From positions 1-64,000 of the forward strand of contig CAJQUW010003463.1 in the NCBI GenBank assembly GCA_907163375.1: 64,000 nucleotides of DNA. The letters run 5' to 3'. The first letter of the stretch is position 1. Each line of letters opens with the position of its first letter. Below the pieces are notes generated by a model. The model was not told the DNA's origin and did not search any database. It saw only the letters and a list, made by a program, of their open reading frames with translations. The translations under genes and the position numbers were made by a program. Below are positions 1 to 64,000 of this stretch, one piece after another. Origin of the DNA: Prostheceraeus crozeri (lineage: Eukaryota; Platyhelminthes; Polycladida; Euryleptidae).

Positions 1-3000
1 TTTCGAATATTTTTAAGTATGTTTTGAATTTGTATTTTTAATTTACTCTTTTTGTCATTGTCAATTTGCCATCAGTCACTTGCCGTCATCAAAACATATG
101 ACGATTGGGCTCCTCTTGGCTGAGGCCAGTGAGTGGACATTTTGCCGTAATTGTTCATTACTAGTACCAGCGCCCTGCGTTCTTGTAATGTTGTGACGAG
201 ATGAACTCGTACCATATTCCGTGATGTACCATTGTGCGTTTTTATTCCGTTTTCAGTCAGTTGCGTTTATGGAAAGTATGACAACTGCAACTTGGTCCCA
301 TTTCTCAGTTGAAGGCAAACATGTCCCTATTTTGTTTTTTCCTACCTTTCACTTGCGTTCATGAAAACTCGTTCTTGACTTCGTCACTGAGAGTTGCAGA
401 TCCATTTCGCCTACCAGTTCGTTATGTTCATGAAAGTTATGACGAGACCTGTTGTGCATTTCCGCTGCCAGTCAGCTGAGTTTTTGTAATGCTATGACGT
501 AGCAGAATCTCATCATTGTCAGCAAAGAGCCATGTACGCTCATTTTCTTATCAGCCAAATTTGCTCTTATGAAAATTGGGAACAATGATTGAAGTTCAGA
601 ACCATCAAAACTTTGATTTTTTTAAAGTTGAAGTTGAAATGAGTCGGTCCACATGATGCAATATTATGATGTTTGGCCTAATTTTGGCGATTTTGCTCGC
701 CTATCGGCTATGGTCTAGCTATTCATGCCTATAGCTAGTCAATAAAAAGCAGTATAATCCTCAAAAAATCTCTGCTCTCCTATAACATAAAATAAAATGA
801 AATGTACCACAAACGTTTCGTCCTCGGTTTGTATACGTGTTCACTGCGAATGATTACAAAATTTGTATCCCTATGCATTCATAAATTCCTGGATTTTAGT
901 AATCATCCGCAGTTAAAACCAGCCCGAAGGGCGAACCGTATGTGTTACATTTTAGTTGTTGATTTTACATTTGTCGCATTTTATTCGATATAATTCGGAT
1001 CGAATAGGATCGGCTCACACTTTTTGGTCACTATGACTGATATCAAACGATAGACAAAATGATTAGCGTCACTCGTAGTAATTAGAACTAGGTCGTTTCA
1101 CAAACGCTGTGAATGGAAAATTCAAGATGTTCGTGCAAACATATTTGGTCGCCAAATTATCATCACTAACTTAGTTTTAACTGAGTCGATGCCGATGGGT
1201 AAAAGTTCGAAAAAAAAACCTCGATTTCAGATATTCCACGCCTTATATTGATCTGCTTTTTCGAATATTTTAAGTATGTTTTGATTTGATTTTTAAATTT
1301 ACTCTTATTTGTCATTGTCTAATTTGCCGATCCAGTCACTTGCCGTCATCAAACATATGACGATGGGCTCCTCATGGCTGAGGCCAGTGGAGTGACATTT
1401 GCCGTATTTCATTACTAGTCAGCTGCGTTCTTGTATGTTGTGACGACAAGATGAACTCGTCATATTCAGTGAGTAACATGTGGTTTATTCCGTTTTCAGT
1501 CAGTTGCGTTTATGGAAAGTATGACAACTGCACTTGTCATTCTCAGTTGAAGGCAAAACAGTCTATTTGTCTACCTTTCACTTGCGTTCATGAAACTCGT
1601 TCTTGACTTCGTCACTGAGAGTTGCAGATCATTTCGCTACCAGTTCGTTATGTTCATGAAAGTTATGACGAGACCCTGTTGTGCATTTCGCTGCCAAGTC
1701 AGCTGAGTTTGTTGAATGCTATGACGAGGCAGAAACTCATCATTGTCAGCAAGAGCCATGTACGCTTCATTTTTCTTATCAGCCAATTGCTCTTATGAAA
1801 ATTGGGAACATGATTGAGTTCAGAACATCCAACTTTGATTTAAAAGTTGAAATGAGTCACATGATGGCCAATATTTGATGTTTGGCCTAATTTTGGCGAT
1901 TTTGCTCGCCTACGGCTAGGTCTATATAATGCCATAGCTAGTCAATAAAAAGCAGTATACATCCTCAAAAACTAACTATAACTAAATAAAATGAAATGTA
2001 CCACAAACGTTTTCGTCCCTCGGCGTGTTCACTGCGAATGATTACAAAAATTTGTATCCTATGCATTCATATTCCTGGATTTGTAATCATCCGCAGTAAA
2101 CCAGCCGAGGGCGAACCGTATGTGGTACATTTTATTTTATTTTACATTTGTCGCATTTTATTCGAATAATTCGGTTCGGAATAGGATCGGCTCACACTTT
2201 TGGTCACTTGACTGATAATCAAACGATAGACAAAATGAATTAGCGGTCACTCAGTATTAAGACTAGCGTTCACAACAGCTTGAATGGAAAATTCAAGATT
2301 TGGTCGTTGCAAACATATTTGCGCAAATTATCATCACTAACTTAATTTTTAACTGAGTCGATGCCTTGGGTAAGTCGAAAACCTCGATTTCAGATATTCA
2401 CGCCTTAATATGATCTGCTTTTTCGAACTATTTTTAAGTATGTTTTTGATTTGATTTTAATTTACTCTTTTTTGGTCATTGTCAATTTGCCATCAGTCAC
2501 TTGCCGTCATCAAACATATGGTACGATGGGCTCCTCATGGTGAGGCCAGTGAGTGACATTTGCCGTATTTCATTACTAGTCAGCTGCGGTTCTTGTATGT
2601 TGTGGACGAGATGAACTCGTCATATTCAGTGAGTAACATGTGGTTTATTCCGTTTTCAGTCAGTTGCGTTTATGGAAAGTATGACAAACTGCACTTGTCA
2701 TTCGTAGTTGAAGGCAAACAGTCTATTTGTCTACCTTTCACTTGCGTTCATGAAACTCGTTCTTGACTTCGTCACTGAGAGTTGCAGATCATTTCGCTAC
2801 AGTTCGTTATGTTCATGAAAGTTATGCACGAGACCTGTTGTGCATTTCGCTGCCAGTCAGCTGAGTTTTTGAATGCTATGACGAGCAGAACTCATCATTG
2901 TCAGCAAGAGCCATGTAGCTCATTTTCTTAATCAGCCCAATTGCTTCTTATGAAAATTGGGAACATGATTGAGTTTCAGGAAACATTCAACTTATGATTT

Positions 3001-6000
3001 AAAAGTTGAAATGAGTCACATGATGTGCAATAATATTTGATGTTTGGCCTAATTTTTGGGCGATTTTGCTCGCCTACGGCTAGGTCTATATAATAGGCCC
3101 ATAGCTAGTCAATTAAAAAGCAGTATAATCCTCAAAAACTAACGTATAACTAAATAAAATGAAATGTACCACAAACGTTTCGTCCTCGGCGTGTTCACTG
3201 CGAATGATTACAAAAATTTGTATCCTATGCATTCATATTCCTGGATTTGTAATCATCCGCAGTAAACCAGCCGAGGGCGAACCGTATGTGGTTACATTTT
3301 ATTTTATTTTACATTTGTCGCATTTTTATTCGAATAATTCGGTTCGGAATAGGATTCGGCTTCACACTTTTGGTCACTTGACTGATATCAAACGATAGAC
3401 AAAATGATTAGCGGCTCACTGCAGTATTCAGACTAGCGTTCACACAGCTTGAATGGAAAATTCAAGATGTCGTGCAAACATATTTGGCGCCAAATTATCA
3501 TCACTAACTTAATTTTAACTGAGTCGATGCCTTGGGTAAGTTCGAAAACCTCGATTTCAGATATTCACGCCTTATATGATCTGCTTTTTCGAATATTTTT
3601 AAGTATGTTTTGATTTGATTTTAATTTACTCTTTTTGTCATTGTCAATTTGCCATCAGTCACTTGCCGTCATCAAACATATGACGATGGGCTTCCTCATG
3701 GCTGAGGCCAGTGAGTGACATTTTGCCGTATTTCATTACTAGTCAGCTGCGTTCTTGTATGTTGTGACGAGATGAACTCGTCATATTCAGTGAGTAACAT
3801 GTGAGTTTAATTCCTTTTCAGTCAGTTGCGTTTATGGAAAGTTATGACAACTGCCACTTGTCATTCTCAGTTGAAGGCAAACAGTCTATTTGTCTACCTT
3901 TCACTTGCGTTCATGAAACTCGTTCTTGACTTCGTCACTGAGAGTTGCAGATCATTTCGCTACCAGTTCGTTATGTTCATGAAAGTTATGACGAGACCTG
4001 TTGTGCATTTCGCTGCCAGTCAGCTGAGTTTTTGAATGCTATGACGATCAGAACTCATCATTGTCAGCAAGAGCCATGTAGCTCATTTTCTTATCAGTCC
4101 AATTGCTCTTATGAAAATTGGGAACATGATTGAGTTCAGAACATCAACTTTGATTTAAAAGTTGAAATGAGTCACATGATGCAATATTTGATGTTTGGCC
4201 TAATTTTGGCGATTTTGCTCGCCTACGGCTAGGTCTATATAATGCCATAGCTAGTCAATAAAAAGCAGTATAATCCTCAAAAACTAACTATAACTAAATA
4301 AAATGAAATGTACCACAAACGTTTCGTCCTCGGCGTGTTCACTGCGAATGATTACAAAAATTTGTATCCTATGCATTCATATTCCTGGATTTGTAATCAT
4401 CCGCAGTAAACCAGCCGAGGGCGAACCGTATGTGGTACATTTTATTTTATTTTACATTTGTCGCATTTTATTCGAATAATTCGGTTCGGAATAGGATCGG
4501 CTCACACTTTTGGTCACTTGACTGATATCAAACGATAGACAAAATGATTAGCGTCACTCAGTATTAGACTAGCGTTCACAACAGCTTGAATGGAAAATTC
4601 AAGATGTCGTGCAAACATATTTGGCGCAAATTATCATCACTAACTTAATTTTAACTGAGTCGATGCCTTGGGTAAGTCGAAAACCTCGATTTCAGATATT
4701 CACGCCTTATATGATCTGCTTTTTCGAATATTTTTAAGTATGTTTTGATTTGATTTTAATTTACTCTTTTTGTCATTGTCAATTTGCCATCAGTCACTTG
4801 CCGTCATCAAACATATGACGATGGGCTCCTCATGGCTGAGCCAGTGAGTGACATTTGCCGTATTTCATTACTAGTCAGCTGCGTTCTTGTATGTTGTGAC
4901 GAGATGAACTCGTCATATTCAGTGAGTAACATGTGGTTTATTCCGTTTTCAGTCAGTTGCGTTTATGGAAAGTATGACAACTGCACTTGTCATTCTCAGT
5001 TGAAGGCAAACAGTCTATTTGTCTACCTTTCACTTGCGTTCATGAAACTCGTTCTTGACTTCGTCACTGAGAGTTGCAGATCATTTCGCTACCAGTTCGT
5101 TATGTTCATGAAAGTTATGACGAGACCTGTTGTGCATTTCGCTGCCAGTCAGCTGAGTTTTTGAATGCTATGACGAGCAGAAACTCATCATTGTCAGCAA
5201 GAGCCATGTAGCTCATTTTCTTATCAGCCAATTGCTCTTATGAAAATTGGGAACATGATTGAGTTCAGAACATCAACTTTGATTTAAAAGTTGAAATGAG
5301 TCACATGATGCAATATTTGATGTTTGGCCTAATTTTGGCGATTTTGCTCGCCTACGGCTAGGTCTATATAATGCCATAGCTAGTCAATAAAAAGCAGTAT
5401 AATCCTCAAAAACTAACTATAACTAAATAAAATGAAATGTACCACAAACGTTTCGTCCTCGGCGTGTTCACTGCGAATGATTACAAAAATTTGTATCCTA
5501 TGCATTCATATTCCTGGATTTGTAATCATCCGCAGTAAACCAGCCGAGGGCGAACCGTATGTGGTACATTTTATTTTATTTTACATTTGTCGCATTTTAT
5601 TCGAATAATTCGGTTCGGAATAGGATCGGCTCACACTTTTGGTCACTTGACTGATATCAAACGATAGACAAAATGATTAGCGTCACTCAGTATTAGACTA
5701 GCGTTCACAACAGCTTGAAATGGAAAATTCAAGATGTCGTGCAAACATATTTTGGCGCAAATTATCATCACTAACTTAATTTTAACTGAGCCGATGCCTT
5801 GGGAAAGTCGAAAACCTCGATTTCAGATATTCACGCCTTATATGATCTGCTATTTCGAATATTTTTAAGTATGTTTTGATTTGATTTTAATTTAACTCTT
5901 TTTGTCATTGTCAATTTGCCATCAGTCACTTGCCGTCATCAAACATATGACGATGGGCTCCTCATGGCTGAGGCCAGTGAGTGACATTTGCCGTATTTCA

Positions 6001-8183
6001 TTACTAGTCAGCTGCGTTCTTGTATGTTGTGACGAGATGAACTCGTCATATTCAGTGAGTAACATGTGGTTTATTCCGTTTTCAGTCAGTTGCGTTTATG
6101 GAAAGTATGACAACTGCACTTGTCATTCTCAGTTGAAGGCAAACAGTCTATTTGTCTACCTTTCACTTGCGTTCATGAAACTCGTTCTTGACTTCGTCAC
6201 TGAGAGTTGCAGATCATTTCGCTACCAGTTCGTTATGTTCATGAAAGTTATGACGAGACCTGTTGTGCATTTCGCTGCCAGTCAGCTGAGTTTTTGAATG
6301 CTATGACGAGCAGAACTCATCATTGTCAGCAAGAGCCATGTAGCTCATTTTCTTATCAGCCAATTGCTCTTATGAAAATTGGGAACATGATTGAGTTCAG
6401 AACATCAACTTTGATTTAAAAGTTGAAATGAGTCACATGATGCAATATTTGATGTTTGGCCTAATTTTGGCGATTTTGCTCGCCTACGGCTAGGTCTATA
6501 TAATGCCATAGCTAGTCAATAAAAAGCAGTATAATCCTCAAAAACTAACTATAACTAAATAAAATGAAATGTACCACAAACGTTTCGTCCTCGGCGTGTT
6601 CACTGCGAATGATTACAAAAATTTGTATCCTATGCATTCATATTCCTGGATTTGTAATCATCCGCAGTAAACCAGCCGAGGGCGAACCGTATGTGGTACA
6701 TTTTATTTTATTTTACATTTGTCGCATTTTATTCGAATAATTCGGTTCGGAATAGGATCGGCTCACACTTTTGGTCACTTGACTGATATCAAACGATAGA
6801 CAAAATGATTAGCGTCACTCAGTATTAGACTAGCGTTCACAACAGCTTGAATGGAAAATTCAAGATGTCGTGCAAACATATTTGGCGCAAATTATCATCA
6901 CTAACTTAATTTTAACTGAGTCGATGCCTTGGGTAAGTCGAAAACCTCGATTTCAGATATTCACGCCTTATATGATCTGCTTTTTTCGAATATTTTTAAG
7001 TATGTTTTGATTTGATTTTAATTTACTCTTTTTGTCATTGTCAATTTGACATCAGTCACTTGCCGTCATCAAACATATGACGATGGCTTCCTCATGGCTG
7101 AGGCCAGTGAGTGACATTTGCCGTATTTCATTACTAGTCAGCTGCGTTCTTGTATGTTGTGACGAGATGAACTCGTCATATTCAGTGAGTAACATGTGGT
7201 TTATTCCGTTTTCAGTCAGTTGCGTTTATGAAAGTATGACAACTGCACTTGTCATTCTCAGTTGAAGGCAAACAGTCTATTTGTCTACCTTTCACTTGCG
7301 TTCATGAAACTCGTTCTTGACTTCGTCACTGAGAGTTGCAGATCATTTCGCTACCAGTTCGTTATGTTCATGAAAGTTATGACGAGACCTGTTGTGCATT
7401 TCGCTGCCAGTCAGCTGAGTTTTTGAATGCTATGACGAGCAGAACTCATCATTGTCAGCAAGAGCCATGTAGCTCATTTTCTTATCACCAATTGCTCTTA
7501 TGAAAATTGGGAACATGATTGAGTTCAGAACATCAACTTTGATTTAAAAGTTGAAATGAGTCACATGAGCAATATTTGATGTTTGGCCTAATTTTGGCGA
7601 TTTTGCTCGCCTACGGCTAGGTCTATATAATGCCATAGCTAGTCAATAAAAAGCAGTATAATCCTCAAAAACTAACTATAACTAAATAAAATGAAATGTA
7701 CCACAAACGTTTCGTCCTCGGCGTGTTCACTGCGAAATGATTACAAAAATTTGTATCCTATGCATTCATATTCCTGGATTTGTAATCATCCGCAGTAAAC
7801 CAGCCGAGGGCGAACCGTATGTGGTACATTTTATTTTATTTTACATTTGTCGCATTTTATTCGAATAATTCGGTTCGGAATAGGATCGGCTCACACTTTT
7901 GGTCACTTGACTGATATCAAACGATAGACAAAATGATTAGCGTCACTCAGTATTAGACTAGCGTTCACAACAGCTTGAATGGAAAATTCAAGATGTCGTG
8001 CAAACATATTTGGCGCAAATTATCATCACTAACTTAGTTTTAACTGAGTCGATGCCTTGGGTAAGTCGAAAACCTCGATTTCAGATATTCACGCCTTATA
8101 TGATCTGCTTTTTCGAATATTTTTAAGTATGTTTTGATTTGATTTTAATTTACTCTTTTTGTCATTGTCAATTTGCCATCAGT

Positions 8184-8665
8184 CACTTGCCGTCATCAAA
8201 CATATGACGATGGGCTCCTCATGGCTGAGGCCAGTGAGTGACATTTGCCGTATTTCATTACTAGTCAGCTGCGTTCTTGTATGTTGTGACGAGATGAACT
8301 CGTCATATTCAGTGAGTAACATGTGGTTTATTCCGTTTTCAGTCAGTTGCGTTTATGGAAAGTATGACAACTGCACTTGTCATTCTCAGTTGAAGGCAAA
8401 CAGTCTATTTGTCTACCTTTCACTTGCGTTCATGAAACTCGTTCTTGACTTCGTCACTGAGAGTTGCAGATCATTTCGCTACCAGTTCGTTATGTTCATG
8501 AAAGTTATGACGAGACCTGTTGTGCATTTCGCTGCCAGTCAGCTGAGTTTTTGAATGCTATGACGAGCAGAACTCATCATTGTCAGCAAGAGCCATGTAG
8601 CTCATTTTCTTATCAGCCAATTGCTCTTATGAAAATTGGGAACATGATTGAGTTCAGAACATCAA
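8184..8665 (+). repeat. Diverged internal sub-repeats within one satellite unit (example copy)
   Basis: In the copy starting at 8,113, related blocks begin at about 8184 (CACTTGCCGTC), 8266 (CAGCTGCGTTC), 8344 (CAGTTGCGTTT), 8421 (CACTTGCGTTC), 8483 (CAGTTCGTTATG), 8540 (CAGCTGAGTTT) and 8618 (CAATTGCTCTT). Spacings are 82, 78, 77, 62, 57 and 78 bp. Most blocks continue with a TTCATGAAA-like word, then TATGACGAG, then an ACTCGTCATT-like word. The unit therefore seems to have grown from a short ancestral repeat and was later amplified as a whole, making this a higher-order repeat. The other half of the unit (about 8,690-9,240) shows no such ladder. Every copy carries the same block. Confidence 0.75.
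8287..8305. repeat. Hairpin-forming inverted repeats in the satellite unit (example copy)
   Basis: TGACGAG and CTCGTCA flank a 5-base loop here. In the same copy, CGTCAT/ATGACG pairs across 8,191-8,209, GGCGA/TCGCC across 8,726-8,741 and TTGAAT/ATTCAA across 9,104-9,120. All four are kept in the well-resolved copies. Short inverted repeats are common in satellites; a role is not shown. Confidence 0.7.
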
Positions 8666-11600
8666 CTTTGATTTAAAAGTTGAAATGAGTCACATGATGC
8701 AATATTTGATGTTTGGCCTAATTTTGGCGATTTTGCTCGCCTACGGCTAGGTCTATATAATGCCATAGCTAGTCAATAAAAAGCAGTATAATCCTCAAAA
8801 ACTAACTATAACTAAATAAAATGAAATGTACCACAAACGTTTCGTCCTCGGCGTGTTCACTGCGAATGATTACAAAAATTTGTATCCTATGCATTCATAT
8901 TCCTGGATTTGTAATCATCCGCAGTAAACCAGCCGAGGGCGAACCGTATGTGGTACATTTTATTTTATTTTACATTTGTCGCATTTTATTCGAATAATTC
9001 GGTTCGGAATAGGATCGGCTCACACTTTTGGTCACTTGACTGATATCAAACGATAGACAAAATGATTAGCGTCACTCAGTATTAGACTAGCGTTCACAAC
9101 AGCTTGAATGGAAAATTCAAGATGTCGTGCAAACATATTTGGCGCAAATTATCATCACTAACTTAGTTTTAACTGAGTCGATGCCTTGGGTAAGTCGAAA
9201 ACCTCGATTTCAGATATTCACGCCTTATATGATCTGCTTTTTTCGAATATTTTTAAGTATGTTTTGATTTGATTTTAATTTACTCTTTTTGTCATTGTCA
9301 ATTTGCCATCAGTCACTTGCCGTCATCAAACATATGACGATGGGCTCCTCATGGCTGAGGCCAGTGAGTGACATTTGCCGTATTTCATTACTAGTCAGCT
9401 GCGTTCTTGTATGTTGTGACGAGATGAACTCGTCATATTCAGTGAGTAACATGTGGTTTATTCCGTTTTCAGTCAGTTGCGTTTATGGAAAGTATGACAA
9501 CTGCACTTGTCATTCTCAGTTGAAGGCAAACAGTCTATTTGTCTACCTTTCACTTGCGTTCATGAAACTCGTTCTTGACTTCGTCACTGAGAGTTGCAGA
9601 TCATTTCGCTACCAGTTCGTTATGTTCATGAAAGTTATGACGAGACCTGTTGTGCATTTCGCTGCCAGTCAGCTGAGTTTTTGAATGCTATGACGAGCAG
9701 AACTCATCATTGTCAGCAAGAGCCATGTAGCTCATTTTCTTATCAGCCAATTGCTCTTATGAAAATTGGGAACATGATTGAGTTCAGAACATCAACTTTG
9801 ATTTAAAAGTTGAAATGAGTCACATGATGCAATATTTGATGTTTGGCCTAATTTTGGCGATTTTGCTCGCCTACGGCTAGGTCTATATAATGCCATAGCT
9901 AGTCAATAAAAAGCAGTATAATCCTCAAAAACTAACTATAACTAAATAAAATGAAATGTACCACAAACGTTTCGTCCTCGGCGTGTTCACTGCGAATGAT
10001 TACAAAAATTTGTATCCTATGCATTCATATTCCTGGATTTGTAATCATCCGCAGTAAACCAGCCGAGGGCGAACCGTATGTGGTACATTTTATTTTATTT
10101 TACATTTGTCGCATTTTATTCGAATAATTCGGTTCGGAATAGGATCGGCTCACACTTTTGGTCACTTGACTGATATCAAACGATAGACAAAATGATTAGC
10201 GTCACTCAGTATTAGACTAGCGTTCACAACAGCTTGAATGGAAAATTCAAGATGTCGTGCAAACATATTTGGCGCAAATTATCATCACTAACTTAGTTTT
10301 AACTGAGTCGATGCCTTGGGTAAGTCGAAAACCTCGATTTCAGATATTCACGCCTTATATGATCTGCTTTTTCGAATATTTTTAAGTATGTTTTGATTTG
10401 ATTTTAATTTACTCTTTTTGTCATTGTCAATTTGCCATCAGTCACTTGCCGTCATCAAACATATGACGATGGGCTCCTCATGGCTGAGGCCAGTGAGTGA
10501 CATTTGCCGTATTTCATTACTAGTCAGCTGCGTTCTTGTATGTTGTGACGAGATGAACTCGTCATATTCAGTGAGTAACATGTGGTTTATTCCGTTTTCA
10601 GTCAGTTGCGTTTATGGAAAGTATGACAACTGCACTTGTCATTCTCAGTTGAAGGCAAACAGTCTATTTGTCTACCTTTCACTTGCGTTCATGAAACTCG
10701 TTCTTGACTTCGTCACTGAGAGTTGCAGATCATTTCGCTACCAGTTCGTTATGTTCATGAAAGTTATGACGAGACCTGTTGTGCATTTCGCTGCCAGTCA
10801 GCTGAGTTTTTGAATGCTATGACGAGCAGAACTCATCATTGTCAGCAAGAGCCATGTAGCTCATTTTCTTATCAGCCAATTGCTCTTATGAAAATTGGGA
10901 ACATGATTGAGTTCAGAACATCAACTTTGATTTAAAAGTTGAAATGAGTCACATGATGCAATATTTGATGTTTGGCCTAATTTTGGCGATTTTGCTCGCC
11001 TACGGCTAGGTCTATATAATGCCATAGCTAGTCAATAAAAAGCAGTATAATCCTCAAAAACTAACTATAACTAAATAAAATGAAATGTACCACAAACGTT
11101 TCGTCCTCGGCGTGTTCACTGCGAATGATTACAAAAATTTGTATCCTATGCATTCATATTCCTGGATTTGTAATCATCCGCAGTAAACCAGCCGAGGGCG
11201 AACCGTATGTGGTACATTTTATTTTATTTTACATTTGTCGCATTTTATTCGAATAATTCGGTTCGGAATAGGATCGGCTCACACTTTTGGTCACTTGACT
11301 GATATCAAACGATAGACAAAATGATTAGCGTCACTCAGTATTAGACTAGCGTTCACAACAGCTTGAATGGAAAATTCAAGATGTCGTGCAAACATATTTG
11401 GCGCAAATTATCATCACTAACTTAGTTTTAACTGAGTCGATGCCTTGGGTAAGTCGAAAAACCTCGATTTCAGATATTCACGCCTTATATGATCTGCTTT
11501 TTCGAATATTTTTAAGTATGTTTTTGATTTGATTTTAATTTACTCTTTTTGTCATTGTCAATTTGCCATCAGTCACTTGCCGTCATCAAACATATGACGA

Positions 11601-14600
11601 TGGGCTCCTCATGGCTGAGGCCAGTGAGTGACATTTGCCGTATTTCATTACTAGTCAGCTGCGTTCTTGTATGTTGTGACGAGATGAACTCGTCATATTC
11701 AGTGAGTAACATGTGGTTTATTCCGTTTTCAGTCAGTTGCGTTTATGGAAAGTATGACAACTGCACTTGTCATTCTCAGTTGAAGGCAAACAGTCTATTT
11801 GTCTACCTTTCACTTGCGTTCATGAAACTCGTTCTTGACTTCGTCACTGAGAGTTGCAGATCATTTCGCTACCAGTTCGTTATGTTCATGAAAGTTATGA
11901 CGAGACCTGTTGTGCATTTCGCTGCCAGTCAGCTGAGTTTTTGAATGCTATGACGAGCAGAACTCATCATTGTCAGCAAGAGCCATGTAGCTCATTTTCT
12001 TATCAGCCAATTGCTCTTATGAAAATTGGGAACATGATTGAGTTCAGAACATCAACTTTGATTTAAAAGTTGAAATGAGTCACATGATGCAATATTTGAT
12101 GTTTGGCCTAATTTTGGCGATTTTGCTCGCCTACGGCTAGGTCTATATAATGCCATAGCTAGTCAATAAAAAGCAGTATAATCCTCAAAAACTAACTATA
12201 ACTAAATAAAATGAAATGTACCACAAACGTTTCGTCCTCGGCGTGTTCACTGCGAATGATTACAAAAATTTGTATCCTATGCATTCATATTCCTGGATTT
12301 GTAATCATCCGCAGTAAACCAGCCGAGGGCGAACCGTATGTGGTACATTTTATTTTATTTTACATTTGTCGCATTTTATTCGAATAATTCGGTTCGGAAT
12401 AGGATCGGCTCACACTTTTGGTCACTTGACTGATATCAAACGATAGACAAAATGATTAGCGTCACTCAGTATTAGACTAGCGTTCACAACAGCTTGAATG
12501 GAAAATTCAAGATGTCGTGCAAACATATTTGGCGCAAATTATCATCACTAACTTAGTTTTAACTGAGTCGATGCCTTGGGTAAGTCGAAAACCTCGATTT
12601 CAGATATTCACGCCTTATATGATCTGCTTTTTCGAATATTTTTAAGTATGTTTTGATTTGATTTTAATTTACTCTTTTTGTCATTGTCAATTTGCCATCA
12701 GTCACTTGCCGTCATCAAACATATGACGATGGGCTCCTCATGGCTGAGGCCAGTGAGTGACATTTGCCGTATTTCATTACTAGTCAGCTGCGTTCTTGTA
12801 TGTTGTGACGAGATGAACTCGTCATATTCAGTGAGTAACATGTGGTTTATTCCGTTTTCAGTCAGTTGCGTTTATGGAAAGTATGACAACTGCACTTGTC
12901 ATTCTCAGTTGAAGGCAAACAGTCTATTTGTCTACCTTTCACTTGCGTTCATGAAACTCGTTCTTGACTTCGTCACTGAGAGTTGCAGATCATTTCGCTA
13001 CCAGTTCGTTATGTTCATGAAAGTTATGACGAGACCTGTTGTGCATTTCGCTGCCAGTCAGCTGAGTTTTTGAATGCTATGACGAGCAGAACTCATCATT
13101 GTCAGCAAGAGCCATGTAGCTCATTTTCTTATCAGCCAATTGCTCTTATGAAAATTGGGAACATGATTGAGTTCAGAACATCAACTTTGATTTAAAAGTT
13201 GAAATGAGTCACATGATGCAATATTTGATGTTTGGCCTAATTTTGGCGATTTTGCTCGCCTACGGCTAGGTCTATATAATGCCATAGCTAGTCAATAAAA
13301 AGCAGTATAATCCTCAAAAACTAACTATAACTAAATAAAATGAAATGTACCACAAACGTTTCGTCCTCGGCGTGTTCACTGCGAATGATTACAAAAATTT
13401 GTATCCTATGCATTCATATTCCTGGATTTGTAATCATCCGCAGTAAACCAGCCGAGGGCGAACCGTATGTGGTACATTTTATTTTATTTTACATTTGTCG
13501 CATTTTATTCGAATAATTCGGTTCGGAATAGGATCGGCTCACACTTTTGGTCACTTGACTGATATCAAACGATAGACAAAATGATTAGCGTCACTCAGTA
13601 TTAGACTAGCGTTCACAACAGCTTGAATGGAAAATTCAAGATGTCGTGCAAACATATTTGGCGCAAATTATCATCACTAACTTAGTTTTAACTGAGTCGA
13701 TGCCTTGGGTAAGTCGAAAACCTCGATTTCAGATATTCACGCCTTATATGATCTGCTTTTTCGAATATTTTTAAGTATGTTTTGATTTGATTTTAATTTA
13801 CTCTTTTTGTCATTGTCAATTTGCCATCAGTCACTTGCCGTCATCAAACATATGACGATGGGCTCCTCATGGCTGAGGCCAGTGAGTGACATTTGCCGTA
13901 TTTCATTACTAGTCAGCTGCGTTCTTGTATGTTGTGACGAGATGAACTCGTCATATTCAGTGAGTAACATGTGGTTTATTCCGTTTTCAGTCAGTTGCGT
14001 TTATGGAAAGTATGACAACTGCACTTGTCATTCTCAGTTGAAGGCAAACAGTCTATTTGTCTACCTTTCACTTGCGTTCATGAAACTCGTTCTTGACTTC
14101 GTCACTGAGAGTTGCAGATCATTTCGCTACCAGTTCGTTATGTTCATGAAAGTTATGACGAGACCTGTTGTGCATTTCGCTGCCAGTCAGCTGAGTTTTT
14201 GAATGCTATGACGAGCAGAACTCATCATTGTCAGCAAGAGCCATGTAGCTCATTTTCTTATCAGCCAATTGCTCTTATGAAAATTGGGAACATGATTGAG
14301 TTCAGAACATCAACTTTGATTTAAAAGTTGAAATGAGTCACATGATGCAATATTTGATGTTTGGCCTAATTTTGGCGATTTTGCTCGCCTACGGCTAGGT
14401 CTATATAATGCCATAGCTAGTCAATAAAAAGCAGTATAATCCTCAAAAACTAACTATAACTAAATAAAATGAAATGTACCACAAACGTTTCGTCCTCGGC
14501 GTGTTCACTGCGAATGATTACAAAAATTTGTATCCTATGCATTCATATTCCTGGATTTGTAATCATCCGCAGTAAACCAGCCGAGGGCGAACCGTATGTG

Positions 14601-17600
14601 GTACATTTTATTTTATTTTACATTTGTCGCATTTTATTCGAATAATTCGGTTCGGAATAGGATCGGCTCACACTTTTGGTCACTTGACTGATATCAAACG
14701 ATAGACAAAATGATTAGCGTCACTCAGTATTAGACTAGCGTTCACAACAGCTTGAATGGAAAATTCAAGATGTCGTGCAAACATATTTGGCGCAAATTAT
14801 CATCACTAACTTAGTTTTAACTGAGTCGATGCCTTGGGTAAGTCGAAAACCTCGATTTCAGATATTCACGCCTTATATGATCTGCTTTTTCGAATATTTT
14901 TAAGTATGTTTTGATTTGATTTTAATTTACTCTTTTTGTCATTGTCAATTTGCCATCAGTCACTTGCCGTCATCAAACATATGACGATGGGCTCCTCATG
15001 GCTGAGGCCAGTGAGTGACATTTGCCGTATTTCATTACTAGTCAGCTGCGTTCTTGTATGTTGTGACGAGATGAACTCGTCATATTCAGTGAGTAACATG
15101 TGGTTTATTCCGTTTTCAGTCAGTTGCGTTTATGGAAAGTATGACAACTGCACTTGTCATTCTCAGTTGAAGGCAAACAGTCTATTTGTCTACCTTTCAC
15201 TTGCGTTCATGAAACTCGTTCTTGACTTCGTCACTGAGAGTTGCAGATCATTTCGCTACCAGTTCGTTATGTTCATGAAAGTTATGACGAGACCTGTTGT
15301 GCATTTCGCTGCCAGTCAGCTGAGTTTTTGAATGCTATGACGAGCAGAACTCATCATTGTCAGCAAGAGCCATGTAGCTCATTTTCTTATCAGCCAATTG
15401 CTCTTATGAAAATTGGGAACATGATTGAGTTCAGAACATCAACTTTGATTTAAAAGTTGAAATGAGTCACATGATGCAATATTTGATGTTTGGCCTAATT
15501 TTGGCGATTTTGCTCGCCTACGGCTAGGTCTATATAATGCCATAGCTAGTCAATAAAAAGCAGTATAATCCTCAAAAACTAACTATAACTAAATAAAATG
15601 AAATGTACCACAAACGTTTCGTCCTCGGCGTGTTCACTGCGAATGATTACAAAAATTTGTATCCTATGCATTCATATTCCTGGATTTGTAATCATCCGCA
15701 GTAAACCAGCCGAGGGCGAACCGTATGTGGTACATTTTATTTTATTTTACATTTGTCGCATTTTATTCGAATAATTCGGTTCGGAATAGGATCGGCTCAC
15801 ACTTTTGGTCACTTGACTGATATCAAACGATAGACAAAATGATTAGCGTCACTCAGTATTAGACTAGCGTTCACAACAGCTTGAATGGAAAATTCAAGAT
15901 GTCGTGCAAACATATTTGGCGCAAATTATCATCACTAACTTAGTTTTAACTGAGTCGATGCCTTGGGTAAGTCGAAAACCTCGATTTCAGATATTCACGC
16001 CTTATATGATCTGCTTTTTCGAATATTTTTAAGTATGTTTTGATTTGATTTTAATTTACTCTTTTTGTCATTGTCAATTTGCCATCAGTCACTTGCCGTC
16101 ATCAAACATATGACGATGGGCTCCTCATGGCTGAGGCCAGTGAGTGACATTTGCCGTATTTCATTACTAGTCAGCTGCGTTCTTGTATGTTGTGACGAGA
16201 TGAACTCGTCATATTCAGTGAGTAACATGTGGTTTATTCCGTTTTCAGTCAGTTGCGTTTATGGAAAGTATGACAACTGCACTTGTCATTCTCAGTTGAA
16301 GGCAAACAGTCTATTTGTCTACCTTTCACTTGCGTTCATGAAACTCGTTCTTGACTTCGTCACTGAGAGTTGCAGATCATTTCGCTACCAGTTCGTTATG
16401 TTCATGAAAGTTATGACGAGACCTGTTGTGCATTTCGCTGCCAGTCAGCTGAGTTTTTGAATGCTATGACGAGCAGAACTCATCATTGTCAGCAAGAGCC
16501 ATGTAGCTCATTTTCTTATCAGCCAATTGCTCTTATGAAAATTGGGAACATGATTGAGTTCAGAACATCAACTTTGATTTAAAAGTTGAAATGAGTCACA
16601 TGATGCAATATTTGATGTTTGGCCTAATTTTGGCGATTTTGCTCGCCTACGGCTAGGTCTATATAATGCCATAGCTAGTCAATAAAAAGCAGTATAATCC
16701 TCAAAAACTAACTATAACTAAATAAAATGAAATGTACCACAAACGTTTCGTCCTCGGCGTGTTCACTGCGAATGATTACAAAAATTTGTATCCTATGCAT
16801 TCATATTCCTGGATTTGTAATCATCCGCAGTAAACCAGCCGAGGGCGAACCGTATGTGGTACATTTTATTTTATTTTACATTTGTCGCATTTTATTCGAA
16901 TAATTCGGTTCGGAATAGGATCGGCTCACACTTTTGGTCACTTGACTGATATCAAACGATAGACAAAATGATTAGCGTCACTCAGTATTAGACTAGCGTT
17001 CACAACAGCTTGAATGGAAAATTCAAGATGTCGTGCAAACATATTTGGCGCAAATTATCATCACTAACTTAATTTTAACTGAGTCGATGCCTTGGGTAAG
17101 TCGAAAACCTCGATTTCAGATATTCACGCCTTATATGATCTGCTTTTTCGAATATTTTTAAGTATGTTTTGATTTGATTTTAATTTACTCTTTTTGTCAT
17201 TGTCAATTTGCCATCAGTCACTTGCCGTCATCAAACATATGACGATGGGCTCCTCATGGCTGAGGCCAGTGAGTGACATTTGCCGTATTTCATTACTAGT
17301 CAGCTGCGTTCTTGTATGTTGTGACGAGATGAACTCGTCATATTCAGTGAGTAACATGTGGTTTATTCCGTTTTCAGTCAGTTGCGTTTATGGAAAGTAT
17401 GACAACTGCACTTGTCATTCTCAGTTGAAGGCAAACAGTCTATTTGTCTACCTTTCACTTGCGTTCATGAAACTCGTTCTTGACTTCGTCACTGAGAGTT
17501 GCAGATCATCTCGCTACCAGTTCGTTATGTTCATGAAAGTTATGACGAGACCTGTTGTGCATTTCGCTGCCAGTCAGCTGAGTTTTTGAATGCTATGACG

Positions 17601-20600
17601 AGCAGAACTCATCATTGTCAGCAAGAGCCATGTAGCTCATTTTCTTATCAGCCAATTGCTCTTATGAAAATTGGGAACATGATTGAGTTCAGAACATCAA
17701 CTTTGATTTAAAAGTTGAAATGAGTCACATGATGCAATATTTGATGTTTGGCCTAATTTTGGCGATTTTGCTCGCCTACGGCTAGGTCTATATAATGCCA
17801 TAGCTAGTCAATAAAAAGCAGTATAATCCTCAAAAAACTAACTAGAACTAAATAAAATGAAATGTACCACAAACGTTTCGTCCTCGGCGTGTTCACTGCG
17901 AATGATTACAAAAATTTGTATCCTATGCATTCATATTCCTGGATTTGTAATCATCCGCAGTAAACCAGCCGAGGGCGAACCGTATGCGGTACATTTTATT
18001 TTATTTTACATTTGTCGCATTTTATTCGAATAATTCGGTTCGGAATAGGATCGGCTCACACTTTTTGGTCACTTGACTGATATCAAACGATAGACAAAAT
18101 GATTAGCGTCACTCAGTATTAGACTAGCGTTCACAACAGCTTGAATGGAAAATTCAAGATGTCGTGCAAACATATTTGGCGCAAATTATCATCACTAACT
18201 TAGTTTTAACTGAGTCGATGCCTTGGGTAAGTCGAAAACCTCGATTTCAGATATTCACGCCTTATATGATCTGCTTTTTCGAATATTTTTAAGTATGTTT
18301 TGATTTGATTTTAATTTACTCTTTTTGTCATTGTCAATTTGCCATCAGTCACTTGCCGTCATCAAACATATGACGATGGGCTCCTCATGGCTGAGGCCAG
18401 TGAGTGACATTTGCCGTATTTCATTACTAGTCAGCTGCGTTCTTGTATGTTGTGACGAGATGAACTCGTCATATTCAGTGAGTAACATGTGGTTTATTCC
18501 GTTTTCAGTCAGTTGCGTTTATGGAAAGTATGACAACTGCACTTGTCATTCTCAGTTGAAGGCAAACAGTCTATTTGTCTACCTTTCACTTGCGTTCATG
18601 AAACTCGTTCTTGACTTCGTCACTGAGAGTTGCAGATCATTTCGCTACCAGTTCGTTATGTTCATGAAAGTTATGACGAGACCTGTTGTGCATTTCGCTG
18701 CCAGTCAGCTGAGTTTTTTGAATGCTATGACGAGCAGAACTCATCATTGTCAGCAAGAGCCATGTAGCTCATTTTCTTATCAGCCAATTGATCTTATGAA
18801 AATTGGGAACATGATTTAGTTCAGAACATCAACTTTTGATTTAAAAGTTGAAATGAGTCACATGATGCAATATTTGATGTTTGGCCTAATTTTGGCGATT
18901 TTGCTCGCCTACGGCTAGGTCTATATAATGCCATAGCTAGTCAATAAAAAGCAGTATAATCCTCAAAAACTAACTATAACTAAATAAAATGAAATGTACC
19001 ACAAACGTTTCGTCCTCGGCGTGTTCACTGCGAATGATTACAAAAATTTGTATCCTATGCATTCATATTCCTGGATTTGTAATCATCCGCAGTAAACCAG
19101 CCGAGGGCGAACCGTATGTGGTACATTTTATTTTATTTTACATTTGTCGCATTTTATTCGAATAATTCGGTTCGGAATAGGATCGGCTCACACTTTTGGT
19201 CACTTGACTGATATCAAACGATAGACAAAATGATTAGCGTCACTCAGTATTAGACTAGCGTTCACAACAGCTTGAATGGAAAATTCAAGATGTCGTGCAA
19301 ACATATTTGGCGCAAATTATCATCACTAACTTAGTTTTAACTGAGTCGATGCCTTGGGTAAGTCGAAAACCTCGATTTCAGATATTCACGCCTTATATGA
19401 TCTGCTTTTTCGAATATTTTTAAGTATGTTTTGATTTGATTTTAATTTACTCTTTTTGTCATTGTCAATTTGCCATCAGTCACTTGCCGTCATCAAACAT
19501 ATGACGATGGGCTCCTCATGGCTGAGGCCAGTGAGTGACATTTGCCGTATTTCATTACTAGTCAGCTGCGTTCTTGTATGTTGTGACGAGATGAACTCGT
19601 CATATTCAGTGAGTAACATGTGGTTTATTCCGTTTTCAGTCAGTTGCGTTTATGGAAAGTATGACAACTGCACTTGTCATTCTCAGTTGAAGGCAAACAG
19701 TCTATTTGTCTACCTTTCACTTGCGTTCATGAAACTCGTTCTTGACTTCGTCACTGAGAGTTGCAGATCATTTCGCTACCAGTTCGTTATGTTCATGAAA
19801 GTTATGACGAGACCTGTTGTGCATTTCGCTGCCAGTCAGCTGAGTTTTTGAATGCTATGACGAGCAGAACTCATCATTGTCAGCAAGAGCCATGTAGCTC
19901 ATTTTCTTATCAGCCAATTGCTCTTATGAAAATTGGGAACATGATTGAGTTCAGAACATCAACTTTGATTTAAAAGTTGAAATGAGTCACATGATGCAAT
20001 ATTTGATGTTTGGCCTAATTTTGGCGATTTTGCTCGCCTACGGCTAGGTCTATATAATGCCATAGCTAGTCAATAAAAAGCAGTATAATCCTCAAAAACT
20101 AACTATAACTAAATAAAATGAAATGTACCACAAACGTTTCGTCCTCGGCGTGTTCACTGCGAATGATTACAAAAATTTGTATCCTATGCATTCATATTCC
20201 TGGATTTGTAATCATCCGCAGTAAACCAGCCGAGGGCGAACCGTATGTGGTACATTTTATTTTATTTTACATTTGTCGCATTTTATTCGAATAATTCGGT
20301 TCGGAATAGGATCGGCTCACACTTTTGGTCACTTGACTGATATCAAACGATAGACAAAATGATTAGCGTCACTCAGTATTAGACTAGCGTTCACAACAGC
20401 TTGAATGGAAAATTCAAGATGTCGTGCAAACATATTTGGCGCAAATTATCATCACTAACTTAGTTTTAACTGAGTCGATGCCTTGGGTAAGTCGAAAACC
20501 TCGATTTCAGATATTCACGCCTTATATGATCTGCTTTTTCGAATATTTTTAAGTATGTTTTGATTTGATTTTAATTTACTCTTTTTGTCATTGTCAATTT

Positions 20601-23600
20601 GCCATCAGTCACTTGCCGTCATCAAACATATGACGATGGGCTCCTCATGGCTGAGGCCAGTGAGTGACATTTGCCGTATTTCATTACTAGTCAGCTGCGT
20701 TCTTGTATGTTGTGACGAGATGAACTCGTCATATTCAGTGAGTTAACATGTGGTTTATTCCGTTTTCAGTCAGTTGCGTTTATGGAAAGTATGACAACTG
20801 CACTTGTCATTCTCAGTTGAAGGCAAACAGTCTATTTGTCTACCTTTCACTTGCGTTCATGAAACTCGTTCTTGACTTCGTCACTGAGAGTTGCAGATCA
20901 TTTCGCTACCAGTTCGTTATGTTCATGAAAGTTATGACGAGACCTGTTGTGCATTTCGCTGCCAGTCAGCTGAGTTTTTGAATGCTATGACGAGCAGAAC
21001 TCATCATTGTCAGCAAGAGCCATGTAGCTCATTTTCTTATCAGCCAATTGCTCTTATGAAAATTGGGAACATGATTGAGTTCAGAACATCAACTTTGATT
21101 TAAAAGTTGAAATGAGTCACATGATGCAATATTTGATGTTTGGCCTAATTTTGGCGATTTTGCTCGCCTACGGCTAGGTCTATATAATGCCATAGCTAGT
21201 CAATAAAAGCAGTATAATCCTCAAAAACTAACTATAACTAAATAAAATGAAATGTACCACAAACGTTTCGTCCTCGGCGTGTTCACTGCGAATGATTACA
21301 AAAATTTGTATCCTATGCATTCATATTCCTGGATTTGTAATCATCCGCAGTAAACCAGCCGAGGGCGAACCGTATGTGGTACATTTTATTTTATTTTACA
21401 TTTGTCGCATTTTATTCGAATAATTCGGTTCGGAATAGGATCGGCTCACACTTTTGGTCACTTGACTGATATCAAACGATAGACAAAATGATTAGCGTCA
21501 CTCAGTATTAGACTAGCGTTCACAACAGCTTGAATGGAAAATTCAAGATGTCGTGCAAACATATTTGGCGCAAATTATCATCACTAACTTAGTTTTAACT
21601 GAGTCGATGCCTTGGGTAAGTCGAAAACCTCGATTTCAGATATTCACGCCTTATATGATCTGCTTTTTCGAATATTTTTAAGTATGTTTTGATTTGATTT
21701 TAATTTACTCTTTTTGTCATTGTCAATTTGCCATCAGTCACTTGCCGTCATCAAACATATGACGATGGGCTCCTCATGGCTGAGGCCAGTGAGTGACATT
21801 TGCCGTATTTCATTACTAGTCAGCTGCGTTCTTGTATGTTGTGACGAGATGAACTCGTCATATTCAGTGAGTAACATGTGGTTTATTCCGTTTTCAGTCA
21901 GTTGCGTTTATGGAAAGTATGACAACTGCACTTGTCATTCTCAGTTGAAGGCAAACAGTCTATTTGTCTACCTTTCACTTGCGTTCATGAAACTCGTTCT
22001 TGACTTCGTCACTGAGAGTTGCAGATCATTTCGCTACCAGTTCGTTATGTTCATGAAAGTTATGACGAGACCTGTTGTGCATTTCGCTGCCAGTCAGCTG
22101 AGTTTTTGAATGCTATGACGAGCAGAACTCATCATTGTCAGCAAGAGCCATGTAGCTCATTTTCTTATCAGCCAATTGCTCTTATGAAAATTGGGAACAT
22201 GATTGAGTTCAGAACATTCAACTTTGATTTAAAAGTTGAAATGAGTCACATGATGCAATATTTGATGTTTGGCCTAATTTTGGCGATTTTGCTCGCCTAC
22301 GGCTAGGTCTATATAATGCCATAGCTAGTCAATAAAAAGCAGTATAATCCTCAAAAACTAACTATAACTAAATAAAATGAAATGTACCACAAACGTTTCG
22401 TCCTCGGCGTGTTCACTGCGAATGATTACAAAAATTTGTATCCTATGCATTCATATTCCTGGATTTGTAATCATCCGCAGTAAACCAGCCGAGGGCGAAC
22501 CGTATGTGGTACATTTTATTTTATTTTACATTTGTCGCATTTTATTCGAATAATTCGGTTCGGAATAGGATCGGCTCACACTTTTGGTCACTTGACTGAT
22601 ATCAAACGATAGACAAAATGATTAGCGTCACTCAGTATTAGACTAGCGTTCACAACAGCTTGAATGGAAAATTCAAGATGTCGTGCAAACATATTTGGCG
22701 CAAATTATCATCACTAACTTAGTTTTAACTGAGTCGATGCCTTGGGTAAGTCGAAAACCTCGATTTCAGATATTCACGCCTTATATGATCTGCTTTTTCG
22801 AATATTTTTAAGTATGTTTTGATTTGATTTTAATTTACTCTTTTTGTCATTGTCAATTTGCCATCAGTCACTTGCCGTCATCAAACATATGACGATGGGC
22901 TCCTCATGGCTGAGGCTAGTGATGACATTTGCCGTATTTCATTACTAGTCAGCTGCGTTCTTGTATGTTGTGACGAGATGAACTCGTCATATTCAGTGAG
23001 TAACATGTGGTTTATTCCGTTTTCAGTCAGTTGCGTTTATGGAAAGTATGACAACTGCACTTGTCATTCTCAGTTGAAGGCAAACAGTCTATTTGTCTAC
23101 CTTTCACTTGCGTTCATGAAACTCGTTCTTGACTTCGTCACTGAGAGTTGCAGATCATTTCGCTACCAGTTCGTTATGTTCATGAAAGTTATGACGAGAC
23201 CTGTTGTGCATTTCGCTGCCAGTCAGCTGAGTTTTTGAATGCTATGACGAGCAGAACTCATCATTGTCAGCAAGAGCCATGTAGCTCATTTTCTTATCAG
23301 CCAATTGCTCTTATGAAAATTGGGAACATGATTGAGTTCAGAACATCAACTTTGATTTAAAAGTTGAAATGAGTCACATGATGCAATATTTGATGTTTTG
23401 GCCTAATTTTGGCGATTTTGCTCGCCTACGGCTAGGTCTATATAATGCCATAGCTAGTCAATAAAAAGCAGTATAATCCTCAAAAACTAACTATAACTAA
23501 ATAAAATGAAATGTACCACAAACGTTTCGTCCTCGGCGTGTTCACTGCGAATGATTACAAAAATTTGTATCCTATGCATTCATATTCCTGGATTTGTAAT

Positions 23601-23878
23601 CATCCGCAGTAAACCAGCCGAGGGCGAACCGTATGCGGTACATTTTATTTTATTTTACATTTGTCGCATTTTATTCGAATAATTCGGTTCGGAATAGGAT
23701 CGGCTCACACTTTTGGTCACTTGACTGATATCAAACGATAGACAAAATGATTAGCGTCACTCAGTATTAGACTAGCGTTCACAACAGCTTGAATGGAAAA
23801 TTCAAGATGTCGTGCAAGCATATTTGGCGCAAATTATCATCACTAACTTAGTTTTAACTGAGTCGATGCCTTTGGTAA

Positions 23879-25429
23879 TCAGATGAATTTAAATAAAAGG
23901 ATCATCAATAATCGATAATCGACTGATTAGCAGAATTAATAATCGGTTCACCCCTAAATGTTATTGTAACATATCAAGGCCTTCGAAAGTGGTTCAGGGA
24001 TGCTGTCAATTTGGTGGGTTAGGCTAGATTGTTGCTAATATATGTCCCAGTCCGCAGCTCGGGGGTTTCCGAAGCAGTACCTGAGGTAACTCGGTCTTCA
24101 GGGGAAGATCTGGTGACGCCAAGGAAGATATACTGGGGTAGATGCACCTACCAATAAGAATACTTATATCCATCAGATTTGACTAGATTGTTGCTACTCT
24201 GTATCTCACAATGCATCTTCGGGTTTTCTGAAACCGAAATTCTTTAATTGCTGGCGTGATCAGCAGTTGATAAAAACAGTTTGTGTTCAATGTCCCATCC
24301 TCAGCAGTAGCCAAGTTTGAATGCATGGAGTAAGTATATTGGGTGGAGTAGCAACTCAACATTAAAAATACATAGAAGTTTTGAGGGAAACATGCTACAT
24401 GTATGCTATTACCGAATAGTCCAGAAATTAACTATGTATTCGTAAAATCATTTATGATAGTAATAACTGTAATAAAATGAATTAGAATTTTCACAATAAC
24501 AGCGAGATCTTTCTGCCTCATCAAATGGCATCAAATTTTTCCTACATTATTTAAGATGTTTGTTTCTGTTGGATCAGTTTCATTTCAGTTACTCCACCCA
24601 CTCTATTGACAAGGAAATCAGTTTCAACAGTGCTTTCTCTTTGCATTGGGACTTGCCAGAGAATGAAACAAGAAATAACAGTCAATGACTGTGTCATTCC
24701 TTGATTTATTTCATTACAAATAATGACTTTAGAATAGCAACTGAATATACTGTAAATAATTGACACAAGCATTCCAATCTCTCACTTCTCTTCTACTCCT
24801 TTGTATTTTACCGATTTATTGCTGTTCACTTTTATTTCTCAGCATTCTGCTAGGAAAATAGACGTTAAGTTGGATTAAATTAGAATGAGACTTAGAAAGC
24901 TGTTTTATGCAAAATATAGCAACGATTTTGCTTCGAAAGGGCAATATAGCATTTATTCCCAATTTGCCAATAATTCCAAATTTAAGTGACGTTTCATGCA
25001 GACTTAAGATGCCGTAGAAAACAAATCAAGAGAATAAAACGCTTTTAAGTAATCAGTAGATTGTTGCAAAATGCTTACAAGATATAGACATGGATAGGAC
25101 ATAATTAAAATTACGTCCTTCAATCTTTCCGAACAAAGTTTTACAGACTTTTCCTTAGAAATTCTACATTCTATAAAATTGAAAGAATAAAGCGGATATG
25201 ATCATCAGAAGCAGTATTACACCGTAGACATTCACTTCGATGACAACAGCGCCGGAAGAATGGCGGCTTTCACTGGCTGGTAAATGTCAGGTATCGGTAC
25301 CTTATCAGTGTTCTCTCTAAAGATTCACGATTATCAAAATTTCTCATTTAAAATATTTTTTGTTTAAATGAATTTAAGCAAGAATTTGCAGCTGTATCAT
25401 ATTTGATCTACTAAATAGATTCCTCATTA
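23879..25429. other. Right flank of the satellite, no gene seen
   Basis: Array similarity fades within about 10 bp of 23,870. The only structure seen is a diverged direct repeat: CTAGATTGTTGCT at 24,024 and again at 24,183, each followed about 40 bp later by a related CGGG(G)TTT(C/T)C(C/T)GAA word, period about 159 bp. A 73-codon minus-strand open frame at 24,551-24,772 resembles nothing I recognise. Confidence 0.5.
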
Positions 25430-25516
25430 CACTGTAAATCGAACGCTACCAAACCGATGAAATGCTTGCTACCAAATACTTTAATTCCTTTAACATGGTA
25501 GCGTTTTTACAACCTG
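25430..25516. mobile_element. Small foldback MITE, CACTGTAAA-type ends
   Basis: The left end reads CACTGTAAATCGAACGCTACC. The right end, reverse complemented, reads CAGGTTGTAAAAACGCTACC. The arms share TGTAAA and ACGCTACC with an indel between them. At under 90 bp it can only be non-autonomous. The left end resembles the termini of the elements at 45,521 and 56,984. No target duplication is obvious. Confidence 0.5.
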
Positions 25517-28500
25517 TATAGTTTCAACCATATGCTTCATTTTCTTCTAATCTCATAAATATGCAAACAGTTTCATGCTACTTTTTACTAGGATAAAGTA
25601 GTGAGATATTGACATTTAAGAGTCAAACTTGTGATATTGAATTTTTGATTATATTACTTGATGTATAAACTTTTATAAATAATCAATAAGTATTAGCTAT
25701 GCATCATAATATGCTAATTTATAATATACATTATAAAAATTTGGAATTAAGCTTCTAATTAATCCAAAATGATGATACATTTATAATTCATAAAATAAAA
25801 AACAATTAGCCTATGTCTGATGTTCAATGTGGTTGCATTGAAGTCATCATTCAATCCAAACGATTTCAGTCAATTCGCTAAGTCGAGTTGAGCATTTACG
25901 AGGTTGTGTAGAAGGAAGTGATAAGAAATGACTTCATAAATATATATAAAATATGACTTCCGCTTGAAGATATGCAGTGAACAAAGTACTTTTCAGTTCA
26001 TTTCTAAGTAGTATTTAACATAAACTAAATATGAAAAGTTCCTCTGAAATTCAGGACCATGGGCACCACATGATCTGGAAAATACCTACCAGACCTTCGG
26101 ATTTCATTCAGGCGGTCGCTAAAAGATGAGCACGGTCTGGTAGACAAATAAGACAAACCATGTTCATTTGAGAAGAAATGTTAGTTTTTTATGATGAGTT
26201 GGTTTCCCAGCGAAATTTGTTTCATTGGATAAGGAGAAAAACGCGGCACTCTCATGACTCACTCCTCTGTCCGTTCCCCAACGACCCTCGGAGTCCACTG
26301 CCAGCTCGTAAATATGCATCAACAAATGGACCTTGACACAACCTTGAGGGATCGCCTGAAGGAAAAGTTAAGCTATCTAACGCAAGCCTATTTTTCAACC
26401 TATCCTACACCTACTGCACCATTCAAACACTGACTCCCGCACCCACCATCCAATCACGATTAACCAAAAAAATTTGGGTTAATCCAAATCCAAATCATGA
26501 TTTAACGGGGAATTATGACGTTGCAGGTACAGTGTCATTGACACAGTACAATGTCATGTTCAAACATAGTGACAAATGAGAAGAGGCTATACATCAAAAG
26601 AAAACCGCAAGCAACCTACAGCATATTGTATAGTAAGTAGACCACACTCTTTTGCCAGCCGAAACCAATTTCGAATAGAATGCAGAAAGAACATCCTTTA
26701 TTTCTGCACGAGCTACTTGCCATCTTCTGAAGCTTCTATACCATAAAATTGAAACTCACTAGGCTTATCATAAAATGACCGATACATTTCCTGATGCGCA
26801 ATCTTTATCATTTTAGCACTGCTCGTCATTGTCAATTGCGGTAACGTTGGAAATACAAAACCGGGTCTCAACAGGTTATTGAGCAAATACTATCAACCGC
26901 TGATTTACATGGAAGTCAGGAATCGCTAGTCAATGGCTATATCTGTGAAATAACAAGCACTTTTACATTACTTAAAAGTTTTAGATCATTTTAATGTACA
27001 TGCAAACACATGAGCATGTATCAGTTGCTAACTGTTAGTTGATCTTTCATATAAAATGAACAATTTTCAGTAATTGCAAGTTTGTCATTTTCCATGATTC
27101 TTTGCATCATTCCCTTTGGTTGCACTGATACATATTTGGGATGACATTCAGCCGCTCGGATTCAATATTGATGTTTGCTTCTTGTTTTTATAGAGTTTTG
27201 GAAAACGACCGTCAAAATATCCATAACAAACAAGCAAATTTATCATGAATCGGTTCTGGTCATTTGTTCAAACAAATCAAACGTCAGATTGATATGACAT
27301 GAATTTCTGAAACAATTGAGTTCATACTTTCAATTTTTATGTATCACGTTTCATTGTTTGCCAAAATAAACTAGAAGTGACTTCATCAGCTTGTAGAGAT
27401 CATGGTTGATGAGCATTTATTGAGATAAATGACAGTGTGTATAACTTTAATGAATGCCATTTTTGAATACACATAGAAGTAAATGTGCTCATTAATCCTG
27501 AACTTGGAGTAGGAATGATGATATCAGTGAAATTTTTTAATTCAAATTTCATAATACTGGTGAACTAAAAGACCGGAGCTTTATAGGCATATGGCATGGT
27601 TGTCAAATATTACGTATATGCAGAAAAATCAATGACGCTGATATAGACGTCAGCATTTGCAGCTACACTGTAAACTTAAGATTGCGAAAACATGATGGTT
27701 TTGACTATGGAGGAGAGCGACGAAGCAAGAATAACAAAAGTGTACAAAAACACTGAGCTATTTGAGTACATTGTCGAATAAAATTCATTGATTGGTTCAT
27801 TGATGATTTACCAACATAACTCCTGAGACTAACAATCGGGTGCCAGAACAGTAGGGTTTTGGCATTTTAAGTAAAACAGCAAGGTTTATTGAAATGCTTC
27901 GGGCGAGAAAGAACGGTTGACACATATATAATTTTATTTTCTTTACTTCAAGATTATACCATAACTTTTACTTAACCATAACCATAGCATACCATAAAAT
28001 TACTTCCATTATACCATGACCCAATTCTGCTACCTTCTCATGCATCTACTATCTTTCCATGCGGCTGCCGTTGAAGTATAAATATGCACATTTATTTTAT
28101 AGACATGAATCTTTTTGAGTTGGTCAGACTACTTGCAATGTCATGCAATTCTTTGATGTAGCAATCATCAAATATTTTCAAAATCTGCACTTTTTCTGCC
28201 TTAGTAGCCAGATTTGTGTATACCAATGGTTTGTGAATAGAATGTAAACTTATATTAATTGACCATTTGTATCTGGATGCAGTTTCAGTGTCGATGTCGA
28301 TGCTAGAGTCGTGAAGAAGTCGACACCGACAACGAAATTTTCCGTAGAATTGTCGTTTCTCGATTGATAAAAGTCCGAAATTTCTTTTCATCTTTTCAGT
28401 GAAATGCTATGATAATAAGTGAATTCTAACAATTGAATCCAACAGTGAAAATAGGCGTCGGTCGATATACCAAAAAAATCAGATAAGTGCAAAATTTACA

Positions 28501-28556
28501 ATATTGATGAATGCTGTTGAACATTTCTCTAGATGAATATTAACGGTCTCCACAAC
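25517..28556. other. About 3 kb AT-rich intergenic sequence
   Basis: Nothing gene-like was recognised on either strand. A solitary CACTGTAAAC at 27,665 matches the ends of the MITE family seen at 45,521 and 56,984 but has no partner end nearby. A 99-codon minus-strand open frame at 28,092-28,391 has no recognisable motif. Confidence 0.5.
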
Positions 28557-28561
28557 ACTCT

Positions 28562-29160
28562 AAAAGTCAAAAGTCAAAAATGTTTATTTCCAAGAACATT
28601 GGAAAACAGGAGCATGTGTGCTCACATAATAACCACAAAAACATAGCTTGGTGGCAGGAAACAGCGTGCAGTCAGTGTTGTTGTAAAAAACATATTCTGA
28701 ACAGGAAAGAGAGGAGAATTGACGAAAATAAATTTCCAGATTTCATACTTATTGATAAGTGATTTTCTTAGTCATCGTTCGCAAGTCGTTTGCTTTTTTG
28801 AGAAACTTCGCAATGGATTACACCAGTTTTGGATTTAAAATATTCATCAATTTATTGAATTCTGTTGTATTGCTACAGTTGCATAACAAAGGCGCTGCTT
28901 CTTGTCGTAAATTTTGATATAGTGAGCATTCTATCATGAAATGATACAGAGTCTCTACTTTCGAATTATCCCATAGCTCACATAAACTCTCTTCATATCG
29001 CAATCGATTTCCGTAGCTGCCAGTTAAGAAATCTAATTTGGGATTTTTTGCATCGAAATTTTGATAATATATTGATATCATTGTATTCAATATCAAAATT
29101 CAGATATGATTTCATAGTATTCTCAAAACCACATAATTCTACATAATTCAGGCCAGAATG
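28562..29160 (-). pseudogene. LINE 3' end (reverse transcriptase C-terminus), remnant 1
   Basis: The minus-strand frame from 29,096 to 28,818 (92 codons) ends like the C-terminus of a LINE polyprotein. A KLDFLTGSYGNRLRYEESLC stretch is followed by CELW and HFMIECSLYQNLR, the histidine-cysteine knuckle after the RT domain in many LINEs. The second cysteine of the usual CxxC is a tryptophan. A weaker continuation in another frame reaches about 29,160. Downstream on the minus strand, roughly 240 bp of 3' untranslated sequence ends at 28,562-28,580 in repeated TTTTGAC words, the short tandem tail typical of LINE 3' ends. The RT core and endonuclease are absent, as expected for 5' truncation. Confidence 0.7.
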
Positions 29161-30714
29161 ACTTTCTTTTGCTGTAACTTAGACATTTTCCTAAAAATTT
29201 TTGTAAAAATTTCCCTTAATAGGAATTCTACAACTCTATCAATACTAAAACTTTCAAACGTTCAATAACTAAAGCGACTGAATTTCAGAGTATATTACTT
29301 TTCATTAAGTCGATTATATAAATGTATGAATTTCATGATGATTTGCCAAGCAATCAAGTGTTGATATCATTTAAAAAGCTTTGAATTAAGTCGATGCTTT
29401 TAATGGAGTTCATGACTGCTATTCCTTGCCACATTAACTCCACCCATTCATCAGAATGCAAACTGAGTGATTTACTTGTTTTGCATGTAGCTACTTTACT
29501 CAGCATATCAAAACGCAATTAAATGCATTTGGCATCAATATGTACAAGAACACTTGTGTTTGAAACAGTGAGAGGTAACAGAGTAAAGAAAAAATGTAAA
29601 AATAGCTTGCGAATTAGTAATTGAACAATAGCTGAAGTGTAAATCTACCTCTATTTCATTCCTTCTTCTGCGCAACAACTTTATCATTTGAATGCGATTG
29701 ACTGCGTGTTGTTTCAGTACAATCACTAATTACAGTCGATTTATTTTCCAAGCATCTACACTCTTTGACATGAGGAACGCTACATTTTTGCCAGCAAGTT
29801 AGCGGGAGGATGAAAGATAGGCTCAAACCTCCTGTGTACCATAAGCATTACAGTGAAATCGTTAATTTCTGTTTTTCCACTGTTTCCAAACCCAAGGAGA
29901 TTCCACTGCTAACGGTGTTTGGTGGAATCTTGTTCGTCCAGCGATAAATGCAGAGCATCTGTATATTACGGAGGCATTTTGACTTTTTTACACTTTGACA
30001 GAAACAATTGGCAAAAAAGCAGAAAAAATTACGAAATTTTGTTAGGCGACGCGTGCTTCTTTAATTCTCTCAAAATGCCAATGATCACACAGTTTTCAAG
30101 ATTTGACATTTTCGGCGCTCAGGAGAAGGGCTTCATTCATTGACGTAAGTCAGTCTTCTCTTTTCGATAAGAGCAATAGGAACAGAGGAAATCGTAGTGA
30201 AGGTCGACGCAACAATCAATGGGAGAAGAGGCTCGTGTTAGTTCAAAATCACTGACTTATTGTGATTAAGTGTGTATGCGTCTGATCGACAATGCATGTG
30301 AGGTTGTCTCAGCTCTCCATACTTGTCTCCCTGATCACATCAGTAATCGGATTTACACGTCTATACATGGGTCAACCAAACACAAGGAAATTCCGTTGAT
30401 CATAAATGCTAATTCCGCTTTGCCACCTTTGAATTCTACCATCCCTGGAAGCTCATAGTTGCTTTATGGACACGATATATTGTTTTATTTGATAGTGCAA
30501 TCATAATATCTATTATTTCATAGTCTATACGCTAAATGAGGTTAGATAAATAACATGAATTGACTAAACATCTCAATTTAATTAGAAATATATGTTCTAT
30601 GTTTAACACAAATTTGATTCCTTAAATCAAGAAGTTAATGACTTATTGGGACAAATTATTAGAAATGTAGGCAACGTGTTTTACGTCCAGGTCCATATCC
30701 TATTTTTGACGACA
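29161..30714. other. Intergenic, no gene recognised
   Basis: Only short open frames lie here (29,535-29,726 minus; 29,919-30,143 plus; 30,270-30,458 plus), none with motifs I know. A 30-base stretch near 30,272 resembles the centre of the foldback at 35,860, too short to interpret. Confidence 0.45.
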
Positions 30715-31235
30715 ATTAGAATAGATTAGGATAGCTTTATTGATTTACGACATGACGGTGCATGCATTACAGGACAAGACAATTGCAAAAATAATTCATC
30801 GGTTCAATTGTAAAATGTGTGTGATGCAATACAATTACAACATTCCATATTCATAAAATAATATTTAGTCTTTTAGTTCTAGAGACAGGTGGCATCAAGG
30901 CCTTTGTTCTTCGACTCCGTCTACCTACCGACCTCGTCGAAAACTCATTTGGAACACCAATGTCCACATTGTGATATTTCTCGGTGTTGAGTTGAAGTTG
31001 TTGACTCTCAGACCACTGTTGCAGGTGGTCCCACTCAAGTTGCAGGATATTATCAGCTTATGTTCGGATGCAGTGTAAGTGCATGCATTTTGCGTCATCG
31101 GCATGCTGGATGATCTTGGTGTTACCTAACACAGGCCTCAGGCTATCCCTAGTGATGGTGAAGAGGATGGTGCGGAGAACAATGCCTTGAGGAACACCGC
31201 TGCTACACCGATGCCAAGAAGAAATACTGTTGCCG
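30715..31235 (-). pseudogene. LINE reverse transcriptase palm fragment, remnant 2
   Basis: Read on the minus strand from about 31,235 to 30,900, the frame gives CSSGVPQGIVLRTILFTI (RT motif B region), then QHADDAK (the YADD catalytic motif with Y to H), then LQLEWDHLQQWSESQQLQLN, typical of CR1/Jockey-type LINE palms. One in-frame TAA lies between HADD and LQLEW. The thumb and C-terminal region are missing. After the frame ends, about 180 bp leads to an AATAAA signal (30,736-30,741 on the plus strand as TTTATT) and a CTAATCTATTCTAAT-like tail. This is an internally deleted, dead copy. Confidence 0.8.
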
Positions 31236-31763
31236 ATTCGATTTTTCTACAAGAGCAACTATTACGGGTACATTTTGAAACACCAGGTAAAAAATGATTT
31301 TCTTCTTGTATGTTAGGCGTATACACATCACCATATGATGGTTGGATTCTGACTTTAAGCAATTACCTGTATTTTTGAGTTCATATAAGTCCTATACTTC
31401 GAAGTTGCAGCAAAAGGCTCAAAGTGCAAAGCCAATTGTCAAAAAGTAACCGATAGGCACGATTTTTCTTTTGGTCGGAAACAAAGCGAAGAGCTGTGTT
31501 TGCGGCATTTCAAGTTTTCGCCCCAATCCTGCACTGCTTTTCCGGAGTCCAGAAAGAAATCGCAAATAGATCCAGATTCACCTGCTCTGGTATCCATTTA
31601 TGAATTCTGTGTTGACTTTCTTGTATAGCAATTTGCAGATTGCGGTGACATAGCCTCGAATATTTCTGCAATTCCGGATGCTTTCAGGTATTGCATTTTT
31701 TAATGGCTTTAAAAAAATTACACTCTTCACTTGTTGTTATATTGACAGATTTTAGATGATATA
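31236..31763. other. Intergenic, no gene recognised
   Basis: No coding or repeat structure was seen between the LINE remnant and the TA-flanked element that begins at 31,764. Confidence 0.4.
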
Positions 31764-33414
31764 CAGGGTGTTCACGATCCTCTTGCGGATTTTACAAGTT
31801 GTTATTATGCAACATTACATAGGTTTTTACAATGTTTAAAGAACCAAAAGTCGAAGTACCTTTCCATGTGATTTATATCACAGAATATGCAAAGCTCACG
31901 GCACATGACAATGATTTAATTAATTAATTAGCCCCTTCTCTACTTCTTTATCTGTATTTATGCTGTCTAATTAATAAATGTAGTCCTCGTTTCAATTCAT
32001 GCAACTGTTTTTTGGGTACGGTGTATATTAAGCACCATTTCGCGTCTGGATCCATGCTCAGAAGTCCAACAGTGGAACGTCTAGGCATTTGGAGAAAAGG
32101 GGGCCGGTTTATTCCGATCAATCAAACGATTATTCAATTTTGATGTCTAGAGTTCACCCTGTCCCAACCTATTGGTGCATCCGTGTTTGATTTCGCTCTA
32201 TATCTTGACTGGAAGTACTTTGTACAACAAAATGCCTTTGTGCCGTTCTAAATAGACTGCTTCCTCCATTACCTGACAACTTATCCAATCACAAGGTAAG
32301 ATGAGACCACAGAACAGCAAGTTGTCAAAGGTGATTGCCTCGGTTTCGCATCAATCAAGTGAGAGTTCGTGAGGTTGACATTCCCATTGAGAATGTTGTC
32401 TGATCACTAAAACTGATATTGAAGATGAAATATAGGATACTACATGTTAAACCTTCAATCATCAAAAGATAAAATTGAAGTCGATTACGAATAACTAAAA
32501 AAGCTAAGGTTTCAAATAGTTTACTGTAAAACTGTATGCTTCAATTGTTTGATAACCCTTCCTTGAGTACATTGCTTTCGGGAAACAGAGAAAATTCGAC
32601 TTCTTGTTCAATCAACCTTTCTTGATGGAATCATCTTCGAAAGTTACAACGATATTTACCCTCATGACAACCGAAAGTCTCCGCGCCTTGAGATCATCCA
32701 CACATTTTCTCAGAGTCTTGGACTTGGAAGAAGTTTCCATAATCAGCAAAGAATCGATGATCGTGCTAAACAGGATGTCTGTCTGTCGATGTCGCAATTT
32801 TCACTACGTCTGACCTTCTTACGATCATGTTATCACAAAAGTGGCAACTGAAGCAATCTACTCAGTCAGAGATCAGATTAGCAAATGTTACATACAACAC
32901 AGTTAGAAAAGCATGACTAACGTCCAGCAAAGCAACCAACCCGCTTAATACTATATGATCAATTTTTATACTGTTCATTATAGGAAGCCAAATTTGAAAT
33001 TTGAAATTTTGAATAACAAGTTTGACATGCTTATTTCAATGTTCGGAGGACTTAACAATACCGTACATTCGATTCAAGAAGAACTGAGCAATGTTAAGAA
33101 CGAGAATGTTTTGGCTTCCGACGATAAAGAAAAAAAAAAAAAAGAATTCAGTAACAAGCATACATCGACGCTTTTGGCTTCCTATAATGAACAATATAAG
33201 TGATTCAAGCCCTCTATTCCCAGAAAATGATCAATTTTGTATCTAATGAAATAAAAATCCAATTTATTCATTGATGGTGCACCTTTTCGTCGAGTGCAGG
33301 CCTATTTGCATTAGTTCATTTGTCCAACAACTTTGTTCAATGCGTAGGATTCGATTAGTGGTATTCACCCTAATATTAGTAATAAAAATCCACAAGAAAT
33401 TCGCGAACACCCTG
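31764..33414. mobile_element. TA-flanked element with CAGGGTGTTC terminal inverted repeats
   Basis: The left end is CAGGGTGTTCACGATCC, preceded by TA (31,762-31,763). The right end, reverse complemented, is CAGGGTGTTCGCGAATTTC, followed by TA (33,415-33,416). Similarity continues for about 30 bp into a GGATTTT word on both sides. A TA duplication with such ends points to the Tc1/mariner superfamily. The 1,651-bp interior has no transposase I can recognise: the frames at 32,604-32,813 and 32,955-33,203 lack DDE motifs. It is probably non-autonomous or badly decayed. Confidence 0.65.
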
Positions 33415-33840
33415 TATTCAAAAGTCTGACTTTTCGTCCGCCACTTGCTTAGTAATGCAGTGTACAGTATAATAATTTCCATTTTTTCAATACTTTTGCA
33501 TATTTTTTCAGAAGCCTTTCAATTTCTGTTTTCATTCAATTTTAAGTATGATGAGAGTCTTTTGCAAGCAATTGCAAAATAAAATGCCATTGCAAAAAAT
33601 TAAAAGATGCCCGTCTAAGTATGTTTCAAAATTCACTAGAACTACTAGAATTGTCCTAGTACTTTATAAAACTTTCATTGAATCCTAGAAAATATGAGCA
33701 TATATTATAAAAGATTTGGACCCTAGAAACCTATCACATGACATTCAATCACACGGAGCAAATTGTACTTCGACTAGGCATAATACTCGTAGGTTCTTCA
33801 GCTCAACTTTGAAAAATATTCGGCGCACACACCAGGGTTG

Positions 33841-33935
33841 GAACCGGCCGCAAATTTTGAAGACCGCCCTCAACCCGGACGATTAATTCAATTAGACCCA
33901 TGTCGACCGTTGACGACATTCAGTCTAGAATAATC
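33841..33935 (+). pseudogene. Possible mariner transposase N-terminal scrap
   Basis: A short frame reads NFEDRPQPGRLIQLD, close to the conserved linker (EDRPRSGRPS-like) after the helix-turn-helix domain of mariner transposases, and a nearby frame continues with STVDDIQSRI. No catalytic region follows. It may be chance or a small fossil. Confidence 0.3.
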
Positions 33936-35235
33936 TGCTTAGTCAATCATTGCACGAGCATGTAAATGCAAGATAATGTGAGAGTATCTGCGTGTATGCT
34001 TTGTTATATAAACATTGCGAACTGATCTTTAGACCGTTAAAAAATGATTACTGGCAACTTATACATGTAGTTCAAACACTACTTTATCTCAAATAAAGTC
34101 TCCGGAATCATGTACTGTAGCCTACATGAATTTTGGAGGCATTGTGTATTCCTCAACTTATCTATTGTAAAATTATACCAGATCTCGAATACTTTCACTA
34201 CATGGGATAGTTTATATAACACGTGGAGCTTAGAGATGCTGTGAGTAATGGATTTCAATGCAACCAAGAGCCTACTACCCGAACATTTGACAGTGGATCG
34301 TGGATAATTGTTTGATACAGTAGCTGCACGCAAAACAATTTGATTGACGTAGGTACAGAAACAGTCCTGCTCTTGGGACACTCACTGAAATGAAAACTTG
34401 ATGACGGAGAGCTTATTGTTCCAGACTCCTATGCGACAGCTCTCGGTCATCAGTGTAAACTCAAACGTTTTGGAGTGGAGAGATTTCTCTATTGACGACG
34501 TTGCAAATCACTAGAATTCCCTCACAAGTTAAGAAGTAAAATCAATTCAGTAAATCACCTTAAATCAAATTTGCACGTCGCGGACAAAGCACTTCGCAAC
34601 ATCAACACTCAGTCAGCGATCAAATTGTTCATCTCGGAACTTTTGTTATGTTGAAACTTAGAATTTGTTCACAGCTTAAAGCTTTCTTGTGGGGAAGCGG
34701 ATATAGATGCACATGTTATTATTGCATCAATGTGTGCTTGGGTCACTATTTTGATGATCTGTTTTAAACTTGCTTGGGCTTGATTGACTTTGAAATTGCA
34801 GTCAGCATTATAATAAATTATAAAATAAGCCTGCAACTCAATATACCAGCAAATTATTACGAGTATACTGCTCATCGCACAAAACATGATGTCAAAGTGA
34901 GAATAATTGCATGGTGTAATATTGTGTTGTAATAGATAGCTCTCGCTGATACGGGTCACCGGTAGGACTACCATTCATGCATTTCATGTATACTATGTTG
35001 AAATTGAATAATGTCTAATGGCACAAGTTGATCAAATGATGTCTTACGATCAAAGCGTTAACCGACATGCCAGCCGTCGTCCCATCCCCGACCGATTGTT
35101 TTTCAATAAGCCGGCCACCTATCGACCCGTTTTGATCCGCCGGCAACCGATCGAGCGTTTTTGATCCTCCGTCCAAGCCCCGGCCGACTTCTCTGAACGT
35201 CTGATTCTGTTCTGACTGATTCAGAACGATGGCAC
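33936..35235. other. Intergenic, no gene recognised
   Basis: Two 100-codon minus-strand frames (34,079-34,381 and 34,669-34,974) have no motifs I know. The stretch 35,060-35,230 is unusually GC- and CpG-rich for this window (repeated CCGACC, CCGGCC and GATCC words) but holds no gene I can support. Confidence 0.4.
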
Positions 35236-35370
35236 ACGCTGAAACTTAGTAAGTGAGCAAAAAGGAATTACTAATACCTTCCCGTCTTGCGTCGCTTGCG
35301 GATTGCTGCAATTTCCATCAAACTTCTCCGATTGCCACGATTTCTTTAGAAATCGTGCGGAATACGATGC
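35236..35370 (-). repeat. Exon-like dispersed repeat, copy A
   Basis: On the minus strand this matches copies B (44,030-44,330) and C (57,575-57,862). One frame gives LKKSWQSEKFDGNCSNPQAT, parallel to LKELWQAKHFAGTHINPQAT in B and LKESPRSEHFEGIHNNPQVT in C. It then meets AAG and a GTATTA word at 35,276-35,277, at the same relative place as in the other copies. Eight or so codons seen in C just before the donor are missing. Function is unknown. Confidence 0.55.
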
Positions 35371-35464
35371 GCAAAACTTTGGAAATCAGCCTTAACAGGG
35401 CGCGACCTCCCCCAAGGTCGGCAAAGCACACTCATGAATGTTTGAGAAACTATGATAGCTGCAG

Positions 35465-35530
35465 GAACACCTTGGTGGTAGTCGTGAGACGCAGGTATCT
35501 CGATGACTGGGTTCGATTCCCAGCTGACAT
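35465..35530 (+). ncRNA. tRNA-like or tRNA-derived SINE block
   Basis: CTGGG-TTCGATT-CCCAG forms a perfect 5-bp T-arm containing a consensus pol III B box (GGTTCGATTCC). About 38 bp upstream is an A-box-like TTGGTGGTAGTCG. TGAGA and TCTCG can pair as an anticodon stem, but the loop is 8 rather than 7 bases, and the acceptor stem does not pair well. It is therefore a pseudogene or SINE head, not a working tRNA. A minus-strand TAGCTCAATTGG (A-box-like) sits about 60 bp downstream in the opposite orientation. Confidence 0.45.
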
Positions 35531-35691
35531 GCCATTTTTTGTAGCTCTGTGAAGAGCAAGGGGTATTGAGATGCCTTTTCCAATTGAGCTAAGTCGGAGG
35601 CATTGAACTGATTATGAATAGGAGCTTGTAGGTATCCTCATGCCTTAATTCTGGATGAGCAATCAATTTCCGAAGTTCAAGTTTTCATTAA

Positions 35692-36145
35692 AAACGCGTC
35701 AAACGCGTCCATGTTAATCCAATGGGACGCAGATTGAAGTTTTTGGTAAAAAGAAATTTTCTATGTTTTCTGTGATTAAACGAAAATATTAAGTCTAGAG
35801 TCATAATTTTTGACATGGAATGTCTTCAGGTCATTTCCTATGATGTGCATGTGCTATTATGATGCTTCTGATTGACAATGTATGTGAGGATGTGGTTGAA
35901 TGTGGATAAAGTTGCTCAAAATTTTTTTTTTGCTTGCCGACATTAAGAGGCTCGCCAAATCTAAATGTGTTTTTAGATTTATAGACAGGGATGCACGAAG
36001 ATGAAAGGAAAAGACCTGAAGACATCCCATGCTAAACATCATGATTCTGGGCTTAGTACTTTTCGTTTAATCAGAGAAAATAAAGAAAATTTCATCTTAG
36101 CCTACAACTGCAATCTGCGTCTCATTGGATTTATATGCGTTTTTC
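35692..36145. mobile_element. Foldback MITE with about 150-bp arms
   Basis: The left arm (about 35,692-35,850) and the right arm (about 35,985-36,145) are inverted repeats at roughly 80-85% identity by eye. Shared words include AATCCAATG(G/A)GACGCAG, AAATTTTCT, GATTAAACGAAAA and GATGTCTTCAGGTC-like sequence. The centre of about 130 bp includes a T9 run. No coding content or clear target duplication was seen. Confidence 0.7.
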
Positions 36146-37440
36146 TCTGATCCTGTCTGACAAGAAAAGAATCTCACTAGAACTCGCAGACGCTCCGATT
36201 CGTAGTAGGTATAGGGTGTATATCATTCTGTGAAAGTCTCATTTTTGGCCTCGTTCACTGCAGAAACTTGTTCTGGCTGCGGACTGATGTTAGGACAATA
36301 TGCTGTCGATATGACTTGAAGATGACTTCTGCCTTCACTCGCATTCCTCTTGTGCCGTCAACGTAGCCTAGTGAAGAAAATGCGAGCTCGTCTCCAACGC
36401 GGACTTCGATTCGATTTCTGGATCATGCGAGTGCGGTCGGCAATCAAGGGTGTTGGTGTCTTTTATTGACTTAATAGTTGTCATTCTCTAGATGTTCAGA
36501 GAGAGAAGCAGAGAGAAAAGAGAGATAAATGGACCAGCACGGGTTAGGTTGAAGCGAAAGACGCAAAAAGCTGTGACGCACCGAAAACAGGCCTGGGCTG
36601 AAGAAACTTGACTGGTTCCCACCCTCATCATCACTGCTGAACTCATTTTCCAATTCCTACTCTTTTTAAGAAGGAAGTTCTACAGCTATCTGATTCGAAG
36701 ATAAAAGCATATTTTTAACCTCTGATAAGGAATTAGCGCGCATAGTTAAGTTGCGTCTCTGGACTTCGAAGCGATCTTGCTGCAAATGAACGTGGACTAC
36801 TTGTATATGAGGAGCGGAAAGTATTCTGGTAGTAGATGATACAATATGGGAGAATTATGTGTTCAACATATCACATGTCACACAGAACACTAGTACCAAA
36901 CCGCCACGAAATTAAGAAGAAATACGATACTAATGCACTTGGAAATCATGGCTGATGAAAAAAAGAATTCTAGGTTAAGAAATCTAAATATCAGGAATCT
37001 TAATGTCATGCTTTTATCTAAGAGAGAAATATCAGATGATCTAATCGACCGAATATAATTTCAGCATCAGACTTAAAAGCAGTAAATAGTGTCAGGACGG
37101 AGATAGATAAAGCATTCTGTTCGCAACGAACGCATTATCTGAAGTTTGAGACAATGAATCAACATTGCACTCAGTGTGCTCCCAGTAAGTGGGCTTTCCT
37201 CTATGTGCGGTGAAACCGACTGTTTTGCTTAACGATGTGAGATGAGAGACCAGAGCCACGAAGCGGGACCCGTAGTATTTCAAAAGTAAGTACCTGGCTC
37301 CGGAAATGTCGATAACGGATGTACAACTTCTACAATGAAACACTGAAATTATAACACACTGCCATCTACAGACCGTTTCAAAAATAATTGCACAAAAATA
37401 GCTGAGCCATATTCAAATGAAAGTTTTGTTTTGAAGTCCT
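36146..37440. other. Intergenic, no gene recognised
   Basis: The minus-strand frame at 37,092-37,343 (83 codons) looks somewhat protein-like but matches no family I know. No repeat structure was seen. Confidence 0.4.
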
Positions 37441-37442
37441 GA

Positions 37443-37865
37443 ATCAATTTTGATAAATGATGTACCATGTGAAACCTTATGTTCCATAGATTAGTTTGGC
37501 ACATATTTCACTTTCATGTGTGGTCAGCTGTGGTCAGTAGGCCTTATCAAGAAAATTGAGCGTTTTCATTGATGCAGGATTTCAACATGATGACGACAGA
37601 ATTTTTTATGAAAGTTGGCAGACAGCATGAACTATCAGTCAGCTTCATCATGATACACGGTTTTTAGGATTGGCTGAATATACAAAAAGATGCAATGCCA
37701 ATACGCTTTACCGAAAAATTGTTGCTAAAAAAATTTGACAAGATTTTTCATTGATGAAGATGCTCAATTTCAATAACCTTTGTACCATGTGTAAGGTTAT
37801 GTCAAGCACTTAAATTTGGCAAAGTATTTAGTTTATGTCTGGTCGGCTGTGGTCAGCAGGCTTAA
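37443..37865 (+). repeat. Direct repeat, 320-bp period, upstream of the Penelope-like element
   Basis: About 37,443-37,546 and 37,763-37,864 are diverged direct repeats. Both carry TGTACCATGTG, a TTTGGCA(A/C)A word and GGTC(A/G)GCTGTGGTCAG(C/T)AGGC. They sit directly upstream of the RT remnant. Penelope-like elements often carry tandem partial copies or pseudo-LTRs, so these could be the element's 5' repeats; an unrelated tandem duplication is possible. Confidence 0.55.
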
Positions 37866-39230
37866 AAGTATGAATGTTTGGTCAATTCGTTCACCGACAC
37901 CTACAGACAAAACTACGAAATACAGAAAATTAAGATTATCACCATTGAATCAGGCTCGTGTTAAGGTTTCAGGTGATATAATTGTTTTCGAATTCGAACA
38001 TCAATTTGTGCAATTTCATTCAATTTACACTTTTACCAACTTTTACGCCACTTTCTTGATAAAATGTTCAACAACGGTCAACTGCTCACAGCTTCTGTTA
38101 CAGCTCACTTCTGTTGTATTAATGCTTGTGCTTTCGAGTTTGAGCTTAAAACAATACAGGTGTTATCAGCTCCAAGAATATGCAAGTTTTATCAAAATCG
38201 GCCCATTCGTTCACTGACAAACTTCACATTTGTATTATTCCCAAAGTCAGCCATTGCGTCAGTCATCATTTTTTGTTTGATGGTGTGTTTTACAGGCAGG
38301 TTGATGGCTGTGCCAAAGTTGTCTTGACCCAATATTTGCTGACATTTCCTTATGATACTTGGAGAAGAAGTTGTCTGCAGAGTTCAGCAGCAGCATTGAT
38401 TTCTATTTTAGATACGTTGATGATTATTTTCTTATTGTCCCATCCTTTGAGACGGCAAAACAATTGTTGAGTGTTTTTAAATCTGTACATTCGTCCATTC
38501 AGTTTACATATGAGTTTGAGTAAGAGGACAAATTGGCATTTCTAGATGTGTGTTGCAAACGTCGCCTAGATGAGTCGATCTGCACTTCCGTTTACAGGAA
38601 TAATACATGGATTGGATTGTGCACCAGTTACTACAACTTTGTGCCACACAGTTATAAGGTTGGTCTGATTAGATCTTTAAGCTGCCGCGCTTACCGCCTA
38701 TGTTCGCATGATTTGCTGGAATGTGAGTTACAATATATAGAGGAAGCTATTGTTTCCAATGGTTATCTTCTACACATTATTCTTCCTTTGATGCAGACTC
38801 CTATTGTGAAGGTACGTCCTGAGGTTGTCCCTGAAAAGATATGTCATTTTGAAGTTTCCATTTATTTGTGACCAGGATGCGGATTTTGTAAAGCGGTCGT
38901 TTGAAAAGTGTTTGAATGTTTGTCCTACTGTCGAACCTCGTGTCATCTTTGGGACTGCGTCTGTTCCTATTTCCTCTCCTAAAGACAAACTGTCTGTTCC
39001 TGCCCATACTAACGCAATCTATGGTTTATCGTGTGCTCGTGGAATCAGGTACATTGGCAGAACCAGGAAGATGTCTGCAAGACAGGATGAAGGAACACGT
39101 GACCGTTTGGCTTCGTAAGGGAAATAAGTTGCCTTCCAGATCCAAAGTGAAGCCGTCTAGCACAGTCACGGATCACTTCCAAAGATGTACAGTTGCTGAT
39201 TTTTCAAAGGTGGACTCGTAGTTTAGTGAT
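37866..39230 (+). pseudogene. Penelope-like element: reverse transcriptase plus GIY-YIG endonuclease, decayed
   Basis: RT fragments in order: FLFDGVFYRQVDGC (palm, near 38,270-38,310), FRYVDDYFLI with catalytic YVDD at 38,413-38,424, then FLDVCCKRR and TSVYRNNTWIGL with YKVGLIRSL (38,533-38,700), the characteristic Penelope C-terminal palm/thumb. The GIY-YIG end follows: IYGLSCARGIRYIGRTR near 39,020-39,070, then CLQDRMKEHVTVWL and DHFQRC in the next frame, ending about 39,220. An in-frame TAA at 38,521 interrupts the RT after FEFE, and at least two frameshifts lie near 38,850 and 39,065. The N-terminal part (37,866-38,260) is scrambled across frames. The element is inactive, but the order RT then GIY-YIG identifies the class clearly. 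Confidence 0.9.
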
Positions 39231-39528
39231 TTATTTACTGTACATATTTTTTCATCTCTTACGTATTTATGAAGCAATCAGTATTAAATGTTTTTCTCTT
39301 GATCTCTATATCCAAAAGGAGTCCGTAATGGATTTACATTTGCCGTGGTGCTAGTTTCTTTCTTTACATTGTTCTATATTTGACTGCTATGTTGCAGCAT
39401 TGAAGTCAAGCTGTAATCCAACACTGATGTCAGATCATGTGCATCAAGTTCTCTCACAATTCCGTGTACGACATGAAATAGAACGGTTCGAAAGGCCTCG
39501 TCGCAGACATGATGATCGAAGTTCTTAT

Positions 39529-40346
39529 CATAGAGTAGGTATATTAGGTAGAGTGGTGACTCCGAATCTATTAAATCCCCAATGTGTATACACTTTCGAT
39601 TTTATTAAATGAACTCGAGGGGATATAGTTGGTAATTGCTACCAAATGTGAAATTGCAAATTTTTGCAGTTTTGAAGAAATTGCCACCGAATTGAGTGAT
39701 GATGACTGTAATGCAGAAGAAATGATGGTATTTTACAGATTCTCAGTGTAATGACAGCCTTGGAGATTTAATGTTTGTCAAATAAGCAATTCAATGGGTT
39801 CCTATTACTTTCATGCTCAACCTCAAGATTATTTTCTTCAGCGTGATCGTATCACAGGCAACCTGCCACTGGCAGAGCAAAATCACATAATCAAAGACAA
39901 TGACTTCAATTAACTTTGAAAGATGTAAATCGGCCCACATCAGTATTCAGATTCAAGAAATGAAGCAAGAATTTAGTGAATCATAAAATCATTCCGGTGA
40001 AAATTGAATTAATAACTTGAAATTTCAGCCATGAAAGCACGAATAATATCGCGACATTTTCATTAAGACTTCTAATATAATGCGGATCATGAAATTCCCT
40101 TGCAAATTAGCTTTATTTCTGCTTAGTTAAGATGCTTATATCCAAAATGGTTCATACTACTCATATAGAGGAGTCATCTCGGTAGTATATAAATTGCCAA
40201 AATTTTGACTTTTTAAAACTGCTCAAGTAATGTTTTGGACTACGGGAACGCAATCTCCGCAAAAACTGAATCTTCTCATATAAAAATTTTTACTGCATGC
40301 AGATACATTTTTCAGTCGACACTCTATCTATATATACTACTCTATG
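39529..40346 (+). mobile_element. hAT-like MITE, copy 1 (818 bp), inverted partner of copy 2
   Basis: The ends are perfect inverted repeats for 10 bp (CATAGAGTAG / CTACTCTATG) and similar for about 32 bp, including an internal GGTAGAGTG-like word. No open frame suggests a transposase. The 8 bp outside the left end are GTTCTTAT (39,521-39,528) and outside the right end ACCACGCC (40,347-40,354). They do not match each other, but each matches a flank of copy 2. An 8-bp duplication and CA...TG-type ends suggest hAT. Confidence 0.85.
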
Positions 40347-40354
40347 ACCACGCC

Positions 40355-41480
40355 GTCGACTCAAAGAATGCACAGCTCCTGGTGCTCATTGATTTTGATT
40401 ATTTTTCTCCGTATTCTCACTTATCTTGTTCTAAAAAAATTATATCTTGATATCTTGATCTTGGCACCACAAGTTCCACAACTTTTTAGCAAATGTGCTA
40501 GAAGTTAAATAACTAACGTTAGGAAAGTCTACAAAACGTTTGCAAAGGTGCTGGACCTATTTACAAAATGAAAAATGAATGAATAAGAAGCAAAATGAAT
40601 CAATAACATGAAGTCATTTCATAGGCCTACCTGACATCATGTTGATGTCAAAGGCCGCTGTCACACAGAATAATTGTGCAAAAAAATAAATAAAATAAAT
40701 AATAATAATAGATAATATAATTAAAATAAATAATAATCTTCCATCTTCCATCTTCCATTTGGGATTTCCCTTTAGTTGCAGGTAGTAAAGAAAACAACCT
40801 ATCACACAGAAAAATTCATCTTCCATCGTCCGTCACGCTGTCACACAGGAAAAGTCATAAGGCGTCGTCCATCGAACATAAGGCATGAAATTATGTGACT
40901 GATGAAGTATATTTCCATGAGCCGTCAGGCGTCAGTCGCGAGACTGTTCAAAAAATAAGACAACGTAAAGTGACGTCTGAAGGAAGATTTAGGAAACTGT
41001 GATTTGCGAAGAGAAGCAATCAGAAAACAGCCTTTGTTCAAAATGACAATGTCGGATGAAGACAGTAGTCATAGCAACGGTAAATAGTGAAAAAATGGAT
41101 TTCCCGGTGATTGCGGTACGTGGAAGATGGACGATGGAAGGCGGAAGGCGGAAGACAGCAGATGAAAATCGTCTCATCACGCCTTATGGAAGACGCCTTG
41201 TGAAGAATGTGCAAAGAGGCGAGTGACATGGAAGATGGAAGACGCCTTATTCTGTGTGACAGCGGCCTAACAGGCTATCCAAATTCCTGCTGGACAAAAT
41301 AAGATAGCTGTAAGAAAACATACTCTGCAATTCATTGAAAATTTAAATCAACTCGGACGTTTATGCGTTTCTAGTTGCCTGCAATGATGGAAAAAGAAAA
41401 TGCTATTTCCGGTTTCTGTGAAGCATTTGATGTAAATTGACTATGAAAGAATTGAGGCCCTTTGGATATTTTGTATAGAA
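40355..41480. other. Segment inferred to be inverted relative to its ancestral state
   Basis: This is the spacer between the two inverted 818-bp-type MITEs. Exchanged target duplications at its edges (see findings) imply it was flipped by recombination between the two copies. It contains the MITE at 40,653-41,267. Confidence 0.75.
40653..41267. mobile_element. MITE with GGCCGCTGTCACACAGAATAA ends
   Basis: The left end starts GGCCGCTGTCACACAGAAT; the right end, reverse complemented, starts identically and runs on into AAGGCGTCTTCC. Internal copies of the terminal word (ATCACACAGAAAAATTCATC near 40,801, CGCTGTCACACAGGAAAAG near 40,838) suggest one related MITE nested in another. The interior holds an A/T-only tract (about 40,678-40,737) and repeated CTTCCATC/GATGGAAG words. 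There is no coding content and no clear target duplication. Confidence 0.8.
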
Positions 41481-41488
41481 GTAAGAAC

Positions 41489-42282
41489 TATAGATTAGGG
41501 ATATATAGGTAGAGTGTCGACTGAAAAATGTATCTGCATGCAGTGAAAATTTTTATATGAGAAGATTCAGTTTTTGCGGAGATTGCGTTCCGTAGTCCAA
41601 AAAATTACTTGAGCAGTTTTAAAAAAGTCAAAATTTTGGCAATTTATATACTACCGAGATGACTCCTCTATATGAGTAGTATGAAACATTTTGGATATAA
41701 GCATCTTAACTAAGCAGAAATAAAGCTAATTTGCAAGGGAATTTCATGATCCGCATTATATTAGAAGTCTTAATGAAAATGTCGCGATATTATTCGTGCT
41801 TTTTATTAATTCAATTTTCACCGGAATGATTTTATGATTCACTAAATTCTTGCTTCATTTCTTGAATCTGAATACTGATGTGGGCCGATTTACATCTTTC
41901 AAAGTTAATTGAAGTCATTGTCTTTTCATTATGTGATTTTTCTCTGCCAGTGGCAGGTTGCCTGTGATACGATCACGCTGAAGAAAATAATCTTGAGGTT
42001 GAGCATGAAAGTAATAGGAACCCATTGAATTGCTTATTTGACAAACATTAAATCTCCAAGGCTGTCATTACACTGAGAATCTGTAAAATACCATCATTTC
42101 TTCTGCATTACAGTCATCATCACTCAATTCGGTGGCAATTTCTTGAAAACTGCAAAAAATTTGCAATTTCACATTTGGTAGCAATTACCAACTATATCCC
42201 CTCGAGTTCATTTAATAAAATCGAAAGTGTATACACATTGAGGATTTAATAGATTCGGAGTTACCACTCTACCTACTCTATG
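41489..42282 (-). mobile_element. hAT-like MITE, copy 2 (794 bp), inverted orientation
   Basis: This is the reverse complement of 39,529-40,346 with about 95% or better identity by eye; differences include a short indel near the outer end. The outer end is CTACTCTATG at 42,273-42,282. The inner end has drifted to TATAGATTAG. The flanks are GTAAGAAC (41,481-41,488, reverse complement GTTCTTAC) and GGCGTGGT (42,283-42,290, reverse complement ACCACGCC). Confidence 0.85.
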
Positions 42283-42290
42283 GGCGTGGT

Positions 42291-44029
42291 GTTAGTAAAA
42301 GTATGGCTTTTGACACTCGTAGCATGGACGCAGATGGATTCTGATCACATATCCTTTGAAATCAGTGGGACATTGCTTTTATTTCACGATTCCGCGGTCA
42401 ATGAATTACCAATAAAGCTCCGACTGCAGGCGAATCAATGCTTTGCGACTCCAAATCCGCATCTCCCCAATTCACCAAACGGTATTATGTAAGGGCTATC
42501 CATAAAGGTCCTCCACAAAATTATGGCATTTTTCGACTCCCCTCCCACACTTTTCACGTCAGTATTTCCACAGAGCTGTCAATTTGTAGGTAGCAATATT
42601 TGTACAATAAAAACGCACATTTAGCATTTAAACCAATTTATTTATGCATTGCATGATTCTCAAGTTTACAATAGGCATATATTCAGTAAATCAAAAAAAG
42701 AAAAGAATTTTAAAGCATTGGTAGGCCTATACAACAACTTTATCATCTTCTAAATTTTATGCTGGTAAACGCAAATAAAACTTAAAAAACATGCAAGATT
42801 GAATCAATGACAATGATAAAGCACTGCACTAAGATAGAGAAAATTATAGCGAAGATGAAAGATCAAAGTTGCTGACGAAGACATCTTTCATAAGCATGAA
42901 CACTTCTCCTCGAGTAGACTTCGCAGCCAGGAATTGAATATCTGATTTTTTTGCGACACTCACAGCAGTGAGAAGCACTGAATCCGACTCCGCATTCCTT
43001 GAATACTATTTCGATATCTATCAGGTTAAGCACGTTACAGTAATTTGTCTTGTCAGGTTAAATAGAGCATATGGATTCACGTAGCGCATTCACGTAGAAT
43101 CTGACAATCCTTAACTCTATTTTCCTCAGGCCTTTTCTTGTCAATGAAGTAATAAGGGGGGGGCATTAACTTTTGTGTACTATAAAAAGGTTTACCCATT
43201 ACCGGTATGCTCTTTCCGATGGTGGTGTCAGTTTTTCATTCCAAGTTGATCTTAAATCTATAAATTGCATTTCAAAATTCAAACAATCATTTTCTAGAAA
43301 TTTCGTAAATGTATCCATCAAAAATAGTCAGCAAAATTTCATCAACATTACAGCAGAACCTATTTAAAACTTGCTCTTTTTGATTATGTTGTTGATTTTG
43401 CATTTAAAGCGGTTCTTGCTACTATAAAAAGCATTTTAAAATACCAAAAATCACTTTTTTGATATCATACGAGTATTTATAAGTAGTATGTACAGAACAG
43501 AACATACGTAGTATTAGTTAACGTAGCGAGGCAAGGAGTATCTGAGTATCAATTAACATAATAAATCGACTATATTTCCTGAACAGGCAAGCTGCAGAAT
43601 TTGCAAATGAACTTAAAATTCTTATCAATAGAAATCAAAATCGAAAATGTCGAAAAGTCGTAAATTTTTTCATGTGGCTTCTGTGGCTAAAATATTGGGT
43701 CTAAAAAACAGCTACCACTCAGAGAAAGCCAGCACAAAGTTGGGAGACTTTCAAGCAATCATTCGTTCCGGCGTGAAATAAAAAGCCGAGTGGCCATAAT
43801 GACCCCCTGACGGCCCTTAGGCAATAGGGTTAAGAACACAGAAATAGATTCATCTGCGCGCGTCTCCGGTTTCCATAAAGGAAGGGTTGTATGCAACCTC
43901 AATATCGAAATCCACATCACAGATTTAGACAACTTGCTTCTTCTCGAATGGATAATTCGTGTATCTCTTGCTATTGGAAATGGCAAACAATAAGCAGTCA
44001 GAGGAGAAGAGGATGTGAAATCATCAAGT
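42291..44029. other. Intergenic, no gene recognised
   Basis: No motif-bearing frames were seen. A 121-codon minus-strand frame at 43,759-44,124 has no recognisable domain and partly overlaps the exon-like repeat in antisense, so I do not call it a gene. A short run of eight G lies near 43,157. Confidence 0.4.
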
Positions 44030-44330
44030 GAACTAATTTTCGTACGCTTGCTATTTTTTTTAATAATGAACTGAGGAACCAACATTATTGCGAAAACGTG
44101 TGCACAATGATCTGAATTCTTCAAATCTGAAGGAATTGTGGCAAGCGAAGCACTTTGCTGGAACTCACATTAATCCGCAAGCGACGCACGACTTTTTTCC
44201 TATCTCTGTAAGGTATTAGGAATTCTTATTTGCCCACATATTAAGTTCCTCGATATGCCGTCGATTTCAAATTAATCACACTTCTAGCAAACCGAAGCAG
44301 ATAAACAAAATATTTAGTTCTGTGATAAAG
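44030..44330 (+). repeat. Exon-like dispersed repeat, copy B
   Basis: This aligns with 57,575-57,862 over its whole length, including the part after the putative splice donor. The conserved frame is NDLNSSNLKELWQAKHFAG then THINPQATHDFF; a one-base loss in a T run throws it out of frame just before AAG and the donor GTATTA at 44,213. The acceptor-like CAG seen in copy C is CAC here, so this copy could not splice the same way. Confidence 0.65.
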
Positions 44331-45395
44331 AATGTCCCATTTATTTTGCATGACTTCTAGATGACAACTTGTGTAGACTACAAAAAAAGGCATGAATTCA
44401 AAGTTTGAATTTTTCGATTTTCAAGCATCCTCTTTGAGGTTTTCAATTATGGTTTACTGCTCGCTTCGGTCCCTTTAGTCTGCTACTGTGTTACTATGTG
44501 AACTGGTGATATTCACACTACACTTGAAGAAAATCATTATTCGTTAAGTCTGTGAAATTACTTTATTGTCTATACAGAAGACTTGATTCACTATTTGAAG
44601 CGACACTAGTGATTGAGACTTTAATGTTTGTTTCTCAGAATTTCCGATGATTCTCGAACAAAAAAGCGACAGCAGATCTTTCAGAACAAAGGGAACGTCT
44701 CTAATACTGAACAAGTGTTTAGTGATCATTCTGTTCCATTAAAAATACACAATAGGTCTGAACCTATTTCAACTTATTAATTCAACTTATTATTTCAACT
44801 TATTAAAATGATTTTGAAGATTTGATGAATGACTTAACAAATCAAAACTTTTGTGTCATTGACATGATTTTGAAAATTGAAGTAGACGAATGAGTGACGG
44901 GTGAAACTTTCAAGGCAGACAGCAACGGAGCCTCGTCTCTTTAAAATCATCATTTTGATTAATAATTCACAATTTGCGACGATTCTACAAGTAGCAAAAG
45001 AGTGTTCCGTTGCTTCTATAACAATACCTTGTAATCAATCTGTGGTTGTGAAACGAAACATGCTTGGAATAAATTGAATTTCCGTTATTATTTGAATTAC
45101 TAATTCCAAGAACAAACACGAAGTTACTGTAAGGTGTCATGAACTCTTCTCAATTAAAAAGCAATAACATGTATAGCTATGAACATTTTTTATTCATAAA
45201 TCTGTAGGATATATGCATGCACAATATTCCACAAGAAAGATGATGAAAACCTACATCTTGATAACTCTTCTCATCAATTATGTACACTATTGAAAAAATG
45301 TGATAGGAAGTTCTCAGATGACTGTGTTGCATCTGAAACTACATTCAATTATAAAGTCATCTGTGTATTAAACATTCTACACCTGTATTCAAAAT
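44331..45395. other. Intergenic, no gene recognised
   Basis: The only structure seen is a short run of three TTCAACTTATTA-like words at about 44,767-44,805. Confidence 0.4.
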
Positions 45396-45511
45396 AGAAA
45401 AGTTAAAATAAACGTATGAGCTTTCGGAGGCGTCTGCAGCACTCCTTGATCATGTGAGTAGTGCTGCGGACGCCTCCGAAAACTTGTGTGTTAATTTTAA
45501 CCCTTTAATTT
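45396..45511. mobile_element. Palindromic MITE with a near-perfect hairpin
   Basis: The arms 45,422-45,443 and 45,460-45,481 pair over 22 bp with one mismatch (TTTCGGAGGCGTC core), with a 16-base loop. Weaker pairing continues outward through GTTAAAATAAAC / TGTTAATTTTAAC to about 116 bp in total. There is no coding content. Confidence 0.7.
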
Positions 45512-45520
45512 TGAATGCAA

Positions 45521-45779
45521 ACTGTAAACTGTACACCGTTAAAAACAGCTAAAATAAACGTTAAACTTCACAGAAAAGCTTCACAGGAAAAATACGCAAA
45601 TATCTGTTAAAGGGATGACGTCACAGCGTGATGAGTGATTACGTAACAGCTAAAATGTATTCATAACAGATAACACAAACGTCTGTTTTTACGGATATTT
45701 GCAGTTCAGACTGTAAAAGACCGTGAAACTAATTTTAGCTGTTAATTTTAGCGGATATTGACGGTTTACAGTTTACAGT
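45521..45779. mobile_element. MITE with ACTGTAAACTGTA ends
   Basis: The left end is ACTGTAAACTGTACACCGTT; the right end, reverse complemented, is ACTGTAAACTGTAAACCGTC. Both run on into CAGCTAAAAT(A/T)AAC-like sequence. The interior is about 150 bp and non-coding. It starts only 9 bp after the preceding palindrome, and both contain AAAATAAACG-like words, so they may be parts of one composite element. Confidence 0.7.
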
Positions 45780-46800
45780 GCAGATTGCTTTGAATCTAAA
45801 CCCACCTGGAAGAATATTTGCTGTTATCATATTCAATTATTATAATTCACGTGAATCAAAGCAATAAATGCAAGACATCATAAAAGAAATGCATGAGATT
45901 TAAGCTGACAACAAATACATTTTTTAACCTGCATCCCGTTGGGACATTTTTCTTCCCCACCCTGCTGATTAGCGTAGATAATTCAGAACAGGGACACAAT
46001 GCATTTCGGCTTGACAAATTCAGTGGCATCCGTTTCTCAGAATCATATTTCATAAAACTACAGGGAGCATTTTAGAATTTGAAATTCTGCATTTTTAATA
46101 GGATTTTGTTTTTCCGCTTTTACTGAAATTAGGCATTCAAGAAGGCTTATAAACAACCACGTTTGACATGAACTATGTTCTTATGAGAATTTACATCGCA
46201 TTGGATAGATCTACTGGTAGATATTGAATTGATATTCGAAATCTGAATACGGCTCAATCAAAACACATGGGGTTTAATGAATTCTGTCTAATTCATGAAA
46301 AGTCGATGTCCTATCTCTCAGCTCACTGTCAGCAAATGGAAATAACTTCAACAATATTTCTCAATGACTATTTTGGTATTTTTTACACAGAAATAGTAAC
46401 AACAAGCTAAAATCTGTAGATTGTGCAAACAATTGTGGAATTATTTTCTTACTCACTCTTGAATTACTGTTAGTACATTGCTGTTCACACTTACTGTCAG
46501 TAGTATGAATATGGTTAACACAATTCATGCATTTGTACACACCCATATATATTCATATGAAGTCATCTGATTGACACATTTCACTTCAAATCAAAATAAA
46601 TAGAGGCAAACATATTTTAACGGCATTTCGGAAATAATTGAAGGCAAGCCGCTGTAAAATTCAATAGTGAATAACAATTATATGCATACACAGCCAACTT
46701 ATTACACAGACACTATTATATCTCCCTGAGTCTTGGTAAGGCTCTGAGATCTAATAAATGATCTACCGGCGCGGCCATAAAAAAGTCGTGATGTTCCAAA
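45780..46800. other. Intergenic, no gene recognised
   Basis: Only short overlapping frames on both strands (45,856-46,053 and 45,893-46,075) were seen, with no motifs. Confidence 0.4.
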
Positions 46801-46802
46801 AA

Positions 46803-46990
46803 GATAATTAAAATAATAAAAATGATAATGATAATGCACATATTTACTTACATCTTCATCCCGCTTTCACAAGAACTTTCTAAGCGGTCACATATTTCTT
46901 GTACAAATGGCTTTTTAGAGTCTTTTTGAAGTAGATGGTATTAGAGAGCGAGCGAATATCGGCTGTCACTTCATTCCAACAAGCTGCAGC
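46803..46990 (-). pseudogene. LINE C-terminus and 3' tail, remnant 3
   Basis: The minus-strand frame 46,990 to 46,880 reads WNEVTADIRSLSNTIYFKK then LKSHLYKKY, ending in TAG. It matches the end of CR1/L2-type LINE polyproteins (WNSLPxxIR...FKxxLKxHLF). The 3' sequence ends in ATT/ATC-type simple repeats at 46,803-46,835. Upstream similarity fades after about 47,000, so this is a severely 5'-truncated copy. Confidence 0.7.
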
Positions 46991-47554
46991 AAAAACCGAA
47001 AATGTGCATCACCGTGAGTGATGCTGGTGGGCCACAGGATCTCCAGAGAAGTGCTGTTATGTATATTGCTTTCATGTTTGTCCTGCGTTGCGTTGCGTTG
47101 CTCATGAAGTTGAATTTCACATTAAGTTTATTTAGGTTTTTCGATTGACACATGCACATTGCTGTTTTTTACATTCAAAAGTCTATCTCTAGTTCAGATA
47201 CAAGCCGTTGACATAGATAGATATCACAGTGACTCCCAAGCTGTAAGAGCACTGCTAACTATCAATACGAAATACTTGAAGAAAACATAGCAACTTTGCA
47301 ATAGGGGCCCGGGCATTGACGTTTTTGAGTCCCTAAGTCAAATCTCCTGCACTGCTCTAACCACCCGTAACTCTTGACAAGCAACGAAGTGCAGTGCGTC
47401 ATTGTTGTCGGCTGCTACTCGAGCACTTACGCAGGTGCTAGTTGACGCGCATCGGGTCTCAAGAGGTTAAGGAAAAACGAAATATTGAATTGAAATTATC
47501 CAGCTTACAACTTCAACAATTCTGATTCACTTCCAACCAATGATGTGGATCTGT
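46991..47554. other. Intergenic, no gene recognised
   Basis: A short GTTGC repeat (about 47,083-47,101) and a locally GC-richer stretch (47,300-47,470) are present. No gene was seen. Confidence 0.4.
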
Positions 47555-47562
47555 GTAGAGTC

Positions 47563-48277
47563 CAGGGATGCGGAGTCCTACCATTTTGATAGGACTCCGA
47601 CTCCGGGTGGCAAGTGTATAAAGCCTAGTTTTTTTAAAATAAAACTGGTAACCTACATCATAGATCATTATAGGCTTACCTGAATAATCATTGCTGCATC
47701 AATTATCAATCATTTTCGATGAAAGTTTATCAAATGTCGCTTGCAGTTAGATGCATGCGACTCGGCTCCTCCCATCTTCTTGATGTGTGCTTCACACGGC
47801 TTTGCTTCAGTCTCTACCAGGCAGGAAAAGGCCCATCCTTCTCCAAAAAAGTACACTTTCGATTCTAATGTGCGCTTTAGAGGAACCATCACACACGAGT
47901 AACGTGAGGGCTAAGAGGTAATGTTCTCAAACAAACTAGAATTTCATTTTTGTTTCTGACGTGACTTTTGGTGCATAGGTGTGATCGAGGCTAGGAAGGC
48001 TTGTCTTCTCTACTAAATCACCGAGTGAAAAGACAATCCCTATTTCACTATCACGATTCATTCCCTCAATTATTACAAGCTTTGCATGCACTGCTGTCTC
48101 TGTGCTTTTGTTTGACAGAGAAAGTTGACATCAAGACAGTGACAGCTATGCACGAGGATAAATAATTTGCTTGTATTATATTTCGGGTCTAGTTATAGGC
48201 CGGAGTCCGGAGTCCTATCATTTGATAGGACTCCGACTCCAGCAAAAATGATAGGACTCCGTGACTCCGCATCCCTG
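47563..48277. mobile_element. hAT derivative, 715 bp, CAGGGATGCGGAGTC ends
   Basis: The left end CAGGGATGCGGAGTCCTA and the right end CCGTGACTCCGCATCCCTG are inverted repeats. Sub-terminal TAGGACTCCGACTCC words repeat several times on both sides. The flanks GTAGAGTC (47,555-47,562) and GTAGAGTT (48,278-48,285) form an 8-bp target duplication with one mismatch. Ends beginning CAGGG with an 8-bp duplication are typical of hAT elements. The interior holds only a possible transposase N-terminus. Confidence 0.9.
47710..47892 (-). pseudogene. Possible BED zinc-finger N-terminus of a hAT transposase
   Basis: The 60-codon minus-strand frame lies inside the 715-bp hAT element. It contains a WAFSCLVE stretch and ends SHASNCKRHLINFHRK, resembling the end of a BED finger (SNLKRHLxxxH). 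The usual CxxC pair is not clean (AKPCEAH), so the finger is degenerate or the match partial. No catalytic region follows before the right end. Its position inside the element supports the call. Confidence 0.45.
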
Positions 48278-48285
48278 GTAGAGTT

Positions 48286-49439
48286 AGGAATTAGGGAACA
48301 ATCCCGGAGTAGAATTAGGGAACAACGAAATATGTATGCGGTCGCTATTATAAACTCGTCGCTACTTGACACGAGCGAGAATTTATTGCAATAAATTGGC
48401 ACCGTAAATACATTATTCCACGGTGATAACGTTGTTTCTGGACTTAAACCACTCTTATTTCTGCAAGAACTGTTTTTATCTTTCGCATTTGCAAAATATC
48501 ATAAGCAACTCATATTGTACCAGCACTTTTCAAACCAAGCTCTCAATAAACTAAGATTTTGAGATAAACCAATAATTTTGAAGATCCATTTTCATCAAAC
48601 ATGTTAAATGCAGCCAAAACTTATTTAAAAATGATTTATTTGATCGTACCTGGTCTTCAATACACGAAAGTAATGGAGCTACGGTCGTTCCGCAGGCCTT
48701 GAAAGTGATTACAATTGTTTTTTAATGTTGCAGGATAAAGATGAACGTCGGGTTTCATGAATTTTGAAAACCGACTCAGACTAAAAGCGAACCCGAGGTC
48801 GGGTTGTGTCCAGAAATTTAACTCGAATCTGATAAGAAAACACCAGAACCCGACCCGACCATATTAGATCCGATCGAAAATCATTCACAATATCATGATA
48901 ATGCATGCATGACCTGAAAGTTATCGCATTGCAGGAATGCGGGAGCAATTTAAGAGCTGTTTCGAAAACACATTTTCTTTTACAAAATCTTTTAAACACC
49001 ACAGGTAGTCTTCAGGAAGCGCCATCAGCCAGATTCAATTGTACTCCCATCTATGGGTAAACGCTGCATCGGCTAAATCCATAGAATAGAAATCATGACA
49101 AAATCAGACAAAAGACATTGATTATTGAACTATCCAAGTATACTGCCGTTTACCAGTTTTCACATTCGTTCCAAACATCTCTTAGTGTTGCTTCTCTTGT
49201 CACTGCAACCTCAGAAAGCTGTCAATTGTCGATAACTGAAATTGATGTGACAATATTCTGATAAATTAGAAATCATTTTAATTACCTGAAATCAATTATT
49301 ATTATCATTTATCATCTTGCGAAGTCGCATGAAAGTCGTTCTATCATATCTATGAGACAGCTTCGATAAAAAATGACACAATGACAAATTTGATCCATCA
49401 TTAATTATTTGTTCATCAATTTAATAACAAAATTAATTA
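48286..49439. other. Intergenic, possible degraded MITE
   Basis: AACCCGAGGTCGGGTT at about 48,790 is a near-perfect palindrome, with further ACCCGACCCGACC nearby. This could be the end of another foldback element. No gene was seen. Confidence 0.35.
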
Positions 49440-50170
49440 ACAATAGTCCCCACTGTTGTTTTGTCAAATCAATGCAAAAAGGAAAGGCATCTTGCCAACA
49501 ACTATTTTGATTTTACTTTTTCTCTTCCAATTGAATGCGTCGATAAAGTCACTGTTCTTGGTTTTACAATCAATAAAAATTTGTCTTGAGATTCACACAC
49601 TGACCATTTTGTGAAGATAGCTAATAAACGTTTTTATGCTTTGAGAAAGTTGTGGCTATATTTAAACACTGATGAAGTAACTGCACATGATCTATACACC
49701 ATATATTCGTACAATTGTGGAATATGCTTGTCCCATTTTTGTCGGCATCGACAAATCGCTGACAAAGAAGCTGAAAAGCATTGACAGACGTGCTCATAAA
49801 ATTATATATCTTGATGGAATGCGCAAGTGTCGCTGTGCAAATGATGAGCTGATCGTATACGTCGAAATAAACAGAGTCTTGATCTCTACCGAAAGATAGA
49901 GAGCAGTGACAATAATATTCTGAGTGATATTATTCCCAACAGGCTTCTTCATACCGGATATCCTATTATTCCACTTTGTCGAACTGTAGAGAACAAACAA
50001 TCTTTTGTGAACTACACTGCACGCCTACAGAACAATTTATCATGAAATATTTTCTACATACTGTAATTATATGATTTGTGAATGTCATGATTTTTTGTGA
50101 ATTTACATTATGTTACTTCTGATGATCATTACTTGAGAAATAAACACATTACTTACTTACTTACTTATCT
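49440..50170 (+). pseudogene. LINE reverse transcriptase C-terminus with TTAC tail, remnant 4
   Basis: One frame carries KVTVLGFTINKNLS and HFVKIANKRFYALRKLW (about 49,545-49,650). The next carries YTPYIRTIVEYACPIFVG then SIDRRAHKII (from 49,687), and a further frame the end-like SFVNYTARLQNNLS near 50,003. This is the thumb and C-terminus of a CR1/Jockey-type LINE (YxxxIRPxxEYAxPVW...RRAxRxI). A stop interrupts NKNLS and at least two frameshifts are present. The 3' end is (TTAC)n at about 50,148-50,167. Confidence 0.85.
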
Positions 50171-53100
50171 ATCAGATAAATTGGCCAGACTATTGCACTA
50201 CATGTAAGGATGACATTTAGCATGTATGTGTAGCAAGGATTCACCACATTTATCTTCTGTGTATCATGCATGCTCGAATTATTGAAAGTTTCATCTTCAT
50301 TAAGCAATTCTTTCAGTCGAGACATGAGGTGCAAGAAGAAATATATGCTTCACTTCAAACCTATTTACATATTTGAATATTTCATATAACAAATTGACGA
50401 CGGAGGAAAATATTTTCAAATACAAACGATAAAGTTGTGACGCAACGTTTAAGATCAATTCTCTGACCATTTCGAAGTCACGAAACTAAGTGTCGATAAT
50501 TGTTCTATTTGATGCCTTATCGTCTATAAAGTTCTGAACCTAAATACAGAAATCCTAAGACACCTAAGCAGTGTAAGTTGGAAAACTTCATATTTGGATT
50601 ACTCGCCCTCAAACGGTGATATGCTGTTTGATTGAGGTCTAATCAATTATTGACATCGACTATAAATTTTTATAAAACATTTTCATAGGCGAAGGACCAA
50701 GTTCATTTTCAATGTATGAAGCTTTTATGGTTTTTACTGTGCTTATAGCATATCACAATGAAAACCATTGATGTAATAAGAATATTTTGTGTAATACACA
50801 TTAAAAACTACGTGTTCAAAAATAAAATGGACTAATTTATTAATCGCATTATCAGTTACCGGTCTTTATCTAAATCTAATTCAATGCTGTTGCTGAAACT
50901 TATGATGTTGACTGATTTCCATTTAAAATGTTTTCTAAATTATCTGATGCACTTTTATTTTAAGCCTTTTCGATGATGATTGCGACAGGAGAGAAACTGG
51001 TACAGCATAGCAAGCGTTTTACATGTATGACAGATTACCTGTCTTGTACTGTAGGTTGTGAGATTGAACTTCAGCGATGTACTTACTAAGAATCTTTATC
51101 CCTAAGATGCTTGAATAATGGGAAACGCCTTTCTATTGTGATATTAATCTGATACGCCGTCACCTACACTCCCATTATTGTTCCTGCGCCGTGCTCCGAA
51201 AATGAAATTAAAGAGATAATCAATCATTTCATAAGTATTGAAACCTTTTGCATTTTGTTGACTGTCCGGACATTGTCAGCAATTCTGGAACCAAAAAATT
51301 ACCCATTTAGACAATTATAGACCAGGTGAACAATTGTTGACCTTAAATGAAAATAGTCTTTCAGCAATGCAAAATGAATTATTCACGTTAAATTGCTTAT
51401 TTTTATGGTGTATTATGTTCTGAAACAAGCCGATCTCCTGTCTCAACAAGATGTCCATTGATGAACAAGTACCATTCACAGTTCAATCATTGTTTACAAA
51501 TTTAATTTTTTAATAGTTCCACAATTTTTTCCATGTTCATTTTCTCACTAACCTCGTCGACGGATTTCAAACTGTGATTCACATTGCAGTGGACGTATCT
51601 TGAGGCACATCGATTTGAAGCACAGTGTTTTAGGTCTACCAATCATCAGCATAGTGCAGCGCCTTAAGGTTTTTAGCTACCTTAGCAGCCATAAGTGGAT
51701 CTATTCTCTGAGACATCTTGCGGCTATCAGACAGTGCTGAACAGCTGCCAACATGCATGCTATGACATGATATAATTATTGAAAACTGAGAACAATGCCG
51801 GTCCACATATGTTCACAATCGTCCGAATACTGTTTGTTTTTGCACACTAGCTAGTAATTAAGATTATTGCTTAGTTTCGAAACAATTCTTATTTTGCGCA
51901 GTCGATTCACCCTGTCACTTTTTTACCGTGGCAATCTTGAAACTAAGCTGCATGACTTGCGCTTTTGCGACTTTTAGTTTTTTCTTTAGCCAATTTTTTT
52001 AATGAATATGAATTGAAGTAATTATAATTAGTTAAAATAATTATTGAAACAAATCAGCAATAAAGTTAAACAAATTTTATAATTAACAATTGCAAGAGAT
52101 CTTGCCATGATCGGCTTCAAAAGTTAATTTTTAAAATATTTGAGCTCTTTCGCTTTTTGTACATATTTTGAACGATAAATCTCAACGAAACGATTGTACT
52201 TTTCACCGGAACGCATCAATATTCAATATGAGTTCAGTTCTGTGATTCACACTACGATGATCTGGTCCGCCAGAGCCTTGGAATAGAGTATTGGACATTC
52301 AAATATTTCGCAAATACTACTAATTATGAATTTTAGCAATGTCAAATTTCAGTAGTCACTTTTGCATATTTTCCCATCATTTGGATTACTCCTCATTCGA
52401 AGTTAATCGATGCATAAGTTAGACTGCCTGAATTAAAGCGCAAATTCCAACTTCCGTGAAGTTCATTTGATGGAAATTCTGTAAATTCCACATTTTTCCG
52501 TCGTCTGTTAAAAGTCAGTGTCACTGCTTGCATGATAACAACATAGCCTTCATGATCGTGCACATTCCAATGTAATTCGTGAGACATGCACTTAAACTGT
52601 GTTTGTAAAATGATTTCTGCATTGAAATGGATAGTTGAGACATGGTCGTTGAGACGCTGTCATATCATAACGAAGCATGACTTGTACACATGCATCGAAA
52701 ATACACCAATATTCATAGGCATATATACACCATCGTCATAATGCTTTATTTGCTTAATTGCATCACGTTCTGTAAACACGACTACAAATTTGCTCTTATG
52801 CTCATGTGCTTTATTTGTTTAGCGCAAAGAAGAAAGCTTGTTGGTAAACATAGGACAAGAATTTTAACGAAATCGTTGTTTTTATTCGGACAGTTTGCAA
52901 AAGTCTGAGCCATGTAAAAATGCACAACTTGCTAGCGCATGTATACCACCTTGTGCAGCAACATCAAAACATATATCAAAACAAGAATATAAGAACGAAT
53001 TTAAGATAAGTCTGAGGTAATAGGTTGTCTCCATCTATCAGATTGTTCAGAGGAATGTTTTTCAAATTTGTCTAAAACTTGTTAAATTCAACATACTGTC

Positions 53101-53235
53101 ATAGTTTTTCAGATGATATAAATGTAGGCATTTTCCAACAAGGTACGAAATTTATGCAAATTGGACACTTTGTGGCTGTGACAGTATGAGCGCACATGAC
53201 ATCTGCCGATATCGCTCTTGTAGACACATTTATGA
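50171..53235. other. About 3 kb intergenic sequence, one protein-like frame
   Basis: The minus-strand frame 52,587-52,393 reads smoothly (MSHELHWNVHDHEGY at its start, NELHGSWNLRFNSGSLTY near its end). It has polar, balanced composition, unlike the shadow frames around it. Its upstream side (TTTAAG before TGCATGTCT) is not a convincing splice site. It might be a last exon; I cannot assign a family. Nothing else was recognised. Confidence 0.35.
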
Positions 53236-53439
53236 AATATACGAATTAGCGATAAGCCAGGAAAATCTTTTGGCAGAATTTTTCAAAAGGAAAATAATAG
53301 CGAATGTAATTGTAAATGCCATATATGCAAGCAAATTGAAAATAGATGTTCTTGCTCAGCGAGATATGTACTTTGCAAATATGCATGTAAATCATGTGGA
53401 GGTTTCTGCATAAAAAATTGCTCAGTCAATCAAAATTAG
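53236..53439 (+). CDS. Cysteine-rich CXC-like open frame, probable exon fragment
   Basis: The open frame runs from just after a TGA (53,233-53,235) to TAG (53,437-53,439), 67 codons with no ATG, so if real it is an exon. It holds 11 cysteines within about 40 residues, first in ECNCKCHICKQ, then RCSCSARYVLCKYACKSC, then GGFCIKNC. The spacing C-x-C-x4-C-x6-C-x-C-x6-C-x3-C-x2-C resembles the zinc-binding CXC (Tesmin/TSO1-like) domain, lacking one cysteine of the usual final CxC. A basic segment (RISDKPGKSFGRIFQKE) precedes it. The family is known in chromatin and DNA-binding proteins and in some transposon proteins. The LINE about 400 bp downstream is on the same strand but does not obviously belong with it. 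A chance frame is possible, though so many in-register cysteines are unlikely by chance. Confidence 0.45.
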   Translation, partial: NIRISDKPGKSFGRIFQKENNSECNCKCHICKQIENRCSCSARYVLCKYACKSCGGFCIKNCSVNQN

Positions 53440-53839
53440 ACGCAGTGAAAGCAATGTTTGCGTAAATAGAACAATCAAATATTGGGTTGCATCTTCAGTT
53501 GAAAAACTAATAACTAATAATCCTAATAAAAACTAATAAATCCAAAAGTTTTGAGTAAAATGATCGCATGGGACTCATAGTTTACGTACGATCTTTTCAT
53601 AAAGCACATATGCTATCTTCCTATAGGGAACATAAAGTTTAGTTATGCACTGGCCCAACTATAGTTTGCAAATATTAAAAAGAATCAGGATCTGGTGGAT
53701 GTTTTTAAAATGCCGTCGGCGTTAAGGAATTAAGGAAGAGGAAAATGCGACTAGTATGAAAGACTATACTGGATATCATGCACTAGCTAGACTCGCTAGG
53801 TAATTCAAAAATGCAACATATCTTATGCGAAAATGGTAA
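53440..53839. other. Intergenic, no gene recognised
   Basis: Nothing recognised between the cysteine-rich frame and the first LINE endonuclease signal. Confidence 0.4.
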
Positions 53840-56300
53840 CCTAATGATTCTGAAAGTTTAGTCTAAGCAATGGACGGATATTAAAGAAGTATTCCTAATC
53901 ATGTGTTATAGGGAAAATTGAGACTCGTGATACAGAGAGAGTAACTACTTTGAATAAATCAAAGATTGTATTATCAATCTGAAAATATCCGAAGATCTGA
54001 TCCGAGATTTGAATGGCAGAGCAGACAAACTGAATGATAATTTACAATTGCGGTTGTCACCAAGAGGATCAATACACAGGCAAAGAAATCATTGAATTTT
54101 GCAATGATACAAATTTGGTAACTGTAAACGGTGGATTGGAAAATGGCGAATGTACTTTCCATGTTTTGCAAGATAATGTAGTGAGAAAATCCGTGATTGA
54201 CTATTTAATAACTTCAGAAAGCATGATCAATTTAGTTAAATGTTTCCATATTATGGAACCAGTTCTTTACACGCATCATTCTCTGATGAGGATCAATTTA
54301 GAAATTGAAAAACACAATAATATAATAGTAAGATATAACAGATTGGATCAACAACCTTAAATAATGCAGAAGACTTTAAAAATCCAGCTAAACTTGTAGA
54401 TGAAGGGAATTCTGTAATCCTGAACCTACATTTACAAATGAATATGATGATCAAAAGGCTATTTCTAATACAATCGATGGATTCATTAGATAGAGCAATG
54501 ACATTTGACGAAATTGAAGAAAGCTTAAAGCAATGAAAAAATCAAAGTCAAGCGGTCCTGACGGTATTTGCTACGAAATATTTCGAGAAAATAATAAAAG
54601 TTTTAATATCTTAGTAGAACTATTCAATAACAAACATTTTGGATAATCCAGAACTCCCTTGGAACACAAGTTGGATAACAGCTATTTATAAGGCGGGCAA
54701 CAGAAATTACATACCATCATATCGGTTTATTAATCTTTCCTCAACGGTCGAGAAACTTTTGACAAAAATAACAAATACACGATTAAATAAATGGCTAAAA
54801 GATAGCAAAACCATTAACCCTGCTTAAGCTGGATATAGAGAAGACAATTCGGTCTTGGATAACATATTTATGTTGTCAGAAATCATTCAAATTCATAGAA
54901 ACAAAAAACGACCACTATATTTATACTTTATAGATCTCTCCAAGGCTTTTGATTCAATTCCAGAAATTAACCTAAAGAATAAATTAAGGAGAATAATCCC
55001 TCGATGTAAACTGCTATCATTAATTACCAAAATTATTAACAGTTAAAGTTACAAAATATTGTTTAATGGAAAAGAGACCAACACATTCGAATTGCAAAAT
55101 GGAATTCCACAAGGCGATAGTATGTCTCCGACCTTATTTCGACTGCATATGAATGATTTATTAGATGAAATGGAAAAGAAGCATGCAGTAATTGATTAAG
55201 TAAAAATTTATGAGTTGAAAATTTCCTCATTAATATACACAGACGATATTTTGCTAATGAGTGAATCTCAACAGGGTATCATAAATCAAAGCAAAGTAAT
55301 CCAAAGTTATTGTGTTCAAAATGGATTGAGAATTAATGATGATAAAACGAAAGTAATGATTTCAACCTAAAAAGAAAATGCAAGCGAGTAGATATGAATT
55401 CATATAATACACTAAGCTCAATTGAAGTTGTAGATGAGAATAAATATCTAGGAATGTAGATATCTAAAGGCAATAAAAGGCACATTGATTCATTAGAAAA
55501 AACGGTAGACGGTCGTCTTACCTAACAGCAAAACGATTGAAGGAATTTGGTGAAATCAATGGTGAAATACTAACAAACTCATTTGAGATGCTGACGCCAT
55601 CCCAAGTCAAATAATGTGGTGAATTTTGTTTTTACAGTAACTTCAAAAGTTTGAATAGAATCCAATTTCAGTTTTATAAAAGATTCTATCATCTGAAGCC
55701 AACGACAGCAAACAATTGTATCATTGTATCATTAGAATTAAGCCAATGGAATTTCATTACTATAAACTCGCCTTAAACTATTGGAGAAAATTGTAAGTTT
55801 CCAGTAGATTGTATAGACTTATTTCCTCAAATATTGATGTTACGATTTCACTTAATACCTAGAGTTGCAGAACTAGAAAGCTATTAAGCAAACTTCATTT
55901 GCAAAGCATTTGGAATGATGAATTCATGGCATCAAAAAATACAATTAGAAAGCGATTAGATGAATATTTTCGTGAACAGTGGATGAACGACGCAAAATAC
56001 AGTCATAAAGGACGAGACTATCTAGAACTGACAAAATTTGACTGCAGACAGAAAATGTACGAGTATATGTCAACGATAGATAAGTTGCCTCTCATATAGA
56101 CAGTTGTTTTCTTACGCTTCTAAAATTAATAACTGGGAATCATAGATTAGAAGTGGAAATAGGCAGATACGGTAGTAGGAAAGAACATGATGAGTGTTTA
56201 TGTCTGTCATGTGATGAAAATGTAGTAGAAGATATCTTCCACTTCATGATTCAATGTAAGAAATACGACCAACTTCGGCATTCTTCGGTTTAATAATAAC
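53840..56300 (+). pseudogene. LINE polyprotein (endonuclease plus reverse transcriptase), decayed, remnant 5
   Basis: This is the largest LINE in the window. The endonuclease part shows WTDIKEVFLIMCYRE, then DLIRDLNGRAD (the GDxNAR motif) near 54,000, then NGGLENGECTF and VIDYLITSESM (54,120-54,220). RT follows: KSSGPDGICYEIFR near 54,550; then, in one frame from 54,639, WITAIYKAGNRNYIPSYRFI, LYFIDLSKAFDSI, GIPQGDSMSPTLF (55,101) and YTDD (55,236-55,247, the YxDD site). In-frame stops fall near 54,825, 55,044, 55,197 and 55,368. After more breaks, a C-terminal frame (55,899-56,099) and a CLSCDENVVEDIFHFMIQC knuckle (about 56,195-56,260) close the protein. There are at least three frameshifts. 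It has the APE-type endonuclease plus RT layout of L2/CR1/I-group LINEs; the clade needs a tree. Confidence 0.9.
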
Positions 56301-56637
56301 TATTAAGCCATTGAAACTATTAAACCATTTAGCATAATTAATAACAATTTTTAATAAACTATTGTAAAGTTGAGCTATGTGAATTTCTAAGTACACTTCA
56401 AAGCATTAAAGTTATCAAATCGATTGCCATGTGTATGAAGCTATTTACAAAAGAATTACCGACAGGCATTCATCGTCCATATCAAAACATGAGGGAACAA
56501 AATAACTGATGAATAACACAACACCTAACCTATATCTGCCAAGTGGATAAACTATTCGTTGTTTCAAAAGCAGCTGTTAATGCTGTTGTTTCACACATGC
56601 GACATTTTGCAACGCGGGATTCGAGCGGGTGTTTTTT
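56301..56637. other. Intergenic, possible LINE 3' untranslated sequence
   Basis: AT-rich sequence with repeated TATTAA words follows the LINE knuckle. No defined 3' tail was found. Confidence 0.35.
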
Positions 56638-56983
56638 TAACATTACAACCAATGGAGCGTTTCACACATGTCGCGCGTTTTCATTGTGCCACGAGTAAAT
56701 CGCGCGATTTTGGCTTTTGACCTACAAATGATGTTTAACATCATGTCAAACTGAGAACATTTCTGAGTTCAGCATGATGTGGCGATTAAAACGCATTCAT
56801 AATTGTAAATTTTCGTCAAGTAGAACCGATTCTATCTGGAATAATATCTTTGATTTCCAGTGTTGATGTTCTCGAAGTGCTTGTAAATCAATCAATACTG
56901 TAGCCAACACAGAATTAGACAGATCGTCTCTACTGCTGTTTGACTAGAAAGGAAACATTGGAACATGTAACGTTAATGAAATG

Positions 56984-57415
56984 CACTGTAAACCGTAGAC
57001 CGACAATTATCCTACAAAATTACTGACAAAATCAACCGACGATTGTCACCTCCAATATCCTGCGATATCCGACTAATTTGTAGGTTCTCCACCGACATCG
57101 AAACAGATGCTTTGTATGCAAATTAATTAAACAAAAACTGTTGAATATTGATTGATTTTTTCGATTAGTGATTGCTTGACTTTTGAGCAATCTGTATTAT
57201 TGTGTGGCAGAACCATGATTTATTTTGACATAATTTAATTAATTACCTACATTTTTGATAAAATTTAAGCTATAATTCATTGCTATTCATTTTGTCGCTT
57301 TTTGTCAGATATTGTATGTGTTCAGTGGCAATCATCCTACAAGAACTAACAATGACCGACAAAATATATCTTGTAGGATAAATGTCTGTCAATTGTCAGT
57401 CAACGGTTTACAGTG
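56984..57415. mobile_element. MITE with CACTGTAAACCGT ends, 432 bp
   Basis: The left end is CACTGTAAACCGTAGACCGA; the right end, reverse complemented, is CACTGTAAACCGTTGACTGA. Similarity runs about 25 bp, followed by sub-terminal ATCCTACAA words on both sides. The interior is non-coding. No unambiguous target duplication was seen. Confidence 0.85.
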
Positions 57416-57454
57416 TGGCATAATCGGCTGACATAATACCATAGCAATCGAACA

Positions 57455-57628
57455 ATGAGCAGCCAATTCAACGATAAACACGCCAAATTGTGTGAAGTTT
57501 CAGTGATTGTTATCAACCGGATCACACAGCAAGGAGACACAGTTGATGTCAAGTTCTACAGAGAAGTTTGTGAGCGTTTTTTCGTCCGCCTGCTAACTTT
57601 TTTAATAATCATCGGAAGGCTAACATGA
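57455..57628 (+). CDS. Small open frame upstream of exon-like repeat C, 57 codons
   Basis: It starts at an ATG 40 bp after the MITE end (MSSQFNDKHAKLCEVSVIVI), continues with GDTVDVKFYREVCERFFVRL and stops at TGA. The second half has a counterpart before copy B (DVK...FVRLL). It could be a first exon joined to the exon-like block at 57,649, but the reading phase across a simple splice does not work out with the donors I tried. Unknown function, weak support. Confidence 0.25.
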   Translation: MSSQFNDKHAKLCEVSVIVINRITQQGDTVDVKFYREVCERFFVRLLTFLIIIGRLT

Positions 57629-57862
57629 TTGAGAAAACTTTTGTGCAGTGATCTGAATTCTTCGAATCTGAAAGAATCGCCGCGATCGGAGCATTTTGAA
57701 GGAATCCACAACAATCCGCAAGTGACGCACGACTATTTTTCCTATCTCTGCAAGGTATCAAAAATTTCTTTTACCCACTTAATAAGTTCCTGCATGTGCC
57801 ATTATTTTGAATCAGATTGCACTTCTAGCAAAGTGATGCAGTTAAACAATCTAATTCTGTGG
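57575..57862 (+). repeat. Exon-like dispersed repeat, copy C (best preserved)
   Basis: The frame reads DLNSSNLKESPRSEHFEG then HNNPQVTHDYFSYLCK. A CTTTTGTGCAG acceptor-like site sits just before it (AG at 57,647-57,648) and an AAG/GTATCA donor just after (GT at 57,755-57,756), giving a 106-bp exon-sized block. It matches copies A and B, including sequence beyond the donor. I do not recognise the peptide. Either a decaying multi-copy gene or a transposable element with an exon would explain it. Confidence 0.6.
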
Positions 57863-58630
57863 TAGCCAATGCGCGTGCTAACGACAATGACTGATGTCAT
57901 TGTCACCAATTTACATTCTAACCACGTTCTCAGCAGCCAGTGGCCAGATTCTCGTGATCCACACACCAAACTGATCCCCAGAGTATGAAGAAGTTGATGG
58001 CACTTATGGCGTCCACTATGAAGAGAAATTCTTGCCTTCGCAATCCCCTTTCCGTGGAACAATGGATACAGAGACAATTGGAAAGCTATGTCCATCGAAG
58101 ACATTAGCATAGTCGCGCGGATGCCAAGGTAACATTACAGCCCATGGAGCTTTTCACACATGTCGCGCGTTTTATTAGCGGATAAATAGTCCCAAGAATT
58201 CTTCTGTAAATCGCGCGACTTTGAGTAGTTTGAATTTTGACCGACTAACTATCTAGAGCATAGCGTCAATCTGAGAACATTTCTGAGTGCAGTGTGTTGC
58301 GGTGATTGAAACGCATCTCGAATTGCTCAATTTCGTTCAGTAGAACCGATTCTATCACAAATAATGCATTTGAAGTTCGAAAGTGCTGAGATTATTAACT
58401 TTCGCATACGTCAAACAGTAGTGCCTTACATGCACGTGCAATCGACGATGACTGGTCAGTCCATGTCACCAATTTACATTTCGACTTGGTTCTCGGCCAT
58501 CAGTGCTTGGTATTTGGTGATTCACACACCAACATGATTCCCAGAATATGAAGGAGTTGATGACTCGCATGACTTCCACCATGGAGAGAATTATTTTCAT
58601 AACATGCAAGACTCCCAGAGGATTCAGCCC

Positions 58631-59193
58631 ATGCACAATGCGTTATTGATTGACTAGACTGGAACACTTGCAAAAGCAGCGGATATTGACAAGATGCAGT
58701 AGATTGTGAAAGTGGTTATTTTCTTTTTGATATGATGAAAGTGGTCGATTCATGAAAATTTGTTGACTTGTACAATGAATAGATGACGCAATCGACCACT
58801 TTTATCGATGAGTTGATTGAATAGGTTGCTGAGATTTCTATGTCTTTCAAATGAGCTTACATGTCTACTACGCAGAGCAGACGGCGAGCCGAAATCGCTG
58901 AAATATGAATATCTTATGCTGACTTTGAATATTATAGCGAAATATTTAGTAAATTTTAGATATTCTGATAACAAATTTCCTACCTATACCGATTTCGATG
59001 AAAACAAGAACAAATACAACTGAAGCCTGCTTACAGAGTTATTTTGGTTCACATCCTTCTTCAATAAGGTAAGACACATCCACTTCCTATGTCTCATGAA
59101 ATCGAGAGATCGAAATGGTTTGTGCGATGATTGACAGTCACAGAAATCGAAGTCCAATGTGAAAGGCCAATTCCAAATTTTAGCGACAATCGT
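58631..59193. other. Intergenic, no gene recognised
   Basis: Frames at 58,750-58,974 (minus) and 58,817-59,023 (plus) overlap and lack motifs. Confidence 0.4.
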
Positions 59194-59391
59194 CTTAGGC
59201 CTCAACCACACTGCGAGCTTTTCCAAGCGCTTCCGAGCAAAGCGTTTTGCAGCAAATATAAAGTCACCATTGCAGCAACTGTAGACTGCCACACTGCGAG
59301 AAAAGCAAAACAGAGCGATTGATAGCTTGCGGACATACGTTTGCTCGGGATGCTCGTGTTTGCTTTGCTTTCAGTGTGACTGAGACCTTAG
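59194..59391. mobile_element. Short MITE, CTTAGGCCTCAACCACACTG-type ends
   Basis: The left end TTAGGCCTCAACCACACTG and the right end, reverse complemented, TAAGGTCTCAGTCACACTG are inverted repeats with about four mismatches. Sub-terminal GAGC and AAAGCAAA(A/G) words recur inside. About 198 bp and non-coding. The next 250 bp (GGCCACATGACGAGCC at 59,397; GGCCACATGAGCCG at 59,472) may be remains of a second, related element. Confidence 0.6.
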
Positions 59392-59678
59392 GGTAAGGCC
59401 ACATGACGAGCCGCGCTTTTCTCTGCCAGCGACGTATAACTTTGTCAAGCTTTGAGCTGTAAGAGTTACGCGGCCACATGAGCCGTGCAGTTTGATTACC
59501 TCTCGCCACTCGTCTAAAAAAACAGTTCTAAGAATAGATCATCACACCGCTCGATCTTTGAGCGGCTCAAATCTTTGAGCTGTGATAATTGAGAGAGAAA
59601 TTACCGCAGCTCGAAGCTAGCTGTGACAAGCTGCCACAGTGCAGCTGGAGTTACTAGTTTTTCTCAATCAAGTTAATC

Positions 59679-59785
59679 CAATGGTCACTGAATTTAATTC
59701 TATGGTCACTGAATTTAATTCTATGGTCACTGAATTTAATTCTATGGTCACTGAATTTAATCTTATGGTCAACGAAATTAATCCA
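59679..59785 (+). repeat. 21-bp minisatellite, five copies
   Basis: The core GGTCACTGAATTTAATT recurs every 21 bp, four times almost exactly and a fifth time altered. It lies about 60 bp outside the left end of the Tc1/IS630-like element. On the minus strand it reads as a repeated heptapeptide (KFSDHRI); nothing suggests this is translated. Confidence 0.9.
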
Positions 59786-59843
59786 AAAATTTAAATTCTT
59801 TGTTTCGTGTTTTTGCGTGCTATTATGCACTTGTTGAAGTGAT

Positions 59844-61655
59844 AATGTGTATTTTATCAACTTGAACAGCAAGCTGGGTAATCTATGAATCCGTGAATTA
59901 CATTTGCATCCTTATAATGCCTGGGCAACTTCCATTCATTTAGCGATCCTTCAAGGCTGGTAGAACTAAGATCAATTAGCTTTCAAATTTATGTAGAAAG
60001 CAATACACAGTGCTTGTTTCTGTTTGTTCGATTTAAGAATAGATGCCATAAAATATTTACAACCAGGGCATTCAAACATGAGAACAAAGTGTCTTTTACA
60101 TGTCTCTACCTTGCAACGCACAATCAATAAATGAAAACATGTGTCTGTCCCAATTACCAGAATCGGTTGGTGTAATTCCTGAGAACGCTGATCTCGCACA
60201 TTCTTCCAGGGTTCGATGACGATGGTCTCTAACTCTGCTTCCATTTGGAGTAGTCATAATCTCAGTTCATCTTACTTGTAAGTCCCGCTTAATCGAAAAC
60301 TTGAATTTGGAAAATAGTTCTTCAATGGGATTAAACATCGGTGAATATGGGGAAGTCTTTTAACAGAGTGACCATTCTTCAAAACTGCCTCCTCTACCCG
60401 ACGATGTGCTGGAGCGTTGTCGAAGATGAAGCATGCAGTATCTTCAAGTGTCATCGTTGAACATTGTTCAATGAATTGGTTGAATTGGACATGTCACTTT
60501 GACGTCTTCTCGATTCCTATCAACCGGCTGTTGAGAAAGAAGCTTCAGCGAGTGACAATGTAAGTTCCATCCAAGTAGCGATCAATTGTAGCAACGGAGA
60601 CATGATTGCCAGTTAATTGCTGAAAGCGCTCCTGAATCTGCTTCAGTGTGAATGCAGGATTCTCGTCCACTATAGCAGTCAGCATTTGACGATCACTGAC
60701 CCCGACTTTCTTCCTTGAGCCTCCTCGCTTACTCATAGGAGAGCTATCTTTCCTTGCAATGCTTCGGACAGTCTTTATTTTGATGCCGAGTGCATCTCCT
60801 AGATGAACCAGACTTCCGCCATTTCGGTTGCAGTCCAAGATGCGATGTTTGTCTTCGTGTGACACTTTCTGATAGCTCCTGCTCATGCTGACAATGGAAA
60901 ATAAAATGAAATACATGTGCTCGCATTTGAAATCAAATATGTACAAATCAAAATTTGAAATTGTTGACCATAGAGATCCTCCTGTAGAGTGAGTCATGCA
61001 TCATTGTACATGTGGACGATGAATAATGAGAAAAATCACTGTGGAGTGTGTACTGCATTTCTGTTTTTAAATTAGACATCAATTCCACCCATAGAAGTAG
61101 ATAATAACAAGACTAGAATGGAAGTTTGATATCTTGCTTATGTACAATGATGGCACAAAGAAAAATCTATGGTTTGTACATCAATTTCGATCTATTACAT
61201 TACATCATAGTCAAACTGTCTATCAAGTTAGTTGTAGAAGTTGTTGAGAGCAAATTGCAGGTTTTTCTTGAGGAGAATTTTAAGTGAGATGGTAGTATCG
61301 CTTCATATGAAATAGCCTACTATTCCATGGTTTTCCAAAGTTTTGAAAGCTGATACTTCAAATTATTCAAATATTTTGAAAACTGATTAAAAGAAACCTG
61401 AACATAGAGTCTTTTTGAAGTAAAACAGATAATCCTAGTTTCTCAGCCTCTGATTTCAAGATGGAGTAATGTATGTTCTTTAAATCGGTTTTACAAGTTG
61501 CTTATGTATCTGATTGTATTCTTGATAGATTATAGGAGCGATATTTGAATGATCGCTAAATAAATGGAAGTTGCCCAGGCATTTTAAGGATGCAAATGTA
61601 ATTCACGGGTTCATAGATTACCCAGCTTGCTATTCAAGTTGATAAAATACACATT
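59844..61655 (-). mobile_element. Tc1/IS630-like DNA transposon, about 1.8 kb
   Basis: The terminal inverted repeats are about 109 bp: 59,844-59,952 and 61,548-61,655 are reverse complements with only a few differences (shared ATGTGTATTTTATCAACTTG, CAAGCTGGGTAATCTATGAA, GCCTGGGCAACTTCCATT). The decayed transposase lies between them on the minus strand. The outer edges are set by where similarity stops; a clean TA duplication was not seen, so each end may be off by a few bases. The N-terminal 500 bp (61,000-61,547) are non-coding. Confidence 0.85.
59972..60886 (-). pseudogene. Tc1/IS630-like transposase, frameshifted and internally deleted
   Basis: The likely start is the ATG at 60,886 (MSRSYQKVSHEDKHRILD), which begins the helix-turn-helix region (GGSLVHLGDALGIKIKTVR). 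A second HTH follows (MLTAIVDENPAFTLKQIQER, then VSVATIDRYLDG). A frameshift lies at about 60,545, and the segment with the first catalytic aspartate appears to be missing. The second catalytic region is clear: TACFIFDNAPAHRRVEEAV (60,440-60,390), then GHSVKRLP. One more frameshift near 60,352 displaces the SPMFNPIEELF motif with the third acidic residue into another frame. Trailing fragments reach about 60,100. The DDE_3-type layout and NAPAHR motif make the family secure; the copy is inactive. Confidence 0.85.
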
Positions 61656-62090
61656 GTATTTCACTCTCGATGGCTTTGGAGGTCATAGAAATGATTGAAA
61701 TGAGTTTGAAATGCATTATTGCCCGGCATTGGAGGGTATATAATGCACCATTATATGCCCGCCAATTTCACACAGAATTCTCATTGCACCAGATAGCCAT
61801 GAACCGTCGTCCGTCACTCCAGCTGCAGAATCCATTAATGAATGAATTGGCAAACTGATATTTATAATCACTTTTAGATAGAAATCTGAATTTCAAATCT
61901 ATTCACATTTGCAAACATTCATAGACTTTCAAACTTTTCATGAATTACCATCTCTATTGAGAGAGCAAACTTTCATAGACTTCAATAAAAGTCAATCAAA
62001 GATTTCTTGATCACTCCAATATCTGTTACTAACAGTGATCAATAATTGCAATATTCATAGACTTCTCAAGAGTTACATACAATAGCATTA
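61656..62090. other. Intergenic, no gene recognised
   Basis: TTCATAGACTT recurs at about 61,918, 61,972 and 62,053 in a loosely spaced series. A plus-strand frame at 61,670-61,858 lacks motifs. Confidence 0.4.
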
Positions 62091-64000
62091 CCGTATATAC
62101 TCTAATTGGCGCCCCGGCGCTTATTTCATTCCCCGTTTTTTAACCGGGCGCTTAAAAGAGGCCAGGCGGCTATTAGAGACCAGGCGCTTATCAAAATGGG
62201 CTATTTCCTTCCGTGTGTTTGCAACAAATTTGCTAACTCAAAAAGCGAAGAAGTTTACATACGTCTATTTTTAAAGGTAAGCTATAAGTACTCAGCAAGG
62301 AAGCATGAATACGTTGTACTACACATGTGTTGATACTATTGATCATAATCACTACCGAGTATATTCCATGCCCATTACGAACACTAACAATTGGTTCATT
62401 TAAGGAAAGCAAAAACGAAAGAGTATGCTAAAGATAAAAAAATTATTCAAACTCGAATAACAGGGGAAACGGGAACGTGAACGCAAAATGTAAGCAAGAA
62501 TCATGACTCACCAAGACTGTCTAATTACTTTCATCCGAGTCACAGTACTCTATGCCATCACTATCCTCGTAAATGACGGCACAATCAGACAAATCGCTCT
62601 CACAATCAGTTTCAACTTCCATCGCACTTTGGTTAGTGAGCCGTTGACGAAGCATATTAGCTGCTTCTGGATTTTGTCTCACGAATTCAATCAAATTGTC
62701 CTCGGAGCCATCAGTAGGCCTAGCATTGGTCACACCACACTGCTTCATTGAGGCAATTATTTGTTCCTTTGGAATGTTATTCAAGGCTCATTTTACCCAC
62801 TTGACGATGCATTCAAACGACGGGGGCCGTAAGTTACCACTTGGAGTGAAAGTATGGTCACCGTTTGCAATCCATTCCTCGTAAGATTTCGAGAAGTTGC
62901 ATTTGAAGCTTCTGTTCCACGAAACGTCAGGAGCTTGGATTTTTCCAGTGTAACTAGCTGGAATTACAACAGAATCGATTCTCATTGCTCGTAGCTGTGC
63001 CTTAGTTCTTTCGGACACATGACAGCGAAAGGCGTCCCAAATTTAAAGTCTTTTGGCAAAGGAAAAATTTCCAATGATTCGTTTGAGATAATCAGACGTC
63101 AATTCATCATCCATCCAACTCTTAGCGGAGTACGCGCACTCCACATCTTTGATTTCTTCTACTTCTTTAATTGGTCTCTTTCTCGGTATAACAATGAAGG
63201 GTTTGCATTTAGCTCCATCTGCACGAGCAGTTAAAACCACAGTAATTCTCAGTTTCTCATGACCAGTCGATTTAATCGGGACTTCTCGGCTTCCAATTTT
63301 TGTCTACTGTAGTGGTCGCAATCGGCTCCACCCACACTGGTGTCTCATCTATCACAAATATTACATTGTTTTCATAATTGCCGGAACGTCGTACTCCGCG
63401 GAGGTAAAATATGAACGCGACTATTTTCTCCATGCAGTCACGAGGAACCTTTTGCGAAATCGTCGTCCTTCTTCTCAGAACAAATCCATGTCGAGATAGA
63501 AACTTTTGAAGCCATCCATTGCTTGCCTTGAGCTCATTCTCTCCTTCAATAGCAAACAATGCTAAAGCTTTTCGCTTTATCATGCTTCTTGTAATATATA
63601 ATCGGTCATCCTTGGAGCGAACGATCCATTCTACAAGTTTGTCTTCTAACTCAGGGGAACGAATTTTCTTTCATGCTCCACTGAATCTCTTCCGGTTTCT
63701 ATTTCCCATTTCATATTGCGCTTCCAATCGAGGTTTCGCTGTTCTCCATTCACGTATGCGTTTCGGATCAACCTTGAACTCTTTTGCAGTCTGTTCTACA
63801 CTATGAGTCTTCATTGAATTGGACAGGAAACGATCGTTGTGAATTCTTCTGTTCCATGCGGTGTGAGCTCGACTTCGAAAATTAATCAAATGACAACGTG
63901 CAGTTCAATCCAAATAAGTAACACTTTGGTTCAATCTAATTATTTGAAAATTTGACAAAGGGTTTATTTTTAGAGCAGCAACGCACGTAGCGCAAGGCAA
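62091..64000 (-). mobile_element. pogo/Tigger-like DNA transposon, left end and body
   Basis: The left terminus is CCGTATATACTCTAATTGGC, preceded by TA (62,089-62,090), the expected target of pogo elements. Sub-terminal GGCGCTTAT-type words repeat at about 62,116, 62,145, 62,165 and 62,184. The transposase follows on the minus strand. The other end lies beyond the window, so the right terminus and the duplication cannot be checked. Confidence 0.8.
62521..63889 (-). pseudogene. pogo-like (BrkDBD/CENP-B/DDE_1) transposase, lightly broken
   Basis: Order from the N-terminus: a Brinker-type helix-turn-helix (SVEQTAKEFKVDPKRIREW, about 63,800-63,740); a CENP-B-type helix-turn-helix (SPELEDKLVEWIVRSKDDR then NGWLQKFLSRHGFVLRRRT, about 63,655-63,450); and DDE_1 catalytic core with three aspartates, VIDETPVW (63,347-63,349), IWDAFRCH (63,034-63,036) and IQAPDVSW (62,926-62,928). 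It ends in an acidic tail (YEDSDGIEYCDSDESN). Lesions are few: in-frame TGA at 63,671-63,673, TAA at 63,043-63,045, TGA at 62,788-62,790 and one frameshift in an A run near 63,300. The first ATG is at about 63,814. About 450 codons in all, normal for the family; it resembles POGK-type architecture. Young but dead as read, unless some lesions are sequencing errors. Confidence 0.9.

Follow-up and report, generated by a model that had tools for sequence, protein, structure and literature searches.

A probable 1.14-kb microinversion between two inverted MITE copies with exchanged target site duplications in Prostheceraeus crozeri

In a window of 64,000 nucleotides from Prostheceraeus crozeri (part of contig C2874 in an assembly of 2.05 Gb and 14,165 contigs), two copies of one MITE lie in opposite orientation on either side of a 1,142-bp spacer, and in the assembled sequence this spacer is inverted relative to the DNA on its left. 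An initial annotation of the window had proposed the inversion of 40,347-41,488 from the target site duplications (TSDs) alone; it is now backed independently by paralogous empty sites, i.e. uninterrupted copies of the repeat that flanks the left-hand element. The origin that we consider probable, with good though not complete confidence, is a crossover between the inverted MITE copies together with gene conversion from arm to arm. The process is already well known and the locus is a small, clean example of it; what stands out is that paralogues in a single assembly reveal the order before inversion, and that the two arms have apparently been homogenised. The locus is made up as follows.

38,800-39,528, plus strand: dispersed, decayed, retroelement-like repeat that hosts element A (88 matching rows from the best 40 of 155 candidates).
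39,521-39,528, plus strand: target duplication A, outer copy, GTTCTTAT, probably the ancestral form as judged from the sequence and from uninterrupted repeat copies.
39,529-40,346, plus strand: MITE copy 1, 818 bp, with ends CATAGAGTAG...CTACTCTATG, now carrying TSD A at its 5' side and TSD B at its 3' side.
40,347-41,488, no strand assigned: spacer of 1,142 bp, reversed with respect to the left flank.
40,347-40,354, plus strand: target duplication B, inner copy, ACCACGCC, matching the reverse complement of 42,283-42,290 at 8 of 8 positions.
40,652-41,268, no strand assigned: passenger MITE in the inverted segment, with perfect 22-bp terminal inverted repeats (TIRs) at 40,652-40,673 and 41,247-41,268.
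41,441-41,488, minus strand: putative displaced 3' tail (~45 bp) of the left-flank repeat, now on the far side of the inversion; 25 other places match.
41,481-41,488, minus strand: target duplication A, inner copy, GTTCTTAC, read as carrying one later substitution.
41,489-42,282, minus strand: MITE copy 2, 794 bp, inverted, with ~9-10 bp lost near its 5' end and 18 bp lost internally.
42,283-42,290, minus strand: target duplication B, outer copy, ACCACGCC.

When rechecked in the sequence, the elements, coordinates and flanks of the initial annotation proved exact. Read in element orientation, copy 1 has the order GTTCTTAT / 39,529-40,346 / ACCACGCC and copy 2 the order ACCACGCC / 42,282 down to 41,489 / GTTCTTAC. 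As had been claimed, neither copy has matching flanks of its own (0 of 8 positions for copy 1 and 1 of 8 for copy 2, the latter counted by eye from the flanks), and the flanks match crosswise between the copies, with the 7 of 8 and 8 of 8 matches both recovered. The TSDs are therefore exchanged between the copies in the way seen in Galileo-type inversions, and homologous copies in opposite orientation lie at both breakpoints, as in an inversion of that type generated by ectopic recombination. Inverted alignment of copies 1 and 2 covers 805 columns at 95.8% identity including gaps; the other matches to copy 1 in the genome lie at 79-88%.

We used the repeat on the left flank to determine the original order at site A. 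Many of its matching rows stop exactly at 39,528, and 25 other places in the genome match the ~45 bp that close the spacer on the right (41,441-41,488; all 26 candidates scored). Several loci match both the left flank and the tail, with the two matches on opposite strands, and in C12196, C3514, C7711, C2428 and C7141 the overlap between the two is exactly the 8 bp of the TSD. We fetched 32 loci (25 chosen for their tail match and 7 left-flank matches absent from the tail list) and aligned to them a join query consisting of the left flank followed by the reverse-complemented right end of the spacer, with the target written once. The join query aligned across the junction in 28 of the 32 loci, namely 24 of the 25 chosen by tail and 4 of the 7 chosen by flank, although these 28 are not independent, some being alike (e.g. 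L094/L095 and L112/L113); the junction was not spanned in L098, L111, L114 and L117. Because the spanning loci run from the left flank into the reverse-complemented right end of the spacer, the spacer is inverted with respect to the left flank. Most simply, the sequence that followed the left flank before insertion is the one that today lies, on the opposite strand, at the far end of the spacer; the repeat appears to have been split by element A and its tail since carried across by the inversion.

The same loci show the state of the target. It is single in the spanning loci and reads GTTCTTAT in 22 of the 28, so that the uninverted sequence has at breakpoint A, as in Galileo-type inversions, a single target with neither deletion nor duplication, as seen on paralogous copies and not on the orthologous locus itself. 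Because this form prevails in the uninterrupted copies, T is most likely ancestral, and the one mismatch in the 7 of 8 match is best explained by a later mutation to C in the duplication on the spacer side.

The left-flank repeat itself gives a Penelope-like impression by eye. Pfam searches with three ORF pieces of the window copy returned no match and a fourth piece returned a lone match below cut-off (E 0.09); Pfam searches with pieces from three other loci, and a PDB search with one of these pieces, gave no identification. The reading frame over the reconstructed junction A is open, and it is equally open with the present spacer start. In 16 of the 32 fetched relatives about 50-60 additional bases separate the stretches that match on either side of ~39,408, and a short segment has probably been deleted there from the window copy.

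We searched the genome with the element itself in order to set the flanks of the pair against those of its family. Scoring the best 40 of 11,997 candidates gave 43 matching rows, 2 of which are the window's own copies; the regions around the other 41 were fetched, and 35 copies were near-complete at both ends. The TSD and divergence counts leave out copies whose match begins beyond query position 17 or stops short of position 805 of 818. With end shifts of up to 3 bp allowed, 20 of the 35 near-complete copies have an own TSD matching at 7 or more of 8 positions (12 of them at 8 of 8), and these represent 17 distinct sites, four copies having the same flanks; the other 15 fall below 7 of 8, with 3 at 6 of 8. 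In this family the absence of a self-match is not rare; a reciprocal match is.

The four copies with the same flanks (L018, L021, L022 and L028) agree in all 12 bp of flank on either side, GGTTGAAT and GGTTAAAT being next to the element, and the element appears there to have been copied within a larger repeat. Two further inverted pairs of the family were seen. In L030 (G000:C4051:110,199-112,629) the 3' ends lie together without a spacer; it was rejected as a pair like that of the window, as one of its copies is nested in the 3' terminal repeat of its partner, with its own duplication GTGTCGAC. The other, L044, looks like a degraded cluster.

Family members are ~800-855 bp long and have TIRs and an 8-bp TSD, which places them as MITEs of a superfamily with 8-bp TSDs (hAT or P). 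Over 19 target sites (the 17 distinct sites at 7 or more of 8, plus A and B), G stands at position 1 in 13, T at position 2 in 9 and A at position 7 in 11. The target preference of hAT elements is nTnnnnAn, and P-like target sites resemble those of the family as well; the combination of CA...TG ends, 8-bp duplications and target preference is compatible with either superfamily. Of the term hAT-type in the initial annotation, the 8-bp duplication is upheld by the 20 self-matching copies and the hAT label is not established.

The initial annotation held coincidence to be very unlikely, and the comparison with the family agrees. The probability of one 8 of 8 and one 7 of 8 or better reciprocal match, calculated from base composition, is ~1.5e-8. 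Among the 666 pairs that can be formed from 37 copies, 8 have reciprocal matches of at least 6 of 8: six are pairs of the four copies with the same flanks, one (6 of 8 and 6 of 8) joins two copies with similar intact duplications, and the window pair is the only reciprocal pair without self matches. A chance origin, in which two independent insertions lost their own duplications by decay and came to match crosswise by accident, could draw on the 15 of 35 relatives without a good TSD of their own, since missing TSDs are clearly not rare. However, it would have to accommodate the very low probability of the reciprocal match, and it leaves unexplained the continuity of the flanking repeat over the reconstructed site A, which is decisive for that site. 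A chance match of flanks was ruled out by the 666-pair control and by this continuity, and we attach practically no weight to it.

Within the spacer, the initial annotation had pointed to another MITE. This passenger belongs to a separate dispersed family, whose relatives gave 76 matching rows in the genome (best 40 of 1,228 candidates scored). The first 305 bp of the spacer had no match in the genome other than itself (one candidate), the first ~200 bp of the right flank had no other match among the best 40 of 92 candidates, and these genome searches with spacer start and right flank found no empty site for B. Element B appears to have inserted into DNA that is unique as far as searched, and the evidence for site B is its 8 of 8 duplication.

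No haplotig or second copy of the locus was seen, flank and spacer queries matching only themselves at 100% (best 40 candidates per search). The layout could in principle belong to the assembly and not to the chromosome: a spacer misjoined between near-identical 0.8-kb inverted repeats would yield exactly what is seen, split flanking repeat included, while the real chromosome had self-matching TSDs. Against this, contigs reach at least 1.9 Mb (from match coordinates) and no N occurs in the 117 fetched loci, which suggests long reads, and long reads would span the 2.8 kb in question. We therefore regard a flip introduced in assembly as improbable, somewhat more so than the transposase-dependent origins considered below.

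The likeness of the two copies is greater than separate insertion would predict. They differ by 2.4%, the nearest other sampled copy diverging from copy 1 by 10% and from copy 2 by 11%, and the median divergence in the family is about 12-13%. In a three-sequence alignment 52 derived substitutions were common to the pair and 12 private; in the family alignment 48 were common and 19 private, a private count that is inflated by gap placement at the 5' end. As two separate insertions predict ~12-13% divergence, a single crossover between diverged copies is insufficient, and because the pair is far too alike, either gene conversion between the arms or a transposase-mediated alternative is needed. 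The initial annotation had envisaged two insertions followed by one crossover; the inversion in this scheme stands, and its sufficiency does not survive the comparison of 2.4% with 10%.

The history of the family bears on the transposase-mediated alternatives. None of the 35 other sampled copies is less than 5.2% from their consensus, and independent copies among them lie at least 8.3% from their nearest neighbour; near-consensus copies, if existing, should outrank in the search those that were found. With no young copies among the 35 sampled, the family looks silent, and a recent second copy made by transposase is therefore unlikely.

Exchanged TSDs are described as arising in two ways, by ectopic recombination, which gives chimeric copies, or by insertion of a hybrid element, which gives identical copies (PMC2775673). 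In the second case, aberrant transposition from sister chromatids, only element A would have existed beforehand. The model predicts the same TSD layout along with the identical copies (PMC2775673), and copies 1 and 2 are indeed each other's closest relatives among those sampled, with ~50 derived substitutions in common. It would, however, require transposase at a time when the element was already ~6% off the family consensus, in a family without a young copy among the 35 sampled, and it predicts an even spread of differences, whereas the differences observed are densest in the outermost ~35 bp of either end.

We examined this unevenness by dividing the alignment. The outermost 36+34 columns contain 0 common and 5 private derived substitutions and the interior 52 common and 7 private (Fisher p=1e-4), the cut having been set with the data already in view (p between 1e-4 and 0.015 for the cut sizes tried) and the ends being short, AT-rich and alignment-dependent. 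Variability in the family is not much higher at the ends (7.6% and 8.5%) than in the interior (7.2%). As controls, four ordinary duplicates with common flanks gave shared:private counts of 6:18 at the ends and 233:119 in the interior (pooled, non-independent pairs), and one ordinary duplicate pair gave 13:0 and 60:1, i.e. no end shift. The contrast between ends and interior is therefore support, not proof, as one of the two control sets has a weaker shift of the same kind, and the argument from uneven differences against a hybrid element is weakened to that extent. Element edges without derived sites in common are what would be expected if conversion stops short of the edges. Taking both sides together, we think insertion of a hybrid element unlikely.

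The same observations apply to a recent local hop, in which copy B transposed from the nearby copy A and the spacer was flipped later by recombination. This is compatible with the crossover step of our preferred explanation and differs from it in the source of copy B, and it would account for the closeness of the pair (2.4% versus 10%) without gene conversion. It too requires recent transposase activity, in conflict with the lack of young copies among those sampled, and it sits poorly with element ends that have no derived site in common; we consider it about as doubtful as the hybrid element.

We prefer ectopic recombination with repeated gene conversion between the arms because the family seems silent and because the ends of the pair have no derived sites in common. 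In the proposed sequence of events, two copies of one MITE family would have come to lie ~1.1 kb apart in opposite orientation, element A having inserted into the retroelement-like repeat at GTTCTTAT and element B into unique DNA at ACCACGCC. A crossover between the inverted copies would then have reversed the spacer and exchanged a flank of one element for a flank of the other, and gene conversion, through the same arm-to-arm recombination, would have kept the interiors nearly alike while their relatives diverged. The inversion itself is seen in the assembled sequence; the orientation in the assembled chromosome would be the derived one, which implies that the spacer has flipped an odd number of times since the insertions. 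Recombination between copies already ~13% apart would be hampered, and conversion must therefore have set in early and taken place repeatedly, a difficulty for this explanation. From the ~50 common against 12-19 private derived substitutions, a tentative extension is that the pair has been in concerted evolution for most of its life, with many reversals of the spacer and both orientations perhaps still segregating, a possibility that we rate well below the crossover and conversion themselves.

The closest parallel is Galileo, which generated inversions 2j, 2q7 and 2z3 of Drosophila buzzatii (PMC2775673). As here, copies of one cut-and-paste element lie in opposite orientation at both breakpoints with exchanged TSDs, and uninverted chromosomes with a single-copy target are described, in detail for 2z3 (PMC2775673). 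The Galileo cases are polymorphic chromosomal inversions with 7-bp TSDs, whereas the present case is a 1.14-kb microinversion with 8-bp TSDs; and in 2z3 both copies are chimeric by comparison with other copies (PMC2775673), whereas here chimerism would be masked, the interiors being homogenised and parental copies for comparison being absent. In Atlantic cod, inverted repeats of a hAT-derived MITE lie at breakpoints and are proposed as drivers of inversion via ectopic recombination (PMC12368964); those inversions are large, with tandem MITE arrays, and ours is small, and the main text of the cod paper does not use the terms 'target site duplication' or 'TSD' (PMC12368964). Human/chimpanzee inversions likewise arose where copies of the same element family recombined and inverted the intervening sequence, but they involve L1 and Alu and were recognised by comparing two genomes, whereas the element here is a DNA transposon (PMC2603318). 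Human inversions mediated by inverted repeats also have a spacer flipped by recombining repeats, with signs of recurrence in 11 of 16 analysable cases; there the polymorphism was genotyped, and here one assembly was analysed (PMC3961182).

One assembly can therefore be enough to recognise a TE-mediated microinversion and to polarise it: where a breakpoint lies inside a dispersed repeat, the other copies of that repeat serve as the uninverted reference. The combination of an inverted TE pair, exchanged TSDs and a host repeat split on opposite strands could serve as a genome-wide recipe for counting small inversions. The locus also suggests that short inverted MITE pairs may keep recombining after their transposons have fallen silent.

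Elsewhere in the window there are further repeats. A long tandem array at ~4,780-23,240 has a unit of ~1.13 kb and carries nearly the same frame of 126-131 aa, spaced mostly by 1,129-1,131 bp or double that; the Tandem Repeats Finder run covers periods up to 500, and the unit is outside its range. At 59,844-61,655, a frame with matches to Tc1/Tc3-type transposase helix-turn-helix domains, all below Pfam cut-offs, lies between 111-bp inverted repeats that are 95% complementary, and this is probably a decayed Tc1/mariner element. At ~62,500-63,900 there are frames with a Tc5-type transposase DNA-binding domain (PF03221, above cut-off) and a weak DDE_1 match below cut-off, which look like a pogo/Tigger-type element.
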